64,000 bases of DNA from Cytobacillus massiliigabonensis. Lineage in GTDB: Bacteria > Bacillota > Bacilli > Bacillales > Cytobacillaceae. A program made the translations under genes and the position numbers. The notes below the pieces were generated by a model that worked only from the letters and a program-made list of their open reading frames with translations, was not told the DNA's origin and did not search any database. How positions within the stretch are numbered: the first letter of the stretch is position 1; each line of letters opens with the position of its first letter. The stretch covers positions 385,395 through 449,394 of the forward strand of contig NZ_LT904902.1 of assembly GCF_900199725.1 (NCBI RefSeq), in the 5' to 3' direction. Positions 1 through 64,000 of this stretch are shown here, piece by piece.

Positions 1-631
1 TTTCATTATTTAACGCATCTTGGACACTTGATACAGTTGGATAACCTAATACTGGTCGGTTATCTATTAATCTTTGTAAAACTTCATCCTGTTGAGGTAT
101 TGCAAGTACATTAAAAGCCGTAAGATCAAGACTAAGTTGTGGATTTTCAATTGCTGCACGCATTTCAATTATAGTTTGTGCTGCATTGACAGCTGCTAAT
201 GCTGGATCGGGTAATGTAGATGGACCAATTCTTATAATCATGATTGATGAACTTATATTGACCTGGCTGCCGCCTGCTGAATTATCCAATGTGATTGATC
301 CAACACTGGTGTGGTTCCGCACTCGTAATATGTCTCCTGCAGCTGCTGAAATCATAGTCATTCCTATATTGCTTTCAGATATCCCTTCGGTTCCATAGAT
401 ACTGCCAGGTACTACTACATCATTTTGAAAGAGAGCAAATTGGTTAGCTGATTCTCCATTAATGACAAACCATACTGCATAAGTACCCTCATTTTCTACA
501 GTTATTGGCGCTGTACCTACACTGTGAGTAATACCTAGTAAAGCACTATTTGTACTAAAAGGAATATCTCCTTGTGTGAGAATGTTTTGACTTCCTGTAT
601 TATAGATATAACCATAACTTGAAGCAATTTC

Positions 632-854
632 TGGTCCCGGTGGTCCCATTGGACCTTGTTCCCCCTGCAGTCCCTGTGACCCTGTTTGTCCTTGTTCCCC
701 TTGCAGCCCCTGTGGTCCCGTTGGTCCTTGTTCTCCCTGTAACCCTTGTGGTCCCGTTGGTCCTTGTTCTCCTTGTAACCCTTGTGGTCCTACTGGTCCT
801 TGTTCCCCCTGCAGTCCCTGTGGTCCTGCTGGTCCTTGTGGTCCAGGAGGACCG
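632..854 (-). repeat. 36-bp tandem repeat coding collagen-like [12 protein letters not shown] units
   Basis: About five near-identical 36-bp units encode Gly-X-Y triplets. The variable position is P, V, T, T, Q or M. The array sits between the IS insertion point and the globular domain of the BclA-like gene. Such arrays vary in copy number between strains. Confidence 0.85.
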
Positions 855-873
855 ATGGTATGTCAACACTAAA

Positions 874-1668
874 CTAGACAATTTTTTTAAGGTGTCTATG
901 TTTGTACTCAATTGGGCTTTCATATCCAAGGGTTCCATGAATTCGTAAGTTATTAAACCAGTGAACATAGTCCTGTAATTCCCTTGTTAATTCTTCTAAG
1001 CTACTAAAATGTCTGCCCTTCACAAACTCTGTTTTGATGATTTTAAATGTTGCTTCAGCTACTGCATTATCATACGGGCAGCCCTTCATACTTAAGGATC
1101 GTTGGATATTAAAAGTCTTTAAAGCATCATCAATCAAATTGTTTTTAAACTCATTTCCACGATCCGTATGAAAAAGCTGTATCTTATTAAGATCGACTTT
1201 GATAGAAGCTAACGCACGATAAACGAGTAATGCATCTTTATTTGGCCCTGTACTAAAACCGACGATTTCCCGATTAAAGAGATCGACAAAGACACATACG
1301 TAGTTCCATTTTTGATTGACTCTTACGTACGTTAAATCGCTAACGATTGTAGTCATTTCTTGTTCCTGTGCGAATGCACGATTTAGTTCATTTGTTTGTT
1401 CTGATTCATTACAGGATTTTGTATGTGGTTTAAATTGAGCGATTGTGTATGAAGAAACGAGACCCTGCTCCTGCATGATGCGCCCAATTCTTCGCCTGGA
1501 AACAATATGACCGCGCTTTTTTAATTCTACTTTGATTTTACGTGTTCCATAGTTCTGACGGCTTGCGTGAAAAATATCGATTACATCAGAGGTAACGGGA
1601 TCCTCCGATACTCTTTCTTTTGCTTCATAATAATAAGTACTTCTAGGGATTTGCAGGACTTTGCACAT
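874..1668 (-). CDS. IS3-family transposase OrfB, DDE integrase core
   Basis: Catalytic half of the IS transposase, about 264 residues from the ATG at 1668. The N-terminal part carries the HTH_21-like region (YGTRKIKVELKKRGHIVSRRR). The rve domain follows, with the DDE triad at D111 (SDLTYV), D169 (HTDRGNEF) and E205 (DNAVAEA), the last two spaced 35 residues apart as in IS3 elements. The open frame extends upstream of the ATG into the 3' end of orfA in the -1 frame (through RTKVNVIKNN). A fused OrfAB made by -1 frameshifting is therefore expected. I see no classical A6G slippery heptamer, only CGAAAG. Confidence 0.93.
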   Translation of the reverse strand: MCKVLQIPRSTYYYEAKERVSEDPVTSDVIDIFHASRQNYGTRKIKVELKKRGHIVSRRRIGRIMQEQGLVSSYTIAQFKPHTKSCNESEQTNELNRAFAQEQEMTTIVSDLTYVRVNQKWNYVCVFVDLFNREIVGFSTGPNKDALLVYRALASIKVDLNKIQLFHTDRGNEFKNNLIDDALKTFNIQRSLSMKGCPYDNAVAEATFKIIKTEFVKGRHFSSLEELTRELQDYVHWFNNLRIHGTLGYESPIEYKHRHLKKIV

Positions 1669-1709
1669 TGCTGATATCGAGTATTTGTGTTGATTATTCT
1701 TAATTACAT

Positions 1710-2009
1710 TTACTTTCGTCCTAGTATCAGCGCGGCTTGCTTTAAAATGTCATTTTCCATTTCTAGTTGCTTGTTTCTTTTTCGGAGTTCCATCAATTCT
1801 TTTTGTTCATCTGTTAAATTATCTTTCTCCTTAAAAGAACCTGATTTTTGACTCTGACTCACCCACTTGTCTAAAGATGAAGGAGTAAGATCATATTCAC
1901 GAATAATCTCTTTTCTTGGTTTTCCATTTTGGTACAGCTGCACGATCTGTTGCTTGAAATCTTCAGTAAATGTTCGGCGTTCTCTTTTAGTCATGTAGAT
2001 TCTCCTCAA
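1710..2009 (-). CDS. IS3-family transposase OrfA, helix-turn-helix
   Basis: 99-residue DNA-binding half of the transposase. The HTH_Tnp_1 region (TFTEDFKQQIVQLYQNGKP) is followed by a leucine-zipper-like coiled coil ending near ELRKRNKQLEMENDILKQA, a pattern typical of IS3 OrfA. The ORF starts a few residues before MTKRERRTFTEDF; that ATG, with GGAGAAT just upstream, is a good alternative start. The stop TAA lies within the region where orfB is open in the -1 frame. OrfA normally binds the IS ends and, as OrfAB, forms the active transposase. Confidence 0.93.
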   Translation of the reverse strand: MRRIYMTKRERRTFTEDFKQQIVQLYQNGKPRKEIIREYDLTPSSLDKWVSQSQKSGSFKEKDNLTDEQKELMELRKRNKQLEMENDILKQAALILGRK

Positions 2010-2178
2010 ATGTGTTATTTGTAGTCTACTTGACCTTAAAAATTCTGTCCAACTAAGTGTAGCCTATCCACGATTAATCTTGGCAACTTTGGCGGTTTTG
2101 AACCTGGACTAAGTGGACAGCACCTCTGAAAAGGTTGGTTATTGTTAGCCATAATAATCACCTCATAAACTTATTTTA

Positions 2179-2187
2179 TAAAATATG
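2179..2187 (-). promoter_or_regulatory. Possible SigK-type -10 element for the BclA-like gene
   Basis: On the minus strand CATATTTTA fits the CATAnnnTA -10 of mother-cell sigma K and lies 27 bp upstream of the start codon. No convincing AC-type -35 was found, so this rests on one short motif plus the expected late-sporulation role of the gene. The rest of 2188-2501 holds no gene that I can support. Confidence 0.25.
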
Positions 2188-2501
2188 TTTGTGAGTATGA
2201 TAAGGATTGGACAACTATTAAATTTCACTAGTTAGCTTTCTTTTTAGGCAGTATTGCTCCGGTATTTCCTTTAGACTTTCAATCCCCTCAACCATTTAAG
2301 GATGAGTGTTTTCATCAACAATCTTTAGTTTTTTTGCTTCTTGCTTTATCAAAAATTAGGAGACGGTGATATGAAAATTTACACTATTCAAGATTTCAAT
2401 CAATAGTAAAAAATTCATTTGTAAATTCTTTAATTTATAAAGGACATTGTTATTTCTTGACGAATAAATACAAATTAACTGAATAAAAAGGAGGTTTCAT
2501 A

Positions 2502-2903
2502 GTGAAAAAATTTATTCCACACATTGCAACCTTAGAAATTCCTGTAACGAACCTACAAAAATCTCTCGAGTGGTACTTAGATATCTTTGAATTAAAAATT
2601 CATTTTAAGGGCGAGAAAAACGCCATGTTAATTTTCGAATCCAAAGGAGTGCCATCAATTTTTTTAGTTGAAACCGAAGAACAACAATGTTTATCATTTA
2701 AAAATACTAATAATGAGATTGTACATAGTGTTATTGATTTCTACTCACCTTCATTATCTGATTTTTACGCATGGTTGAAAGAAAAGAATGTCGAAGTTGG
2801 AACGTTGAATATTGATCCAAACCATGGGTTTGGCGGATTCGGTTTCAAGGATCCTGATGGCAACCTATTGGGAGCAACGAATGTTCTGCACCCAGGACAA
2901 TAA
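2502..2903 (+). CDS. VOC (glyoxalase/bleomycin-resistance fold) family protein
   Basis: 133-residue single-domain protein with GTG start preceded by AAGGAGG. The start 'HIATLEIPVTNLQKSLEWY' and end 'GGFGFKDPDGNLLGATN' are the signature beta-strand and helix pieces of the vicinal oxygen chelate fold. The usual C-terminal metal-binding Glu of glyoxalases (DPDGNxxE) is a glycine here, so a metal-dependent enzyme is uncertain. Single-gene unit with a strong terminator about 160 bp downstream. Substrate unknown. Confidence 0.8.
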   Translation: MKKFIPHIATLEIPVTNLQKSLEWYLDIFELKIHFKGEKNAMLIFESKGVPSIFLVETEEQQCLSFKNTNNEIVHSVIDFYSPSLSDFYAWLKEKNVEVGTLNIDPNHGFGGFGFKDPDGNLLGATNVLHPGQ

Positions 2904-3065
2904 CTTTACTCAATAGTAAAAAGGAATATATTAGATTTTCTTTAGTTTTGATTAAATATGGAGGAATAATTTTTGAATATGCATGTAAAAAAATCACTCC
3001 AAAACTAGAAAACTTGAATCCTATATATTAACCGATATCCTCAAAGTACTCATGATTCCCTTATT

Positions 3066-3093
3066 GCAGGCACTGGTAGTGTCTGCTTTTTTT
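3066..3093 (+). terminator. Intrinsic terminator
   Basis: A 9-bp stem, GCAGGCACT / AGTGTCTGC with one G-U pair and a GGT loop, is followed by seven T. It lies about 160 bp downstream of the VOC gene. Confidence 0.75.
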
Positions 3094-3288
3094 GTTTACA
3101 TATACGCTAAGAGGATTAAATAAAAAACAAATTTCGATTTATTATCTCTATACCTACAGCACTGTTAGTTTAATAATTAATTGCAGCTGACCTGTTGTAT
3201 CCCCAATAAATCAGTTACCGAACCCTTATCCTGAAATAGAACTATACAACATAACCCATTTTAATTATGATAGTAAAGGGGTGTTATT

Positions 3289-3462
3289 ATGCTTACTTTT
3301 CTTTGTATCATTGCAGGTGCTATCATTGGCTTTATTCTTTATGAATTTCCTGGTATTTTATTGGGTGCAATTTTTGGTATTCTTGCTGTCATTACCCATC
3401 AACTAGATTTAATTATCCATCACCTAAAAAAACAAAATACTTCTCATAATGATCCTAAATAA
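3289..3462 (+). CDS. Small two-helix membrane protein, 57 residues
   Basis: The ATG at 3289 is preceded by AAAGGGGTG. The translation has a glycine-rich hydrophobic block (FLCIIAGAIIGFILYEF then PGILLGAIFGILAVITH) that would make two short membrane helices, and a polar His/Lys-rich tail. I do not recognise a family. The good ribosome binding site and codon use similar to its neighbours support it as a real gene. No partner is evident. Confidence 0.6.
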   Translation: MLTFLCIIAGAIIGFILYEFPGILLGAIFGILAVITHQLDLIIHHLKKQNTSHNDPK

Positions 3463-3809
3463 TAGATCTATTATATATATATCTTTATAACTTTATTTGT
3501 CGATTAACAGATTTAAATCCGATCCAACCGGTACTTTCATTTTGTAAAAACACATTTTTTATAAGATGAAAAATGGTTTGGGGTCTGGATGGCTGCATCA
3601 AAGCTTCAAATAACGGTACCCTTGAATTTGAGTTAAAAAGGGTTATACCAATTTTATGAACACCTATGCAATACAAAACTGAGTTTTCTGTATAGGACGA
3701 TTTAAAATAGGAGATACCTAAACTAGAAAAACTATATATTTTTTCACAATACCGTCACAAGGATTTCCCCTCTATTTGCCTAATATATTGGTAAAAGGGG
3801 GGTTTTTTT

Positions 3810-4085
3810 ATGGAATCACCATTAGAAAAAATTATCTTCCAGAAGCAAGATACGCCAGGATTTATTAAGATGGAATCAGGAATAATGTTTTACAAAGAGG
3901 AAGAGGCAATGTTATGGCTAAGTGTTGAGTTAAAACATCGGTTTGAACTATATTTATTGCTTGATGATTTAGGTAGACCACCGTACCGCAAAAATTTGAC
4001 ATCAGGTATTGGCCACACATTTGAACAAGCTCGAAATATTGCAATGAACAAAATGGAGAAAGAAGTATTTAATAAAGTTTATTAA
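3810..4085 (+). CDS. Hypothetical protein, 91 residues
   Basis: ATG start with AAAGGGGGG eight bases upstream. The product is soluble, mixed alpha/beta and has no signal peptide. It ends with a helix containing 'GHTFEQARNIAMNKMEKEVF'. No family was recognised. It is monocistronic, and 3463-3809 upstream holds no gene that I can support. The stem-loop at 4208-4245 could end its transcript. Confidence 0.65.
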   Translation: MESPLEKIIFQKQDTPGFIKMESGIMFYKEEEAMLWLSVELKHRFELYLLLDDLGRPPYRKNLTSGIGHTFEQARNIAMNKMEKEVFNKVY

Positions 4086-4207
4086 GCGCACTCCAACCGG
4101 AAGGGCTGCATTTTATTTTGTTTTTTGGAATATTTATTTAAAAATACTTTGATAGATTTCCATATGATATTGTTGTTCCGATTTCTATTTGGTACTCTAT
4201 AATTTAA

Positions 4208-4250
4208 GACCGCCAACCCCATTATTACGTAAGGGATTGGCGGTCCTTTT
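4208..4250 (+). terminator. Intrinsic terminator
   Basis: GACCGCCAA pairs with TTGGCGGTC, extended by CCC/GGG across a one-base bulge, and is followed by CTTTT. It lies 120 bp after the 91-residue ORF. No gene is seen in the rest of 4086-4437. Confidence 0.6.
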
Positions 4251-4437
4251 AATTTAGACGAATATGCTAGTCTTCTTATCAAAGTTTAAAATGATTAATA
4301 CTAATTATATTTCTGCTTAAGAACAAGTACTGACGCTCATAAAAAATATCTTTTAATTTGTGACTAATAACACATATCCATTTTGGAAAAATTGATAATA
4401 TTAGGTCGTCTTTACAAATAAAGGAGGATTGCTTGAA

Positions 4438-4608
4438 ATGACCATGATTGATAACAATTACATTTTGCTTAAAATGATCAATAAGCTAAGAGAAGAGATG
4501 ATCAAGATTGGTCTATCTGAAGGACTGAATAGTAAAAACACAATAAAAATTAGCCAAATGCTTGATATATATATTTCAAAATATCAAAAAATTAATAGTA
4601 CAAAATAA
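4438..4608 (+). CDS. Spo0E-like aspartyl-phosphate phosphatase
   Basis: 56-residue protein with AAGGAGGATT upstream of the ATG. It has the family hallmark ISQMLDIYI (SQxLDxxI, residues 39-46) and an N-terminal helix, INKLREEMIKIG. This matches the two-helix hairpin of Spo0E/YisI/YnzD proteins. In the family these dephosphorylate Spo0A~P and delay sporulation. It is shorter than Spo0E itself (85 aa) but normal for the YnzD class. It stands alone. Confidence 0.88.
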   Translation: MTMIDNNYILLKMINKLREEMIKIGLSEGLNSKNTIKISQMLDIYISKYQKINSTK

Positions 4609-4924
4609 TTATTAATAGGTGAAGAACTGTGTAGTTATCCTGCACTTCTTTCTCATTGAGGTTTAGACAAACACTACATGAGTATGGTTTTGAATACCAC
4701 GTATTCTTTACCCTTTCAAAAAAACTCTAAATAAAATTGAATTTAAAATTACTATAGATATTAATTGTACGAGCCCCTTCTCCAAGCTCATAGTTATAAC
4801 CTCACCAGGTTCGCCACACAAGCATACACGTTTTCATACATTCTTCTTTCCCTCCATATTTAAACCCTTCTTATTTCACATGCCAAATACATATACAACA
4901 AGTAAATTGGGTATTGTATTTATA

Positions 4925-4983
4925 CCGAGCAAGGACAATCCTCCATTAATTTGACTACACACAAGATTCAAATCCTTGCTCGG
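4925..4983. repeat. 11-bp perfect inverted repeat upstream of a membrane-protein gene
   Basis: CCGAGCAAGGA at 4925-4935 is mirrored by TCCTTGCTCGG at 4973-4983, 37 bases apart. It ends 30 bp before the start codon at 5014. No T tract follows. It could be a leader structure or a long operator. No gene was found in 4609-4924. Confidence 0.5.
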
Positions 4984-5013
4984 AAATTAGATATTATAAT
5001 GGGTGTGGTATCC

Positions 5014-5568
5014 ATGAAAACTTCTGAAATAAATGAGGATATTCTAAAAATATTTTCTAACTATAATCATGCTCATCATTCATTTGTAGATATATGGCAA
5101 CAAATGATTCTATTTACTCCTAGATGGTGGTTAGGATTTATTTTAAGTACGCTGCCTTGGGTTTTATGGTGGAAATTTCACAACCCTACATATACAGGTG
5201 ATTTGCTTCGGGCAGGTTTTTTTATGGCGATCCTTGCTTTAACACTTGATTCTATTGGATTACAATTTGGCCTATGGATTTATCCATATAACATGTTTCC
5301 ATTCATTACAGGATATTTGCCTTGGGATCTAACCTTATTGCCAGTTTCAATTATGGTCATGATAGAAATTTTGCCTCAATGGTCACCCATTGTAAAAGGA
5401 TTCATATATGCAATTTTAGCATCATTTGTTGGTGAACCGATTGCTATTGCGTTAGATTTATATAAACCCATCCATTGGAATAGTCCATACTCTTTTCCTA
5501 TTTATATTTTGTTATTTTTACTGTCAAACAAAGTGGCAAAAAGTAAAAAGTTTAACTCAAGGTTCTAA
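5014..5568 (+). CDS. CBO0543-type integral membrane protein
   Basis: About 184 residues with five probable membrane helices. The short N-terminal helix 'NHAHHSFVDIWQQM' is followed by RWWLGFILSTLPWVLWW, a middle pair around LDSIGLQFGLWIYPY, and a last pair with GEPIAIALDLYKPIHW. It aligns by eye with the protein at 12982-13542: shared PWVLW, LD-G-G--FG-W-YP, and LDLYK--W. Both therefore belong to one paralogous family. The frame is open back to 4951, but MKTSEINED with an upstream G-rich tract is the more natural start. Function unknown. Confidence 0.72.
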   Translation: MKTSEINEDILKIFSNYNHAHHSFVDIWQQMILFTPRWWLGFILSTLPWVLWWKFHNPTYTGDLLRAGFFMAILALTLDSIGLQFGLWIYPYNMFPFITGYLPWDLTLLPVSIMVMIEILPQWSPIVKGFIYAILASFVGEPIAIALDLYKPIHWNSPYSFPIYILLFLLSNKVAKSKKFNSRF

Positions 5569-5666
5569 TCATGTATTCTTTATAGCAGAATTTAATAAAT
5601 CCTCTTACATAGATCCAAACAGAGTTGGATAACCTAACACTGCCTTAACTAAAGGAGGAGGATACT

Positions 5667-6524
5667 ATGTATTTTTACAGAGAAGATCTAATAAATATGA
5701 TCGTTCCAGATAAACCAGATCCACATGCTGCTAAAGTTCTTCAAGAAGCGCTCGGAGGACAATTTGGAGAGATGCGTACATTGATGCAATTCTCGTTCCA
5801 AAGTGCCAATTTTAGAGGAAAAGCAAAGAAATACCGCGACCTTATTAGAGGAATTTTCATAGAAGAGCTTAGCCATGTCGAACTTGTTCAGACAACAATT
5901 AATCAGCTCTTAAATGAGTCTGGAGGGGAGATGCCAGGTAATCAAGCTGCTGATGGTGCCCCTTTAAATGATGTGATAGAAAACGGTGCAAATCCGCATC
6001 ATTACATCATGGGAGCTAAAGCATCCCTACCTGTTGATGCTGGCGGGAATCCATGGAATGGCTCTTGGGTATATGACCATGGCAACCTAGCAGCTAATTT
6101 ACTTAATAATGTCGTTTTAGAATCGACTGGTGTTCTCCAAAAATCGAGAATTTATGAAATGAGCAGCAACAAAACTCTGCGCGAAACAATAGCATTTTTA
6201 ATAGTGAGAGACAATGCCCACCAAAATGCATTTGCAAAGGCTCTTGAAACGTTAGGTGTTGATTGGGGGAAACTATTTCCTATTCCAAACTATGATTTAA
6301 ATAAATACCCTGAATGTCGTAAATATGTTGATATGGGTTTCCACAATGCACAATTCAATTTTAGATTGGACAATACTTTAATCGGAGAAATTTTCTCAGG
6401 TAAAACCCCAAGCAGGAATGGCGGAGAGCTTATGGTCACTGATCCTCCAAAAGGATATCCTGTACCAGAAATGCCAGATATGCCAAATGAACATGCACCT
6501 GGATTTTATGACTTAAACAATTAA
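5667..6524 (+). CDS. Manganese catalase (KatN/YdbD-type)
   Basis: 285 residues with AGGAGGAGG before the ATG. The di-manganese ligands are visible in the expected order: Glu in GGQFGEMRTLMQF, the ExxH pair in FIEELSHVELV, Glu in NNVVLESTGVL and His in VRDNAHQNAF. The family converts hydrogen peroxide to water and oxygen without heme, and in bacilli is often tied to stationary phase or spores. The length matches the family. Single-gene unit closed by a terminator. Confidence 0.93.
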   Translation: MYFYREDLINMIVPDKPDPHAAKVLQEALGGQFGEMRTLMQFSFQSANFRGKAKKYRDLIRGIFIEELSHVELVQTTINQLLNESGGEMPGNQAADGAPLNDVIENGANPHHYIMGAKASLPVDAGGNPWNGSWVYDHGNLAANLLNNVVLESTGVLQKSRIYEMSSNKTLRETIAFLIVRDNAHQNAFAKALETLGVDWGKLFPIPNYDLNKYPECRKYVDMGFHNAQFNFRLDNTLIGEIFSGKTPSRNGGELMVTDPPKGYPVPEMPDMPNEHAPGFYDLNN

Positions 6525-6549
6525 GAGCCTATACAGGCTCTTTCTTTTT
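6524..6549 (+). terminator. Intrinsic terminator of the Mn catalase gene
   Basis: AGAGCCT-ATAC-AGGCTCT stem overlapping the last base of the stop codon, followed by a T-rich tract. Confidence 0.8.
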
Positions 6550-6571
6550 GATCAAAAAGTGTTTCTTTCAT

Positions 6572-7513
6572 TTAATTGGTATATCTTTGCAGCCATTTAT
6601 CCAACCTATCTAATAATTCTTTATCCATTGGCTGATTTAGCTGTGTTTTATATTCTTTCAATAAACCTAGCATTGTGTGCTGTCCCTCATACTTGCGGAA
6701 AATATGATTCATATCCGGTACGATATGCCACTCAGCTTCCCATTTAACCATTTCTGCAATTATTTTTACATGTTCTGGTGGTACTTGAATATCCTTTTCA
6801 CCAGTTATAGCTAATACCGGACACGTTACTTCATTTAAATAATCACATACATTATAAGCATAAAGCTCCCTTAACCATTTTGCATTTAGTTTAACACCCC
6901 CAAGCCTCATTACAGCTTTTTCAGAATGCATAATTTTTGTAAGTATTTTGCTGTTTTGCTTTCTTGCTTTTTCTGTTACTTTAAATATTCTTATTAGCCA
7001 GCCTTTTATCCCTTTTTTCCGATTCAATTCAGCGTATGCCAGTTCATTCTGCCTTGGCAGCAAATCTTTAGATGGTTCGGCTGCACCTGCAAGTAAGATA
7101 AGTCCGGAAACTGGGATTTTTTTAAAGACGGCAGGAGCAATGAGTGCCCCCTCACTATGGCCTAAAATAAGGATTCTATTATTATCTACTTTCGGGTGGG
7201 ATTGTAAGAATTTTATACATTCTACGGCATCGTCAATAAAATCAACTACCCCTGTTTCGAGGAAATCCCCTCCACTTTGAGAGATTCCCCTTTTATCATA
7301 ACGCAGGGTTACAAAACCTATTAAAGTTAAAAATTCTGCTAGATCTTTATAGATATTCATTTCCATTTTCTTTAGATTCCCATTTCGATCCCCTTTACCC
7401 GAACCTGAAATAATTAAAATTGCTGGAAATTCGGGACTGGGTTTATCAGGTATTGTTAATGTCCCACCTAAAGGATAAGTAGCTTGAATCATTACATCGT
7501 TGCTCTTATTCAT
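6572..7513 (-). CDS. Alpha/beta hydrolase (serine hydrolase)
   Basis: About 313 residues from ATG 7513. The frame is open to 7606, but that part overlaps the upstream regulator. GAAGGGAAGG precedes ATG 7513, which overlaps the upstream stop by 8 nt. The N-terminal strand region reads FPAILIISGSGKGDRNGN. The nucleophile elbow is GHSEG (ILILGHSEGALIAP), followed by a cap helix region. The acid lies in GEKDIQVP and the His in VPDMNHIFR. It resembles the YqiG/S9-like acyl esterase group. Co-transcription with the HTH gene suggests a regulated detoxification or esterase role. Confidence 0.88.
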   Translation of the reverse strand: MNKSNDVMIQATYPLGGTLTIPDKPSPEFPAILIISGSGKGDRNGNLKKMEMNIYKDLAEFLTLIGFVTLRYDKRGISQSGGDFLETGVVDFIDDAVECIKFLQSHPKVDNNRILILGHSEGALIAPAVFKKIPVSGLILLAGAAEPSKDLLPRQNELAYAELNRKKGIKGWLIRIFKVTEKARKQNSKILTKIMHSEKAVMRLGGVKLNAKWLRELYAYNVCDYLNEVTCPVLAITGEKDIQVPPEHVKIIAEMVKWEAEWHIVPDMNHIFRKYEGQHTMLGLLKEYKTQLNQPMDKELLDRLDKWLQRYTN

Positions 7514-8051
7514 TTTTTTCCTTCCCTTCTTTTTTAGGCATAGTAATTGTAGAGATGATTCTCTTTGTTCTAGTGGATGAAGGAGGGTTTTCCATATATT
7601 TTTCATACACCTTTCTTAAATCTTTTACATAATCAAGGAACTCGGTGTCTGAAAGATGAAGGGCAACTTGTCTATAGCCAACCCCATCCCGAAGAAAATC
7701 AATATTGTCATTATCAAGATACGTCTCAAAATCAGAAGTTATTTGTGCAATAAAGAACAGAAAATACTGCAAATGTTTTTCTTTAGTCAATTTTTTTACA
7801 TCATCGTTTGTCATGTTTACTGCAGGTACATTTAATGTATAAACCTTTTCAACTGCACCGCGAATTTGATTTTCTTCCGTTACGATTAAAACCCCTGCTT
7901 TAACAAGTGCATCCAATTGTCTATATAAAGAGGCTTGAGGAACATCCTTCAATTCTTTTGCGACCTTTTTTGCTGTTTTACTCAATCCATCAAGGAACAC
8001 TTGGATAATTTTGAAACGTACGGGATGCATGATGATTTCCACCTTTTTCAT
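7506..8051 (-). CDS. Winged-helix transcriptional regulator (ArsR-like HTH)
   Basis: 181 residues with ATG preceded by AAAGGAG. The N-terminal winged helix (MHPVRFKIIQVFLDG, then ASLYRQLDALVKAGVLIV) is followed by a wing containing EKVYTLN. A C-terminal helical domain of about 110 residues probably senses a ligand or dimerises. It is the first gene of a two-gene unit with an alpha/beta hydrolase. A perfect 9-bp inverted repeat sits in its promoter region (8086-8105), so autoregulation is likely. The ligand is unknown. Confidence 0.85.
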   Translation of the reverse strand: MKKVEIIMHPVRFKIIQVFLDGLSKTAKKVAKELKDVPQASLYRQLDALVKAGVLIVTEENQIRGAVEKVYTLNVPAVNMTNDDVKKLTKEKHLQYFLFFIAQITSDFETYLDNDNIDFLRDGVGYRQVALHLSDTEFLDYVKDLRKVYEKYMENPPSSTRTKRIISTITMPKKEGKEKNE

Positions 8052-8085
8052 AAACGGTCGTCTCCTTTATTATCACTTTATATAA

Positions 8086-8105
8086 TATTATCAAAATTGA
8101 TAATA
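8086..8105. promoter_or_regulatory. Candidate operator for the HTH/hydrolase unit
   Basis: TATTATCAA-AA-TTGATAATA is a perfect 9-bp inverted repeat with a 2-bp centre. It lies 35 bp upstream of the regulator start and overlaps AT-rich promoter-like sequence. The position fits autorepression. Confidence 0.55.
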
Positions 8106-8154
8106 AATAACAATCATTTTTTTCGTATTTCTTTCAGCGTGGTTGCCAGGTAAT

Positions 8155-8186
8155 AAAAAAGTGATTGCTCAATAATAAGCAATCAC
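8155..8186 (-). terminator. Intrinsic terminator (minus strand)
   Basis: Perfect 9-bp stem GTGATTGCT / AGCAATCAC with an 8-base loop. On the minus strand it is followed by six T. Confidence 0.75.
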
Positions 8187-8290
8187 CATCTAAAGGAGTG
8201 ATCTCTGTTTGCATGGTCGATCCTCCACCCATGCATAGAGTAATATACTTCTTCTATTCTAATACACATCAAGCTCCCTACAAATAATCC
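8155..8290 (-). ncRNA. Possible small RNA unit ending in a strong terminator
   Basis: On the minus strand a promoter-like stretch (TTGTAG, 16 bp, TAGAAT) lies near 8250-8285. A G-rich segment (GGGTGGAGGATCGACC) and the perfect stem GTGATTGCT / AGCAATCAC (8161-8186) with six T follow. A 28-codon frame (MCIRIEEVYYSM...) is also open. It resembles the antitoxin-RNA side of Bacillus type I toxin systems, but no toxin ORF is seen opposite. Tentative. Confidence 0.3.
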
Positions 8291-8509
8291 GGGTTATTGA
8301 AAATTAAGATATGCCCCACGATACAAACGATCCATGAAAGTCCAGATTTAGAGTACTCCGCAATTTTCAGCCTAATCTTCTCGAGAGGCTTTTTCATTTT
8401 CTTATCATCATTAGATAAAGCAGAAATAATATTAATGGGAGCAAAACCATGATGTAACTGTTTCCTGCTAAAACGGCAGATCATTCCACCCTAAACGCAG
8501 TTTGGAATT

Positions 8510-8986
8510 TTACTTGATCGTGTCTAACAGCTCTACATCTACTTTTTCAGTATCCTTCCAATCATAAAATTTTTCTATGTGCCAACTATTTTTCAATCTT
8601 GTATAGTTGTTCTCTTCAATCCAATTATGTAAAAAACCATATGCTTCCATTATTTTGTTATTAGGACCAATATGCCTAACAGAAGCATATCTTTGCGATG
8701 GCACTGTTATTGTTACCATATCAGCTGGAATATCCTCAAACGCTTTTACTTCAACACCAACCCAATACCCATCTTCTTCAGCAGTTTTATTTTCTACAAA
8801 AAATGCACCAAATTGCTGTAATGGATTAATAACATGTTTAACCTCGCTAATCCGCTTGCTTAAATGTAATGATGCCTTAGGTATTTCTGAAATATATTGG
8901 TCACCAGAACACAAAACTCGAAATCCTACTAGCTTTAATTCATCAAGCTCCTTAATAGACATATTCTGCATTGTTATTTCTGACAC
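8510..8986 (-). CDS. GyrI-like / AraC effector-binding domain protein
   Basis: About 158 residues. Two in-frame GTG codons follow AAGGAGG; the second, at 8986, has the correct spacing. The fold signature is visible as 'KLVGFRVLCSG', 'YWVGVEVKAFEDIPADMVTITVPSQRYASVRHIGP' and a final amphipathic strand 'FYDWKDTEKVDVELLDTIK'. In the family this SRPBCC-like domain binds small hydrophobic ligands, as in Rob, BmrR and GyrI. No DNA-binding domain is attached, so it is a stand-alone ligand-binding protein. The stretch 8290-8509 on the same strand is open but not recognisable. Confidence 0.85.
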   Translation of the reverse strand: MSEITMQNMSIKELDELKLVGFRVLCSGDQYISEIPKASLHLSKRISEVKHVINPLQQFGAFFVENKTAEEDGYWVGVEVKAFEDIPADMVTITVPSQRYASVRHIGPNNKIMEAYGFLHNWIEENNYTRLKNSWHIEKFYDWKDTEKVDVELLDTIK

Positions 8987-9385
8987 TTTCACTCCTCCTT
9001 ACCTTCTAATATTTTACAGTTTCTACAAATACACTTTGATTTCCTTCTTTTTTATACGACATTCTTTACTTTAGAATCATGAACACTTTTATCGAAGTAC
9101 ATTGCCTTGAGATTCCCTTATTACTGGACATGATAATACTTTACTAAAATCTAATTTTATATCCTACAACTAAACACATCCTCATACCAATAAATCCTAT
9201 CTATTCCTATATATTCCGATAAATTACAATGAATTGCTGTTTTATTTAATCATCTGCCTATTATTGTCAGCAAATAGTATGCCAGCAGCATCGGATTCAG
9301 TATGTGCTCCCTTTTTAAGTTTTTCAAGACATGTCTTGCTTTTAGCTTTACATTTTTTCATTTATTTTCCAATAGATTAAAATGA

Positions 9386-9412
9386 CATTTGGGAAAACAT
9401 CCATCCCAAATG
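9386..9412 (-). terminator. Probable terminator of the M23 peptidase gene
   Basis: CATTTGGGA / TCCCAAATG stem with a 9-base loop, 67 bp past the stop. On the minus strand it is followed by TCATTTTAAT, a weak T tract. Nothing else was found in 8987-9478. Confidence 0.5.
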
Positions 9413-9478
9413 CCATTTGCCAACAATTACTTAATGTTTTGACTTTGAAAAATTGATAATCTTTCTTTTTTATTCTTA

Positions 9479-10192
9479 TTAAGGATAGATCCTTTTTAAT
9501 TCATCTAATCTTTTTTGCCCTGGTGTTTCATATTTAATATAACCATCCATTTTGGTGACATACAATCTCCCTCCTAAGCCATACTGTCCACCATACAACT
9601 CATCATAGCTATATACTCTATATACCTCTCCTTGATTTAAAATTCTTTCTAATTCAAGCTTATTAGTTGCATCTCTTCTCCAAAGATTTATAGGTTTTAA
9701 GATAGTGATTCTTCCAATTTGACCTTTATTCATCATTAACCCATCCCAACAAATTGGCGATGTAGTTTCATCAGATATGAGAGGCAGTGGATTCTTTGCA
9801 TTTGATCGGCTGCTATTCCATGACGGTTCATGAACTTCAAAGTGCAAATGGATGCCAGTAGAGTCACCAGTTGTTCCTGTATAACCAATAAGTTGACCTG
9901 GACTAACTACTTCTCCTGGCGACACAAGTCTTCTGCTTAAATGTGCATATAGTGTTTCTACCGTATCTTCCCTGTGTTTTATTGTAATTGCCTCACCATA
10001 TCCACCCATAGACTGAGATCTAGATACAACACCTGCAAAAGCAGCATAAACTGGAACAGAGGTTCCATGATTAGCGATATCAATACCAAAATGAAAGCCC
10101 CCATTCCTTGGACCATATCCGGATGAAATATACCCCTCTGCTGGTCTTCTAAATGGTTGACATGTAAAATCTCCTGCTATCGAATTGTTCAT
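9479..10192 (-). CDS. M23 family metallopeptidase (peptidoglycan endopeptidase fold)
   Basis: 237 residues with TTAGGAGGAA before the ATG. The LytM-type zinc motifs are present: HFGIDIA (HxxxD, residues about 34-38) and HLHFEVH (about 116-122), with the intervening GYGEAITIKH and YAHLS. The C-terminal 90 residues (IGRITILKPINLW...) look like an SH3-type targeting domain. No signal peptide or membrane helix is seen at the N-terminus (MNNSIAGDFTCQPF), unusual for a wall hydrolase. It may be released by lysis, loaded into spores or exported by another route. Confidence 0.88.
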   Translation of the reverse strand: MNNSIAGDFTCQPFRRPAEGYISSGYGPRNGGFHFGIDIANHGTSVPVYAAFAGVVSRSQSMGGYGEAITIKHREDTVETLYAHLSRRLVSPGEVVSPGQLIGYTGTTGDSTGIHLHFEVHEPSWNSSRSNAKNPLPLISDETTSPICWDGLMMNKGQIGRITILKPINLWRRDATNKLELERILNQGEVYRVYSYDELYGGQYGLGGRLYVTKMDGYIKYETPGQKRLDELKRIYP

Positions 10193-10369
10193 AACTTATT
10201 CCTCCTAAATCAATTTATAACCTGCAGGCTTGCTGTATACTATTTGATTCAAGCTCTTAACGTGTAGACAAGCGTACATAAAATAATAGAAATATGCGAT
10301 TGTCCATTCTTTGGTTATAAAAGCAGGAGAATACAGAATTATAGTACTTACCTATTAAGACGAAAAAAA

Positions 10370-10400
10370 AACCTTCTTAAACGTTACGCTTAAGAAGGTT
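10370..10400 (-). terminator. Intrinsic terminator of the YngK-like gene
   Basis: Perfect 11-bp stem AACCTTCTTAA / TTAAGAAGGTT with a 9-base loop. On the minus strand it is followed by a run of T. Confidence 0.85.
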
Positions 10401-10408
10401 TTGGGTTT

Positions 10409-11974
10409 TTATTTTGATTGCACAATTACTGGACTGCTAGTTTCACTTTCGTTATGAAGGCGGTCTAAGGACGTAATAACATACGTATATACTTTTCCGT
10501 CTTTTGCCGTTTTATCAAGAAACATCTGCTGTTTTCCTGTTTTTCTAATCGTCTTTATTAAATGAGCTGAGTCCTCCATGTTATCTTGACTATCATCATC
10601 GAAACGATAAATCGCATAGTATGTAGAATCTTGATTTAAAGGATTGTCCTCAATCATAAGCTCAATACCTTTCATTGTTTGCACACCACTTATAAGATTT
10701 GGCGGCAGTGGTGCAATACTATCAAGCCAAGGCATTGTTGGAATTAACGCTGGCTGCTTGTAAAGATCATTTGTAAGGCGATCTTTTATACCAAGTGGAT
10801 TTCGATTTAAATCTTTCAAACTAAAATGCATGCTGCCCATCAAGGTATCATATTGGCGATTTAAAAGAATTTGTTTAGGATATTCTTCAGCGCTTTTCCA
10901 TGCTGAACTAGAATCATTTTTAATTTTATATGCTGCTTGTCCAATATAAAGATGAATTGGTTTACCGCTCGTCTCCTTAATCCACCAATCTAGTAAAATA
11001 TCATATGCGGCAGGTTTAAAACCAATATTCCAATAAATTTGCGGAGTAATATAGTCTATGTAGCCTTTCTTTATCCACTCTCTTGTATCAGCATATAAAT
11101 CATCATAATTACTTAAGCCCGCCGTTGTTTTTGAACCTGATGGATCTTTGGCAATGTTTCGCCATACTCCGAATGGGCTGATTCCAAATTTCACATAAGG
11201 CTTTTCCTTTTTAATCGACTTATTTAAATCTCGAACTAATTGGTTTACATTATCTCTGCGCCAATCTGCTACTGTTTTAAAATTCCCTTTCCCATATTTT
11301 TTATACTCTGCTGTATCAGGAAATTCCTTTCCTTTAACCTTATATGGATAGAAATAGTCGTCCATATGAACACCATCAATATCATAGTTTCTAACAACTT
11401 CTAAAACACCATCAATAATAAATTTCTTTACTTCAGGTACCCCAGGGTTATAGTAGAGCTTGCCTCCATATGATTCAACCCAATTTTGATGTTTTCTGGC
11501 TGGGTGATCAGCGGATAACCGTTTAATATTCGTATGATTCATCGAAATTCTGTATGGATTAAACCAAGCATGAAATTCAAGATTTCGTTTATGTGCCTCA
11601 TCAATCATAAAGGCAAGCGGATCATAGCCCGGATTTTTCCCCTGTGTTCCTGTTAAATATTCTGACCACGGACCAAATTTTGAAGGATAAAATGCATCTG
11701 CCGTTGGTTTAATTTGAACAATAACTGCATTCATTCCCATTTTTTCTGCGTCATCTAATAGCTTCGTAAACTCTTGTTTTTGTTTTTTTATTGAAAGACC
11801 CTTTTTTGATGGCCAATCAATATTTGCTACGGAAGCAATCCAAACAGCTCTAAGCTCTCTTTTTTTGTATGAGGTAAGTGTTTCTGCCTGTCCATCTTTA
11901 GGTAATTGTAAAAATGTTGTCCCCATTAGTACAAGAATTAGCGAAACTAATGCCGCCTTTTTTAATTTCTTCAT
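10409..11974 (-). CDS. yngK: Secreted family 10 (GHL10/DUF187) glycosyl hydrolase, YngK-like
   Basis: 521 residues, close to YngK of B. subtilis. A Sec signal peptide (MKKLKKAALVSLILVLMGTTF, cleavage near GQAET) precedes the GHL10 barrel. The barrel shows ELRAVWIASVANIDWPSK, GMNAVIVQIKPTADAFYPSK, FHAWFNPYRIS, DIDGVHMDDYFYPY and YITPQIYWNIG. A C-terminal fibronectin-III-like segment (ELMIEDNPLNQDSTYYAIYRF) ends the protein. Good GGGGAGGA ribosome site. The family is thought to act on extracellular or wall polysaccharide, but the true substrate is not established here. Monocistronic. Confidence 0.92.
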   Translation of the reverse strand: MKKLKKAALVSLILVLMGTTFLQLPKDGQAETLTSYKKRELRAVWIASVANIDWPSKKGLSIKKQKQEFTKLLDDAEKMGMNAVIVQIKPTADAFYPSKFGPWSEYLTGTQGKNPGYDPLAFMIDEAHKRNLEFHAWFNPYRISMNHTNIKRLSADHPARKHQNWVESYGGKLYYNPGVPEVKKFIIDGVLEVVRNYDIDGVHMDDYFYPYKVKGKEFPDTAEYKKYGKGNFKTVADWRRDNVNQLVRDLNKSIKKEKPYVKFGISPFGVWRNIAKDPSGSKTTAGLSNYDDLYADTREWIKKGYIDYITPQIYWNIGFKPAAYDILLDWWIKETSGKPIHLYIGQAAYKIKNDSSSAWKSAEEYPKQILLNRQYDTLMGSMHFSLKDLNRNPLGIKDRLTNDLYKQPALIPTMPWLDSIAPLPPNLISGVQTMKGIELMIEDNPLNQDSTYYAIYRFDDDSQDNMEDSAHLIKTIRKTGKQQMFLDKTAKDGKVYTYVITSLDRLHNESETSSPVIVQSK

Positions 11975-12109
11975 TCTTCGTCCTCCCCGTATAGTAGTGA
12001 CTCTATGACCCTCTCATTTTCACAAGTATTGGGAGTATAGTCAAATATTATATGAAATATATAACTGCAAATGAAAATTTCATCTCTCTTCTATTAGATG
12101 AAAATAAAA

Positions 12110-12151
12110 AAATCACCAGCTTTTTTCTAAAGCTTTGATGATTTTTATCCC
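12110..12151 (-). terminator. Probable terminator of the membrane-protein gene at 12176-12622
   Basis: AAATCACCAGCTTT pairs imperfectly with AAAGCTTTGATGATTT. On the minus strand it is followed by seven T. Confidence 0.55.
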
Positions 12152-12175
12152 TCAAAATTATCACCTCATTTAATT

Positions 12176-12622
12176 TTAAAAGCCGTCCCCTTCCTGCCAT
12201 GATTGAAAAAAGTAAATGGTTAAGCTTAGGAAAGTTAAAATAAGCAAATTTTGATAAGCTTTTATTTCTCCTGTTGCTAAACCAAGTTTGAATTCTAGAG
12301 GATACCAAATATACGAAAAAAAAATGTCTAATCCTAAATTCACAAAAAAATAAACCCAAAATCTTTCAAAAGTAAATTTAAGTACCCATATGATCATGAC
12401 TGGGAAAGCAACATAGTTCCATGGAATATTTACAACCTTGTCCCATCCAAAAACTCCATCCTCCTTCCACCAGTTGTATTCCCAAGCTATTTGATAAAAT
12501 AGGGTGTTTAGAACGATTAAAAAAAGTGCTGAAGGCATATATCTTCGAAGAGTTTCTTTTTTTAAGAATATTAAGGTTAGTAATGGTCCTATTAACACAG
12601 CCCATAATATTATTTTTGTCAT
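12176..12622 (-). CDS. Small integral membrane protein, probably CBO0543-type
   Basis: About 148 residues from MTKIILWAV. The frame is open to 12712, but AAAGGA lies near 12637, favouring ATG 12622 or the ATG just upstream. Five predicted helices, with aromatic-rich loops NWWKEDGVFGWDKVVNIPWNY and FFSYIWYPLEF. Its topology and the FG-W...P pattern resemble the two clear paralogs in this window, but the match is weaker. Function unknown; these proteins are common and unexplored in spore formers. Confidence 0.62.
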   Translation of the reverse strand: MTKIILWAVLIGPLLTLIFLKKETLRRYMPSALFLIVLNTLFYQIAWEYNWWKEDGVFGWDKVVNIPWNYVAFPVMIIWVLKFTFERFWVYFFVNLGLDIFFSYIWYPLEFKLGLATGEIKAYQNLLILTFLSLTIYFFQSWQEGDGF

Positions 12623-12762
12623 TTTTATGTGCATTCCTTTCTTCAAATGAAACGGTATGATTTTCCTAATAAAAGAATAAGTATGAACACTTGGAAGAAT
12701 ACATGAAACCATTTGGCTTAAACATGCGTAATACAGGAAACTAGAAACTAGGAGTGTTGTCC

Positions 12763-12951
12763 ATGTATGAATACAAGTTTGTTGAGGTTGCTGTTGGAAC
12801 TTTTAATCATTATCCGAAAGAAGATTATCATGAGATTATTCATGAACATGCACGAAAAGGATGGAGGCTTCATCAAATTCTAACCCCGCCATTTGCCTCA
12901 GGAGGACAAGCAATCACCATGGAATTAATATTCGAAAGGAAACTTGGATGA
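12763..12951 (+). CDS. DUF4177 domain protein
   Basis: 62 residues from the ATG at 12763, with AGGAG eight bases upstream (the frame is open slightly further to a GTG). The whole length is the DUF4177 pattern: MYEYKFVEV at the start, HEIIHEHARKGWRLHQI in the middle and a final strand ELIFERK. Function unknown; it is a small soluble alpha/beta protein. It converges with the membrane-protein gene at 12982 and shares a bidirectional terminator. Confidence 0.88.
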   Translation: MYEYKFVEVAVGTFNHYPKEDYHEIIHEHARKGWRLHQILTPPFASGGQAITMELIFERKLG

Positions 12952-12953
12952 GT

Positions 12954-12983
12954 AAAGCGGGCTTTAAGCCTGCTTTATTTTTT
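12954..12983. terminator. Bidirectional terminator between convergent genes
   Basis: AAAGCGGGCTTTAAGCCTGCTTT stem with one mismatch, followed by ATTTTTT on the plus strand. Confidence 0.75.
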
Positions 12984-13542
12984 ATTTGCCTCCAATCATT
13001 TCAAAGCTTTTCCTTCTGCTAAACCAGTGAGCGATTAAATATAAAGCAGTAAGAATGAAAAAAGAATACGTATATGCCCAGTCCACTTTTTTATACAAGT
13101 CCAGCATGGACATAATTGGCATACCTACAAAAGCACCAAATGCTCCAAATATTAGGGCCTTTATAAGTGGATTAATGTGTGGCTTATATTGGATTAAAAA
13201 CATAATCGCAACAGGTATAACAGAATTTCTAAAGGAATAACTTATCGTTGGCAGCGGAATCACTTTAACAGGATATGTCCATTTGCCAAAGTCAACTCCT
13301 ACTCCATCTAAGTTAGTAGATAAAATCATAATAATAAATCCAACAAATAGCAGTCGTGCCGAGCTTTCCCTTTTTCGGAAAATTGCCCATAGAACCCATG
13401 GTACAATTAACATGGCTAACGCTACCCACCAGCTCCAAGTAAATAAGAATGCACTAACTGTTGCATCAACAATTAATTCGTTTGCATGGACAATTAGTTT
13501 ATTCGCTTTCTCAACTTGCTTTAATCCCTCTTGAAATGTCAT
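12982..13542 (-). CDS. CBO0543-type integral membrane protein
   Basis: About 186 residues and a clear paralog of the protein at 5014-5568. Shared features are WSWWVALAMLIVPWVLW, LDGVGVDFGKWTYPVKVIP, NPLIKALIFGAFGAFVGMP, LDLYKKVDWAYTYSF and a basic C-terminal tail. Five membrane helices. ATG 13542 has AAAGGA about 10 bases upstream; a GTG at 13551 is an alternative. Biological role unknown. Confidence 0.75.
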   Translation of the reverse strand: MTFQEGLKQVEKANKLIVHANELIVDATVSAFLFTWSWWVALAMLIVPWVLWAIFRKRESSARLLFVGFIIMILSTNLDGVGVDFGKWTYPVKVIPLPTISYSFRNSVIPVAIMFLIQYKPHINPLIKALIFGAFGAFVGMPIMSMLDLYKKVDWAYTYSFFILTALYLIAHWFSRRKSFEMIGGK

Positions 13543-13637
13543 CCTCCACACATCCTTTTTATTCCTTAAAACTCACCTCTTAATATTTGACTTGAAATTA
13601 TTTTTATTCTTAATCGGGCATATTCTTTTCAGCTAGC

Positions 13638-13678
13638 AAATAAACAGCACCTTAAAATAAGGTGCTGTTTATTTTGTA
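13638..13678 (-). terminator. Intrinsic terminator downstream of tyrS
   Basis: Perfect 17-bp stem AAATAAACAGCACCTTA / TAAGGTGCTGTTTATTT with a 3-base loop, 95 bp after the tyrS stop. It is symmetrical enough to work in both directions. Confidence 0.8.
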
Positions 13679-13769
13679 ATTTCTGAATTCAGTTTGTTAG
13701 CTTACAATTTCATTTGTTTATTCTTTTCCTGCATAAATTTTTAAAAAAGATAAAATATTAATCGCAGAT

Positions 13770-15017
13770 TTATGATAATGTAATTTTCACAAATTTCCGC
13801 TTACCGACCTGTACAATTAATCCATTAGTAATGGTAATCTGTAGTTGAGCGTCCTCTACCTTTTCTCCATTAATTTTCACACCTCTATTTTCAATCATTC
13901 TACGGGCTTCACCTTTAGATTGGAATAATTTCACATTTACAAGTAAGTCGACTACTGAAATTTCATCGTTACCTCTCCATTTAATCACTGGAATCTCTTC
14001 AGGCAAACTGCCTTGTTGGAAGACTTGAATAAAATACTGTTCTGCTTGTTCTGCTGCTTCTAATCCGTGATACATTCTTACAATCGTCTTTCCAAGGAGC
14101 ATTTTTGCGTCTCTTGGGTGCAGTTTTCCTGATTTAATTTCTTCTTTGATTTTCTGAATTTGTACAGGGGCAAGATCTGTGACAAGTTCAAAATATTTAT
14201 CCATTAACTCATCAGGAATAGACATCGCTTTTCCGTACATTTCATTTGGACTTTCATCAATGCCAATGTAGTTTTTCTTTGATTTAGACATCTTTTCTAC
14301 ACCATCAAGTCCCTCTAATAACGGCATTAATAATGCAACCTGCTTTTCTTTACCAAACGTTTCTTGAAAATGTCTTCCCATCAAAATGTTGAAGTGCTGG
14401 TCTGTACCACCAAGTTCAATATCACATTCTAATATGACTGAATCATAACCCTGCATTAAAGGATAAAAGAATTCATGCAGTGAAATAGGTTTCCCAAAAG
14501 CTATTCGTTCCTCAAAGTCATCTCTTTCCATTAATCTAGCAACTGTTATTTTCCCTGCTAACTGGATGACATCCTCAAATTTCAATTTAGACAACCACTG
14601 AGAGTTGTAATGCAGCTCTACTTTCGACATATCCATGATCTTTCCAAATTGTTCAAAGTAGGTTTTGGCATTATGTTTGACATCTTCGTCTGTTAATTGC
14701 TTTCTTGCTACTGATTTTCCTGTTGGATCGCCAATTTTTCCAGTAAAGTCACCTATAATTAGTTGGATCGTATGGCCGTTTTCTTGAAATTGCCTAAGTT
14801 TATTTAATACAACCGTATGACCAAGATGTACATCTGGAGCGGATGGGTCTAATCCTAATTTTATTTTTAATGGACGATTCTCAACCAATGATTTTGCTAT
14901 TTTAATTTCTAATTCTTCCGTCGGAATAATTTCTTGCACACCTTGGCTGTAAATTGCCATTTGTCGCTTTACTTCTGTTCGTTGTTTTTCAGTCATTCGT
15001 TCCATTAAATTACTCAT
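13770..15017 (-). CDS. tyrS: Tyrosyl-tRNA synthetase (TyrZ-type)
   Basis: About 415 residues; class I aminoacyl-tRNA synthetase joining tyrosine to tRNA-Tyr. The HIGH motif appears as HLGHT (in [18 protein letters not shown]) and KMSKS as EKMSKSKKN. The C-terminal S4-like RNA-binding domain is near [28 protein letters not shown] suits ATG 15017 better than ATG 15023. The HLGHT subtype and a MarR gene directly upstream match the second enzyme of B. subtilis (tyrZ with ywaE). A tyrosyl T-box leader precedes it, so expression responds to uncharged tRNA-Tyr. Confidence 0.95.
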
Positions 15018-15041
15018 CTTCATTCCTCCTAAAAAAAAATA

Positions 15042-15079
15042 AAATAAAAAACCACATCCCCTAAAAAGGGACGTGGTTT
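15042..15079 (-). terminator. T-box controlled terminator
   Basis: AAACCACGTCCC / GGGATGTGGTTT (minus-strand reading) with one G-U pair, followed by TTTATTTTATTTT just before the tyrS ribosome binding site. Confidence 0.9.
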
Positions 15080-15290
15080 AACTTTTACACGCGGTACCAC
15101 CCTTATTGAAGAATATGATCCTTCCACTCAACGATTAACGGTTTATCCGTTCTTTGCTGATCTTTTAGCAAAGAAAGCTCAAGGAATGTAATTCGCGTTA
15201 TCTATGTGTCAATTCACACCAGCCATTGACTCTCTGATTACAGGGAGATAACTGCTACTAGATTTCCTCTCATTGCTTTTTACATATTCA
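15049..15290 (-). promoter_or_regulatory. T-box leader (tyrosine) of tyrS
   Basis: On the minus strand the T-box core AAGGGTGGTACCGCG (about 15092-15106) is followed by the terminator. A long structured leader lies upstream; ATTACATTCC in the expected specifier region supplies a UAC tyrosine codon. Uncharged tRNA pairing with the UGGUACC bulge should favour the antiterminator. The leader fills the gap between marR and tyrS. Confidence 0.93.
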
Positions 15291-15298
15291 ATTGGATA

Positions 15299-15784
15299 TC
15301 AAAAATTGTTTTCTCTAATGACTCTTCGAAGTAATTTTGATAACTCCTTTTGTTCCCTTACACTCAAGCTCGAAACAATATCAACTTCATTTTCATGAAA
15401 TCGAGGATATAACTCTTCCATTACTCGTTTCCCTTTTTCCGTTATTGTTACAAAGGTCATTCTTCGGTCCCTATTATCAGCTTTTCGATAACATAACTCT
15501 TTTCGCTCCAGCGTATTCGTTATATTACTTACTGTTGCTTTTGTGATACCGGCTGATATTGCCAATCTTTTTGTTTCTACCGATTTCCATATCCACAAAT
15601 CATAAAGGATAGAAAATGAAGTCCATGATAATCCATATGCTGATAGCACTTCACGCTCCATTTTAGTCCTTAATCCTTGAGCGATTCGATAAATATTGGT
15701 TACCACTGCAATGGCATCTAAGTTTAACGATTCTATTGGGATTTTAGTTAAGAGGTTAATTGTATCTACCTCTTCGGGAAGCAA
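15299..15784 (-). CDS. MarR-family transcriptional regulator (YwaE-like)
   Basis: 161 residues from a TTG at 15784; no in-frame ATG or GTG gives a full-length product. The winged helix is visible (KRLAISAGITKATVSNITNTLERKELCYRKADNRDRRMTFVTITEKG), with the DxRxxxV/L wing typical of MarR. Helices at both ends form the dimer interface. Upstream, GAGGTGA lies next to ATT/ATA codons, so the true start is unclear. It is the neighbour of tyrS, as in B. subtilis ywaE-tyrZ. It probably binds the inverted repeat at 15854-15872. Confidence 0.88.
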   Translation of the reverse strand: MLPEEVDTINLLTKIPIESLNLDAIAVVTNIYRIAQGLRTKMEREVLSAYGLSWTSFSILYDLWIWKSVETKRLAISAGITKATVSNITNTLERKELCYRKADNRDRRMTFVTITEKGKRVMEELYPRFHENEVDIVSSLSVREQKELSKLLRRVIRENNF

Positions 15785-15853
15785 TTCTCCATCTTCATTA
15801 AATGAATGTATAATTACTCACCTCAAATTTTCAAAATTATTAGCTATGAAACG

Positions 15854-15872
15854 ATATTACCAAAAGTAATAT
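15854..15872. promoter_or_regulatory. Candidate MarR operator
   Basis: ATATTAC-CAAAA-GTAATAT is a perfect 7-bp inverted repeat about 70 bp upstream of the MarR gene, a usual size for MarR sites. The rest of 15873-16173 is AT-rich with no gene. Confidence 0.5.
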
Positions 15873-16173
15873 ATGAACGCAATAACATTTTATTAAATTT
15901 AATTAATAATTTTTCTGCCAAATAATCTTTAATCTGATTTGGTTCAACTCAACTCTTCTAATTATCCGTATATCTGATTAATTTTACAGTATTTACCAAA
16001 TATCTTCTTAATTGCTAATATAATCTAAATTCCATAGTTTTCAGCAGTAGAATTTTGTCGTTTAATTTTTTCCTAGTTAACGCATTAATCAATTATAATT
16101 AAAAAAAGCTTCTTTCATAAAATTGCTTTCTTTCTAATACACTTGGTAATAAATCATTGAAAGGGTGATTATT

Positions 16174-16311
16174 ATGAGTGAATTTATCGTTTGTAAAACA
16201 TGTGGGGAACTAGCTAGTTTTGAGAATATGACTTATATAAACAATGAGCCAAACTGTCCCTCCTGTTGTGATAAGGCAGCATATGTACTGCAGCCTGTTG
16301 ATAGTGAATAG
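16174..16311 (+). CDS. Small zinc-ribbon-like protein, 45 residues
   Basis: ATG preceded by AAAGGGTGAT. MSEFIVCKTCGEL holds one CxxC pair (C7, C10) and NCPSCC a second knuckle (C28, C31, C32), a layout that fits a single zinc ribbon. It is short, acidic at its end and has no membrane segment. It may be a protein- or RNA-binding accessory. A terminator follows directly. No family assigned. Confidence 0.7.
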   Translation: MSEFIVCKTCGELASFENMTYINNEPNCPSCCDKAAYVLQPVDSE

Positions 16312-16330
16312 AGGGGAAACCCTCTTTTAT
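16311..16330 (+). terminator. Intrinsic terminator
   Basis: GAGGG-GAAA-CCCTC followed by TTTTATTTTTT, starting at the last base of the zinc-ribbon ORF. Confidence 0.75.
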
Positions 16331-16342
16331 TTTTTCATATAC

Positions 16343-16699
16343 TCACCTATCTGGGATTAATTTTTCTACACTTTGCTTTAAATAATTGTATTGATTTTTA
16401 TTAGTATCCAAAAAGGCCTCTTCTCTATTTGATAGAATATCTTTATAATTTATTTCTCCACTAAATTGGGATCTAGTGAAATCATAACGCTTCCCATTAA
16501 TTCTATTATAGAAGTGCCATCCATCAGGCAAATCGGTTTTCAATATTTCTTCGCCTAACATATCGTTTACTACTAGAGCTGTTACCCCGCATTGTCCTTT
16601 TGCTGGATTATCCACAGACCACTTGGTACTTGATTGTATAGACCAAGATAATAATAATGTTTGCTTTAAGCATTCAATTTCTACTTCAGTTTTGGCCAT
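16343..16699 (-). CDS. yunG: YunG family protein
   Basis: 118 residues, GAAGGGAA before the ATG. It matches the YunG pattern: LLLSWSIQSSTKWSVDNPAKGQCGVTALVVNDMLGG-like core, then GWHFYNRINGKRYDFTRSQF. The Cys in GQCGVTA and the His in WHFYN suggest a papain-like or hydrolase-like site, but activity in this family is unproven. Converges with the zinc-ribbon gene. Confidence 0.85.
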   Translation of the reverse strand: MAKTEVEIECLKQTLLLSWSIQSSTKWSVDNPAKGQCGVTALVVNDMLGEEILKTDLPDGWHFYNRINGKRYDFTRSQFSGEINYKDILSNREEAFLDTNKNQYNYLKQSVEKLIPDR

Positions 16700-16877
16700 T
16701 ATAATATTCCCTTCGCATATTGATATTTTGATGCAAATCTATAATACTTCTATAGAACACTCATATTTAGACAAAAACCCATATAAAACAAAACCAGTGT
16801 ACATTAAATATCGATGAATTATATTCACAGCCTTGGAAAAAATAATATTACTTACTTTCATTAAAGGAGTAATTTCT

Positions 16878-17042
16878 ATGCTGAAACACTTTTTTATAAA
16901 TATCATTGCTTCAAGCTTAGTTATGAAACGAAACCTGGATTGGCATAGACGAATTATTTTGATTTCCATTCCTTTGTTTTCTATTTTCATGCTGCTCCAA
17001 ACTAAATATATTATTTATCAAATCCGAAAAGCCAATAACTGA
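16878..17042 (+). CDS. Small membrane protein, 54 residues
   Basis: ATG 16878 has AAAGGAG nine bases upstream (the frame is open to 16833). An N-terminal hydrophobic stretch is followed by a charged segment (MKRNLDWHRR) and one clear membrane helix (IILISIPLFSIFMLL). No family was recognised. Confidence 0.5.
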   Translation: MLKHFFINIIASSLVMKRNLDWHRRIILISIPLFSIFMLLQTKYIIYQIRKANN

Positions 17043-17193
17043 AGAAAATCTTTACCATGCTACAATGATTTCTTGCAGCAAGGCAACAACTTTCATTATT
17101 CTCTCAAGGTAAGTATAGTATTACTAGCGTTATATACAGGTGTTAGTTTATCTTTTTTATATACTAAGACATAGAGAGGATTTCAATACTGCA

Positions 17194-17523
17194 ATGATAT
17201 CATTTATTCTTACACTAAAACGTTTGTTAAAGGCATTATGGCATTCTTTTAAATTAAAAAACTTCCAGGTGCTATTTGTACTCGTTCTTGTTGTGCTATT
17301 ATCAGGAACACTTTTCTATATGAAGCAAGAAGGGCTCTCTGTGCTTGACTCACTTTATTTCTGTATTGCCACATTAAGTACAGTCGGTCATCCAAATTTC
17401 ACACCCCAAACGGCATTAGGAAAAGTTTTTACAATGATTTATATTGTCGGCGGCACTGGTTTATTTATAAGTTTAATTGGTTACCTTGCCTATGCAATGA
17501 TAAAGGAAACAAAAAACAACTAA
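17194..17523 (+). CDS. Two-helix potassium-channel-like protein with an altered filter
   Basis: About 109 residues from ATG 17194 (open to a GTG at 17140). The layout is that of a minimal KcsA-type ion-channel domain: helix VLFVLVLVVLLSGTLFYM, pore helix SLYFCIATL, filter STVGHPNFTPQT, then helix VFTMIYIVGGTGLFISLIGYLAY. In canonical channels the filter reads TVGYGD; related Bacillus proteins have TVGxGNFxPQT. Here the second glycine is proline. The family passes K+ across the membrane as a tetramer, but selectivity is doubtful with TVGHPN. Confidence 0.78.
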   Translation: MISFILTLKRLLKALWHSFKLKNFQVLFVLVLVVLLSGTLFYMKQEGLSVLDSLYFCIATLSTVGHPNFTPQTALGKVFTMIYIVGGTGLFISLIGYLAYAMIKETKNN

Positions 17524-17729
17524 ATCATCTCCCCCCACTCCTTATGTACATACTATTTCAGAAAAAAATACCCTATAATTTTTTGGGTTCAAATGTATAG
17601 GTACAGTATCAAACCTTTTGGGGAGTGTTTTATTTATTAAGCTTACTTAAGAACAGCAGCAATTAATGATTTCTGACATTCAATACTTCTTTGTTTGACA
17701 TTAGACCCCCAGTAAACAGGTAAGTAAAT

Positions 17730-17762
17730 GGTCCTTCTCATATGCGAGAGGGACCTTTTATT
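17730..17762 (+). terminator. Intrinsic terminator
   Basis: GGTCCTTCTC / GAGAGGGACC stem with one G-U pair followed by TTTTATTATTT. The remainder of 17524-17889 has no gene. Confidence 0.7.
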
Positions 17763-17889
17763 ATTTATAATCGTCCTCCACTAATAAAGTACTTTTTTTA
17801 GATGCTCTTGATTTTTTCCTACCCAATTTGACAACAATGGGTTATAATAAAAAGTTGATGTTTCAATACTCTTATAAGGAGTCTTAATC

Positions 17890-19647
17890 ATGAAAATTAT
17901 TTGTTCCACGCTGAATGCAAAATACATTCATACAAATATAGCCATCCGCTATTTAAAGGCTTTTGCTGAGCCTGAATTTAATATTGAACTTGCTGAATAT
18001 ACAATTAAAGATCCAATTATGAATATTGTAACTGACCTGATAAGGAAGAAGCCTGCAATTATTGGCTTTAGCTGTTATATTTGGAATATCGAAGAGACGA
18101 TAAAAGTCGTCAAAATGATTAAAAAAATTGATCCATCTATTCAAATTGTAGTAGGAGGACCAGAGGTGTCTTACGATGTTCTTGAGTGGATGGAGAATGT
18201 AAAAGAATTTGACTTCATTGCCATTGGTGAAGGGGAAGAAACATTTAAACAATTGCTTACCGAGCTAAATGGGGATAAGCAAATGGAAAATGTTCATGGT
18301 ATCGCCTTCAGAAAAGAAGGTCAAATAAAAATAAATCCGCAAAGAAATAAGCTTGACCTTCGTGAACTACCTTCACCTTTTAGATTTGAAGAAGATATTC
18401 CTCATTTAGGAAAAAGGGTTGTTTATATCGAAACAAGTCGTGGGTGTCCGTTCAGCTGCCAATTCTGCCTTTCATCTATAGAAGTAGGTGTTCGTTATTT
18501 CGATAGGGAGAAGGTTAAAGAAGATATTCGCTATTTAATGCAAAATGGGGCTAAAACGATTAAATTTGTAGACCGTACCTTTAATATCAGCCGAAGCTAT
18601 GCAATGGAAATGTTCCGTTTCTTAATCGATGAGCATTTACCTGGAACTGTGTTTCAATTTGAAATCACTGCTGATATTATGCGTCCAGAGGTAATTGAAT
18701 TTCTTAATCAGGAAGCTCCTCCAGGATTATTCCGCTTCGAAATTGGCGTGCAATCAACCAATGATTACACAAATGAGCTTGTCATGAGGAAGCAGAACTT
18801 TGAGAAGCTATCACGCACGGTGACAATGGTAAAGGAAGGCGGAAAAATTGATCAGCATCTTGATTTAATTGCTGGTCTCCCTGAAGAGGATTATCATTCA
18901 TTTAGGAAAACGTTCAATGATGTATTTGCAATGAGACCTGAAGAATTACAGCTAGGCTTTCTGAAGTTATTAAGAGGGACAGGACTAAGATTAAGAGCAA
19001 AAGATCACAAGTATATATATATGGATCATTCACCATATGAAATGCTTGGAAATAATGTCCTTTCATTCGATGATATTATTCGAATCAAGCAAGTAGAAGA
19101 TGTACTGGAAAAATATTGGAATGACCACCGAATGGATTTTACCGTTGAATACCTTGTTACACATGCCTTTTCATCCCCATTCGATTTCTTTCAAGATTTC
19201 GGTAGCTTTTGGGAACAAAAAGGCTGGTCTAGAATCGGACATCAGCTGGAGGACTTATTCAAACGGCTGTATGAGTTTCTTGAGACAAAGGATACTGCAG
19301 ACCTTGATGTAATTGAAGGGTTAATGAAGTATGACTACTTATCAAGGCAAAAATACAAACCAAGAAAACCTTGGTGGGGACCAAGTGCAAGCTATGATAA
19401 ATCTGAAAGGTCTGTTATTTATCAAAGCATTATCCAGCATCCAAGCCAACTGGGTCCGGATTTCGTTAAATTACAGCTAACTGAAAAAGATTTATTTAAG
19501 CATACACTTATTGAAAAGCTTACTTTCGATTTGGATAAATATTTTAGTGAAGGCAAGATCGAAAAAAGAGGGACGACCATCCTATCCTATTTCGATTCAA
19601 ACACTGAAAAGACGATGATTTTTTCTACAGCAGAAAAGAAAATTTAG
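17890..19647 (+). CDS. B12-binding-domain radical SAM protein with DUF4080
   Basis: 585 residues with AAGGAGTC before the ATG. An N-terminal cobalamin-binding Rossmann domain (about 1-130, with KPAIIGFSCYIWN and IVVGGPEVSYD) precedes the radical SAM barrel. The 4Fe-4S motif is RGCPFSCQFCLSS (CxxxCxxC, about residues 182-189). The C-terminal DUF4080 segment covers about 380-560. Such proteins use SAM, and often cobalamin, for methyl transfer or rearrangement; the substrate of this subgroup is unknown. Standalone gene with its own terminator. Confidence 0.92.
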   Translation: MKIICSTLNAKYIHTNIAIRYLKAFAEPEFNIELAEYTIKDPIMNIVTDLIRKKPAIIGFSCYIWNIEETIKVVKMIKKIDPSIQIVVGGPEVSYDVLEWMENVKEFDFIAIGEGEETFKQLLTELNGDKQMENVHGIAFRKEGQIKINPQRNKLDLRELPSPFRFEEDIPHLGKRVVYIETSRGCPFSCQFCLSSIEVGVRYFDREKVKEDIRYLMQNGAKTIKFVDRTFNISRSYAMEMFRFLIDEHLPGTVFQFEITADIMRPEVIEFLNQEAPPGLFRFEIGVQSTNDYTNELVMRKQNFEKLSRTVTMVKEGGKIDQHLDLIAGLPEEDYHSFRKTFNDVFAMRPEELQLGFLKLLRGTGLRLRAKDHKYIYMDHSPYEMLGNNVLSFDDIIRIKQVEDVLEKYWNDHRMDFTVEYLVTHAFSSPFDFFQDFGSFWEQKGWSRIGHQLEDLFKRLYEFLETKDTADLDVIEGLMKYDYLSRQKYKPRKPWWGPSASYDKSERSVIYQSIIQHPSQLGPDFVKLQLTEKDLFKHTLIEKLTFDLDKYFSEGKIEKRGTTILSYFDSNTEKTMIFSTAEKKI

Positions 19648-19651
19648 GACA

Positions 19652-19680
19652 AAACCGGCTTCTTCAGCCGGTTTTAATTA
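19652..19680 (+). terminator. Intrinsic terminator
   Basis: Perfect 9-bp stem AAACCGGCT / AGCCGGTTT with a 5-base loop, then TTAATTATTT. Confidence 0.85.
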
Positions 19681-19818
19681 TTTCTTCTTCTCTTTCTTCT
19701 TTTTTTCTTCATTCATAAATGGAATCTCATACAGCTTACTTGCGTTCATATCTCCAAGTTCATTGCCGAACTCCACATTAGAGGTATTATTTTTTGGCTC
19801 TCGATTTTTTTTGCTCAC
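19678..19818 (-). CDS. Small charged protein, 46 residues, coupled to the upstream gene
   Basis: GTG start inside TAGTG, so it overlaps the upstream stop by one base, implying translational coupling. The sequence runs MSKKNREPKNN, an acidic middle (VEFGNELGDMNASKLYE) and a Lys/Glu tail ending KKKEKKK. Intrinsically disordered in appearance. No family recognised; the size and pairing resemble minor spore proteins. Confidence 0.5.
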   Translation of the reverse strand: MSKKNREPKNNTSNVEFGNELGDMNASKLYEIPFMNEEKKKKEKKK

Positions 19819-19979
19819 TATGATCTGCCCTTTCTTCCTTGCTTAGAATTTCGATTGGCCCCTTTCATCGGGTTTTCGCCTTGACTAAATTCAGCTGAAA
19901 ACTCTGCCTCTGCTAAATTCTTTTTTGGTGTTTTGCTGTATTTTTCAACTGCATCGAATTGTGCCTTTCTTTTTGCCAA
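19818..19979 (-). CDS. Small basic protein, 53 residues, possibly spore-associated
   Basis: TTG start with AAAGGAGGCG at good spacing. The product (MAKRKAQFDAVEKYSK... ending QGRKGRS) is Lys/Arg-rich with a central AEFSAEF segment. That segment loosely resembles the GPR cleavage region of gamma-type spore proteins (TEFASE). This similarity is short and I infer a spore role only tentatively. It is the first gene of a two-gene unit. Confidence 0.55.
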   Translation of the reverse strand: MAKRKAQFDAVEKYSKTPKKNLAEAEFSAEFSQGENPMKGANRNSKQGRKGRS

Positions 19980-20119
19980 GATTTACGCCTCCTTTATTTT
20001 AAATTCCTTTCTATTTTTCTCCTTCCTTCTCATTTCATTCGCGAGGGAAACTTCCTATTTTTTCATAAATAAAATGAGCGTTACAACAAAAACTATAGAA
20101 AAAGGAATGATAATTATTT

Positions 20120-20470
20120 ATGAAAAATCATAAAGATCAGAGGTTGGAAAAAATCGCAATAGATGAAACACTTCCTCATCAGATTGAAGCACCTAGCTTT
20201 AAAGGCACAGGCATAAAGATGGAACCTCCTTTTAAAAATTCACAAGGGGTAATCATTGGGGACAGTTACTATGCATCAGAAAACTCTCCATTAGAAAACT
20301 GGAGTGACGAAGTTGATCCAGCGATTATGGCTGGGGATGAATGGGTACACCCTACAAATGACATTGGCTGGAACACCACCGAAAATAAAGACCTGCTAGA
20401 AAAGAAAAAAAAGCCTCAAGCCTACCCTTTTATGCATCCAACAAAAGATGTAAGCCGTGGAACAGATTAA
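20120..20470 (+). CDS. DUF3905 domain protein
   Basis: 116 residues, AAAAAGGAATG upstream. It has features of the DUF3905 family: a central GVIIGDSYYASENSPLENWSDEVDPAIMAGDEWVHPTND and a C-terminal MHPTKDVSRGTD. Soluble, acidic and rich in turns. Function unknown; the family is confined largely to spore formers. It converges with the Ktr gene across a shared terminator. Confidence 0.85.
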   Translation: MKNHKDQRLEKIAIDETLPHQIEAPSFKGTGIKMEPPFKNSQGVIIGDSYYASENSPLENWSDEVDPAIMAGDEWVHPTNDIGWNTTENKDLLEKKKKPQAYPFMHPTKDVSRGTD

Positions 20471-20477
20471 TATTAAA

Positions 20478-20501
20478 AAACCGAGGCGTTTGCCTCGGTT
20501 T
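20478..20501. terminator. Bidirectional terminator
   Basis: Perfect 10-bp stem AAACCGAGGC / GCCTCGGTTT with a 4-base loop between convergent genes. Confidence 0.85.
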
Positions 20502-20506
20502 CAATT

Positions 20507-21871
20507 TTATCCAATTATAACTCTTTCCTTCGGATAGTGATAGTTTGCCTTCTTTTCTTTCCCTCCAATAATAAACAAGAAAGATGTTAATCCAATTCTC
20601 CCGATAAACATAAGTATCATTAAGATACATTTTCCAAAATCACTCATATCTGCAGTGATTCCCATTGAAAGTCCTGTCGTACCAAATGCAGAACAGACTT
20701 CAAAAATGATTTCAATTAATTCATGCTGACTATCTGTAATACTAATTAGCACTACTGATGTAAAGCACATCATTGTGGCTAGAATGGTTATAACTAAAGA
20801 TTTCATTATATCATTATGGTGGAGTTCGCGATTAAAGATCTTCACGTCTGCCTTCCCTTTTGCAAAATAATAGATGAATAATATATTTAATGCAAAGGTT
20901 GTCGTCCGAATTCCACCACCGACAGAGCTTGGAGAAGCACCAATAAACATCATAACACTCATTACTAATAGTGTTGGCATAGAAAAATCACTAACATCCA
21001 TTGTAGCTAGTCCACCGCTTCTTGTAGTAGCCGATTGGAAAAATGCATAGAAAAAACTTTTATGCCAGGTAACTCCCTTAAAATAATGCTGAAATTCAAA
21101 AAGCAAAATGATGATCGTTCCAAAAACAAGCAGTCCGGCAAAAGTTAATGTAGTAAGTTTAGTAAATAAAGTGAATCGGAAAGGAATCTCTTGCTCTTCC
21201 CTTTTTCTAAATAAATATTGCTTTACTTCAATTAAAACTGGGAAACCAATTGCTCCAAGAGTAATTAGCAGAATATTAATTAACTGTACGAAGTAATCCC
21301 CTGCATAAGGTACAAGAGAATTTCCGGTAATATCCATTCCTCCATTAGTTGTCGCACTAATTGAAGCAAAAAGTCCATGAAGCATTGCTTCGTCCCAGGA
21401 AGGATAGTATTTCATAAAGTGAAAGCCAAGGATAAGCGCGCCAATTAATTCAATTAAGAAGATAATTTTAATAATTTCTCTAATTAAATGGACTAGCCCA
21501 GATAAGGCAAATTGATTATGGTCTACCATAATCAATTTACGGCTTCGCAAGCCGATTTTCCTGCCAAGAATCATCCAAAAAAAAGTACCAATTGCCATTA
21601 TTCCAACCCCGCCAAATTGGAGGATTGCCATAATAACAAAATAGCCAAAAACACTATATGTTTCTGATATATTAACAACAGATAGCCCCGTCACACTTAC
21701 AGCACTGATTGCTGTAAATACGGTATCTATAAAATCAACTTTTACGCCAGGTTTATGAACGCCTGGTAACCGCAGTAACAATACTGAAAATGTTACCGCC
21801 AGTAAATAATAGCCAGTAATAACTTGTGCAGGTGTCAGTTTATCCAGTAAATCTCGAGTCTTTTTCCACAT
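20507..21871 (-). CDS. KtrB/KtrD-type potassium uptake channel subunit (TrkH family)
   Basis: About 454 residues. It contains four pore loops with the conserved filter glycines: SAVSVTGLSVV, SATTNGGMDIT, SATTRSGGLATMD and SAFGTTGLSMGI. Between them lie the paired helices of the SKT superfamily. The protein moves K+ with Na+ dependence, gated by a cytoplasmic RCK ring (KtrA/KtrC). No ktrA/C gene is adjacent, as for ktrD in B. subtilis, so it likely uses a subunit encoded elsewhere. AAGGGAA suits ATG 21871. Confidence 0.92.
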   Translation of the reverse strand: MWKKTRDLLDKLTPAQVITGYYLLAVTFSVLLLRLPGVHKPGVKVDFIDTVFTAISAVSVTGLSVVNISETYSVFGYFVIMAILQFGGVGIMAIGTFFWMILGRKIGLRSRKLIMVDHNQFALSGLVHLIREIIKIIFLIELIGALILGFHFMKYYPSWDEAMLHGLFASISATTNGGMDITGNSLVPYAGDYFVQLINILLITLGAIGFPVLIEVKQYLFRKREEQEIPFRFTLFTKLTTLTFAGLLVFGTIIILLFEFQHYFKGVTWHKSFFYAFFQSATTRSGGLATMDVSDFSMPTLLVMSVMMFIGASPSSVGGGIRTTTFALNILFIYYFAKGKADVKIFNRELHHNDIMKSLVITILATMMCFTSVVLISITDSQHELIEIIFEVCSAFGTTGLSMGITADMSDFGKCILMILMFIGRIGLTSFLFIIGGKEKKANYHYPKERVIIG

Positions 21872-21969
21872 GAATGGCAATTCCCTTCATTGTTTTTCAT
21901 ACCCCCTATCATAAAGAATAAATGCGTGATTTGAAAGTAAAAACAAAAAAAACTTTTATGTTCCCTTTA

Positions 21970-22005
21970 AAAAATAAAAAGATAGCCTTCCTTTAAAAGA
22001 CTATC
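21970..22005 (-). terminator. Terminator of the oxidase-associated cluster
   Basis: On the minus strand GATAGTCTT / AAGGCTATC closes a 7-base loop and is followed by TTTTTATTTTTT, ten bases after the last stop codon. Confidence 0.75.
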
Positions 22006-22014
22006 GTAAAATAA

Positions 22015-22575
22015 TTATTCGTATGCTGAATGGTTAAAGAAAAAGCGATAGCCTAAATAGAGGACAAAAGCAATCCCCATAGTTAGAAATCCCCATCCAA
22101 GCGTAATTTGCTCAATTAATAAATAATTATTGCATAATTGCATGGTTGCATTTATATATAACCAGCCCATGACGATAAAAGCAATAGAGAAAAATATGAT
22201 TACTGCATTTTTTCCAGCTTGACTTAGCTTCCTCCAGCTATCTCTCAGTGGAACTCCAGCTAGAAAAGGCAAACTAATAAATTTAAATAACTCAACCGTC
22301 CATAACTCTAATGCTTCATCCATTGTTCTCGGAAGCATCCAGTATCCTACAATAATAATAAATAAAAGAATTCCCGGCATCCCATTATCATTCCATTTTT
22401 CAAATAAACGAGGAAATCTCGTTTGGAAAAATGGAGCCATAAGGAAGCCGGCAACAACTAAAATAGGCATCTGCATGTGCATATGAATGATCATGACCGA
22501 TTCCATTAAATTTGCAACAGGAGGAATAATTAAGAATATAAATAATCCTAAACCAATCGTCTTCTGATTCATCAT
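22015..22575 (-). CDS. Integral membrane protein linked to ba3-type oxidase genes
   Basis: 186 residues with five or six membrane helices. A Met/His cluster, MIIHMHMQMPILVV, lies in the first third. Its start overlaps the SCO stop by one base (TAATG), so the two are coupled. Position after SCO and the ba3 oxidase subunits, plus the metal-ligand-rich helix, suggests a role in copper delivery or oxidase assembly, similar in general terms to CtaG-like proteins. This is inference; no family was recognised with confidence. Confidence 0.72.
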   Translation of the reverse strand: MMNQKTIGLGLFIFLIIPPVANLMESVMIIHMHMQMPILVVAGFLMAPFFQTRFPRLFEKWNDNGMPGILLFIIIVGYWMLPRTMDEALELWTVELFKFISLPFLAGVPLRDSWRKLSQAGKNAVIIFFSIAFIVMGWLYINATMQLCNNYLLIEQITLGWGFLTMGIAFVLYLGYRFFFNHSAYE

Positions 22576-23207
22576 TATTCCTCCGTTTCATTTACAAGTA
22601 TATTTGTAACCTTTTTGGCAGCTTCATCAATTTGTTGATAATCCATTACGTCTATTAAGCGGCCTTTTTTATCAACTAAATAAAAGGCCGAATTATGCGA
22701 GAAATTTCCATTCCCATCTGGGATAACAATCACACCGAATTTTTTTAGCAGCGAATCTAATTCTGATTGGTCAGGGATTCTAGCCATTCTCCAAGTTTCC
22801 CCATCACTATTAAACGCATCTTTATATTTATTTAGCGTTTCTGGGTCATCTCTTGCAGGGTCAAAGCTAATACTTAAAAATACGATATCTTCACCAAGAT
22901 ACTTAGGTGGCAATAAATCATAAACCTTTGACATATTCATTTCTAACTGAGGGCAAACCGTTGCACAGGATGTATATAGAAACGTAATAAATACATACTT
23001 GTCTTTAAACTCAGAAATTGAATATTTCCTTCCATTGCTATCCTCAAGTGTTACATCAGGAAACTCTGGCTTATCATCAATTAACTGATTGACTCTAGCG
23101 GTCTCTGCAGTAAACGCTTGGAACCCGTCTGTTCCTATATAAAATAATACGATTCCAAATAATATAACGAGGATAGATGCGATTGTATTATTCCGACTTT
23201 TGATCAT
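22575..23207 (-). CDS. SCO1/SenC family copper chaperone
   Basis: About 210 residues with an N-terminal membrane anchor (IASILVILFGIVLFYIG). The thioredoxin-like domain has the copper-binding CxxxC (TSCATVCPQLEMNM) and the distal His (FSHNSAFYLV). In the family SCO proteins deliver copper to the CuA centre of oxidase subunit II, which is encoded just upstream here. ATG 23207 fits the upstream GGGAAGTGA better than GTG 23216. Acts on the outer face of the membrane. Confidence 0.93.
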   Translation of the reverse strand: MIKSRNNTIASILVILFGIVLFYIGTDGFQAFTAETARVNQLIDDKPEFPDVTLEDSNGRKYSISEFKDKYVFITFLYTSCATVCPQLEMNMSKVYDLLPPKYLGEDIVFLSISFDPARDDPETLNKYKDAFNSDGETWRMARIPDQSELDSLLKKFGVIVIPDGNGNFSHNSAFYLVDKKGRLIDVMDYQQIDEAAKKVTNILVNETEE

Positions 23208-23270
23208 GGAAATCACTTCCCAAATCTTATTTACTATGGTGTATTACAACAACTTCCCCTTTTGAGTATA

Positions 23271-23302
23271 AAGAGATAGCCCAGAACATCGAGCTATCTC
23301 TT
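23271..23302. terminator. Stem-loop between the oxidase gene and SCO
   Basis: AAGAGATAGC / GCTATCTCTT, perfect 10-bp stem. It is followed by a run of T on the plus strand and CTTTATAC on the minus strand. It may partly end the oxidase transcript. Confidence 0.5.
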
Positions 23303-23330
23303 TTTTTATCAATATCTTTCTCCAGTGCAC

Positions 23331-23475
23331 AAGGCGCTTCCGCTTTTCTTTCTGTCCAGCTCCAGCGCCTAGCCCCTCGAGGTCATATGCCACTCAATGA
23401 ATGAAGGCAAAGTACGCCTTCTTTCATTGAGCGTCTTATGCTTGTCGGGGCTGAGCAAGGCGCTTCCGCTTTTCT
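23331..23475. repeat. Bacillaceae-type dispersed intergenic repeat, about 145 bp
   Basis: A 19-bp direct repeat (AAGGCGCTTCCGCTTTTCT) at both ends encloses AGCTCCAGCGCCTAGCCCC and its inverted partner near GTCGGGGCTGAGCAAGGCGC. An inner near-perfect 16-bp hairpin lies at 23393-23431. This sequence type is familiar from intergenic regions of many bacilli. It separates the ba3 subunit genes from SCO. Confidence 0.8.
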
Positions 23476-23477
23476 AA

Positions 23478-25175
23478 TTACCATGTCTTAAATGGTGGTG
23501 ATCCTGGAGGTGCATTTACGATAAAGTCTGTTAATGGAATGACATATGCCATTGCAACAACGATGATCATAAGAATGATCCAAACGCCCCAACGTTCAGT
23601 CCAATATGGAGTTTTTGCTTCTCCTTCTTCTACTTCAGCAATTGGGAATTCTGTTTCCCCTTTTGGAGCAAAGAACATTAGATTAAACACTGCATAAACT
23701 TGCATGATTGCGGCTACCATTAATAATGTACCGCCAATTGCTAGGAAAATTAAATAGGGATCCCAGCTTAAAGCTGTTGCATTATCAAAATATGTTGTAT
23801 AAGAAGTTCTACGCGGTGAACCAAATAATCCAACCGTATGCATAGCACCGGACATAGTAATCATACCTATTGTCCAAATTACTGTTGTAACAACCCCAAA
23901 TTGGTTCATTCCTTTAGTCAATACACGCTTTGATAAATAAGGAACGAGCCAATAACTAACACCGAAGAATGTCATTGCTACTGACATACCTAATGTTAAG
24001 TGGAAATGTCCAACGATCCACATTGAGTTATGAACTACTTGGTCTAATTGGTTGGTAGTTTGAGCGATACCGCCTGCACCTGCTGGGATAAAAGCAAGCA
24101 TAGCGATAAATGGTGCAAGGAAACGAACATCACTCCATGGCATTTTCTTGTACCAGCCGATTAAACCTTTTCCGCCTTGTTTTCTTGCAGTTTTTTCAAA
24201 TACAGCAAACATTGCGTAAGCTGTCATTAAAGACGGGAATCCAATAGCTAAACTCATGAATACGTGCATGTATTTAACTGATTCTGAAATACCAGGGTCT
24301 ACAATTTGGTGGTGGAATCCACCAGTAATATTCATAATAACTAGTGCAATAACTACTACCCGGGTAAGCAAGTCACTCCAGCGTTTTCCGCCAATAACTT
24401 TTGGTACAATTACATACCAGGCAGAAACTGCTGTTAAATACCAAATATTAACTGCCGTATGACCAAATGCCCAGAACAATGTACGGGCAACCATAACATT
24501 TATCGTATCAACCCAGCCCAGAGACCAAGGGATAATCATGAAAATAACTTCTACTGCAACGAATGCTGTTGCACCAACTAATAATACAAATACTCCTGTT
24601 GCAAAGAATGAAAAGATCGGTAGATGCTGACCTTTATGATTTTTTCTCCAATTAGCTACTTGAATGAATCCGCCAAAGCAAGCCATCCAAACACCAAGAA
24701 CAACAAATACTAGACCAAAGTAGAACATTGGGTCAGCAGCCATTGGCGGATAGAAAGTATACATTACAGAAGCTTTATTCATTAATACTGGTATCACTAC
24801 TAAAACGACACCGATTATTTTAAGCCAAAAGCCAATCCAAACCATTGTTCTAACTTTTGGAAGGAGTCCCCCTAATGTATGGGACATACCGGCATAAAAG
24901 TAACCAATTGTAAAGGTAGCTGAAAACACAACGACTAATAATAATCCGTGTGCTGTTAACACTTGATAGTAGTTAAGCCATGATGGTAATTCTAATAAGC
25001 CTGCACGGTTTAACCCTTGTAATAACCCTAAAGTTCCGCCGATTAATAGAGCAATAAATGCAACAGATAAATATGATTTCGATATTTTAGCATCCTGAAG
25101 GTTAACTCCAAGTACTTTATTCGCTTTTTCCTTAAATACACTTGCATTTCCTTTTTGTGAGATGACTGTTTCCAC
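23478..25175 (-). CDS. cbaB: Cytochrome c oxidase subunit I, ba3-type
   Basis: 565 residues, GTG start with AAAGGAGGG. It shows the heme-copper oxidase ligands: His in LTAHGLLLVV, the CuB site GHTAVNIWYLTAVSAWY, the HH pair in GGFHHQIVDPG and the heme-ligand helix VGHFHLTLG. It has about 13 membrane helices and no K-channel Glu typical of type A, consistent with B-family ba3. It reduces oxygen to water with proton pumping in the cytoplasmic membrane. Follows subunit II by 15 bp. Confidence 0.94.
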   Translation of the reverse strand: METVISQKGNASVFKEKANKVLGVNLQDAKISKSYLSVAFIALLIGGTLGLLQGLNRAGLLELPSWLNYYQVLTAHGLLLVVVFSATFTIGYFYAGMSHTLGGLLPKVRTMVWIGFWLKIIGVVLVVIPVLMNKASVMYTFYPPMAADPMFYFGLVFVVLGVWMACFGGFIQVANWRKNHKGQHLPIFSFFATGVFVLLVGATAFVAVEVIFMIIPWSLGWVDTINVMVARTLFWAFGHTAVNIWYLTAVSAWYVIVPKVIGGKRWSDLLTRVVVIALVIMNITGGFHHQIVDPGISESVKYMHVFMSLAIGFPSLMTAYAMFAVFEKTARKQGGKGLIGWYKKMPWSDVRFLAPFIAMLAFIPAGAGGIAQTTNQLDQVVHNSMWIVGHFHLTLGMSVAMTFFGVSYWLVPYLSKRVLTKGMNQFGVVTTVIWTIGMITMSGAMHTVGLFGSPRRTSYTTYFDNATALSWDPYLIFLAIGGTLLMVAAIMQVYAVFNLMFFAPKGETEFPIAEVEEGEAKTPYWTERWGVWIILMIIVVAMAYVIPLTDFIVNAPPGSPPFKTW

Positions 25176-25190
25176 GCTAGCTTCCCTCCT

Positions 25191-25652
25191 TTATTTAACA
25201 GTAATAGTGGTGCCCATTAATTGGTGACCTGCACCACAATATTCATTACAAAGCACTAAATATTCACCAGCTTTATCAAACTTTTGAGTAATTTTTTGTA
25301 CATATCCTGGCATAACCATTGCATTTATGTTTGTATTAGCCACTTGAAAACCATGTACAACATCTTTAGAAGTTAATGTAAAATGTACAGTTGATCCTGC
25401 TGGAATTTCAATATCACTAGGAGTAAAGCTGAATACTTGCAATGTCATCACTACTTCGTATTCATTTTCTCCAATTTGCTTAATTCCAGGCTGATCAAAA
25501 GGTGCTGTTTGATCTACCTTTTGCGGATCTATTCTTTCACCATGACTTGGTGGTCCCATTTCTAAAGCAAATGCTTGATAACCTGCAAAGATCATAAATG
25601 CCATGATCATACCAAAGCTTAACGTTAACCAAACTTTCTCGGAACGATGCAT
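25191..25652 (-). CDS. cbaA: Cytochrome c oxidase subunit II, ba3-type (CuA protein)
   Basis: 153 residues with a single N-terminal membrane helix (LSFGMIMAFMIFAGYQAF) and a cupredoxin domain outside. The CuA ligands are His in SKDVVHGFQV and the loop CNEYCGAGHQLM (C-x3-C-x3-H-x2-M). It receives electrons from cytochrome c and passes them to subunit I. The single helix and short length mark it as ba3 rather than caa3. AGGAGGGG start site. Confidence 0.94.
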   Translation of the reverse strand: MHRSEKVWLTLSFGMIMAFMIFAGYQAFALEMGPPSHGERIDPQKVDQTAPFDQPGIKQIGENEYEVVMTLQVFSFTPSDIEIPAGSTVHFTLTSKDVVHGFQVANTNINAMVMPGYVQKITQKFDKAGEYLVLCNEYCGAGHQLMGTTITVK

Positions 25653-25664
25653 CTTTTTCCCCTC

Positions 25665-25814
25665 CTAATATCTAGCCATAAATAGTCCGTATAGAACTAA
25701 ATATGTTATAAGAATGACCAATCCTACCACACTAACAGAAATAATTGTGCCTTTATGTGTTTCCTCTTCGGTTGAAACTACTTCTGTTTTAGTTTTATTA
25801 ACCTTTGTTTCCAT
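25665..25814 (-). CDS. Cytochrome c oxidase subunit IIa-like small protein
   Basis: 49 residues, ATG preceded by AAGGAGGGG. It has a polar N-terminus followed by one membrane helix, GTIISVSVVGLVILITYLVLYG, the layout of subunit IIa of ba3 oxidases. It is the first gene of the set, 12 bp before subunit II, in the usual position for this subunit. It packs beside subunits I and II and supplies the helix missing from subunit II. Confidence 0.82.
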   Translation of the reverse strand: METKVNKTKTEVVSTEEETHKGTIISVSVVGLVILITYLVLYGLFMARY

Positions 25815-25886
25815 AGAACTAATCCCCTCCTTGTGTGATATCTGTTCTCATTATAGGTGAAGGGAATGTGACGAATAGTGCATAAT

Positions 25887-25942
25887 ATCACATAGCAAAT
25901 GTGATTTTGAAATTTTGTTCATATACGTGAAAATAATTTCAC
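25887..25942. promoter_or_regulatory. Cluster of inverted repeats upstream of the ba3 oxidase operon
   Basis: ATCACAT-AGCAA-ATGTGAT at 25887-25905 (7-bp arms) and GTGAAA-ATAA-TTTCAC at 25927-25942 (6-bp arms) lie 73-128 bp upstream of the first oxidase gene. Half-sites TGTGA/TCACA recall redox regulators (Fnr, Rex), but the spacing fits neither consensus. Confidence 0.4.
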
Positions 25943-26082
25943 AAAAATTTCTATTGACTTTTCACTGAGAAAGAATTGACATTTTCGAAAATATTTCCAT
26001 CAATAATAAATTGATAATTATCCATAATACAAGTACAGGGAAATTTAGTACTCTGTAACCGAAAGTAAAGGGGTTGAAAGTA

Positions 26083-26289
26083 ATGGCAAGAAGCAGTAAT
26101 AAGCTATTAGTTCCTGGAATTGAACAATACTTAGATCAAGTAAAATATGAAATAGCCCAAGAATTTGGGGTTCATTTAGGTTCTGACACTGTATCAAGGG
26201 CGAATGGATCCGTTGGGGGAGAAATTACGAAAAGATTGGTAAAGCAGGCTCAGGCTCAAATGACAGGAAACAATAATCAACAAATATAA
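26083..26289 (+). CDS. Alpha/beta-type small acid-soluble spore protein
   Basis: 68 residues from ATG 26083 with AAAGGGGTTG upstream. It has all family blocks: [25 protein letters not shown], with the GPR protease site at EIA-QEFGV, and then [19 protein letters not shown]. These proteins coat spore DNA, protect it from UV and heat, and are degraded at germination. Single gene with a strong terminator. Expected control by sigma G, not verified here. Confidence 0.95.
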
Positions 26290-26300
26290 ATAAAAAAAAC

Positions 26301-26327
26301 GTCCGGTTTTTTCACCGGACTTTTTTT
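26301..26327 (+). terminator. Intrinsic terminator of the SASP gene
   Basis: GTCCGGT-TTTTTC-ACCGGAC followed by seven T. On the minus strand it also faces rsgI. Confidence 0.88.
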
Positions 26328-27435
26328 AGTCATCTTTATTACTTTTATGATGGTGTTTCTTATCTTTATAGTTACTTTGGTATTTTCGGTCGCCTCTATC
26401 ATCCCTATAATCATGTTTTTTTTTCTGTTTGTTATTCTGGCCTGGGGGATATGGCTTATCTTTGAATCCTTTTTCATTCTCCCTAATAGGCTGATTTTGA
26501 CTTTTCTCCATTTTCTTCTCATGACCTGGAGGATTATGTGTCCTGCTATTTAAATCTGGAGTTTTTCTATTGTTATTGCCCCTGTATTTGTCATTTTCAT
26601 GTTGTTTTTTTGGCGATTGCACGTTTCTCTTTTGTTCTACCTGTTGTTTAGGCTGTATTTTTGATTGGTTTTGAGTTATGTCCTTCTTTTCATTCGGTTT
26701 TTCAAGCTTTTTGGAATCATCCTTCAATGGGCTTTTTTCCGATTGTTGAGTAGCTGCTGGTTTCATATTAAATTGTTTTATCTTATATTGACCTGTTGTT
26801 AATCCCTCTTCTATCGCTTGTTTCCTGTCCTCTTTTGAACCTTCGACAACCTTCAGCTCAAGATTTTCTCTATTAACTACATCTTTAATTTCACTCATTT
26901 CTTCTTCCCAACGCTTACTTTTTCCTTGCTGCTTCTCTTTGTAAACAGTAGCTATCACGATTTCCCGATTTGGTTTAATGTATCCCTGCATTTTCATCTC
27001 ATGAAGTATTTCATCTGTTAATACATGGATATTTTTCTTTTTCCAATCTTTGATTTGTTCGAGTATATTTTTCCCTTCATTGTTATACGCAACAAATTCG
27101 ATCACTTCAAATTGATCATTAATCCCTAATTCAATACTCGGATTCACATCAATGGACATATAAGCGTATACATCATTCGATTCTATCAATGGGAGAAGAC
27201 TAGCAAAGGTAAGGGTTAGGATCAGTGCAATAGAGATAATAGCTTTCCCTTTAAAGCTGTGTAAAAAGGGGAGAAGAAATGACTTCTTCGTTTCATCCAT
27301 ATCAACCGGGAAAAACTCTATCTCTTGCCCAAGCTGATAATGATTATGATAGTTATGTGCACGAAGAAATTCACCTTCAGGGGTTAACAGTGTTAAAAAA
27401 CGCTCGTTCATTTCCATTATGATTCCTGTTTTCAC
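26326..27435 (-). CDS. rsgI: Anti-sigma-I factor RsgI
   Basis: 369 residues, GTG start overlapping the sigI stop by four bases (GTGA). The N-terminal RsgI domain (about 1-50, MKTGIIMEMNERFLTLLTPEG) binds SigI in the cytoplasm. One membrane helix follows (AIISIALILTLTFASLLPLI), then the conserved extracellular part YAYMSIDVNPSIELGIN. The last 150 residues are a disordered Lys/Asn/Pro-rich tail without a carbohydrate-binding domain, as in B. subtilis RsgI. It holds SigI inactive until an envelope or heat signal. Confidence 0.94.
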   Translation of the reverse strand: MKTGIIMEMNERFLTLLTPEGEFLRAHNYHNHYQLGQEIEFFPVDMDETKKSFLLPFLHSFKGKAIISIALILTLTFASLLPLIESNDVYAYMSIDVNPSIELGINDQFEVIEFVAYNNEGKNILEQIKDWKKKNIHVLTDEILHEMKMQGYIKPNREIVIATVYKEKQQGKSKRWEEEMSEIKDVVNRENLELKVVEGSKEDRKQAIEEGLTTGQYKIKQFNMKPAATQQSEKSPLKDDSKKLEKPNEKKDITQNQSKIQPKQQVEQKRNVQSPKKQHENDKYRGNNNRKTPDLNSRTHNPPGHEKKMEKSQNQPIRENEKGFKDKPYPPGQNNKQKKKHDYRDDRGDRKYQSNYKDKKHHHKSNKDD

Positions 27436-28184
27436 GTTTCTAACACCCCTTTAATATAATCCTTTAAATAAACATAATCACCAATTAGTATGAGAGCGAT
27501 CGCTATGATATATTTACGGTTTCTTTCGATCGTTTTCCTACTAATTGATACCTCCTTTTCAAGCTGTTTGATAGGAAGTCTTTTCTTGTCTAATAATATT
27601 CTTTTAAGCTCTTCATCTTCAGTAAGCTTCTTTGCCACAATCATGGCGTTCTTCCTTGCATCTGCATGTTTTGGAGATTGCTCAAGCAACTCCTGGAAAC
27701 TGAGCTCAAACTCACGGAGTAAAGCAGTAAATTGAATAATCTCTTCTCTTCTTAGTTGTTCATCGGTCTTTTTTCTAAATTCTTCTATCGACCGTTCATT
27801 TTCTACGATCATACCTGCCTGCTGCTCATCATCATCGATAAAGCCATAGGTAAAATCAACGCTTAAATTTTGATACTTTGCCTGTTGCCGAATATAATCA
27901 ATCACTCGTCTTTTAATTAGCACTTCTGCAAAACTGATTAATGAGCTTCCTTTTTCAGAACTATACTTTTGAATCGCTTCATTAAATGCAATGAGACCAA
28001 TGCTAAATTCATCATCAGATTCATGAATATATCTCTTACATACAGAGGAAACTGTTTTAGCGATAAATGGCTTGTAAGAATCTATTATTTCATTCTGTAA
28101 GCCCGCATCACCTTGCTGTATTAAATGAATCGCTTCCTCAAGCGTTCTTTTTCGTTTTTTCGCCATGAATAGCATACTTAGCAT
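27432..28184 (-). CDS. sigI: RNA polymerase sigma factor SigI
   Basis: 250 residues, ATG with GAGGTGAGG upstream. Region 2 is recognisable at DDEFSIGLIAFNEAIQKYSSEKGSSLISFAEVLIKRRVIDYIRQQAK. The SigI-specific C-terminal HTH (LPIKQLEKEVSISRKTIERNRKYIIAIALILIGDY) follows. In bacilli SigI is heat-inducible and controls wall metabolism genes. It is co-transcribed with its anti-sigma factor. A TATAAT -10 lies about 30 bp before the start. Confidence 0.95.
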   Translation of the reverse strand: MLSMLFMAKKRKRTLEEAIHLIQQGDAGLQNEIIDSYKPFIAKTVSSVCKRYIHESDDEFSIGLIAFNEAIQKYSSEKGSSLISFAEVLIKRRVIDYIRQQAKYQNLSVDFTYGFIDDDEQQAGMIVENERSIEEFRKKTDEQLRREEIIQFTALLREFELSFQELLEQSPKHADARKNAMIVAKKLTEDEELKRILLDKKRLPIKQLEKEVSISRKTIERNRKYIIAIALILIGDYVYLKDYIKGVLET

Positions 28185-28257
28185 AGCCTCACCTCTTCAT
28201 TCAAGACATTATAACATACGATGTCCTAATGAAGTTTATAAGGGTATGCTAAAATGA

Positions 28258-28287
28258 AAAGGAAAAGTAGACCACAACTGGTCTGCT
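28258..28287 (-). terminator. Intrinsic terminator of the DUF5667 gene
   Basis: On the minus strand AGCAGACCA-GTTG-TGGTCTACT is followed by TTTCCTTTTC. Confidence 0.7.
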
Positions 28288-28315
28288 CTTCCTTACCTAT
28301 TAACGACAACAAATA

Positions 28316-29437
28316 TTAATGCTTTCCTTTATTTTCCCTATGTTCTTTTTGTACATTTCCCTTCTGTTTGTCTTTATTTTTGTCATTTTCTTTTTCTAAT
28401 TTCTTTACTTCCTTTAAAGCTACTTTATTTTCTTTCATCTCTTGCTTTTTAATTTTTTTTGCATTTTTTTCTTTTTCTTTAATTAATGCTTTTTGAATTT
28501 TTGACTCTTCATGAGCCGCTTTCTTTTCCTGCTTTAGTGCAGCTTTTTCTTGCCTTTTTTGTTTTACTGGAACGGCCTCATCTTCCTTTTCCGCTGTAGT
28601 TACTGGGTCTTTTGCATCAGCATTTTCTTCTTCTGAAGTATTTTCAGTCAAGCTATTATCTGCTGTTAATAATGTAGTTGAAATAGTCTCCTCTACTGCT
28701 TCATCCTCTTTATTTTTATCTATTTCCTTCATTTTTTCTATTTTTAAAGCTAACTTTGCATAACTTTTTTCAATATTTTTTTGTAAAGCAGCTTTCGCTT
28801 TCGGATTTTGTACTTTCTCCATTGCAGCTGTTAGTGCAATAATATTTTGCGATAACAACATATCTACATCAGCATCTTCTTCAGCAACTACATCTTCTGA
28901 TTCTCCATCTGTTTTTGATCCCACTGCAATTGAGTCATCAGTTTCTGTCTTTTCTTCTGCGTCAGCAGCATCTTCACCGACGGACTCTTCTTCACCAATA
29001 ATAGATTCTACATTTTCTAAGCTTTCGAAAGCATTTTTGATCGCCTCAAGAGCTTCCTCTTCCTTGCCCTCATTGAAAAGTGCCTCCGCCTCGGCTAAAC
29101 GCTCTGCTGCAAAAGTAGCCAATAGCTTTGCTTCTTTTTCTTGATTAAAAGTGAATGCAAGTTTTATTTTTTCTAACGCAATTTTAGCAAAATAGAAGAA
29201 GCTTCCTGGCAATAAAGATGGAGTTTCTTCTTCGATTTGCTCCTCGTTAGCTTGTTCTGCGTTTTCTTTAGGTACATTAAGATTATCTGGCAATTCAACT
29301 GTTTCGTAATCTCCTGTTAGTTCTGTACTTTCAGCGGCAGATGCCAATGACGTTGAGAATGTAAATGTCCCAGCAAGCAATAATGCTATAGATGATCTTC
29401 CTAATTTCTGCAATTCTTTGTTTGAAAAAAACTTCAA
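28316..29437 (-). CDS. Secreted DUF5667 protein with a highly charged tail
   Basis: About 373 residues. TTG 29437 has AGGTGA at good spacing; a GTG at 29446 is too close. A signal peptide (SSIALLLAGTFTFSTSLASAAES) is followed by the DUF5667 helical domain (LLPGSFFYFAKIALEKIKLAFTFN, AERLAEAEALFNEGKEEEALEAIKNA). Long Glu/Asp-rich linkers and a Lys/Glu coiled coil end the protein (about 290-373). It is likely extracellular or wall-associated. It is the gene upstream of sigI on the same strand. Function unknown. Confidence 0.85.
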   Translation of the reverse strand: MKFFSNKELQKLGRSSIALLLAGTFTFSTSLASAAESTELTGDYETVELPDNLNVPKENAEQANEEQIEEETPSLLPGSFFYFAKIALEKIKLAFTFNQEKEAKLLATFAAERLAEAEALFNEGKEEEALEAIKNAFESLENVESIIGEEESVGEDAADAEEKTETDDSIAVGSKTDGESEDVVAEEDADVDMLLSQNIIALTAAMEKVQNPKAKAALQKNIEKSYAKLALKIEKMKEIDKNKEDEAVEETISTTLLTADNSLTENTSEEENADAKDPVTTAEKEDEAVPVKQKRQEKAALKQEKKAAHEESKIQKALIKEKEKNAKKIKKQEMKENKVALKEVKKLEKENDKNKDKQKGNVQKEHRENKGKH

Positions 29438-29539
29438 CTCTTTCACCTCATAAAATGTTTTTAGCGGCCGCCTTGTTCATTACAACTGTACGATAGGTTA
29501 TGAGGTGTTTTTGGGGGTTGTTAAATAAAATTTATTATA

Positions 29540-29577
29540 GCTAAAAAAGCTTTAACATGTTTTATTGTTAAAGCTTT
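29540..29577 (-). terminator. Intrinsic terminator
   Basis: Perfect 11-bp stem AAAGCTTTAAC / GTTAAAGCTTT with a 10-base loop. On the minus strand it ends in a run of T. Confidence 0.8.
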
Positions 29578-29595
29578 AAATAAGCGAGATGGTTC

Positions 29596-30072
29596 TTATT
29601 TCTGAAGACGGTATTTTTTTATTGATAAAATGACCCACCTAATTATGAAACCAATCATTAAACCCGGAATTAATGATAGCATAGGTAAAAATACTGGTCC
29701 AAATAAGATGCCAAATAACTTTAACCGGGTAGAGTACATTAGGCCTACTGTAACAAAATAGGCGCTAAAAACAAATGGCAGAAAAGATAATTCTTCATTC
29801 TCAGGCATCGTACTTCGGTAAGCATCCCACATCGCAAAAAAGTATAGACAAGGATAAAACATTAGCCATTGATAATTTATTACTTGGATGGCGTAATCAA
29901 TTTCTCCCCGGAAGCTGAACATGATTGCAGAATTAAAATTACTGTACATATTAATAACGAATTCAAGTAATACAAAAAGCGTACCTTTTATTATTTGACC
30001 AGAAAGTAGCTGACTGAATCCAGGAAGCGCAATACTCCATAAAACAGCCTCAAGTTTACCTAGTGTTTTCAC
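29596..30072 (-). CDS. Hypothetical integral membrane protein, 158 residues
   Basis: GTG start with GGTGAT about eight bases upstream. Four or five membrane helices, beginning with LEAVLWSIALPGFSQLLSGQIIKGTLFVLLEFV. The 'PGFSQLLSGQIIKG' turn resembles the 'PGxGQ--nG---KG' of small TM2/DUF5683-like membrane proteins. No catalytic motif is visible. Monocistronic, with a terminator 20 bp downstream. Confidence 0.72.
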   Translation of the reverse strand: MKTLGKLEAVLWSIALPGFSQLLSGQIIKGTLFVLLEFVINMYSNFNSAIMFSFRGEIDYAIQVINYQWLMFYPCLYFFAMWDAYRSTMPENEELSFLPFVFSAYFVTVGLMYSTRLKLFGILFGPVFLPMLSLIPGLMIGFIIRWVILSIKKYRLQK

Positions 30073-30232
30073 CCTAAATCACCAACCGCTCCATTATTGG
30101 GTCACTCTCTTTTGTCAGACTGATTCTAATTTCCCATTTTGTTATATATCTTATTATTACTTTAATAGCGTAAAAAAAACGCTAATCCACTGATTAACGG
30201 CAAATTTTTATTTTATTCATTTGAATTTAATA

Positions 30233-30278
30233 AAAAAGTGCAAAGGCAGCTATTTATGCTGCTGCCTTTGCACTTTTT
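30233..30278 (-). terminator. Terminator embedded in the 3' end of nhaC
   Basis: AAAAAGTGCAAAGGCAGC pairs perfectly over 18 bp with its complement, enclosing a 10-base loop. The nhaC stop codon lies inside the structure, so the last codons (KSAKAAA) form one arm. Confidence 0.88.
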
Positions 30279-31648
30279 GTAATTGTGAAGCCGGTTAACC
30301 CGAATCCAACAGTTAATATTGGCGATAGTAAACAAAAGAAGGTGAAAGGCAAATAGTCGATAGTTTCAACACCTAAAACCCCTGTAAGAAAAACACCGCA
30401 AACACTCCAAGGAACTAATGGATTAATGACCGTTCCCGCATCCTCAAGCACCCTCGATAAATTTTTCCGTTCAAGACCTGCTTTATCATATGATTCCTGA
30501 AATGCATTACCTGTTAACAATATGGAGAGGTATTGCTCTCCAAGGAGAAAATTGATCCCAATTGCTGTTCCAGCAGTAGCAGATATTAATGAGGAGCGCT
30601 TACTCAAGAATCCCTTTATTCCCTCTAAAAGGGCAGGTAATATCCCTAGTTTAAAAAGAAGCCCACCCATTGAAAGTGCTAATAAGACTAAGGAAATAGA
30701 GAACATCATACTTTCCATCCCTCCCCTAGTTAATAGGGAATCGATTTCTTCTACTCCAGTATCTGATTTAAAACCGAAAAATAATAAGTTCATCATCTTT
30801 TCAACACTTAAATCATTTTGTACGAAGAAGCTAATCACCAATGCAGCTATAATGCTTGATGAAAGAGTGATAATCGCAGAGATCCTTTTTATCGCAAGAA
30901 ACGTTAATAGAATAAAAGGAATGATAGAATACCAATGTACATATTCAAGCTCAATTAGCTTTGCTTTCAGTGTTTGTATCATTTCAAAGCTTGTTGATGC
31001 TTCATTTGGCGATAAAAAGGCAAATAGGATGAGTGTTATTACAAAAGCTGGGCCTGTAGTCCAAGCCATATTTTTTATATGTTCAAAAATATCCACCTTA
31101 ACAATCATCGAGGCAAGGCTCGTTGTATCTGATAACGGAGACATTTTATCACCAAAAAAAGCACCGGAAATGATTGCTCCAGCCGTAATCGCTTCCGATA
31201 GCCCAAGTGCTGAGCTTACACTCATAAAAGCAACACCAATGGTAGCAGCCGTTGTAAGTGAACTGCCTACACTTAAACCAATGATTGAAGAAACAATAAA
31301 AGCAATGGCATAAAAAAACTTCCCATTAACAACCTCTAAGGCAAGATATATAAATGTTGGGATCGTCCCGCTAGCCATCCAGCTGCTGATTAACATTCCA
31401 ATAAAGAAGAAGATAAATACTGCACCAAGACCGGATTTTGCTCCATCTACAAGGCCTTCTTCTAAATCCTTTATCTGAACCCGTTTTAATAATCCGTATG
31501 CCATTAAACAAATTATTGCTAAAACGATAGGAACATGTGGAACAACTCCAGTAAAAATAATGGCGTAACTGATTCCGCCTAAAAGAATAAGTGTAATGAT
31601 AAGCGCTTCTAATGGCCTAATCGTTAATTTTGGCTTTTCATGCTGCAT
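30254..31648 (-). CDS. nhaC: NhaC-family sodium/proton antiporter
   Basis: 464 residues, ATG with GAGGAGG. About 12 membrane helices. Family landmarks are KSGLGAVFIFFFIGMLISSWMASGTIPT, GLSVGSSLTTAATIGVAFM and ISGAFFGDKMSPLSDTT. NhaC exports Na+ in exchange for H+, or malate/lactate in MleN relatives. An imperfect inverted repeat (TTAAACGC...GCGTTAA, near 31709-31730) lies upstream. The C-terminal codons double as a terminator arm. Confidence 0.9.
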   Translation of the reverse strand: MQHEKPKLTIRPLEALIITLILLGGISYAIIFTGVVPHVPIVLAIICLMAYGLLKRVQIKDLEEGLVDGAKSGLGAVFIFFFIGMLISSWMASGTIPTFIYLALEVVNGKFFYAIAFIVSSIIGLSVGSSLTTAATIGVAFMSVSSALGLSEAITAGAIISGAFFGDKMSPLSDTTSLASMIVKVDIFEHIKNMAWTTGPAFVITLILFAFLSPNEASTSFEMIQTLKAKLIELEYVHWYSIIPFILLTFLAIKRISAIITLSSSIIAALVISFFVQNDLSVEKMMNLLFFGFKSDTGVEEIDSLLTRGGMESMMFSISLVLLALSMGGLLFKLGILPALLEGIKGFLSKRSSLISATAGTAIGINFLLGEQYLSILLTGNAFQESYDKAGLERKNLSRVLEDAGTVINPLVPWSVCGVFLTGVLGVETIDYLPFTFFCLLSPILTVGFGLTGFTITKSAKAAA

Positions 31649-31780
31649 ATGAAATCCTCCTCTAGTTGTATACGCAGCATATATTCTGCGAATCTACCCT
31701 TTTACTATTACACTTAAACGCTTTTTGGCGTTAAAGTGAAATAATATGATATTACTATATTATTTTTTATGGAGTATGTC

Positions 31781-31813
31781 AATGTAAAAAAAAAAGGTCC
31801 CTCAACAGGAACC
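31781..31813 (-). terminator. Intrinsic terminator of prfC
   Basis: GGTTCC-TGTTGA-GGGACC on the minus strand followed by ten T, 10 bp after the stop. Confidence 0.85.
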
Positions 31814-31823
31814 GTTTTTCACA

Positions 31824-33404
31824 TTAATGCTCTGAATCCATTGGATTATATAGGTTAACATCTGGGTTTTTATCTTGGAACCATCTTAGTGCAAAATCAT
31901 TTTCAAATAAAAATACTTTTTTATCATAACGATCATGAACAAGAAGGCTTCGAGAACTAGAGAGATTTTCACTTACTTCATCCCCCTCAACCCAACGAAC
32001 AATTTTTGAACCTATTCTTTCCATATAAACTTCCGTGTTATATTCATTCTTCATTCGATGCTCAAATACTTCAAATTGAAGCTGACCGACTGCACCGAGC
32101 AAAAGATCCTCAGTTTTTACCGTTTTATAAAGCTGAATCGCACCCTCTTGTACAAGCTGCTGAATACCTTTATGGAAGTGCTTTTGCTTCATAACATTCT
32201 TCGCAGAAACTCTAACAAAGAGCTCAGGCGTAAATTGCGGCAATCGGTCAAATTGGAAACTTTCCTTTCCTGATGTTAATGTATCCCCAATTTGGTATGT
32301 GCCAGGATCATATATACCAATAATATCCCCACTAACGGCAAGATCAACTGTACTTCTATCATCAGCCATAAATTGAGTAGATTGAGCAAGCTTAATTTGC
32401 TTCCCAGTTCTCGGAATATTTACGGTCATGCCTCGTTCAAACTGACCTGAACAAATTCTCAGGAATGCAATCCTATCTCTATGGGCAGGATTCATGTTCG
32501 CTTGAATTTTAAAAATAAAACCAGAGAAGTTTTCTGATAGCGGATTAATTTCTCCAGCTGTTGAATTTCGTGGCTGTGGCGATGGTGCAAATTGTAAATA
32601 TGACTCTAAAAATGTCTGCACACCAAAGTTAGTTAATGCACTTCCAAAGAATACAGGCGTTAATTCCCCTTCAGCAATTCTTTCTTTAGAAAACTCATTG
32701 CCCGCTTCATTCAATAGCATGATTTCCTCAAGAGTTTGCTCATACAGGCCTGAATCTTTCAAAGCATGCTCCCCTTCAATTTCACCGTCTTCATTTAATG
32801 AAATAAAGCGCTTATCTTCTTCTACTCGGAATTGCTCGATTCGATTATTAAAGCGGTCATAAATACCCAGGAATTCCTTGCCCATTCCAATTGGCCAATT
32901 CATTGGATACGATTCAATCCCCATGACCTCCTCAAGCTCTGCAAGAAGTTCTAATGGGGTCTTTCCTTGTCGATCCAATTTATTTATGAAAGTAAAAATA
33001 GGGATGCCTCTCATTCGGCATACTTTAAAGAGCTTAAGTGTTTGCTCCTCAATCCCTTTAGCAGAATCGATAATCATAACCGCACTGTCAACTGCAGTTA
33101 ATGTCCGATAAGTATCTTCACTAAAGTCTTGGTGTCCTGGTGTATCAAGAATATTAACCCGCGCACCATTATAATCAAACTGCATCACACTGGAGGTTAC
33201 TGAGATTCCTCTTTGTTTCTCAATTTCCATCCAGTCACTTGTTGCATATTTTCCGGTCTTCTTTCCCTTTACCGTTCCTGCATCCCGAATAGCGCCTCCA
33301 AAAAGAAGCAATTTTTCTGTTAATGTCGTTTTACCAGCATCCGGGTGGGAAATAATTGCAAATGTCCGGCGTGATAAAACTTCTTCTTCAAACTTTTTTG
33401 CCAT
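31824..33404 (-). CDS. prfC: Peptide chain release factor 3
   Basis: 526 residues, ATG with GAGGAAT. GTPase motifs: [13 protein letters not shown] (G1), [16 protein letters not shown] (G3) and NKLDRQG (G4). The EF-G-like domains II and III follow ([18 protein letters not shown]). RF3 uses GTP to remove RF1/RF2 from the ribosome after termination. The length matches E. coli and Bacillus homologs. Monocistronic. Confidence 0.96.
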
Positions 33405-33565
33405 TGTTCATTCCTCGCTGATTCTCAAATTTAATCATACCTTTCATTTTATCGCTCTGAAAAAAAGATTGCAATGCTGCATTTACACATCTTATTGCTT
33501 TTTTTCAAGAAGGTTCATGAACTATACTAAGTATAGACAAGAATAATTGATTCGGAGGTGCTCCA

Positions 33566-34435
33566 TTGGATTCCATTACTCATACTTTGTTTGGACTTAC
33601 TTTATACGGAACTGTCGATAAAAAGAACCTGGATAAGAATCGTAAACGAGCTTATCTTGTAACCGCGGTTGGCGCAAGTCTCATCCCGGATATAGATGTC
33701 CTTTCCCGCTTTTGGGATACAGAAGGAATGTATCAAATGTGGCACAGAGGAATTACACACTCCATTTTCCTCACCCCTTTATGGGCACTATTTTTTTCAC
33801 TCATCTGTCTGCTATTGTTTAAAGTAAAAGATATTAAACTGTTCTTTATCGGATGGCTTGCAGTCATCATTCATACGACAAGCGATCTATTTAACGCGTG
33901 GGGAACAGGTTTTCTAGAACCCTTTTCATCCATAAGAATGACATTTGGGACAGTTCCCATTGTCGATTTCGTAATATGGATAATTATAGGATTAGCCTTT
34001 ATCTTTTCAAAAAAGAAAAAGTCAAAATCTCCCTTATATTTTAGAATGGCTTGGATGTTTATCATCCTTCACTTTATGGTACAAACCATACAAGGAGTTT
34101 TTATATACAGCCAATACGATGAAAAATATGATCAAGTAGCATTATCTGCTGGTTTTATTCCTTGGACCTATTCTGTAATTACTAAAAATGAAGAGCAAGT
34201 GAAAATTTTTTCTGATAGTCTTTTTCAAAAGAAAAGGGAGCAGTATGTACTGCATTCATCCGAAGACGCTAATTTGGACATGCTATTTGATAAACGCCCA
34301 GAAGCAAAAACCCTCTATGATTGGGCACCATTTGTAGTCCTTGTAGATGATGACGATCGCATCGGTTTATACGATCCTCGGTTTTACCGAAATGGACAAT
34401 CCTTTTTATTTGAATATATCGAGAAAAACAACTAA
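33566..34435 (+). CDS. YfhP/YdjM-type membrane-bound metal-dependent hydrolase
   Basis: 289 residues, TTG start with GGAGGTG. Conserved metal-binding polar motifs are ITHTLFGL at the N-terminus, SLIPDIDVLSRFW and WHRGITHSIFLTPL. They are followed by four or so membrane helices. This is the DUF457/LexA-binding inner-membrane hydrolase family (B. subtilis YfhP). Substrate unknown; E. coli YdjM is SOS-linked. The next gene follows after 23 bp, so they may be co-transcribed. Confidence 0.9.
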   Translation: MDSITHTLFGLTLYGTVDKKNLDKNRKRAYLVTAVGASLIPDIDVLSRFWDTEGMYQMWHRGITHSIFLTPLWALFFSLICLLLFKVKDIKLFFIGWLAVIIHTTSDLFNAWGTGFLEPFSSIRMTFGTVPIVDFVIWIIIGLAFIFSKKKKSKSPLYFRMAWMFIILHFMVQTIQGVFIYSQYDEKYDQVALSAGFIPWTYSVITKNEEQVKIFSDSLFQKKREQYVLHSSEDANLDMLFDKRPEAKTLYDWAPFVVLVDDDDRIGLYDPRFYRNGQSFLFEYIEKNN

Positions 34436-34458
34436 ATACTTAATTGGAGGAAAAAAAT

Positions 34459-34881
34459 ATGCCAGACGAAAAAAAATATGAAGCAGGCTATAGAAAATTT
34501 CTTTCAAAAGCTCAAAAATATGTAGATAATCCTCAAGAAACAGATCAATTACTTAAAAAAACTGAAAAGAAAGCGAAAGGGAATAAAGCTTCTTTTACCG
34601 GGGTATGGGAAAAATTCCAGCTTCTTATTGAACTCGTTAGGTCTTGGTCAAGCGGTGAATATCGAGCAATATCCAAAAAATCCATTTTGTTCATTATTGC
34701 TTCTATTCTTTACTTTGTCTCTCCGATTGATATCATACCGGATTTCTTGATTGGTCTTGGCATTGTCGATGATGCGGCAGTCATTGCATTTGCCATCAAA
34801 CAACTTACTGATGAATTGGAGAAATATAAAATCTGGAAACGAAATCAGCCCATTAATGCAGAAGAAAGTAAGCGAATTTAA
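34459..34881 (+). CDS. DUF1232 (YkvA-like) membrane protein
   Basis: 140 residues from ATG 34459 with TTGGAGG upstream. The N-terminal half is soluble and Lys-rich. The DUF1232 core lies at about 75-120: KKSILFIIASILYFVSPIDIIPDFLIGLGIVDDAAVIAFAI, with the signature SPIDxIPDxxxxxGxxDD. Small membrane protein of unknown role, common in Bacillus. Probably in one unit with the YfhP-like gene. Confidence 0.9.
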   Translation: MPDEKKYEAGYRKFLSKAQKYVDNPQETDQLLKKTEKKAKGNKASFTGVWEKFQLLIELVRSWSSGEYRAISKKSILFIIASILYFVSPIDIIPDFLIGLGIVDDAAVIAFAIKQLTDELEKYKIWKRNQPINAEESKRI

Positions 34882-35055
34882 CTGTGATTTTTCCTTTTGT
34901 GCCTATGTCAGTTACTTGGTGTTTTCTCTTGTTACGTTACTTCCTCTTGTTACCGGTATAACATTTTTTCTGCTTTGGCGGGCACATGTCATTCCCTCTT
35001 GTGAACTGTGAATGAATCTCTCACATTCTAAAAACTTGAGGTTACTTCCATATTA

Positions 35056-35095
35056 CAAAAAAGAACATCTCCAAGAATACACAGGAGATGTTCTT
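35056..35095 (-). terminator. Intrinsic terminator
   Basis: AAGAACATCTCC / GGAGATGTTCTT perfect 12-bp stem with an 11-base loop. On the minus strand it is followed by six T. It overlaps the stop codon of the hydrolase gene. Confidence 0.88.
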
Positions 35096-35693
35096 ACTTA
35101 GCGAAGCGATGATTTCCAATTACTTCTGTCACTGTTTGTGATCTCAACCATTTACTGCTAGTTTCGTCAGGATTAAAGAAATAAACGGAATCATTTCCTT
35201 TTCCTTCAAGAGCAAGTGCCTCCATAACTGCTTTTTTAGACTTTTTATCGGCAGGCTCGTTAATTGCCCCATTATCTACTGGTTGAAACTGTCTATCCTC
35301 ATAAATGACATCTTTAATTTTATCAGGAAAGCGATTATCTTCCACCCGGTTTAAAACGACTAGAGCAACAGCAACCTTTCCAGCATAAGGCTCCCCTTTT
35401 GCTTCAGCATGGACAAGTCTTGCAAGAAGATCCTTTTCTTCTTTTGTAATGGATTTAGGTAAAATTAGCTTTTCGCCAGGTCGGATTTTTTCTGACTTTT
35501 TATGATTAATTTTTATTAAATCTTTCTCAGATACTCCATGTTTCATTCCAATCTCAATAAGGGAATCACCTTTTTGAACCGTATAAATATCAACATGATC
35601 TAAAGTTTCAGCATACGTGTAATTTTTATCTGTTTGGAAAAACGGGAATGAGAGTATCATGAACCCTGCAAATACTGCTGCAAGTTTCTTCAT
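35094..35693 (-). CDS. LysM plus SleB/CwlJ-type cell wall hydrolase (YkvT-like)
   Basis: 199 residues, AAAGGAGGAG before the ATG. A signal peptide (LAAVFAGFMILSFPFF) is followed by one LysM repeat (about 36-80, YTVQKGDSLIEIGMKHGVSEKDLIKIN). The hydrolase_2 domain then covers ARLVHAEAKGEPYAGKVAVALVVLNRV, the presumed catalytic Glu in HAEA, and RQFQPVDNGAINEPA. In the family these cleave spore cortex or vegetative peptidoglycan. LysM binds N-acetylglucosamine chains. Confidence 0.92.
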   Translation of the reverse strand: MKKLAAVFAGFMILSFPFFQTDKNYTYAETLDHVDIYTVQKGDSLIEIGMKHGVSEKDLIKINHKKSEKIRPGEKLILPKSITKEEKDLLARLVHAEAKGEPYAGKVAVALVVLNRVEDNRFPDKIKDVIYEDRQFQPVDNGAINEPADKKSKKAVMEALALEGKGNDSVYFFNPDETSSKWLRSQTVTEVIGNHRFAK

Positions 35694-35910
35694 TTAATCT
35701 CCTCCTTTATACTTGCATGAGCAACGTATATAACCGTAACATAGAAAACTAAACACCTCCACACCTCAATTTCTTCCATAGAAATACAGTTAAATAATGG
35801 AACACCTATTCAGATTTTTATTATTAATACATTTTTCTAGTCAATTCGACCATTTCTGTTATAATGGGATAGGAAATAAAATGCTTTTGACAAATTGAAT
35901 AGGCAGAATT

Positions 35911-36000
35911 GTAGGGGAACCGTGTATTCGGTTGAGATTTCATCAGTGAGATGATAACCCTTTGAACCTGATCTGGTTGATACCAGCGGAGGGAACATAT
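35911..36000 (+). promoter_or_regulatory. TPP (thi-box) riboswitch
   Basis: GTAGGGGAACC, GTTGAGAT and the highly conserved segment ACCCTTTGAACCTGATCTGG ending at TACCAGCGGAGGGAA are present in order. The only visible departure is GTTGAGA for the usual GCTGAGA. It precedes a thiamine-precursor transporter operon; binding of thiamine pyrophosphate should favour the terminator at 36031. Confidence 0.96.
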
Positions 36001-36030
36001 TCTAATACATAGATGTGTTTAGTTTATATG

Positions 36031-36058
36031 CGCCCTGGTTCATGCCAAGGGCGTTTTT
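36031..36058 (+). terminator. Riboswitch-controlled terminator
   Basis: CGCCCTGG / CCAAGGGCG stem with one bulged A, followed by TTTTTATTTTG, between the TPP aptamer and the first ORF. Confidence 0.9.
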
Positions 36059-36120
36059 ATTTTGCAAAAAATCCATACATTCTGGAGAGCATAAGAATAA
36101 ATTACCTGGAGGTTAAAAGG

Positions 36121-37110
36121 ATGAAGAAATGGATCGCAATTATTTGCTCCGCACTCTTGCTTGCTGGCTGCAGCGGCGGTGAGGAACAAACAAAGGAAAA
36201 GAATGAAAAAGACTTGAAAAAGGTTACGGTTGTTCTTGATTGGACACCAAATACGAACCATACTGGCTTATATGTCGCCAAGGATAAAGGCTATTTTGAA
36301 GAAGAAGGTCTTGATGTGGAAATCATTATGCCTGGTGAAGCTGGCGCAGATCAGCTAACAGCATCTGGAAAAGCAGATTTTGGGGTTAGTTATCAGGAAA
36401 GCATTACTCAAGCACGTGTACAAGGAGTTCCTCTTGTTTCCGTTGCAGCAGTGATTCAGCATAATACTTCTGGATTTGCTTCCCCTGCCGAAAAAAATAT
36501 CAAATCACCGAAAGATTTTGCAGGGAAAACATACGGAGGATGGGGCTCACCTGTTGAGAAATCTGTTCTCGATTCATTAATGAAAATCGAAAAAGCAAAT
36601 GTTGAAGATGTTTCAATTGTTAATATGGGGGATGCCGATTTCTTTACGGCTGTCAAACGCGATATTGATTTTGCCTGGATTTATTATGGGTGGACGGGCG
36701 TGGAAGCAGAGCTGCGCGGGGAAAAAATTAATATGGTGTATTTAACCGATTATAGCGAAAAGCTTGATTATTATACCCCTGTGCTTGCAACAAATGAAAA
36801 AATGATTGAAAGCAATCCTGAAACAGTAAAAGCTTTCGTTAAAGCCGCATCTAAAGGATATAAGTATACCATCGAAAATCCTAAAGAAGCTGCTGACATT
36901 CTATTAAAAGCTGCCCCAGATCTGGATGAAAAGCTTGTGGAAAAAAGCCAGGAATGGCTAGCTCCCCGTTATCAAGACGATGCATCAAGATGGGGTGAAC
37001 AAAAGCTGGACGTTTGGAAAAACTATGCAGATTGGATGTTTGAAAACGGATTGCTTGATAAGAAATTAGAAGCTGAAAAAGCATTTACAAATGAATTTTT
37101 ACCTGAGTGA
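36121..37110 (+). CDS. thiY: ThiY-like ABC transporter substrate-binding lipoprotein
   Basis: 330 residues from ATG 36121, with GGAGG at correct spacing; the frame is open upstream through the riboswitch terminator, which is not coding. Lipobox LLLAGC, then an NMT1/THI5-like fold: VVLDWTPNTNHTGLYVAKDKGYFEEEGLDVEI, then QESITQARVQGVPLVSVAAV. Members bind thiamine pyrimidine precursors such as formylaminopyrimidine outside the cell and deliver them to ThiXZ. First gene after the TPP riboswitch. Confidence 0.93.
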   Translation: MKKWIAIICSALLLAGCSGGEEQTKEKNEKDLKKVTVVLDWTPNTNHTGLYVAKDKGYFEEEGLDVEIIMPGEAGADQLTASGKADFGVSYQESITQARVQGVPLVSVAAVIQHNTSGFASPAEKNIKSPKDFAGKTYGGWGSPVEKSVLDSLMKIEKANVEDVSIVNMGDADFFTAVKRDIDFAWIYYGWTGVEAELRGEKINMVYLTDYSEKLDYYTPVLATNEKMIESNPETVKAFVKAASKGYKYTIENPKEAADILLKAAPDLDEKLVEKSQEWLAPRYQDDASRWGEQKLDVWKNYADWMFENGLLDKKLEAEKAFTNEFLPE

Positions 37111-37123
37111 GGAGAGTTAGAGA

Positions 37124-37417
37124 ATGGCTAATGCATTAGTAAGTATACAAATCATACCAAAAACTAAAAACGGGGAAGATGTTATTCCTTACGTTGATGA
37201 AGCAATTCGTGTCATTGATGAATCAGGAGTAAAGTATGAAGTTCACCCGCTGGAAACAACTATGGAAGGCGAATTAGAGCATTTATTAAAAATCATAGCT
37301 GAAATGAATGAGAAAATGATTGAAAAAGGGAGCAGAAATGTTATTTCGCAAGTAAAAATTTTATATCAGCCTTCAGGAATTGAAATGAATGATTTAACGG
37401 AGAAATACCGTTCATGA
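37124..37417 (+). CDS. Thiamine-binding protein (YqgV/MTH1187 family)
   Basis: 97 residues, GAGGAGAG before the ATG, 13 bp after thiY. It shows the ferredoxin-like DUF77 fold: ALVSIQIIPKTKNGEDVIPYVDEAIRVIDESGVKYEVHPLETTMEGELEHLLKII. Family members bind thiamine. Its place inside a TPP-regulated transport operon supports that role. It is soluble and probably cytoplasmic. Confidence 0.9.
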   Translation: MANALVSIQIIPKTKNGEDVIPYVDEAIRVIDESGVKYEVHPLETTMEGELEHLLKIIAEMNEKMIEKGSRNVISQVKILYQPSGIEMNDLTEKYRS

Positions 37418-38181
37418 AGAACAATTTATTAAAAGGATGGAGACCAGCTCTTGTTCTCCTCCTTTTATTCATTATCTGGGAAATGTCCGTTAAACTAGCT
37501 GATATACCTGCGTGGCTTCTCCCGCCACCAACAGATATTCTTAAAGAAGCAATAGAAGGCTGGGGAAATTTTCATGAACATCTGCAATCAACAATTAAAC
37601 TTTCATTGCTAGGATTTATCATTGGCTCAAGTATTGGATTATTGACAGCTATTATTCTTCATCTTATTCCAAGTGTTAAAGAATCAATCTATCCTTTATT
37701 GATTTTATCACAGAATGTTCCAATTATTGTTCTTGCTCCTCTATTGGTTATTTGGTTTGGCTTTGGCTTAATGCCGAAGATTATTGTCATCACACTGGTC
37801 TGTTTCTTTCCCATCACTGTTGCTGCTTTAGATGGGTTTAGACAAACACCAAATGAACTGAAGCATTACATGATGATGGCTGGCGCTAATCGTAGACAGC
37901 TTTTCTGGAAGCTGGAGCTTCCCTTTTCCTTGCCGGCTATATTCTCCGGGTTAAAGATTTCAGCTACATATAGTGTGATGGGAGCCGTCATCTCTGAGTG
38001 GCTTGGTGCCAAAACAGGGATTGGTGTTTATATGACCCTAGCCTCCTCTTCTTTTCGTACAGATCGAGTATTTGTAGCGATCGTATTTATTATGATATTG
38101 AGCCTTTTATTATTTATGCTCATTCTGCTGGCAGAACGATTTCTAGTCCGCTGGAAAAGAATGGAGGATGATAGAAAATGA
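37414..38181 (+). CDS. thiX: ThiX-like ABC transporter permease
   Basis: 255 residues, six membrane helices, ATG overlapping the previous stop by four bases. The EAA loop reads ELKHYMMMAGANRRQLFWKLELPFSLPAIFSGLKIS. Related to SsuC/TauC-type permeases, but in this operon it would carry a thiamine pyrimidine precursor. Overlaps thiZ by four bases, indicating strict co-translation. Confidence 0.93.
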   Translation: MKNNLLKGWRPALVLLLLFIIWEMSVKLADIPAWLLPPPTDILKEAIEGWGNFHEHLQSTIKLSLLGFIIGSSIGLLTAIILHLIPSVKESIYPLLILSQNVPIIVLAPLLVIWFGFGLMPKIIVITLVCFFPITVAALDGFRQTPNELKHYMMMAGANRRQLFWKLELPFSLPAIFSGLKISATYSVMGAVISEWLGAKTGIGVYMTLASSSFRTDRVFVAIVFIMILSLLLFMLILLAERFLVRWKRMEDDRK

Positions 38182-38933
38182 GTATACTTTCAATTGAAAA
38201 TGTCTCGAAAAGGTTTGGAGAAAACGAGGTTATTCGAAAATTAAGCTTGGATGTAAAAGCAGGTGAATTCGTCTCTATCCTTGGACCGTCTGGCAGCGGA
38301 AAAAGTACAATTTTCAATTTAGTCGGAGGGCTGCTAGCTCCAGATGAAGGAACGATTCGATTACAAAATGAAAGTATTATTGGAAAGCGCGGCTCCATTA
38401 GCTATATGCCGCAATCACCTTCTTTGCTTCCATGGCGCACGATTCTGCAGAATGTGTTATTAGGACAGGAACTTAAAGGGGATATCAATCGAGAAAAGGC
38501 AATTGATATGATTGAAAAGGCAGGACTGAAAGAATATATACATTCCTACCCGCATGAATTATCAGGTGGAATGAAACAGCGAGTGGCATTTATACGTGCA
38601 CTCTTAAGCCCTCAGCCAATCATTCTGCTGGATGAACCTTTTTCTGCTCTCGATGAAATGACAAGGCTCGATATGCAAAAATGGCTTCTCGATATATGGG
38701 ATTCGCATAGACCAACCATCCTCTTTGTTACCCATAATATTGAGGAAGCACTTTTCCTTTCGGATCGTATTTTTATTCTTTCTCACCGGCCATCACATGT
38801 TATTTCTGAGCTTAAGGTTCCTTTTAGCCGCCCAAGAAATGAAGAGCTTTTACTTGAAGAACGATTTTTGCAAAGCAAGAGAAAAATTCACTTTGCCTTA
38901 AAAAGGAGGGATGGAGATGAAATCAATGATTGA
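38178..38933 (+). CDS. thiZ: ThiZ-like ABC transporter ATP-binding protein
   Basis: 251 residues. Walker A GPSGSGKST, Q-loop SYMPQSPSLLPWRT, signature ELSGGMKQRVAFIRALL, Walker B PIILLDEPFSALD and H-loop FVTHNIEEALFLSDR are all intact. It powers the ThiXY transporter from the cytoplasm. Its 3' end overlaps the TatD-family gene by 17 bp. Confidence 0.95.
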   Translation: MSILSIENVSKRFGENEVIRKLSLDVKAGEFVSILGPSGSGKSTIFNLVGGLLAPDEGTIRLQNESIIGKRGSISYMPQSPSLLPWRTILQNVLLGQELKGDINREKAIDMIEKAGLKEYIHSYPHELSGGMKQRVAFIRALLSPQPIILLDEPFSALDEMTRLDMQKWLLDIWDSHRPTILFVTHNIEEALFLSDRIFILSHRPSHVISELKVPFSRPRNEELLLEERFLQSKRKIHFALKRRDGDEIND

Positions 38934-39690
38934 TTCCCATATTCATCTCGATCATTATACGGATGAGGAAATTGAAGAAATTATCTCGAGTTCCCCAACC
39001 ATTCAATCCTATATTTCTGTTTCATATGACTTAGAATCAGCAAAGAGAAATCTTTTATTGTCTGAAAAATATTCAATCGTGAAGCCAGCTTTCGGGTATC
39101 ATCCTGAACAATCATTACCGAATGAAAAAGAGCTGGCAAATCTAATGACTTGGATAGAATCAAATAAAGAAAAAATGGTTGCCATTGGTGAAGTAGGACT
39201 TCCGTATTATTTACGAATGGAGACAGCCGACCCATCATTTCAACTACACGGATATATCGAGCTATTAGAAGCATTTATCATCCTCGCTAAAAAGTGGGAG
39301 ATGCCAATCGTGCTTCATGCAGTTTATGATGATGCCCCAGTCGTTTGTGATCTTTTAGAAAAGCACTCTATTGATAAAGCTCACTTTCATTGGTTTAAAG
39401 GGGACAGCAAAACCATACAGCGTCTCAAAAATAATGGCTACTTTATTTCCTTCACACCTGATATTGTTTATGAAGAAGAAATTCAACAAATTGCAAAAGT
39501 GTTCCCCATTGATCAAGTCATGATCGAAACAGATGGACCTTGGCCATTTGAAGGACCATTTCAGGGCAAATCTACCCATCCGAAAATGATGAATGAATCA
39601 GTTGGATTTATTTCGAAAATAAAAAAGATGCCTATACAAGATGTCTATCTTCAATTACTTGATAATACAAAAAGCTTCTATTCACTATAA
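38917..39690 (+). CDS. TatD-family metal-dependent hydrolase in the thiamine operon
   Basis: 257 residues; AAGGAGGG fits ATG 38917 (an ATG at 38911 is too close). Metal ligands follow the TatD order: IDSHIHLDHY, GEVGLPYYL, VLHAVYDDA, AHFHWFKGD and ETDGPWPFEG. TatD members are nucleases or amidohydrolases. Inside a TPP-controlled transport operon the likely role is hydrolysis of a thiamine breakdown product, analogous to YlmB deformylation of formylaminopyrimidine. That role is inferred, not shown. Confidence 0.88.
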   Translation: MKSMIDSHIHLDHYTDEEIEEIISSSPTIQSYISVSYDLESAKRNLLLSEKYSIVKPAFGYHPEQSLPNEKELANLMTWIESNKEKMVAIGEVGLPYYLRMETADPSFQLHGYIELLEAFIILAKKWEMPIVLHAVYDDAPVVCDLLEKHSIDKAHFHWFKGDSKTIQRLKNNGYFISFTPDIVYEEEIQQIAKVFPIDQVMIETDGPWPFEGPFQGKSTHPKMMNESVGFISKIKKMPIQDVYLQLLDNTKSFYSL

Positions 39691-39708
39691 AAGCCGTCTA
39701 AACAACGA

Positions 39709-39734
39709 AAAAGCAGGAAGTCTCCTGCTTTTTC
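39709..39734 (+). terminator. Intrinsic terminator of the thiamine operon
   Basis: AAAAGCAGGA-AGTC-TCCTGCTTTT perfect 10-bp stem with a T tract. Confidence 0.88.
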
Positions 39735-39744
39735 TAAAAACGAA

Positions 39745-39876
39745 TTATCTAAAACAAGCTGCGCCTACAATAATTAGAAGGATGAAAAGAACAACGATCA
39801 AGGCAAAACCGCCGCCGTATCCAGCTCCTCCGCCATATCCACAGCCGCCATAACCATAGCCGCCGTATCCATACAT
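39745..39876 (-). CDS. YjcZ family small glycine-rich membrane peptide
   Basis: 43 residues, AAGGAGGAG before the ATG. The N-terminus is Gly/Tyr repeats ([17 protein letters not shown]), then one membrane helix [21 protein letters not shown]. This is the YjcZ family, often annotated as sporulation-associated. It pairs with a second copy 43 bp away. It was probably produced by local duplication. Confidence 0.9.
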
Positions 39877-39919
39877 ACACTATCTCCTCCTTGCTGCCTA
39901 TAATTCATATCTCCTATTA

Positions 39920-40036
39920 TTAATATCCGTAACCACCGTAACCCCATGAAGCACCAATGATAATTAATAGGATAAACAATACTACAAGTAGAGCGAAGCC
40001 TCCACCGTAACCTGCGCCTCCACAATCATTTCCCAT
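39920..40036 (-). CDS. YjcZ family small glycine-rich membrane peptide, second copy
   Basis: 38 residues, AAAGGAGGTA before the ATG. It shares [24 protein letters not shown] with its neighbour but carries the Gly/Tyr repeat after the helix (SWGYGGYGY) instead of before it. Both would sit in the membrane as single helices. Confidence 0.9.
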   Translation of the reverse strand: MGNDCGGAGYGGGFALLVVLFILLIIIGASWGYGGYGY

Positions 40037-40137
40037 GTTCAAATACCTCCTTTGTTTGTTTCCATATATCCTATTCATTTACCCTAGATTGTGCGATAGA
40101 CGAATGCACAATTTTAGGTATTATCCCTATAATTAAG

Positions 40138-40164
40138 GAGGGGCCCTTTCTGAAAGGACCCCTC
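40138..40164. terminator. GC-rich stem-loop downstream of floT
   Basis: GAGGGGCCCTTT / AAAGGACCCCTC with one C-A mismatch and a 3-base loop. There is no clear T tract, so termination is probable rather than certain. Confidence 0.5.
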
Positions 40165-40249
40165 TAAGTGGATGTATTTCTGCATTTTCATTTATTTTCT
40201 CTTCATTAAAAATGGGCACTAATGTTTCTTAATTGGCATGTCTTTACCT

Positions 40250-41785
40250 CTATTGCAATTCACCTGTCTCTTCTTTTGTCTTTGCATCCTTCAATTCCAG
40301 CGTTAAATGATCTAGGCTTTCACGAATATTTGATTTTCCAGAGAAATTTTCTAATAGTTCCTTAACATCGATACCAGAAGAAGCTTTCAAAGTTTCCTGC
40401 ATCGTAGACATAAGGTTCGTTGCATAGCCAGTTACCTTATTCGCTCCCCCATTTTTCCCATCGCTTCCAGTATCAACCACAGTGATTTTATCAATATTTG
40501 AAAGTGGGCTTGCGACTTGTTTCGCATATTCCGGAAGCATCTTAAGAACCATATCCATGATGGCAGCTTGACCATACTGATCGAATGCTTCTGCAATTTT
40601 ACGCTTCGCTTCTGCTTCTGCAAGTCCTTTCAGACGGATAATTTCAGCTTCAGTTTCACCTTGAGCACGCTGTGAATCAGCTTTTGCCAGACCATCCGCT
40701 CTCACACGCTCAGCTTCAGCCTTTGCCTGTGCTTCAATTCGGTACTTATTAGCATCTGCTTCAGCAAATTGCTTCTTCTTCTCTGCTTCAGCAGCTTGCT
40801 CAACTGCATAACGATCTGCATCTGCTTTTTTCTTGACTTCAGAATCATATTGTCTTTCTCTTCTTAAAATTTCCTTCTCCTCTAATTCAATTTGTTTTTG
40901 ACGTTCAATAATCTTGATTTGCATTTCTTGTTCAGTTACTTCTTGTTTTGCACGAGCCGTTTCAAGATCATACGCTTGGTCTGCTCGTGCTTTAGCAATA
41001 TCCTGATCCCTTCGGTAATCCGCCATTTTCATCTGATTTTCTTTTTCTGCTTCAGCAATTTCAGTCGCTCTTTCTAGCTCAGCTTTTTGTGCATCCTTAT
41101 CGGCTTCAGCACGTTTTATTCGCGTTTCTTTTTCTGCTTCAGCAGTGGCAATATCAGCGTCCCGTTTCACTTGTGCAATTCTTGGCTTCCCTAATGAATC
41201 TAGATACCCATTTTTATCCCGAACATCTTTGATTGTAAAGGAAACGATAATCAGACCCATTTTTGCAAGGTCCTGCGAAGCAACCCTCTGAACTTCCTGT
41301 GAAAATTTATCCCTGTTTTTATAAATTTCTTCTACTGTCATCGAACCAAGAATCGATCTCAAATGGCCTTCAAGCACTTCTTTTGCTTCATTTTCCCTGT
41401 CTTCTTTCTTTTTCCCAAGAAATTGCTCTGCAGCTGTAGCAATTTCACCGATGGATCCGCCAATTTTAATAATTGCTGTACCATCAGCCATAACAGGTAC
41501 ACCCTGCTCTGTGTATACCTCTGGTGTTGAAACTTCTAATTTACTAGAAAGCAAGCTCAGCGGTTCTGCCTGTTGAAATACTGGCAGCACAAACGTACCT
41601 CCACCCCTAATTATCTTAATTTTGTTGCCGGATTCATCCACATGGACATTTTTACTGCCTAAATAGCTTCCAGTTACGATTAATGCTTCATCCGGTCCTG
41701 CGGTGCGGTACTTTGAAATAAAAACACCCAATAAGGCAATCAATAAAAATGCAACAATCCCAACGATAATCCAAATTTGAAGCAT
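40250..41785 (-). CDS. floT: Flotillin FloT (YuaG)
   Basis: 511 residues, GGGGGAGAG before the ATG. An N-terminal membrane hairpin (IVGIVAFLLIALLGVFISKY) is followed by the SPFH domain (about 30-200). A long Glu/Ala/Lys coiled coil (about 205-400, AEAEKETRIKRAEADKDAQ) and the flotillin C-terminal region follow. FloT scaffolds ordered membrane microdomains and affects fluidity, secretion and signalling. Downstream of yuaF, as in B. subtilis; controlled by the SigW promoter at 42376. Confidence 0.95.
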   Translation of the reverse strand: MLQIWIIVGIVAFLLIALLGVFISKYRTAGPDEALIVTGSYLGSKNVHVDESGNKIKIIRGGGTFVLPVFQQAEPLSLLSSKLEVSTPEVYTEQGVPVMADGTAIIKIGGSIGEIATAAEQFLGKKKEDRENEAKEVLEGHLRSILGSMTVEEIYKNRDKFSQEVQRVASQDLAKMGLIIVSFTIKDVRDKNGYLDSLGKPRIAQVKRDADIATAEAEKETRIKRAEADKDAQKAELERATEIAEAEKENQMKMADYRRDQDIAKARADQAYDLETARAKQEVTEQEMQIKIIERQKQIELEEKEILRRERQYDSEVKKKADADRYAVEQAAEAEKKKQFAEADANKYRIEAQAKAEAERVRADGLAKADSQRAQGETEAEIIRLKGLAEAEAKRKIAEAFDQYGQAAIMDMVLKMLPEYAKQVASPLSNIDKITVVDTGSDGKNGGANKVTGYATNLMSTMQETLKASSGIDVKELLENFSGKSNIRESLDHLTLELKDAKTKEETGELQ

Positions 41786-41800
41786 GTTCTCTCCCCCTAT

Positions 41801-42325
41801 CTAATATTCATTTCGGGGTACTACATAAAGAACCCCATTTTTCACATCAATAACAAGAACCTTTTCTCCTTCATTAATGCTTTTATTATCGAAGCTGGCA
41901 GCAGGCTTGGAAATTCTGCCGCTGTAGCTTTCAATCAAAATTTCTCCAAATCCATCCTTTGGAATCGGGATGATAACCGAAGCAATCCTCCCTTTTAAGG
42001 ATTCTTCCGTATATACAAGTGATTCTTCTGTATTGGCTAATGGAATAAGAACAAAAACATTTAGCAAAGTATCTAAAATAATCGAAGATATTGCAGCAAT
42101 AATCAATATAAGTACGCTATTCAGCCCAGTAAGGATCTCCATTAAATAGCCAATTGCAGATAAAAAGGTAAGGAAAGCTAACACTAGAACTGGATTCAGA
42201 AACCCTGCAGCCTCAGACAGTCCTTCTACCATATCGCTAAAAAACAAGTAAAGGATGATTAAGCTGCCAGAAATGACAAGTACATAGAGATAAAGTGTTT
42301 GAATAGGCAAGCCAAAAAGCTCCAT
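41801..42325 (-). CDS. yuaF: NfeD-like membrane protein YuaF
   Basis: 174 residues from ATG 42325, with AAGGGATG upstream. Three or four membrane helices are followed by a C-terminal OB-fold domain (GRIASVIIPIPKDGFGEILIESYSGRISKPAASFD). This is the NfeD-short layout; these proteins act with their operon partner flotillin. Separated from floT by 15 bp. SigW-type promoter directly upstream. Confidence 0.93.
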   Translation of the reverse strand: MELFGLPIQTLYLYVLVISGSLIILYLFFSDMVEGLSEAAGFLNPVLVLAFLTFLSAIGYLMEILTGLNSVLILIIAAISSIILDTLLNVFVLIPLANTEESLVYTEESLKGRIASVIIPIPKDGFGEILIESYSGRISKPAASFDNKSINEGEKVLVIDVKNGVLYVVPRNEY

Positions 42326-42375
42326 TTTTTCACATCCCTTCAAAATCTATTATCAGATATATTCGATTTAATTTA

Positions 42376-42403
42376 TATACGTTTACACTAGATAAAAGTT
42401 TCA
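42376..42403 (-). promoter_or_regulatory. SigW promoter of yuaF-floT
   Basis: On the minus strand TGAAAC, a 16-bp spacer and CGTATA match the SigW consensus exactly, about 50 bp before the yuaF start. Agrees with envelope-stress control of this operon in B. subtilis. Confidence 0.88.
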
Positions 42404-42415
42404 AAATTCTTACAA

Positions 42416-42450
42416 AATAAACAAGCACTAAGAATATACATTCTTAGTGC
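42416..42450 (-). terminator. Intrinsic terminator of the sufT-like gene
   Basis: GCACTAAGAA / TTCTTAGTGC perfect 10-bp stem. On the minus strand it is followed by TTGTTTATTTT. Confidence 0.8.
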
Positions 42451-42472
42451 CTGAATACTTTTACGTATAAAA

Positions 42473-42787
42473 TTATCTGTGAATACCAAGTGCGAGCTGA
42501 GCGTAACGGGACATTCTATCCTTTGTCCAAGGCGGATTCCAAACGATGTCCACATCGACCTTCTTAATTTCAGTAATATTATCTAAAATGGCACTTTTCA
42601 CCCCGCCAACAATTTGTCCAGCCATAGGACACCCCATTGATGTCATTGTCATGACAATATGCACATCATTTTCTTCATTAATATTAACTTCATATATCAA
42701 ACCTAAATTCACAACATCTATTCCTAATTCCGGATCGATAACTAATTCCAGCTCTTCAAATATTTTCTCTTTTAGAGTGTTGCTCAT
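42473..42787 (-). CDS. sufT: Iron-sulfur cluster assembly factor, MIP18/SufT family
   Basis: 104 residues, AGGAGGTT before the ATG. The DUF59 core DPELGIDVVNLGLIYEV and the reactive Cys motif TSMGCPMAGQI are present, as is the typical C-terminal WNPPWTKDRMS. Members help mature Fe-S proteins in the cytoplasm (YitW-like). Single gene. Confidence 0.93.
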   Translation of the reverse strand: MSNTLKEKIFEELELVIDPELGIDVVNLGLIYEVNINEENDVHIVMTMTSMGCPMAGQIVGGVKSAILDNITEIKKVDVDIVWNPPWTKDRMSRYAQLALGIHR

Positions 42788-42896
42788 TGACTAACCTCCT
42801 CAATTTGAAAAACAAAAATCATAATTGATATTTATTATCATTATAGAAAATAAAAAAAGACAAAGCAGTGAAACGCATCACACTTTATCTCTTCAT

Positions 42897-43676
42897 TTAT
42901 AATTGACGACCTTTGTTAAACTCGAGTAAAACCCTCTCTATTGCCCTTATTGGCTGCCTTGCAAATTGGGATAAGTATTGTGTATCTAACCTGCTATGCT
43001 GAGAGATTAAATAAGCTGAATGGGTTGCGTTTTCTTTTCTTAATGTATTCAGCGCTTTAATCATCCCATCTGCAGTTTCAATCCCAATCCCATGACCAAA
43101 ATATAATCCATTTCCTAAATAAACCGTATTCTCCCCTGTCCAAACAGGATGAGCAAAATCAGGATTATAAAAATATACGACATCCCCTGGAATAAAGTCT
43201 CTGCCGATTTTTGTAATAATGCCTAAATCACGGTCATAATTCCAATCCCAAACAAGAAGCCGCTGGAACAAAGAATTGAAATAGCTTGTCGAGATTGTAT
43301 CAAGAACTGCTTTGTAATAAATAATTACAATGGCAGTTGAACATTCAAATGCATATTCATCACTATTAATAAAAATATCATTAATTGCCTCAGATGGCAG
43401 GACAGATGGATTAAGCAAATACCCATATTTTATCTTTCGCCAAATTTTCGGATTGAATTTAGATGTTTGAAATGGAGCAAATGCAACATTACTTTCATGA
43501 AGCTTTCTAGCAGTTCGGATGATATTTTCTCTTAATTGGAGGTCAAATAGCAATTCATGGAGAGAACCGTACGTATGCTGTAATGGACTATTTTCTAAAG
43601 CAAGGTAGATCTCCCGCTTTATCCCTTGAAAACTGCCAACAGCCGGCTTTAATCCATAATCGCTAAGAACGATCAT
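42897..43676 (-). CDS. tgl: Protein-glutamine gamma-glutamyltransferase (spore transglutaminase)
   Basis: 259 residues, GGAAAGGCTGGG upstream. The active-site Cys lies in YAFECSTAIVIIYYKA, and the distal region GLYFGHGIGIETADGMI holds the expected His. Length and sequence match Bacillus Tgl, which cross-links spore coat proteins such as GerQ late in sporulation. Expected to be sigma-K controlled; I did not identify the promoter. Single gene. Confidence 0.94.
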   Translation of the reverse strand: MIVLSDYGLKPAVGSFQGIKREIYLALENSPLQHTYGSLHELLFDLQLRENIIRTARKLHESNVAFAPFQTSKFNPKIWRKIKYGYLLNPSVLPSEAINDIFINSDEYAFECSTAIVIIYYKAVLDTISTSYFNSLFQRLLVWDWNYDRDLGIITKIGRDFIPGDVVYFYNPDFAHPVWTGENTVYLGNGLYFGHGIGIETADGMIKALNTLRKENATHSAYLISQHSRLDTQYLSQFARQPIRAIERVLLEFNKGRQL

Positions 43677-43853
43677 TTTTTTCCCAGCCTTTCTATAAGG
43701 TTTTATTTTACCTTATGGCATATGATCCTGGTTGGTTCCAATTAACCTGCCGTTCAATATACTTTTCCACTGCTGGGAATAGAATTTACTTTACAAAAGA
43801 TCGATTTAAATGCTAACTTAATTAAATAATCTTGTTTTTAAAAAGGTGAGAAA

Positions 43854-44090
43854 ATGAATAAAGAAATCATAAAATTCATACGTGAAAGCTATAATATGAC
43901 ACAACGAGACTTTGCTAAAATTGTAAGTTGCAGTTTTTCGCTGATCGCCTTAGTAGAAATTGGGAAAAGACGAGTAACATCTAACTTAGAAAGTAAAATT
44001 AAGACTGCATTCGATTTAGATGATCAACAGCTGCAATCAATCGCCTCACTCGTATCAGAGTTCAGTAAAGGCATTCCACCATTTATGTAA
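43854..44090 (+). CDS. XRE-type helix-turn-helix protein, 78 residues
   Basis: ATG with AAAAAGGTGAG upstream. Nearly the whole length is an HTH_3 domain: IIKFIRESYNMTQRDFAKIVSCSFSLIALVEIGKRRVTSNLESKI, with recognition helix near SCSFSLIALVE. No ligand-binding domain. It might repress a nearby or unlinked gene. It stands alone before the SASP gene. Confidence 0.85.
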   Translation: MNKEIIKFIRESYNMTQRDFAKIVSCSFSLIALVEIGKRRVTSNLESKIKTAFDLDDQQLQSIASLVSEFSKGIPPFM

Positions 44091-44181
44091 GTTTGTAATG
44101 AATCAACGTCCTTATTATCGGTTATGTTAAAAGCGAGCAATCATTTAGTTGCTCAAATAATCGTGGTGGGAGTGATGTATC

Positions 44182-44379
44182 ATGGCAAGAAACAAACTTT
44201 TAGTACCCGGTTCTGAAAATGTATTGGATCAAATGAAGCAAGAGATTGCGGGTGAGTTTGGTGTTCAGCTAGGTGCTGATACGACCGCACGAGCAAATGG
44301 CTCTGTTGGTGGCGAAATGACTAAACGTCTAGTCGCCATGGCTCAGGAGCAGTTAAAAAATCAACAAGGTCTATCTTGA
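44182..44379 (+). CDS. Alpha/beta-type small acid-soluble spore protein, second copy
   Basis: 65 residues, GGTGGGAGTGA before the ATG. It has [25 protein letters not shown] with the GPR site EIA-GEFGV, and [19 protein letters not shown]. Closely related to the SASP at 26083-26289. DNA-protecting spore protein consumed at germination. Confidence 0.95.
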
Positions 44380-44390
44380 TGATTTCCCGG

Positions 44391-44424
44391 AAGAGGCCCT
44401 TTAAGGGTCTTTTCCCTTTTTTAT
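44391..44424 (+). terminator. Terminator between the SASP and amidohydrolase genes
   Basis: AAGAGGCCCTTTAAGGGTCTT forms an imperfect stem followed by TTCCCTTTTTT. Confidence 0.6.
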
Positions 44425-45554
44425 TATTGCAATTGATCCGCTTCTACTAAAAGCTTAACTAAAATCTTTGTTCCATAGATTAATGCTTCATTGTCAAAAG
44501 ACATATTTGGATGATGCAAGCCTGGATTTAAATCACAGCCTAAACCAATCATTGTTGCTGCAATGTCAGGTTTATTTAATGTATAAAAATGAAAGTCCTC
44601 TGCTCCAGGAGATTTGCAAATTGGCTGCAGATTTTCTTCACTAAGGATAGATATAATTGCCTTTTCAGCTAATCTAATGGCTGCATCATTTTTTATTGCT
44701 GCTGGAGAATACTCTTCAAGACTAAAATCAATTACAGTCTCTGTCAGCTCAGCAATTTTCTTTATCGTATGTTCTGATTGCTTAATTAGTTTTTCCATCG
44801 TTTCATTTGTTTCTGCTCTTAAATCAAAAGTAAATCTTGCGGATTCTGGTATTAAATTTGAGGCCTCTCCCCCATGCAGCTCCGTTATTTTAATTGAATA
44901 TGGGAATTCATCCTTTAAACGAATTTGCCTAATTGCCTGGATTAACAGTGCTGCCGCTTCTAGCGGGTTATTCCCTTCTTCAGGCCGGGCAGCATGTGCT
45001 TGCATTCCTTTTATCACACCTTTAATGCTTACAGTTGAACCGTGGACAATTACTGGAGATGCTTTTTTAAAAGGAACCTCAAAGCTTGGGCGCAAATGTA
45101 TCCCTCCAAGAAACTTTACATTCTCTAATGCCCCCTCCTCCATCATTTTAAGCGCACCTTCAGCTTTCTCTTCAGCTGGCTGAAATATAAACCTGACCGT
45201 ATGAGTTAGCTGTGTTTTAGTATTTGCAAGCGTGAGTGCAGTAAATAATACCATTGTACTATGTGCATCATGCCCACATGAATGATTGGCCCTTACCATT
45301 CCGCCCACTTCCTGCACTAATGCGTCCATATCAGCACGGAGCGCAATTACACCTTGTTTTTTTCCTGGTATTTCTGCCACCAGCCCATAATGGCCGGGAA
45401 ATGACTTTACATTAATACCCTTATCTTCAAGCATCTCTTTAATATATTTTGAAGTTTTCTCTTCCTTCCAGCTTGGCTCTGCAAGCAAATGGAGATCCTT
45501 ATACGTTTTCAAAATAAGTTCTCGCTCCTGCTCAATTAACAATATCGGATCCAA
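44424..45554 (-). CDS. amhX: M20-family amidohydrolase (AmhX-like)
   Basis: 376 residues, TTG start with GGGGGC upstream. Metal-binding motifs: NHSCGHDAHSTM, FQPAEEKAEGALKMMEEG, GGIHLRP and the final HHPNMSFD. The dimerisation domain lies at about 175-290. The family hydrolyses N-acyl amino acids or indole-acetyl-type amides; AmhX in B. subtilis is a close match in motif and length. Cytoplasmic. Confidence 0.88.
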   Translation of the reverse strand: MDPILLIEQERELILKTYKDLHLLAEPSWKEEKTSKYIKEMLEDKGINVKSFPGHYGLVAEIPGKKQGVIALRADMDALVQEVGGMVRANHSCGHDAHSTMVLFTALTLANTKTQLTHTVRFIFQPAEEKAEGALKMMEEGALENVKFLGGIHLRPSFEVPFKKASPVIVHGSTVSIKGVIKGMQAHAARPEEGNNPLEAAALLIQAIRQIRLKDEFPYSIKITELHGGEASNLIPESARFTFDLRAETNETMEKLIKQSEHTIKKIAELTETVIDFSLEEYSPAAIKNDAAIRLAEKAIISILSEENLQPICKSPGAEDFHFYTLNKPDIAATMIGLGCDLNPGLHHPNMSFDNEALIYGTKILVKLLVEADQLQ

Positions 45555-45666
45555 TTATGTATGCCCCCTAGTCGAAATAATCAAATAAATTAATAACATC
45601 ATATACAAAAATGAATGCTTTTGAAAGAAAAATGATATAGTTGAAAAAAAGGGCAGGAGGGGGAAT

Positions 45667-46149
45667 ATGATTACTAGATGGCTTACAATCAATATAATTA
45701 CAGTCATAATGATTATTTTTTGGAGCTTGTATCAAGGCTATGATTCAAACTTTATTTTAATTGGAAAATTAATTGCACAAGCGGCGTTTATTTTATTTTT
45801 GATCAATGTAAATATGTATTTTGTATTCCTATTTATCCGCAAAAGCAAGGTTAGAAATGTAAAGGTGAAACTTGCAAAAATATCAAAAAGGATGATGAAA
45901 TATCATATCCCTATTGCCGTTACAGCAGCAATGCTAATTATTATACATGCAGCCATTATGGTATATGTACAATTTGATTATCTGTGGAAGGCAAAAACGG
46001 CAAGCGGAGCAATCTCCATAGGAATATTACTGCTGCTTTTGTATAGCGGATTACTGCGCAGATGGAAGGCCTCGGGAAAAAGAAGAAGATTTCATTATAT
46101 AATGGCCTTTGTATTTCTGGGTTTTGTTTTTATCCATACTTTTATTTAA
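45667..46149 (+). CDS. Four-helix membrane protein with paired His, cytochrome b561-like
   Basis: 160 residues, GGCAGGAGGGGG before the ATG. Four or five helices; KYHIPIAVTAAMLIIIHAAIM and RFHYIMAFVFLGFVFIHTF each carry two His about 14-15 residues apart on one helix. That spacing is typical of two-heme b-type cytochromes and ferric-reductase-like domains. No soluble redox domain is attached and no partner gene is adjacent. Heme binding is inferred from spacing only. Confidence 0.68.
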   Translation: MITRWLTINIITVIMIIFWSLYQGYDSNFILIGKLIAQAAFILFLINVNMYFVFLFIRKSKVRNVKVKLAKISKRMMKYHIPIAVTAAMLIIIHAAIMVYVQFDYLWKAKTASGAISIGILLLLLYSGLLRRWKASGKRRRFHYIMAFVFLGFVFIHTFI

Positions 46150-46243
46150 TAAGGATTTATTCATACTAGAACTCATAGACAATAAAAACCTAAAAATTAT
46201 GATAAAATAAACTCGAGTTACAATTAAAGGAGATGTTCATAAG

Positions 46244-47482
46244 GTGAAAAACGAAATAATTGACCGATTTACTACCTATGTAAAAGTCGACACACAATCT
46301 AATGCTGACAGTGAAACATGTCCTTCCACACCCGGACAGCTAACTTTAGGGAAAATGCTCGTTGAAGAATTGACATCAATTGGCATGCATGAAGTAACGA
46401 TGGATGCCAATGGGTATGTAATGGCAACTCTTCCTGCAAATACGGAAAAGAAAGTTCCAACAATCGGATTCCTCGCACATCTGGATACAGCAACTGACTT
46501 TACGGGAACAAATGTGAAGCCGCAAATCATCGAAAACTATAATGGAAATGACATCATTTTAAATAATGATTTACATATCGTCCTTTCACCGAAGGATTAC
46601 CCAAATTTGAGCAGCTATATAGGTCATACTTTAATAACAACAGATGGCACTACCCTTCTTGGCGCTGACAACAAAGCTGGCATCGCAGAAATTATGACTG
46701 CAATGGCATACTTAATCAATCATCCTGAAATTAAACATGGAAAAATTAGAGTAGCTTTTACTCCTGATGAGGAAATAGGCAGGGGTCCCCATAAATTCGA
46801 TGTGGAAGCATTCCAGGCAAAATATGCGTACACAGCTGATGGCGGTCCGCTTGGTGAACTGGAATATGAGAGCTTTAATGCAGCAGGTGCCAAAATTACA
46901 ATTAAAGGAAATAATATTCATCCAGGTACAGCAAAGGGAAAAATGGTGAATTCAGCAAAAATAGCTATGGAATTCAACAATAAGCTTCCAGTTGATGAAG
47001 CACCTGAATATACAGAAGGCTATGAAGGGTTTTTTCATCTTTCCTCAATTAATGGTGATGTTGAACAAACCATTATAAATTATATTATTCGCGATTTTGA
47101 TAAGGAAAACTTCAAAGCCAGAAAAGCAATGCTCGAGAAAATTACCAATGAACTCCGTAAAAAATATGGAGAAGACACAATTATCTTAGAAATGAACGAC
47201 CAATATTATAATATGAAAGAAAAAATCGAACCTGTAAAAGAAATTGTAGACATTGCCCATGAAGCAATGAAAAGATTAGACATTGAACCGATCATTAAGC
47301 CAATCCGCGGCGGCACAGACGGCTCCCAGCTTTCCTACATGGGTCTTCCAACACCGAATATTTTTACCGGCGGTGAAAACTACCACGGCAAATACGAATA
47401 TATTTCAGTTGATAATATGGTGAAAGCAACAAATGTGATTTTGAATATTATTAAGATTTATGAGGAGAAGGGCGAGATTTAA
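46244..47482 (+). CDS. pepT: Peptidase T (tripeptidase)
   Basis: 412 residues, GTG start with AAAGGAGATG. Two-zinc M20 motifs are in order: [46 protein letters not shown] and the final [12 protein letters not shown]. Cleaves the N-terminal residue from tripeptides in the cytoplasm. Full length. Monocistronic with a strong terminator. Confidence 0.96.
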
Positions 47483-47511
47483 AGACACAATTATCAATTA
47501 TTGAAAAATGC

Positions 47512-47548
47512 AGCCTGAGTCCGTTTTCTATAGGACTCAGGCTTTTTA
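47512..47548 (+). terminator. Intrinsic terminator of pepT
   Basis: AGCCTGAGTCC / GGACTCAGGCT perfect 11-bp stem followed by TTTTTATT. Confidence 0.88.
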
Positions 47549-47580
47549 TTATTATTTTCCAACGAAAATTCTACTTAACC

Positions 47581-47738
47581 ATAAAGCGAAACTTCAATCA
47601 GTGGTCTTTTTCTTCATCCCCCACTGATTGTTAGTTGAACTAATCGGGCATTTACGGGCTGTTGATGCCCCACTTAGAATTTTTTGTGCTCTCTACTTCT
47701 TGAAGTGAGGGTCTTACAGCCCGTAAATCTGCGATAAA
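47581..47738 (+). repeat. Structured dispersed repeat, copy A (158 bp)
   Basis: Same orientation as copy B at 56891-57049, 16 differences by hand count including one indel. It forms two stem-loops. CAATCAGTGG / CCACTGATTG comes first, then ACGGGCTGT / ACAGCCCGT with an inner CCCAC/GTG-rich pairing. Between them is the invariant single-stranded-looking TTAGTTGAACTAATCGGGCA. It lies just past the 3' end of the MFS gene. Confidence 0.88.
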
Positions 47739-47765
47739 TCCTTTAGTAATATACATTTTATTGTT

Positions 47766-49034
47766 CTAAACTGTAGTTGTTTCATCGATAACTTTTCCAG
47801 ATTGTTTGCTCTTTGAAACTTTAATTGGAGCTGTTTCTTTAATACCCAGAGAAAGGAGAAAAAAGACTGCAGCAGCCACACTTGCTACCCACAATGGGGA
47901 ATAAAGGCTGTATTTATCAGCAAGTACACCAGCTAGAACGGGACCAATCGTCCCTCCAATAATTTCGCCAGTCAGTACAATTGCAGCAATAGCAGTAGCT
48001 GCAAAGGCCCTTGAAACAGACTCAGATGGGATGATTGCCAGATAAAGTGGCTGCCCACCCATACCAGCAGTAAGGACAAATACTAAAAGTGCTAACACTA
48101 CAACATTTGAATGGAAAAAGGCAATGGCTAGTGGGAGAAAGATTGCAACAAATGTTGCTGGTATCATTACGGTTTTTCGTCCCAACTTATCCGATAAAAA
48201 AGGAATAAGTAACTGCCAGAAGAACATGCCAATCCCGAAAACTCCTAATATAATTCCATATTGGGATTCGTTATAATTGGATACGCCCGATAAAAACAGT
48301 GGCATAAAACTAGTGAAAGTTAAAAGGTACATCATATAAAATACAGCAATTAACATACTTAACCAAACATTACGGGTTTTAAATACTTTTTTATATTCAT
48401 TAAATGTAGGTTTTTGCCTTTTTTCACCTTTGCTCAATTGTGAATGTAGGATAGGTTCCCTCATATAAAACATTAAAATGACAGCGAGGATAATTCCTGG
48501 TATAGCCAAAGCAAAAAATGCATATCTCCAGTTAAATGAAATAGCGATAGCAACAACTAATATGGGAGCGATCGCGTTACCTAATAATGGTGCAGCACTT
48601 TGAATAAATCCCATATTGAAACCTCTTCTACTAGGAGTGGATTCAGCCATGATCGAGGATTGAATTAATGGAATAACCGGTCCTTCAGAGGCCCCCATCA
48701 ATAAACGAACCATTATCAGGGATCCTAAACCACCAATAACACCGGATGAAAATGTGGCAACAGAAAATATTAAAATAAAAATAACTAATGTTTTTTTCTT
48801 TTTACCAATAAAATCTGAGAGGCTTGCAAAAATAAGTGTAGATAACCCCCATGCAATGGATGTGGCGCCAACAATCATTCCCATTTGTGTATTGTTTAGT
48901 CCTAACTCTGGAGCAACAAATGGGAACAAATAAATGATGCTTAATCGATCCATAAAGACCAGGCCAAAAACTAAGAATAGAATAATTAAAATACCATTCT
49001 CATACCTAAAGAAAGATTGTTTTACTTTGTTCAT
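47766..49034 (-). CDS. MFS transporter, aromatic-acid/organic-anion symporter type
   Basis: 422 residues, 12 membrane helices, AAGGGGC before the ATG. MFS motif A-like segments are FASLSDFIGKKKK and PFLSDKLGRKTVM, with SIAWGLSTLIF and GASEGPVIPLIQSSIMAE in the N-terminal half. The MDR(L)-type first helix and EGP motif resemble anion:cation symporters (ACS/AAHS). Neighbouring catabolic enzymes suggest an aromatic or ring-cleavage acid as substrate. A stem-loop separates it from the enzyme genes, so it may have its own promoter. Confidence 0.88.
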   Translation of the reverse strand: MNKVKQSFFRYENGILIILFLVFGLVFMDRLSIIYLFPFVAPELGLNNTQMGMIVGATSIAWGLSTLIFASLSDFIGKKKKTLVIFILIFSVATFSSGVIGGLGSLIMVRLLMGASEGPVIPLIQSSIMAESTPSRRGFNMGFIQSAAPLLGNAIAPILVVAIAISFNWRYAFFALAIPGIILAVILMFYMREPILHSQLSKGEKRQKPTFNEYKKVFKTRNVWLSMLIAVFYMMYLLTFTSFMPLFLSGVSNYNESQYGIILGVFGIGMFFWQLLIPFLSDKLGRKTVMIPATFVAIFLPLAIAFFHSNVVVLALLVFVLTAGMGGQPLYLAIIPSESVSRAFAATAIAAIVLTGEIIGGTIGPVLAGVLADKYSLYSPLWVASVAAAVFFLLSLGIKETAPIKVSKSKQSGKVIDETTTV

Positions 49035-49134
49035 ACTTCTCTAGCCCCTTATTTTATATTATCGACAAAAATATCTTGATTTTTGAATATTCAGTTAAGT
49101 ATAAACATACTTTTTTACACACTTATCACATGCT

Positions 49135-49171
49135 AGGTGGTCTATAAAATCTAAATTATTATAGACCACCT
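49135..49171 (-). terminator. Stem-loop between cyclase and MFS genes
   Basis: AGGTGGTCTATA / TATAGACCACCT perfect 12-bp stem with a 13-base loop. No T tract on the minus strand, so it may attenuate or protect the 3' end rather than fully terminate. Confidence 0.5.
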
Positions 49172-49181
49172 TTAAAACTTT

Positions 49182-49952
49182 CTATATTCCTAGAAAAGCA
49201 ACTGCACGCGTCCATCCAGCACTCCCGCCCTTTATTTTTACGGGAAAAACTGAAACCTTAAATCCATAAGGCGGAAGCTGATCGAGATTGGCTAGTTTCT
49301 CAATTTGACAATATTCCCTTTCCTTTCCTATATAATGGGCAGCCCATAGGACTCCCGGACGTGGGTTTTCTTTAAAATCTGCTGCTTGTTTTTTCAATGG
49401 TGTATCCCATCCCCAACCATCTGTCCCCATCACTTTGATCCCTTGTTCAATCAACCATAGAGTTGCTTCAGCAGATACACCAACATGGATCTGTGCGTAA
49501 TTATCCTCGTATCGTTTTTTGTCTGCGTCACAGCGGATCATAACAATATCAAATGGCTTTAACTCATAATTAATCTCTATTAATTTCTGCTTTAAATCTG
49601 AAATTGTTACTTCATATGCAGGTGGCTTGTCTGTGAAATCTAGAACTATTCCATCACCATAGAACCATTCGAGGGGCATTTCATCAATTGTCCTTGAAGG
49701 TCTCCCTTCACTAGTCGGCCAGTAATGCCATGGTGCATCCACATGTGTACCCGCATGACCCGCTAGTGTGAGCTCTTCCCCCGCTAATCCTTTGCCTTCC
49801 GGAAAGTCTTCTGGATGAACGCCAAATAATTTAGCACCAAGCTCTGCTCCCTCTTCATGGGATTCATATCTAATCGAAAATGGAAGCGGATCCTTTAGTT
49901 CTTTTTCAATTGAAACACTTAAATCAACGATTCTTACTCCATCTTTGTTCAC
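49182..49952 (-). CDS. Cyclase-family (kynurenine formamidase-like) metal hydrolase
   Basis: About 257 residues from GTG 49952, which has AAAGGA nine bases upstream. The frame is open to 50012 but with no ribosome site. The metal motif LAGHAGTHVDAPWHYWP (HxGTHxDxPxH) is intact, with FDIVMIRCDADKKRYED and VMGTDGWGWDTP downstream. The family hydrolyses cyclic or formylated amides and some ring-cleavage lactones. Last enzyme gene of the sigma-54-linked set, nine bases after the ORF for a FAH-family enzyme. Confidence 0.9.
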   Translation of the reverse strand: MNKDGVRIVDLSVSIEKELKDPLPFSIRYESHEEGAELGAKLFGVHPEDFPEGKGLAGEELTLAGHAGTHVDAPWHYWPTSEGRPSRTIDEMPLEWFYGDGIVLDFTDKPPAYEVTISDLKQKLIEINYELKPFDIVMIRCDADKKRYEDNYAQIHVGVSAEATLWLIEQGIKVMGTDGWGWDTPLKKQAADFKENPRPGVLWAAHYIGKEREYCQIEKLANLDQLPPYGFKVSVFPVKIKGGSAGWTRAVAFLGI

Positions 49953-50020
49953 AAGTAAGCATCCTTTCTGTCGAATCAGTTGACTTGACCATAGTAGTGA
50001 TCCTTCTATCATTAGTTTTT

Positions 50021-50929
50021 TTAGACAATGGTATTACATAGTCTGCCTAAACCAGTAATCTCTAATTCTACTTCATCACCAGGTTCCAACCAGCTATGCA
50101 TTTCTGATCCTAACTCCATAATGCAGCCAAATCCAACGGTTCCGGAACCAATAAGATCCCCTGGATACAAGGTTACATCTTCTGATGCCCGTTCAATCAT
50201 TTGGCCAAAACTATAGTAAATATCTTTAAAGTTGCCGCTAGTTATAACCTCTCCGTTTACTTTTGCTGACATCTCTAAATCAAACCTGTCCCCTACCCTA
50301 TATGGTTCAAGCTCATCTTTTGTTACAAGATATGGCCCTATCGAGGTAGCAAAATCCTTTCCTTTTGCCGGTCCTAGCTGAACCTTCATTTCTTTCATTT
50401 GTAAATCCCTAGCAGACCAATCATTCAATATTGTATAACCGAATATATAATCTTCTGCTTCACTCGCTCTAATATTTTTTCCTTGTTTACCAATGACGCA
50501 TGCCATTTCTAATTCAAAGTCTAATCTTACACATCTTTTTGGACGGTGAACTTCTTGATTGGGCCCAATAATTGAGTTCTGATTTGAGAAATAAAAGATA
50601 GGCATTTCATACCATTCTTGTGGCATTAGATCCCCAGACCTTGCTGTTGCATTTTTTATATGTGTTTCAAATGCTACAAAGTCTCGAAACGAATTTGGGT
50701 TAGGCAGGGGTGCAACTAATTCAATTTCATCTAAACGAAAAGTTGGTTCCAATGAATTCCTAACTAATTGTTCAAGTATTGGTATGAATCTATCTTGATT
50801 TTCTAGCAACTCTCTAATACTTTCAGGTAAAGCACCTTTACTTGCCTCATTCATATCGATTACACCATTGTTCACTAACCAGCCTGATCTGATTTTCCCA
50901 AGAGGATTTCGAAATGTTGAAAATTTCAT
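50021..50929 (-). CDS. Fumarylacetoacetate hydrolase family protein
   Basis: 302 residues, AAAGGAGC before the ATG. FAH fold with the metal ligand ExE in RLDFELEMACVIGK, the GYTILNDWSARDLQ motif and YPGDLIGSGTVGFG. Members act late in meta-cleavage pathways as hydratases, decarboxylases or acylpyruvate hydrolases. In this set it should process the product released by the C-C hydrolase. Confidence 0.92.
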   Translation of the reverse strand: MKFSTFRNPLGKIRSGWLVNNGVIDMNEASKGALPESIRELLENQDRFIPILEQLVRNSLEPTFRLDEIELVAPLPNPNSFRDFVAFETHIKNATARSGDLMPQEWYEMPIFYFSNQNSIIGPNQEVHRPKRCVRLDFELEMACVIGKQGKNIRASEAEDYIFGYTILNDWSARDLQMKEMKVQLGPAKGKDFATSIGPYLVTKDELEPYRVGDRFDLEMSAKVNGEVITSGNFKDIYYSFGQMIERASEDVTLYPGDLIGSGTVGFGCIMELGSEMHSWLEPGDEVELEITGLGRLCNTIV

Positions 50930-50962
50930 TTATTCCAGCTCCTTTAATCCTGCCCTTCTATT

Positions 50963-51421
50963 TCAAATTAGTAATAAGGCAGCATAGACCTGTTTATCTA
51001 ATGCATCTGCTTTTTGTGGATTATACGTTTTTTCATAAATAGGCGTTTGCGTAATTTTCCCGCCCCAGAACATAGAATCAAACACAGCCTCAATCTGTAA
51101 TTCTAACTTTGATAAAGGCAAATGGACGCCTTCTATTTTTTCATTTAAGACATTAATCATTCCAGTAATTGAATAAACAGTTTCTAATCCAATCATCGAA
51201 AGTGTCACTTTTGGATTGTTTTTTATATTGGAAAAGGTTCTTGAATTATTCGTAATCGAAAATCTAATCGTTTTTTCATTGATCGCTGTAACCCAGGAAA
51301 TGGCACAAGTATTCGGACCATGACTTTCGTGATCAACAGTGCTCAAAAGTATGAGTGTATTAGAATTAATATGTTTGACTTGCTCCTCTGTCAGAGTTTG
51401 AGGAATCTTCTGCTCTAACAT
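50963..51421 (-). CDS. FMN-binding split-barrel (PNPOx-like) protein
   Basis: 152 residues. The pattern ILLSTVDHESHGPNTCAISWVTAINEKTIRFSITNNSRTFSNIKNNPKVTLSM is the pyridoxamine-5'-phosphate-oxidase-like barrel. It probably binds FMN. It lies between the hydroxylase/hydrolase and FAH genes, so it could reduce flavin for the hydroxylase. It lacks obvious HpaC-type reductase features, so that role is only inferred. Confidence 0.78.
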   Translation of the reverse strand: MLEQKIPQTLTEEQVKHINSNTLILLSTVDHESHGPNTCAISWVTAINEKTIRFSITNNSRTFSNIKNNPKVTLSMIGLETVYSITGMINVLNEKIEGVHLPLSKLELQIEAVFDSMFWGGKITQTPIYEKTYNPQKADALDKQVYAALLLI

Positions 51422-51495
51422 TTCTCTACCAACTTTCTAATTTAATATTGTCACATTTACAATAGGGTTTACTATTCAACAAAAAGTAAAAGATT

Positions 51496-52602
51496 TTAAG
51501 CATTAAGCTGTACCTTTAGCCAATCATACATAGAATAGGTTTCTGTCACATTATCAACCTGACAATGAGCTGATCCCGGACTGCTTTTTGAAACCACTTT
51601 TAACCATCTTGGACAGGTTAAGTCATTATATAGGTTGTATGCGTTTTCAACAGAAACCTGACGATCATCTTCTCCGTGTATAATATAGGTTGGCATACTT
51701 ATCTTTTCAGCTACCCCTCTTAAATTAAAACGGTCTAACCTTTTCCTCGCATCTTCCATATTGTCTGTTCCTATCACGTGCTGCAAAATTTTAGCTAATG
51801 GATGATTATCCGGACGTTTTGCCCAAACAGAATTATAATCATATACCGCACCCCAAAGTGCACATGCCTTAAACCTCGGTTCAAATGCTGCTGATCTTGC
51901 TGCCATATAGCCACCCATAGAAACAGCCATGATCCCTACACGTTCAGGGTCCACGTCAAGGTTTCCTATCGCCCAGTCATAGGCAGCCGTTCCTGCAACA
52001 TTATAATCATAACGGGAAGTAATATGATTAAGTCGCAATGCACCGCCTTGTCCTGGTCCATCTACAGCCAATAATGAGATACCGCGTTCATTTAATAATT
52101 GAGCTGGGCCAAAATATAGTTCTTCCGCTGTCGAATCAAGACCACCAAACATAATTACAAGTGGGCTTTCTTTCTTTCCAGGAACTGCAAAATAATATCC
52201 AGGCAAAAAGGAATTTTCAAATGGAATTTGAACAGCATTTGGCGGATTATCAAGCATCTCTGCACCTTTTCTAAAAGACTCCACTCCTTTTAAATAGGTT
52301 GGTATTTTTCTTGCATCATCAGGCTGCAGGAAAAACTCTGCTGTCCTAATATAGTTGGAAGCTCGTAAAAATGCTGCTCTAGCTGTTTCAATATTTTCAC
52401 TATCTAATGCTTCATTTGCAACTGTTAAAGTTCGGTTCCCGCTGTCCATCCATGCATGATGAAAACTATTCGTATCTCCTAGTGTTATATTATTAGCAGC
52501 TTCAAGTATTTCATTAACTTCTCCGCCTCCAAAATGAGCCTGACTAAACATCCTTACAATCTGATAAGACCACATATAATGTTCAGGAAAATAATGCCAC
52601 AT
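51496..52602 (-). CDS. Alpha/beta hydrolase with N-terminal helical domain, C-C hydrolase type
   Basis: 368 residues, TGGAGTGA before the ATG. A helical N-terminal region (about 1-120) precedes the hydrolase core: YYFAVPGKKESPLVIMFGGLDS, nucleophile GIMAVSMGGYMAAR, acid HGEDDRQVS and His GSAHCQ. The architecture matches the FrsA/2,6-dihydroxypseudooxynicotine hydrolase group that splits C-C bonds. In this set it is a candidate for hydrolysing the ring-cleavage product. Confidence 0.88.
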   Translation of the reverse strand: MWHYFPEHYMWSYQIVRMFSQAHFGGGEVNEILEAANNITLGDTNSFHHAWMDSGNRTLTVANEALDSENIETARAAFLRASNYIRTAEFFLQPDDARKIPTYLKGVESFRKGAEMLDNPPNAVQIPFENSFLPGYYFAVPGKKESPLVIMFGGLDSTAEELYFGPAQLLNERGISLLAVDGPGQGGALRLNHITSRYDYNVAGTAAYDWAIGNLDVDPERVGIMAVSMGGYMAARSAAFEPRFKACALWGAVYDYNSVWAKRPDNHPLAKILQHVIGTDNMEDARKRLDRFNLRGVAEKISMPTYIIHGEDDRQVSVENAYNLYNDLTCPRWLKVVSKSSPGSAHCQVDNVTETYSMYDWLKVQLNA

Positions 52603-52626
52603 TTAAAAATCACTCCATATCTTTTT

Positions 52627-53823
52627 TCATATAAGAATATTCTTTGGATCTAACGGAACTCCTAATTCCACCCTTCCAAAGTTCTCCCCAGCCATATCAA
52701 AATTCAGTGCAGCGTGCATGGACATGATTTGTGTATCCCTCCAAAAGCGCTGCATCGGATTATGACTGTAAATTGAACTTGCACCACTGTTTTCAAAGAG
52801 TCGTCCCGTTACTTTGGAACCTACCTTGGCTACATAAGCAAAATTTCGAGCAAGCAATACTTTTTTCTCAGCAGTTAAATGTTCAGTTGTCCGTAACTGT
52901 TCTATAGATTGATGCAGAATCGCATCTGCTGCATCCAATTCTACTGAACACTCCGACAAGCGAATTTGTTGATGTGTAAACTGTGTAACTTGATTTTGAG
53001 TATAGATGGCAACTTTCTTCTTACTCGTTTCCTTCCATAAATCATAAGCACCAAGTGCAGCCCCTAAAACAGCAGATGCGAGGAAATGTCCAATGACCGT
53101 CATTACCGGGAGTTTATACATTGGTGCCTTATTCACTATCGTCCCTGGAATATCATTAAATTTAGACCAACCTACCAAATCTACTATTCTATAATTCGGT
53201 ACAAAAGCATCTACAATTGTAATTGTCTTACTTCCGCTCCCCTCAATCCCCGCAACGTGCCAATCATCAATAATTTGGTAATCCTCCCTTGGAACTAATA
53301 ACATTAGATGTTTCGGAGGCATACCCGCTTTTTCAGGTGGTTGAAAAGCCCCTACCATTGCCCATTCACTGTGGTCAACACCAGATGAAAAACTCCAGCT
53401 TCCACTTAATCTCACCCCATCTTCCAAATGATCCATTTTACCAATTGGTGCGAATGCTGAAGTGATTAGAGCATTAGGATTTTTAGACCACACATCTTCT
53501 TGGGCTTTTTCCGGCCAACCAGCCAACATAAATGAATGAAGTCCTAATAATGTGAAACACCATCCAGAAGACGGATCAGCCTTAGCAATTTCAATGGTTG
53601 TATCTACTAATGAATCAAAAAATAGTTCGTGACCTCCCCATTTCTTAGGCTGTAATAGTCGAATCAGGCCCGAATCTACAATTTCTTGAATAGTTTCTTT
53701 TGGCTGCTGACGAAGTTCCTCAGCTTGTTTTCCTCGTTCCCTAATGATTGTTGCAAGAGACTTTGCTCTCTTTATTGCCTCTACATATGAAATTTGTTCA
53801 ACAACTCGATGAACATTTGACAT
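52627..53823 (-). CDS. Acyl-CoA-dehydrogenase-fold flavin monooxygenase (HsaA-like)
   Basis: About 398 residues from ATG 53823; GAGGAGG seven bases upstream (nearby ATG codons are alternatives). The three-part ACAD fold is visible: a helical N-terminus, the beta domain with KADPSSGWCFTLLG and LSGSWSFSSGVDHSEWAMVGA, and the C-terminal helical bundle ending GENFGRVELG. The class D hydroxylases (HsaA, HpaB-like) use reduced flavin from a partner to hydroxylate phenols to catechols. It sits between the extradiol dioxygenase and the C-C hydrolase genes, the hsaA/C/D logic. Confidence 0.88.
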   Translation of the reverse strand: MSNVHRVVEQISYVEAIKRAKSLATIIRERGKQAEELRQQPKETIQEIVDSGLIRLLQPKKWGGHELFFDSLVDTTIEIAKADPSSGWCFTLLGLHSFMLAGWPEKAQEDVWSKNPNALITSAFAPIGKMDHLEDGVRLSGSWSFSSGVDHSEWAMVGAFQPPEKAGMPPKHLMLLVPREDYQIIDDWHVAGIEGSGSKTITIVDAFVPNYRIVDLVGWSKFNDIPGTIVNKAPMYKLPVMTVIGHFLASAVLGAALGAYDLWKETSKKKVAIYTQNQVTQFTHQQIRLSECSVELDAADAILHQSIEQLRTTEHLTAEKKVLLARNFAYVAKVGSKVTGRLFENSGASSIYSHNPMQRFWRDTQIMSMHAALNFDMAGENFGRVELGVPLDPKNILI

Positions 53824-53860
53824 CATCTTTCCTCCTCTCATGTATTAGGACATCAATCCG

Positions 53861-54796
53861 CTATTTTAAAATTTCACCCTTAGTTCCAAACGGGTTTTCT
53901 CTTCCCCAAGCATCATTTGGATTTTCCGATAATTTCCACTTAAATGGACCAAAATCAGGCGCAAATACTAGATGAGCCCCAGCATAAATTTCAAATCTGT
54001 TTCCGCCTGGCTCATCAACATAAAAGAAAAAGCCTTCTGCTAATGCATGACGAGTAGGTCCGCCCATCGCTAATTCATAGCCACTTTCGATAATATGGTC
54101 AGCTGCTAATAGTACTTCCTCACGACTTTCAACCGCATAACATACATGATTGACTGCTCCGGGTTTTCCTTTTGGGTTACCGATGATTGCAATATCATGC
54201 GATAAATTACTTACAGAGAGCCACGCCCCAACTTCAATATCATAATTATCGGTAAAAATCCCCTCATGATAGTTAAAACCTAACTTCTGATAAAATTCAC
54301 GGCATGCTTTTGTATTTCTGCTATGAACGGTTACATGGTCAAGACGCCTAGGTGAAATTCCTCTTCCCGGGTTTTTCTGCGGACGATTCTTCCACTTGCT
54401 CCGAAGATTTTCTGGTGCATCATATAAGTCAACATCCCAAAACACTTCTTCTAAATGACCATCTGGTGAATAAAACTGATAGGCTGCCCCATGTCCTAAA
54501 TCGCCTTCTGTCCATCCTTTTCCTTGACCCGTCCCCTCAATAAAAAGGGCTGCATCCTTTAATGCCTCCGCAGAATCTGCCCGCCATCCGATATGACCTA
54601 ATCCCGCTTCTTTTCCTTCAGTAATTTTCAAGCTATGATGGTGAAATTCTCCCCAGGCTCGGAGATAGACAGATTGCCCTTGTCGGCCAGATTCTTCTAA
54701 ACCAATAACTTCTTTATAAAACTTAACGGTTTCTTCTGGTTTAGGACTTAATAGTTCAACGTGAGAAAGCTGGGATAAATAATGTGGATTTTTCAT
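53861..54796 (-). CDS. Type I extradiol dioxygenase (catechol 2,3-dioxygenase fold)
   Basis: 311 residues, TTAGGAGGAA before the ATG. Two VOC domains. The second holds the iron ligands H154 (RLDHVTVHS), H217 (AVNHVCYAV) and E269 (NRFEIYAG), with the extradiol signature running to there. It opens catechol rings next to the hydroxyls. First gene of the set, 67 bp past a -24/-12 promoter. Confidence 0.93.
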   Translation of the reverse strand: MKNPHYLSQLSHVELLSPKPEETVKFYKEVIGLEESGRQGQSVYLRAWGEFHHHSLKITEGKEAGLGHIGWRADSAEALKDAALFIEGTGQGKGWTEGDLGHGAAYQFYSPDGHLEEVFWDVDLYDAPENLRSKWKNRPQKNPGRGISPRRLDHVTVHSRNTKACREFYQKLGFNYHEGIFTDNYDIEVGAWLSVSNLSHDIAIIGNPKGKPGAVNHVCYAVESREEVLLAADHIIESGYELAMGGPTRHALAEGFFFYVDEPGGNRFEIYAGAHLVFAPDFGPFKWKLSENPNDAWGRENPFGTKGEILK

Positions 54797-54862
54797 GATA
54801 ATTCCTCCTAAAGTTTCTTCTTTTCAAATTGCAGAAATTTGTTAGGCTTCCACTCTTTATAA

Positions 54863-54879
54863 TGCAAGTCTCATGCCAA
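54863..54879 (-). promoter_or_regulatory. Sigma-54 (-24/-12) promoter of the catabolic set
   Basis: On the minus strand TTGGCATGAGACTTGCA carries TGGCA and TTGCA with the exact 6-bp spacing. It lies 67 bp before the extradiol dioxygenase start and opposite a sigma-54 activator gene. Confidence 0.88.
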
Positions 54880-54998
54880 TTTGACTTTATAAAATAGAAA
54901 AATACCGTTTTCATAATGAAAACGCTGTCAATAATGGAAAACATTTTTTATTAAACCTTTTTTCACAATGTATATATCAATGATTCACAAAACAAAAG

Positions 54999-55062
54999 TG
55001 TCCGAAAATCATGCAATTAAAATCGTACACTTCTCGCTAAATTGTCCATAAATCATACAATT
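54999..55062. promoter_or_regulatory. Two 20-bp direct repeats, probable activator binding sites
   Basis: TGTCCGAAAATCATGCAATT at 54999 and TGTCCATAAATCATACAATT at 55043 differ at three positions and start 44 bp apart (about four helical turns). They lie 120-180 bp upstream of the -24 element, a usual enhancer distance, and just before the activator gene. Confidence 0.72.
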
Positions 55063-55154
55063 TATAATATTTAAAATATTGTGTTATAATTAGAATGAAC
55101 TAATACTGTGGTATGACTATTCACGAAAATGATAAAAGTACTAGGGGTGTTTTT

Positions 55155-56894
55155 GTGAGGGAAATAACGGATAACCATTTAATTTCTAACCTGGCAGAAA
55201 TAACAAATAGAGCTATTTTTGAACGGAATCGGCTGATTCAAAAATTATTTATTTTTAAACATGACAAATCCTTTGTATGTCTCTTTGACTTGAAAAATAA
55301 TCAGGTTAAAAATCATATACAAGGAATGGATTGGATAAAAAAAATACAATTTCAGAATCATGTCACCTCATACCCCCACCAAGGAAATCAAAACGATTGG
55401 ATTTATTCTGCACCAATAGCAACAGACAGAGAAGATAAGTATTTCATCGTCTGTACATATTCCGAAAATAACAATCCCGAAATTTTACTTTTACTTACCT
55501 TACTTTCAGATTACTCTAGCTTCCGTATTGCCTCACAACGAAATACAGAGGAAATCTTCCTTAAAAGTGAATATCAGAAAAAAATTGTAGACCTTGTCGA
55601 AGAAGGATATCTCAGTATCAATAAATTTGGCGATATTACATTTCTTAATCGTCTAGGTGCAGAAATTTTACAAACAGATGCTGAAGAAGCTTTAGGTACC
55701 CACTTAAGCAAGGTAGTCGACTTCCATGATGAACTTCTTAACGTTCTTGTTACTCAAAAAGGATTTGTTAATAAGGAAATACTAAGGACGACTAGGAAAG
55801 GTCAAATTCATATCATGATATCAGCTGTACCTATTATTGATGATCGTAAGCAATTGGTAGGAGCTGTGCTTCCCTTTAGGGAAATAAGAACGGTTCGCAA
55901 TTTGGCAGCCGACTATGTGCAGAAAAAGGTGAACTATCACTTTGATGATATTTTATTTAAAAGTGATAGTATGACCCATCTTATTAAACTTGCGAAAGCG
56001 GGTGCAAATACTGATTCAAGTATTTTAATTGAAGGAGAAAGTGGCACAGGGAAAGAATTAATTGCACAAGGTATTCATTATCATAGTCATAGAAGAAACG
56101 GTCCTTTTATCGTAATTGATTGTTCGTCCATTCCAAGAGATCTGATTGAGAGTGAATTGTTTGGATATGTTGATGGAGCTTTCACTGGTGCTCGAAAAGG
56201 TGGAAAGTTGGGGAAGTTTGAACTTTCTAATGATGGAACTGTCTTTTTAGATGAACTTGGTGAAATGCCATTAGAGATGCAGTCTAAATTACTTAGAGTC
56301 ATTCAAAATCGTACGATTACACGTGTAGGGGGAAATAAGGAAATACCGATTAATTTTCGAATCATCGCAGCTACAAATCGGAATTTAATGGAAGAAGTTA
56401 AAAAAGGAAACTTTCGGCTTGATCTCTTTTATCGGTTGAATGTATTGCACCTTACCGTCCCTCCTTTAAGAGATAGACCGGAGGATATTCCTATTATGGT
56501 TCAAATGTTTATCGAAAAAACGTCAAAACGAATTAATAAACCTTCCCCGGATATAAGTGAAGATGCAATGAACTTATTAGAGAATTATTCATGGCATGGG
56601 AATGTAAGAGAACTTGAAAATGTGATCGAGCGAGCTGTACTGTTGTCGGCAGATACGATTGAAATTTCCCATCTGCCCCAACATTTAATCGAGGATTCGC
56701 ACTCTAATTTAAATAAGATAAGAACGGTCGAGGTTACCCGTCTTCCTCAAATGCCATTAGAAGAGGTTGAACATCAAGTAATTATTGGTGTTCTTTCTGA
56801 AACAAATTTTAATAAAAGCCGTGCTGCTAAGAAATTAGGTATATCAAGGTCAACATTATACGATAAGATGCGAAAATATAACATTTTAGAATAA
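55155..56894 (+). CDS. Sigma-54-dependent transcriptional activator (PAS, AAA+, Fis)
   Basis: About 579 residues from GTG 55155, which has AGGGGTG upstream; an ATG at 55113 lacks a ribosome site. A sensory N-terminus of about 130 residues is followed by a PAS domain (IVDLVEEGYLSINKFGDITFLNRLGAEIL). The AAA+ domain has Walker A GESGTGKE, the sigma-54 contact loop GAFTGA, Walker B TVFLDELGE and an arginine finger near FRLDLFYRLN. A Fis-type HTH (NKSRAAKKLGISRSTLYDKMRKY) ends it. It should activate the divergent catabolic genes on sensing an aromatic substrate or intermediate. Confidence 0.94.
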   Translation: MREITDNHLISNLAEITNRAIFERNRLIQKLFIFKHDKSFVCLFDLKNNQVKNHIQGMDWIKKIQFQNHVTSYPHQGNQNDWIYSAPIATDREDKYFIVCTYSENNNPEILLLLTLLSDYSSFRIASQRNTEEIFLKSEYQKKIVDLVEEGYLSINKFGDITFLNRLGAEILQTDAEEALGTHLSKVVDFHDELLNVLVTQKGFVNKEILRTTRKGQIHIMISAVPIIDDRKQLVGAVLPFREIRTVRNLAADYVQKKVNYHFDDILFKSDSMTHLIKLAKAGANTDSSILIEGESGTGKELIAQGIHYHSHRRNGPFIVIDCSSIPRDLIESELFGYVDGAFTGARKGGKLGKFELSNDGTVFLDELGEMPLEMQSKLLRVIQNRTITRVGGNKEIPINFRIIAATNRNLMEEVKKGNFRLDLFYRLNVLHLTVPPLRDRPEDIPIMVQMFIEKTSKRINKPSPDISEDAMNLLENYSWHGNVRELENVIERAVLLSADTIEISHLPQHLIEDSHSNLNKIRTVEVTRLPQMPLEEVEHQVIIGVLSETNFNKSRAAKKLGISRSTLYDKMRKYNILE

Positions 56895-57049
56895 AGTGAA
56901 ACTTCAATCAGTGGGGGTTTTTCTTTATTCCCCACTGATTGTTAGTTGAACTAATCGGGCATTTACGGGCTGTTGATCCCCCACCTAGAATTTTTTGTTC
57001 CCTCATCTTCTTGAAGTGGGGCTCTTACAGCCCGTTTATCTGCGATAAA
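56891..57049 (+). repeat. Structured dispersed repeat, copy B (159 bp)
   Basis: Partner of copy A. The first stem is longer here: CAATCAGTGGGG / CCCCACTGATTG, 12 bp perfect. The second is ACGGGCTGT...CCCCCAC paired with GTGGGG...ACAGCCCGT across a small internal loop. It starts at the stop codon of the activator gene. No T tract, so it is not a simple terminator. Confidence 0.88.
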
Positions 57050-57053
57050 GCAT

Positions 57054-57086
57054 AAAACCACTAAAGATAACGCCTTTAGTGGTTTT
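57054..57086. terminator. Bidirectional terminator
   Basis: Perfect 13-bp stem AAAACCACTAAAG / CTTTAGTGGTTTT with a 7-base loop and six T on the plus strand. Lies between the convergent activator and Rieske beta-subunit genes. Confidence 0.88.
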
Positions 57087-57094
57087 TTACAAGT

Positions 57095-57619
57095 TTACAA
57101 AAACATACTCATATTCATTGTTGTAATCACAGCCTGATCAGGAAAAATAGTTCTTTCAGCAATTTTCCATTCATTATTTTCCTTGCGGATGATGTCGTTG
57201 CGTTCACCAAACATTTCTTCTATATCATGCGTTGATCCTCTGCTTCTTTTAAATAAAAAATAACTTCTAACTTTGTACTCATTCGGATCGCCTGTAGGTT
57301 CAATCATAACATTCGAAATAAAGTGACGCTGTCTTGTTGCTGGGTTTTCAACCCAGGCTGATTTCGTGTATAACCGGTTCACTCTAGTTTTCAATGAAAT
57401 TTTTGTTTCATCAAAAAATGCCATATCCGGAGAAATATTATCGGCCCCTACCCCCTCCACTGTCTCCCTTAAAGGCATACGATAAATTAAATTCTCCGAC
57501 AATAATTCAAGCCATTCCTTATACTTTCGGTTATCTAAATAATATGCCTCCTGATAAAGCAAGTTAGCAAGTTCATAGTGCAACTCAGGAGTTACCTGTA
57601 TCGATAATCCTGAACTCAT
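57095..57619 (-). CDS. Ring-hydroxylating dioxygenase beta subunit
   Basis: 174 residues, overlapping the alpha gene by four bases (ATGA). The NTF2-like fold shows ELANLLYQEAYYLDNRKYKEWLELLSENLIYRMPLRET and the C-terminal NEWKIAERTIFPDQAVITT. The beta subunit is structural and shapes the active-site pocket of alpha3-beta3 Rieske dioxygenases such as biphenyl, benzoate or cumene types. Distal gene of the TRAP-dioxygenase set. Confidence 0.93.
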   Translation of the reverse strand: MSSGLSIQVTPELHYELANLLYQEAYYLDNRKYKEWLELLSENLIYRMPLRETVEGVGADNISPDMAFFDETKISLKTRVNRLYTKSAWVENPATRQRHFISNVMIEPTGDPNEYKVRSYFLFKRSRGSTHDIEEMFGERNDIIRKENNEWKIAERTIFPDQAVITTMNMSMFL

Positions 57620-58968
57620 TTCACATTCTCCTTTACAAAAAGTTCTTTAGTGATGAGCTCTAGCCAGTTTTCATGCATACTTCTTGCAATTGCATCAATA
57701 TAAGTGGTTGGATAAGCAGTTCCTGGTCCAGGAAAATGTTCATCAGGCTCAACCCGATTCATGCCCATTAAGTAATTGCTGACACTATTATAATTAAGTT
57801 CTTTGTCACGCATCATTAACCCTTTACTGACTTCAACAATCCGGGCCCAGTTCTCAGTATCATCCTGCTCCAGTGTGCCCGTAGGACCAAATGAACCTAA
57901 ATAGCCTTTATATGCTGCTTCTTTGTATTCCTCAGGAGCAACCTTATCAATCATAAACCAGCACCATACTTCAACCTTTTCTGGACCTATTGGTCTCCAC
58001 ATTCGAAAATTCAAGTAGTTATGCAAATGCCCTTCAGTACCGTGGATCGGACTGACAAATGATAAATTCGGGTATACGCCCCCAACAAAAACCGTTACTT
58101 TTGACAGTATCTCATCCTGCTCTGATGTTAAATTTTTCTTAAACATTGGCCACATCGATTCAGGTGTCCCTTGGTAAGGTACCCTCGCTTTTCCTGTCTT
58201 GGATGTGATGACATTGATTCCATGACCATTTCCCAAGACAACTTGGTGACCGTATCCTGCATATAAAGGATCCTCCGGACTAATACCCATTTCAACAGTT
58301 GAACGATGAGTGGTCTGGACATGGTATGGATCAGCTGCAAAATTTTCTGCGGTTGCTTTCCAGTTTGCTTTTGCCACCCAGCGCTGTGGAAGACCTCTTA
58401 CTTCCATTCCACCATCACTTCTGCCTAGCAATATATCAAAATACCATTTCATTTCACCAAGGTACTCTTCTAAAGGTATTGCATTCGGATCAAGATTACC
58501 AAAAATCATCCCTTGATAGATTTCAACCTGAGGAATTTTCCGCAAACCCCATTCTGATTTATCCATTTCTTCACCATATACTTTGTTACCCGCAACAATC
58601 CCTACTAAATCACCATCCAGATTATAACTCCATCCGTGGTATGGACATGTAAACGTTTTTTTATTTCCCCGATCAGCAGTACATAATTGTGTTCCCCGAT
58701 GTGTACAGGAATTTAGATAGGCTTTAATTTCCCCTTCTCGATTTTTAACAAGTAAGACCGGATCATTCGCCATCCATCTTGTCACATAGCTTCCAGGATC
58801 CTTTAACTCGGTTTCATGTCCAAGAAATTGCCATGTATGGCCGAAAATTTTTTCTATCTCTAATTCGTAAATATCTGGATCTGTTAATACCCATTGGGGC
58901 AAGAGACCTTGCTCCATTTTTTCCTTTAATAGTTGAAAGGCTTTTTCATCTATTGTCCTTTTTATCAT
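57616..58968 (-). CDS. Rieske ring-hydroxylating dioxygenase alpha subunit
   Basis: 450 residues, GGGAGGG before the ATG. Rieske cluster ligands C88-x-H90 (SCTHRG) and C108-x2-H111 (CPYHGWSY). The mononuclear iron site includes H216 and H221 in ADPYHVQTTHRS, with the bridging D213. The enzyme adds oxygen to an aromatic ring to give a cis-dihydrodiol and needs ferredoxin and reductase partners; neither is in the window. It follows dctM by 42 bp without a terminator, so uptake and attack are probably co-expressed. Confidence 0.95.
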   Translation of the reverse strand: MIKRTIDEKAFQLLKEKMEQGLLPQWVLTDPDIYELEIEKIFGHTWQFLGHETELKDPGSYVTRWMANDPVLLVKNREGEIKAYLNSCTHRGTQLCTADRGNKKTFTCPYHGWSYNLDGDLVGIVAGNKVYGEEMDKSEWGLRKIPQVEIYQGMIFGNLDPNAIPLEEYLGEMKWYFDILLGRSDGGMEVRGLPQRWVAKANWKATAENFAADPYHVQTTHRSTVEMGISPEDPLYAGYGHQVVLGNGHGINVITSKTGKARVPYQGTPESMWPMFKKNLTSEQDEILSKVTVFVGGVYPNLSFVSPIHGTEGHLHNYLNFRMWRPIGPEKVEVWCWFMIDKVAPEEYKEAAYKGYLGSFGPTGTLEQDDTENWARIVEVSKGLMMRDKELNYNSVSNYLMGMNRVEPDEHFPGPGTAYPTTYIDAIARSMHENWLELITKELFVKENVK

Positions 58969-59010
58969 TTTTGGATAACCCTCCCAAAGAATTGAAATGA
59001 GCTTAGATGT

Positions 59011-60315
59011 CTATTTTATTAAACTCGGTAAAAAAGTAACGATGTCTGGAAAGATGATCAGAATGATTGTAAAAATGGCCATTGTTATAATTGCTGGTAT
59101 AACCCCTTTAAATATCTTTTCAATTGGCACATCTTTTACGACTCCACTAATAATATAAACACTTAATCCTAAAGGTGGTGTAAGGACTCCGATATTAATG
59201 AGCATAATCATAATAATTCCGAACCATAAACCGTCAAAGCCTAACTGAGTAATTAATGGATAAACAATTGGCAACGTAAGTGTCATAATCGCAATTCCTT
59301 CAAGAAACATTCCAAGTATAAAGTAAACGATCAGAATTAAGGCTAATATTAGATAAGGAGAGACATTCAATGAACCAACAACATTCGTTAAATACATCGG
59401 AATTTGGCTTAGCGCCAAAAACTTACCAAATAAGGCTGCTCCAATTAGGATTAAAAATAACATGACAGTTAATCGGAGCGTTTCGTCCAAAGAAGAAATT
59501 AAACCTTTAAAGTTCAATCGCTTTGTAATAAGTGTCAAAATAAAGGCGCCAATCGCTCCGATTCCGCCAGCTTCACTTGGAGTGAAAACACCGAAATAAA
59601 TACCGCCAATACTAATTGCAAATATAAGCAAGAATGGCCATACACCTTTTAAAGATGCGAATCGATCACTGATTGAATTTGCTTCTTTTTTTGTTGGAGC
59701 AATTTCAGGATTCAAACGGACTTGAATATTAATCATTGCCATAAATAACAATGTCATAATAATCCCAGGAATTAGACCACCAATTAATAAAGGGCCAATC
59801 GGTTCAGATGTTAGAGCACCATATATAATTAAGAGTACACTTGGAGGGATTAAAACACCTAATGTACCTCCAGCAGCAACTGATGCTGTTGAAAAGGTTG
59901 TTTTATATTTGAATTGATTCATTTCAGGAATACAAATTCTAGCTAATGTTGCAGTTGTTGCATTAGAGGATCCCGAAATTGCGGAAAAGATGGAAGCAGC
60001 ACCAACTGTAGCAATCGCAAGTCCCCCTCGAAAATGGCCAATCCATTTATCAACTGCATTAAATAAATCTTTTCCTAATCCAGTATTTGACATAAACATG
60101 CCCATTAATATAAACATTGGAATCACACTTAAAGAGTAGCTATTGCTAGTGCCAAATGCTGATGAACCTAATTGCGAAAATGCAACACTCCAATCAGTTA
60201 GCCACGATACACCTAGAAACCCTACTAAAAATAAAGAAAGCCCAACAGAAACCCTTAATAAGATAAGAACCAACAGCAATACAATACCAATAACTCCTAT
60301 CAGCTCAGGACTCAT
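59011..60315 (-). CDS. dctM: TRAP transporter large membrane subunit DctM
   Basis: 434 residues with about 12 membrane helices. Typical segments are SNTGLGKDLFNAVDKWIGHFRGGLAIATVGAASIFSAISGSSNATTATLARI and GVLIPPSVLLIIYG. It is the channel subunit of a TRAP system that imports organic acids using a sodium or proton gradient. Starts 11 bases inside the end of dctQ. Confidence 0.95.
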   Translation of the reverse strand: MSPELIGVIGIVLLLVLILLRVSVGLSLFLVGFLGVSWLTDWSVAFSQLGSSAFGTSNSYSLSVIPMFILMGMFMSNTGLGKDLFNAVDKWIGHFRGGLAIATVGAASIFSAISGSSNATTATLARICIPEMNQFKYKTTFSTASVAAGGTLGVLIPPSVLLIIYGALTSEPIGPLLIGGLIPGIIMTLLFMAMINIQVRLNPEIAPTKKEANSISDRFASLKGVWPFLLIFAISIGGIYFGVFTPSEAGGIGAIGAFILTLITKRLNFKGLISSLDETLRLTVMLFLILIGAALFGKFLALSQIPMYLTNVVGSLNVSPYLILALILIVYFILGMFLEGIAIMTLTLPIVYPLITQLGFDGLWFGIIMIMLINIGVLTPPLGLSVYIISGVVKDVPIEKIFKGVIPAIITMAIFTIILIIFPDIVTFLPSLIK

Positions 60316-60877
60316 TCTTTTTCACCGCCTTAAGAAAAGACTTAAGTGAATCTAATAAAAAGGTAAGAGTAAACGATAATGCCCCAACTACCGTTAAGGC
60401 GATAAAAATATATAAAGGCAATCCTAAATCACCGCTTAATTCATTTCCTTGCATCGTCCTTTTTGTAAATTCGAATAATTGCCATGTTGTGAATGACATT
60501 AGAATGAATAATAGAAATGATGCAATTGCATATAGCCCATCTTGAATTTTTAAAGGCATTTTATTCGTTAAAAAATCAATTTCAATATGATCTTTCTTAA
60601 TTTGCGCTGATCCAAGACTAAAAAATATCATTATGGCCAGTGCTAAACCGGTTAATTCGTAAGTTCCAGTAATTGGTTTATTAAAAAAGTATCTTCCTAC
60701 TACATCTGCTGTTGTTAAAAACATCAATAAAAATAAGATTATGCTAGAAATTTTATGCAGTACGTTATTAAATGAATAGGTTATTCTCTCTAATAGATTT
60801 ATTAGTTTGTGAGAAAAGGAAACTTCGTTGGGAGTAATAACTCCCAACTTTACCTCCTGCTGCACTTCCTGTTTCAT
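60305..60877 (-). CDS. dctQ: TRAP transporter small membrane subunit DctQ
   Basis: 190 residues, GAGGTG before the ATG. Four membrane helices with the family pattern FLTTADVVGRYFFNKPITGTYELTGLALAIMIFFSLG and QIKKDHIEIDFL. The N-terminal 30 residues are cytoplasmic and longer than usual. Partner of DctM. Confidence 0.93.
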   Translation of the reverse strand: MKQEVQQEVKLGVITPNEVSFSHKLINLLERITYSFNNVLHKISSIILFLLMFLTTADVVGRYFFNKPITGTYELTGLALAIMIFFSLGSAQIKKDHIEIDFLTNKMPLKIQDGLYAIASFLLFILMSFTTWQLFEFTKRTMQGNELSGDLGLPLYIFIALTVVGALSFTLTFLLDSLKSFLKAVKKNES

Positions 60878-60901
60878 AGTGAAACACCTCGCAATTTATG
60901 T

Positions 60902-61963
60902 TCACTTGCTTTCAATTAATTTAACCGTCTCATCGTATATCTTCTGTCCATCTATTCCTGCCTTTTCCATTTCAGCTAGCCAGTTTTCCGTTACTCCCTT
61001 TGACACATCCTTGAACTTCTGCAGGTCTGAATCAGATAAAGAAATAAATTCCGTTCCCCCTGCTTTCGCTTCTTCCTCGGCTAAAACCTTTTGACGATCA
61101 AAAGCATCTCCTGCTTTCTCTGCCATTGGGATCCCAATTAATTCTTCAATTTTTTCCTGGTCGGATTTTGAAATCTTATTCCAGCTGTTTTTATTCATCG
61201 CAACATAGTAGATACTTGTGTTAAAATCGCCAAGCGTTACATAATCAACTACATCAAATAGGTTGAAGTCCTTGATAGCTGCTACAGGCAGCACGCCCCC
61301 ATCAATAACCCCTTTTTGCATTGCATCATAAATTTCTGGTGCTGGTAATGAAACAGGTGTAGCTCCCCACGACTTAATCATTTCGCCTGCTTCTACGGAT
61401 GGAGTTCTTAGTTTCAATCCCTTTACATCTTCAAATGTTCTGACCGCTTTCCCTTTTGTAATAATTGCATATGGGTCAGCAGCATGAACCCATAAAAGTT
61501 TCACATCGTCATATTCCTTCTGGATTTCAGGAAATGTATCATACAATTTTTGCGCAACAACACTTAGCTCTGCCCCATTCCCGTCAGTCAAGAACGGCAA
61601 TTGGAGAACTGAGTGGATAGGAAATTTACCGGCATTATATCCTTGCAGCCCCCATCCCGCATCCATGATACCGGTTACAATATTGTCATAAGTTTCTTTC
61701 GGTCCGCCTAGTGCCCCTCCAGGATACATTTCAAACTTCACTCTTCCCTCTGTTACTTTAGCAACTTCTTCAGTAAATGGTCGCTTTGCCCATTTATCCT
61801 GGACATGATCTGGTGAATTCATATGCCCCATTTTAAATTCAAGCGTCTCTCCTTTTGTATCCCCGCCCTTTTCTCCACCAGTACTATTTGAGCATGCTGT
61901 CAAAATAACTAGCATAAGGGCAATTACACTTACAAAGGATAATTTCAAACTTTTTTTATTCAT
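60902..61963 (-). CDS. dctP: TRAP transporter substrate-binding lipoprotein DctP
   Basis: 353 residues; GGGGGA suits ATG 61963. Lipobox VILTACSNS, then the DctP fold with FKMGHMNSPDHVQDKWAKRPFTEEV, KGLKLRTPSVEAGEMIKSWGATPVSLPAPEIYDAMQKGVIDGG. The RTP...E segment holds the Arg that binds a substrate carboxylate in this family, so an organic acid is expected. First gene of the TRAP-Rieske set. Confidence 0.94.
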   Translation of the reverse strand: MNKKSLKLSFVSVIALMLVILTACSNSTGGEKGGDTKGETLEFKMGHMNSPDHVQDKWAKRPFTEEVAKVTEGRVKFEMYPGGALGGPKETYDNIVTGIMDAGWGLQGYNAGKFPIHSVLQLPFLTDGNGAELSVVAQKLYDTFPEIQKEYDDVKLLWVHAADPYAIITKGKAVRTFEDVKGLKLRTPSVEAGEMIKSWGATPVSLPAPEIYDAMQKGVIDGGVLPVAAIKDFNLFDVVDYVTLGDFNTSIYYVAMNKNSWNKISKSDQEKIEELIGIPMAEKAGDAFDRQKVLAEEEAKAGGTEFISLSDSDLQKFKDVSKGVTENWLAEMEKAGIDGQKIYDETVKLIESK

Positions 61964-62008
61964 CTTCATATCCCCCTATTATTTTTTATAGTAATTGAAT
62001 CAACGATT

Positions 62009-62023
62009 GTAAAGCGCTTTCAT
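62009..62023 (-). promoter_or_regulatory. Candidate CcpA cre site upstream of dctP
   Basis: ATGAAAGCGCTTTACA on the minus strand matches TGAAAGCGCTTTCA at 12 of 14 positions and lies about 50 bp before the dctP start. It suggests carbon catabolite repression. Confidence 0.5.
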
Positions 62024-62078
62024 ATTAGTTCAAAAAACTATTGTCTATGATTCAATCACCCTCTCAATTAATAAAAAA

Positions 62079-62091
62079 ACGAATATTTCGT
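62079..62091. promoter_or_regulatory. Short perfect palindrome upstream of dctP
   Basis: ACGAA-TAT-TTCGT, in the promoter region of the TRAP-Rieske set. It could be an operator of an unseen regulator. Otherwise 61964-62269 holds no gene. Confidence 0.35.
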
Positions 62092-62221
62092 ATTTTCTAA
62101 TTATCATATTATTTTAAATAAATGAGCCCAACAACCCTATAGTTTCACTATGCGCAACAAACCCAAAACTTTTTCTTGTTTTTTATCATTTTAAATTGGT
62201 ATGAAGGAAAAATCGCCAAAA

Positions 62222-62254
62222 GAAAAACCTTTCAAAAGATGCGTTTTTGAAAGG
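62222..62254 (-). terminator. Intrinsic terminator of pobA
   Basis: CCTTTCAAAA / TTTTGAAAGG perfect 10-bp stem with a 7-base loop, then TTTTTCTTTT on the minus strand. Confidence 0.8.
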
Positions 62255-62269
62255 CGAGTATTTTTGAGT

Positions 62270-63508
<1,239 letters not shown>

Positions 63509-63514
63509 CTATTA

Positions 63515-63560
63515 AAAAAACAAAACTGCGTGAAATTTCAGTTAATTTTCCGCGCAGTTT
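63515..63560 (-). terminator. Terminator-like hairpin between the LigB-type and pobA genes
   Basis: AAACTGCGTG / CGCGCAGTTT stem with one G-U pair and an 18-base loop. T-rich on both strands, so it may work in both directions. It would reduce read-through into pobA. Confidence 0.7.
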
Positions 63561-63570
63561 TTTTTTGGTA

Positions 63571-64000
63571 TTATTTAATAAATTCCTCTTCTACCTTCTC
63601 TTCGGAAGATGATACTACTTTTTTCCCAAATGTAATTAGTACGTTCCAGCTACCAGAAGATTGTCCATCAGCCATATATATTGGTTGGCAGCCATCTTCA
63701 ATCATGCTAAACAGCATCGCTAAATGACGGCCGCCTGATTCAACCCTCGCCATTCTCGCATATTCTGGAAGCATTTGATAGGCAGATTTAAAGTCTTTAT
63801 TCATTACATATTCAATAAATTGTTTATCTAAAGCATGCTCTGCAATCGTTGGTTTATTATGCCTTCCCCTTACGAGATTATGTGACAATGCCCCGCTCGA
63901 TAGAAAGACAACCCGCTTGTCGCTATCACGCAGAACCTCGGCGATGGCTGTTCCCCACCTGTACGTTTCATCAAGACTTGCTGCCAATGTGACTGATAAA
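63571..64000 (-). CDS. Class III extradiol dioxygenase (LigB family), 3' part only
   Basis: The frame is open to the right edge, so only the C-terminal 140 or so residues are present. VVFLSSGALSHNLVRGRH with its conserved His and the downstream MARVESGGRHLAMLFSMI match the LigB superfamily of iron-dependent ring-cleavage enzymes. Next to pobA, the best guess is a protocatechuate dioxygenase (4,5- or, as in Paenibacillus Pra pathways, 2,3-cleaving). The missing N-terminus prevents a firm choice. Confidence 0.82.
   Translation of the reverse strand, partial: LSVTLAASLDETYRWGTAIAEVLRDSDKRVVFLSSGALSHNLVRGRHNKPTIAEHALDKQFIEYVMNKDFKSAYQMLPEYARMARVESGGRHLAMLFSMIEDGCQPIYMADGQSSGSWNVLITFGKKVVSSSEEKVEEEFIK

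What the first reader, a model, noticed from the sequence alone, without database searches (positions are those of the whole stretch)
49182..54796. Six-enzyme meta-cleavage set of unrecognised substrate
The order extradiol dioxygenase, ACAD-fold hydroxylase, helical-domain alpha/beta hydrolase, split-barrel flavoprotein, FAH-family enzyme and cyclase-family hydrolase does not match a named pathway that I know. A logical route is phenol to catechol, ring opening, C-C hydrolysis and processing of the oxo-acid. The cyclase step hints at a lactone, amide or N-containing ring. This is the best candidate here for an undescribed pathway.
Basis: inference. Interest (0 to 1): 0.75.

Follow-up and report, generated by a model that had tools for sequence, protein, structure and literature searches.

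The report
Flavonoid ring-opening operon, new hydroxylase variant
A bacterium of the Bacillus group carries a set of six enzymes that most likely breaks open the first ring of plant flavonoids, much like a pathway known from other bacteria but with the enzymes of the first two steps replaced, which would extend flavonoid use to a further large group of bacteria.

Summary
The six genes are real and look intact, in the order and place stated. They look like one sigma-54-controlled operon with a transporter. The core (extradiol dioxygenase, DHPON-hydrolase-like C-C hydrolase, FAH enzyme, cyclase-family hydrolase) recurs in 12 of 12 loci found with the dioxygenase alone, and on Bacteroidota and Deinococcus plasmids. 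In 24 of 28 unique loci the hydroxylase is a class A flavin monooxygenase; in three (window, Cohnella, Paenibacillus) it is the ACAD-type oxygenase, each time with the split-barrel flavoprotein. Neighbours in some relatives (C-glycoside deglycosidase, glycosidases, pobA/pra or pcaHG, CoA-transferase and thiolase) point to a plant polyphenol split into a hydroxybenzoate and acetoacetate. The closest described systems are the fde (naringenin) and ifc (isoflavone) A-ring meta-cleavage clusters of Pseudomonadota. I propose flavone 8-hydroxylation, cleavage at C8-C8a, release of oxaloacetate by the hydrolase, pyranone opening by the cyclase-family enzyme, and cleavage of the aroylacetoacetate by the FAH enzyme. 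Fold families and conserved residues are shown; substrate and order of steps are inferred. It is not an unknown pathway but a new variant of a known kind.

The parts
53861..54796 (-). EDO: C23O-like VOC extradiol dioxygenase (311 aa), first gene; proposed metal ligands H154, H217, E269, second sphere H200, H250, Y259
   Evidence: (TIGR03211 267.8 bits, cut-off 320.2)
52627..53841 (-). ACADox: acyl-CoA-dehydrogenase-fold flavin-dependent hydroxylase (404 aa), HsaA/HPAH-C2-like; H102, S128, H376 align with C2 H120, S146, H396 (their roles are recalled)
51496..52602 (-). ABH: alpha/beta hydrolase like 2,6-dihydroxypseudooxynicotine (DHPON) hydrolase; proposed triad S228, D313, H346
50963..51421 (-). 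Split-barrel flavoprotein (152 aa), proposed flavin reductase partner of ACADox
   Evidence: with ACADox in 3 of 3 loci, in 0 of the 25 others
50021..50929 (-). FAH-family enzyme (302 aa), proposed aroylacetoacetate hydrolase; H90, D137, E139, E141 conserved
49182..50012 (-). Cyclase-family (isatin-hydrolase-like) metal hydrolase, proposed pyranone lactonase; H86, H90, D92, H96
47766..49034 (-). MFS transporter, probable last gene of the operon; a relative (45% or more) lies in the locus in 16 of 28 cases, window included
54864..54878 (-). sigma-54 (-24/-12) promoter-like site TGGCATGAGACTTGC, 82 bases before the EDO start codon
   Evidence: the same strict motif stands within 400 bases before EDO in L006 and L089 and in no other of the 27 unique loci. 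The window as a whole has no more such sites (45) than shuffles (40.9), so position, not number, is the argument
55113..56894 (+). Divergent sigma-54-dependent activator (PAS, AAA+, Fis-type HTH), proposed operon regulator
   Evidence: a relative lies in 9 of 28 loci, window included
62270..63496 (-). pobA, 4-hydroxybenzoate 3-monooxygenase: proposed entry of the B-ring product into the ring-cleavage genes that continue beyond the window
   Evidence: (TIGR02360 550.6 bits, cut-off 538.7)

Best explanation
An inducible operon for aerobic A-ring meta-cleavage of a plant flavonoid, most likely a 5,7-dihydroxyflavone with a 4'-hydroxyl (apigenin type). Proposed steps: (1) ACADox, fed with reduced flavin by the split-barrel protein, hydroxylates C8 to give a 7,8-catechol. 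(2) EDO cleaves C8-C8a, leaving a 3-acyl-4-hydroxy-6-aryl-2-pyranone. (3) ABH removes the acyl group by C-C hydrolysis, as DHPON hydrolase does on an acyl-dihydroxypyridine, releasing oxaloacetate and 4-hydroxy-6-aryl-2-pyranone. (4) The cyclase-family hydrolase opens this lactone to aroylacetoacetate. (5) The FAH enzyme cleaves the 1,3-diketone, as fumarylacetoacetase does, into 4-hydroxybenzoate and acetoacetate. The atoms balance: C15 = C4 + C7 + C4. PobA and the genes behind it take 4-hydroxybenzoate; CoA-transferase and thiolase take acetoacetate. Shown: fold families, conserved residues, conserved clustering, two interchangeable hydroxylase types, neighbours. Inferred: substrate, regiochemistry, order of steps 3 to 5, flavin partnership, regulation.
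For: Conserved core: 12 of 12 loci found with EDO alone; of 15 family loci fetched for ABH, EDO in 15, cyclase in 14, FAH in 12. Hydroxylase swap: FMO in 24, ACADox with the split-barrel gene in 3, neither in 1 of 28 unique loci, never both; an ACADox/split-barrel pair also occurs without the rest in 2 of 5 further ACADox loci (L108, L109). Likeness to a described flavonoid cluster: ifc has an FAD monooxygenase that 8-hydroxylates daidzein, a VOC dioxygenase, a DHPON-hydrolase-like protein and the NMR-identified intermediate 2-hydroxy-5-(4-hydroxyphenyl)-4H-pyran-4-one, the isoflavone counterpart of my pyranone (PMC11069340). Polyphenol context: C-glycoside deglycosidase (PF19906) in 11 of 18 family genomes with ABH and 4 of 175 without, and directly before the set in Deinococcus; GH1 or GH3 genes beside the two Bacteroidota sets. 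Products: pobA in the window, L003-L005 and, apparently broken, L013; pcaHG in Hymenobacter; a 3-oxoacid CoA-transferase gene in L006 and L013 and a relative in two pieces in L084; thiolase in L006 and, in two pieces, L013, the L006 one nearer acetyl-CoA acetyltransferase (568 bits) than PcaF (390). FAH shares its proposed catalytic His and acidic residues with two annotated fumarylacetoacetases (31% and 30% identity).
Against: No substrate was tested. EDO is nearer a generic C23O (47% to that of a Methylobacterium plasmid) than the dioxygenases of two fde/ifc-like clusters (27% over 168 residues, 24% over 267). IfcA, IfcB, FdeC and FdeE sequences were not at hand, so the link to fde/ifc goes through L043 and L046, which I judged fde/ifc-like by gene content only. 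Disrupting the ABH-like gene of ifc did not affect daidzein removal, and cupins, absent here, act on the ifc pyranone. FAH scores best against HpaG (125 bits), fumarylacetoacetase third (104, cut-off 375). In the printed alignment H346 of ABH stands one column away from the His of DHPON hydrolase. The own genome has no PF19906. C-glycoside deglycosidases also act on xanthone and anthraquinone glycosides. PF19906 genes lie 190 kb away from ABH in one genome and on another contig in one, and all 11 double positives are one genus. The extra dehydrogenase genes of some relatives are not explained.
Confidence: 0.6

Rival explanations
1. The same enzyme logic acts on another plant polyketide-type phenol (xanthone, chromone, coumarin, acylphloroglucinol or anthraquinone aglycone), not on a flavonoid.
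For: C-glycoside deglycosidases accept flavonoid, xanthone and anthraquinone C-glycosides (PMC8563793, passages); the DHPON-type hydrolase would also suit other acyl-substituted electron-rich rings.
Against: The described fde and ifc clusters act on flavonoids (PMC11069340, PMC8552027); aromatic-acid genes (pobA and ring-cleavage genes, pcaHG) beside several loci suit a flavonoid B-ring.
Confidence: 0.2
2. A simple phenol or phenylpropanoid meta pathway (HPA, HPP or catechol type), the FAH enzyme being a hydratase or decarboxylase.
For: ACADox is related to 4-hydroxyphenylacetate hydroxylase and EDO to catechol 2,3-dioxygenase; FAH scores best against HpaG.
Against: All are below the curated cut-offs (ACADox 268 of 650 for HPAH; EDO 268 of 320 for C23O, 170 of 321 for HpaD; FAH 125 of 276 for HpaG). 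ABH is nearest to DHPON hydrolase among solved structures, the cyclase has no place there, and no aldolase or semialdehyde dehydrogenase lies in the operon, although both lie behind pobA.
Confidence: 0.12
3. A secosteroid (hsaA/C/D-like) ring-cleavage set.
For: ACADox scores best against HsaA (312 bits; 2rfq, 3afe).
Against: Below the HsaA cut-off of 450; cyclase and FAH unexplained; neighbours tested in relatives include sugar and hydroxybenzoate genes; 24 of 28 loci use a class A monooxygenase instead. Steroid genes were not searched for in the genome.
Confidence: 0.03

Closest known systems
ifc isoflavone catabolism cluster, Variovorax sp. V35 (PMC11069340)
   Same: A-ring hydroxylation, VOC extradiol dioxygenase and a DHPON-hydrolase-like protein in one cluster; a 2-hydroxy-4-pyranone intermediate like the one I propose
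   Different: Class A FMO IfcA instead of the ACAD-type enzyme; dioxygenase probably of another VOC branch (IfcB itself was not compared); cupins IfcD1/D2 absent here; isoflavone specific; its authors report IfcA homologues from Proteobacteria only
fde naringenin operon, Herbaspirillum seropedicae SmR1 (passages of PMC8552027, PMC11303751, PMC9422121; the 2016 primary paper is not held)
   Same: C8 hydroxylation then A-ring fission; fde-like plasmid cluster L043 shares cyclase (44%), ABH (32%) and FAH (27%) with the window
   Different: FdeE plus Rieske carrier FdeD as hydroxylase; no Rieske carrier or FMO in the window operon
2,6-dihydroxypseudooxynicotine hydrolase (2jbw), nicotine degradation
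   Same: Fold family, nucleophile and acid of the triad, presumed acyl C-C hydrolysis
   Different: Distant (94 bits); different pathway and substrate
HsaA / p-hydroxyphenylacetate hydroxylase C2 and partner reductases
   Same: ACAD-fold oxygenase in one operon with a small flavoprotein; active-site His and Ser positions kept
   Different: Below the cut-offs of both; partner is a PNPOx-type split barrel (PF01613 Flavin_Reduct 21.3 bits, cut-off 27)
PurABC / DgpABC / CarABC C-glycoside deglycosylation (PMC12724307, PMC8563793, passages)
   Same: CGD beta-subunit genes (PF19906) lie near the core set in several relatives
   Different: An upstream step; not found in the window's own genome

Membership tests
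fde/ifc-type flavonoid A-ring meta-cleavage cluster | class A FAD monooxygenase as flavonoid 8-hydroxylase | tested here: not met
   Window 44-64 kb has the ACAD-type oxygenase and no FMO of that family (38% or more); 24 of 28 loci have the FMO
fde/ifc-type flavonoid A-ring meta-cleavage cluster | FdeC/IfcB-type VOC dioxygenase | tested here: inconclusive
   Window EDO is VOC but only 27% and 24% identical to the dioxygenases of the fde/ifc-like L043 and L046; IfcB and FdeC sequences not at hand
fde/ifc-type flavonoid A-ring meta-cleavage cluster | DHPON-hydrolase-like alpha/beta hydrolase, with cyclase and FAH enzyme, in the cluster | tested here: met
   Present in window and in L043, L045, L046. 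That cyclase and FAH belong to ifc/fde proper was not checked
fde/ifc-type flavonoid A-ring meta-cleavage cluster | cupin IfcD acting on the pyranone | tested here: not met
   No cupin among the 15 genes of 47766-63999 (Pfam on 13; pobA by NCBIfam; LigB-type gene by Pfam); the other ORFs of 60 aa or more there overlap these genes or the promoter region. Cupins elsewhere in the genome were not searched for
fde/ifc-type flavonoid A-ring meta-cleavage cluster | degrades a flavonoid | not testable with these tools
   Needs growth or enzyme assays
catechol 2,3-dioxygenase (TIGR03211) | curated score | tested here: not met
   267.8 bits, cut-off 320.2
type I extradiol dioxygenase | His-His-Glu metal site and His/Tyr second sphere | tested here: met
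   H154, H217, E269, H200, H250, Y259 invariant in 28 rows; aligned with solved C23O-type enzymes; their roles are recalled
HsaA (NF045629) / HPAH oxygenase (NF045920) | curated scores | tested here: not met
   312.1 of 450 and 268.2 of 650 bits
two-component flavin-dependent monooxygenase | cognate flavin reductase gene | tested here: inconclusive
   Split-barrel gene accompanies ACADox in 3 of 3 loci and is in 0 of 25 others; model fits FMN-binding split barrels (best 2q9k, Z 15.2) and also a styrene monooxygenase reductase (Z 11.0, rank 44), but mean pLDDT is only 63.5
DHPON hydrolase | nucleophile Ser and Asp of the triad | tested here: met
   S228 and D313 align with Ser and Asp of 2jbw and are invariant in 28 rows
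DHPON hydrolase | His of the triad | tested here: inconclusive
   H346 is invariant in 28 rows but one column off the His in the printed alignment with 2jbw
fumarylacetoacetase (TIGR01266) | curated score | tested here: not met
   103.8 of 375.3 bits
fumarylacetoacetase-like hydrolase | catalytic His and metal-binding acidic residues | tested here: met
   H90, D137, E139, E141, D170, K191 shared with two annotated fahA; roles recalled, and other FAH-family enzymes may share them
4-hydroxybenzoate 3-monooxygenase (TIGR02360) | curated score | tested here: met
   550.6 bits, cut-off 538.7

The most novel reading that the evidence does not exclude
A route for aerobic flavonoid A-ring cleavage in Bacillota in which a two-component, acyl-CoA-dehydrogenase-fold hydroxylase with a split-barrel reductase replaces the class A 8-hydroxylase, a C23O-lineage enzyme opens the ring, and a fumarylacetoacetase-like aroylacetoacetate hydrolase ends a complete conversion of a C15 flavone to oxaloacetate, acetoacetate and a hydroxybenzoate. 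The logic is shared, with interchangeable hydroxylases, among Bacillota, Bacteroidota, Deinococcota and Pseudomonadota.
Probability: 0.42. Interest if true: 0.7.

Novelty: new variant of a known kind. Interest (0 to 1): 0.56.

Why it matters
Flavonoids are abundant plant chemicals that shape root microbiomes, and the A-ring-cleaving gene sets that I found described (fde, ifc) come from Pseudomonadota. This would give Bacillota a defined gene set, explain the unresolved lower steps (pyranone to central metabolites) with ordinary enzymes, offer a new type of flavonoid hydroxylase, and make flavonoid and C-glycoside use predictable from genomes. Every step has a mass that can be looked for.

Tried and rejected
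FAH structure: the AlphaFold2 model failed (mean pLDDT 48), so no fold search was made for it. Wider sampling: EDO relatives at 43-50% in 11 of 397 other Bacilli genomes were not followed as members; ACADox at E <= 1e-100 was found in the own genome alone among 397 of the order, own included; in the family of G418, 5 of 39 genomes have ACADox at 41-46%, with the split-barrel gene in 2 of these 5 loci and EDO, ABH, FAH or cyclase in none of the 11-17 kb stretches fetched.

Of 11 plasmid regions fetched for neighbourhood (L036-L046), three were kept in the tally (L036, L037, L045), two served as fde/ifc-like comparisons (L043, L046) and six were dropped because they lack the full set (L038-L042, L044). 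Three loci were dropped as duplicates. Of the 17 other genomes with ABH, 15 were fetched; G496 and G500 were not. L005 has a gene that clusters with CGDB but had no NCBIfam match, was not run against Pfam, and is not counted; by similarity to the Pfam-confirmed gene of L009 or by Pfam, 5 of 28 loci hold CGDB (L009-L012, L045).

The sigma-54 motif was looked for only within 400 bases upstream of EDO and ABH, so loci whose first gene is the FMO were not fairly tested; L014 has an activator but no strict motif upstream of EDO. The two AU tests used 18 rows each and groups named after the tree was seen. The Fisher test ignores relatedness. The own-genome search for PF19906 had no positive control; one search supplied one in relatives.

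The ring-hydroxylating dioxygenase at 57095-58968 was considered as the entry hydroxylase: possible, but the activator gene lies between it and the core (as does a weak terminator-like site; such sites are about as frequent as in shuffles, 11 against 7.7), and no ferredoxin or reductase gene was recognised among the genes of 47766-63999. Secosteroid, HPA and catechol readings were set back on curated cut-offs.

Full report
OBSERVATION. Gaps between them are 8 to 74 bases; an MFS gene follows 147 bases on. A sigma-54 activator gene lies divergently upstream (55113-56894), and a strict -24/-12 site (54864-54878, minus strand) stands 82 bases before the first gene. Over the whole window such sites, with up to two mismatches, are no more frequent than in shuffles (45 against 40.9). 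But among 28 unique loci (27 others, plus the window) the strict motif occurs within 400 bases upstream of EDO in three: the window, L006 and L089. All three carry a sigma-54 activator; 9 of the 28 loci do.

RELATIVES. A search with the dioxygenase alone gave 12 loci, in Metabacillus, Neobacillus, Robertmurraya, Sporosarcina, Cohnella, Paenibacillus and unclassified Bacillus; all 12 have ABH, FAH and cyclase beside it. In the window's genus none of the other 35 genomes has a close match; the best-scoring one is 32% identical. In the family 18 of 193 genomes, own included, have ABH at E <= 1e-100; 15 of the 17 others were fetched, with EDO in 15, cyclase in 14 and FAH in 12. Plasmids of Hymenobacter and Emticicia carry EDO, ABH, FAH and cyclase with an FMO, and a GH1 or GH3 gene, and a Deinococcus plasmid has the set directly behind C-glycoside deglycosidase genes.

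HYDROXYLASE SWAP. Among 28 unique loci, 24 have a class A FMO, three (window, L006, L012) have ACADox with the split-barrel protein, one (L089) has neither but has ring-hydroxylating dioxygenase genes; none has both. An ACADox/split-barrel pair also occurs without the core in two further genomes (L108, L109). L012 has an FAD synthetase gene next to the split-barrel gene. The window operon is a mosaic: its ABH groups with six FMO-type loci (87-90% identity, support 100/99), while its EDO is 59-61% identical to theirs and has no well-supported sister. With 18 rows, AU tests reject the window's EDO with those six (p 9e-5) and its ABH with the two other ACADox loci (p 1e-5).

LINK TO KNOWN SYSTEMS. 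The ifc cluster of Variovorax has an FAD monooxygenase that makes 8-hydroxydaidzein, a VOC dioxygenase, a DHPON-hydrolase-like protein, and the NMR-identified intermediate 2-hydroxy-5-(4-hydroxyphenyl)-4H-pyran-4-one (PMC11069340: abstract, passages, and sections 16 and 17 read). The gene that makes this intermediate was left open there; I propose the hydrolase. The fde operon starts with FdeE and the Rieske carrier FdeD (PMC8552027, passages). The Burkholderia plasmid cluster L043 has FMO, Rieske protein, VOC protein, ABH, cyclase, cupin and FAH; its FMO is 41% identical to the FMO of L003 and its cyclase 44% to that of the window, but its dioxygenase is only 27% identical to EDO over 168 residues. 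So the window works like fde/ifc but fails two tested features (FMO, cupin).

MECHANISM. The proposed route is given under Best explanation. Step 3 rests on the DHPON hydrolase likeness and on the ifc pyranone; step 4 on the isatin-hydrolase likeness; step 5 on residues shared with fumarylacetoacetases and on CoA-transferase genes in three loci (L006, L013, and in two pieces L084) and thiolase in two (L006, L013). The own genome has two adjacent pairs of CoA-transferase genes. The B-ring product explains pobA (TIGR02360 above cut-off) and the genes behind it, beyond the window: a LigB dioxygenase, hydratase/decarboxylase, aldolase, acetaldehyde dehydrogenase, semialdehyde dehydrogenase, IclR regulator and amidohydrolase. 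The name pra, after the protocatechuate 2,3-cleavage pathway, is recalled, and the LigB enzyme's substrate was not tested. Formulae and masses were worked out by hand.

POLYPHENOL CONTEXT. PF19906 is found in 15 of 193 family genomes: 11 of the 18 with ABH, 4 of the 175 without (Fisher p 1.4e-10, not corrected for relatedness; all 11 are one genus). The nearest copy lies 5.6 to 47 kb from ABH in nine, 190 kb in one, and on another contig in one. The own genome has none.

LIMITS. Nothing shows the substrate. FAH scores best against HpaG. The ifc ABH mutant still removed daidzein, which says nothing on later steps. Literature searches (listings, with passages of nine papers read) showed no assignment of this cluster in Bacillota; the library holds open-licence papers only, and the 2016 primary fde paper was not held. 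Verdict: a new variant of a known kind, with a testable scheme.

Noticed in passing
57095-61969: Ring-hydroxylating dioxygenase beta and alpha subunits (HcaF/HcaE-like, alpha 317 of 830 bits) with a TRAP transporter, with no ferredoxin or reductase gene recognised nearby. L089 has a comparable set (RHD, SDR, TRAP) next to EDO and ABH, and Rhodococcus plasmid L042 has a Rieske gene near an ABH relative.
   Followed up: partly
62270-63999 and L034:1-9157: Ring-cleavage genes behind pobA (LigB dioxygenase, hydratase/decarboxylase, aldolase, acetaldehyde dehydrogenase, semialdehyde dehydrogenase, IclR, amidohydrolase) continuing past the window's end.
   Followed up: partly
49182-54796: Mosaic operon: ABH is 87-90% identical to six FMO-type loci while EDO is 59-61% identical to the same loci.
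   Followed up: yes
L012:8463-9443: An FAD synthetase gene directly before the split-barrel flavoprotein gene in Paenibacillus, which would suit a system that needs free flavin.
   Followed up: no
L036:11159-13199, L037:11557-13747, L012:13363-20306: Histidinol-dehydrogenase-like protein, SDRs and an ABM-domain protein in the Bacteroidota and Paenibacillus versions: extra steps that my scheme does not explain.
   Followed up: no
L108, L109: ACADox (46%) and split-barrel (60%) gene pairs without the core genes in two genomes of another family (f37).
   Followed up: partly
L013:16737-19816: pobA relative in two overlapping pieces covering only residues 4-179 of 408, apparently broken, followed by thiolase in two pieces and CoA-transferase genes; full-length pobA relatives exist in L003-L005.
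   Followed up: no
L077-L080, L082: Two sigma-54 activator relatives (46-48%) side by side upstream of the FMO in five loci.
   Followed up: no
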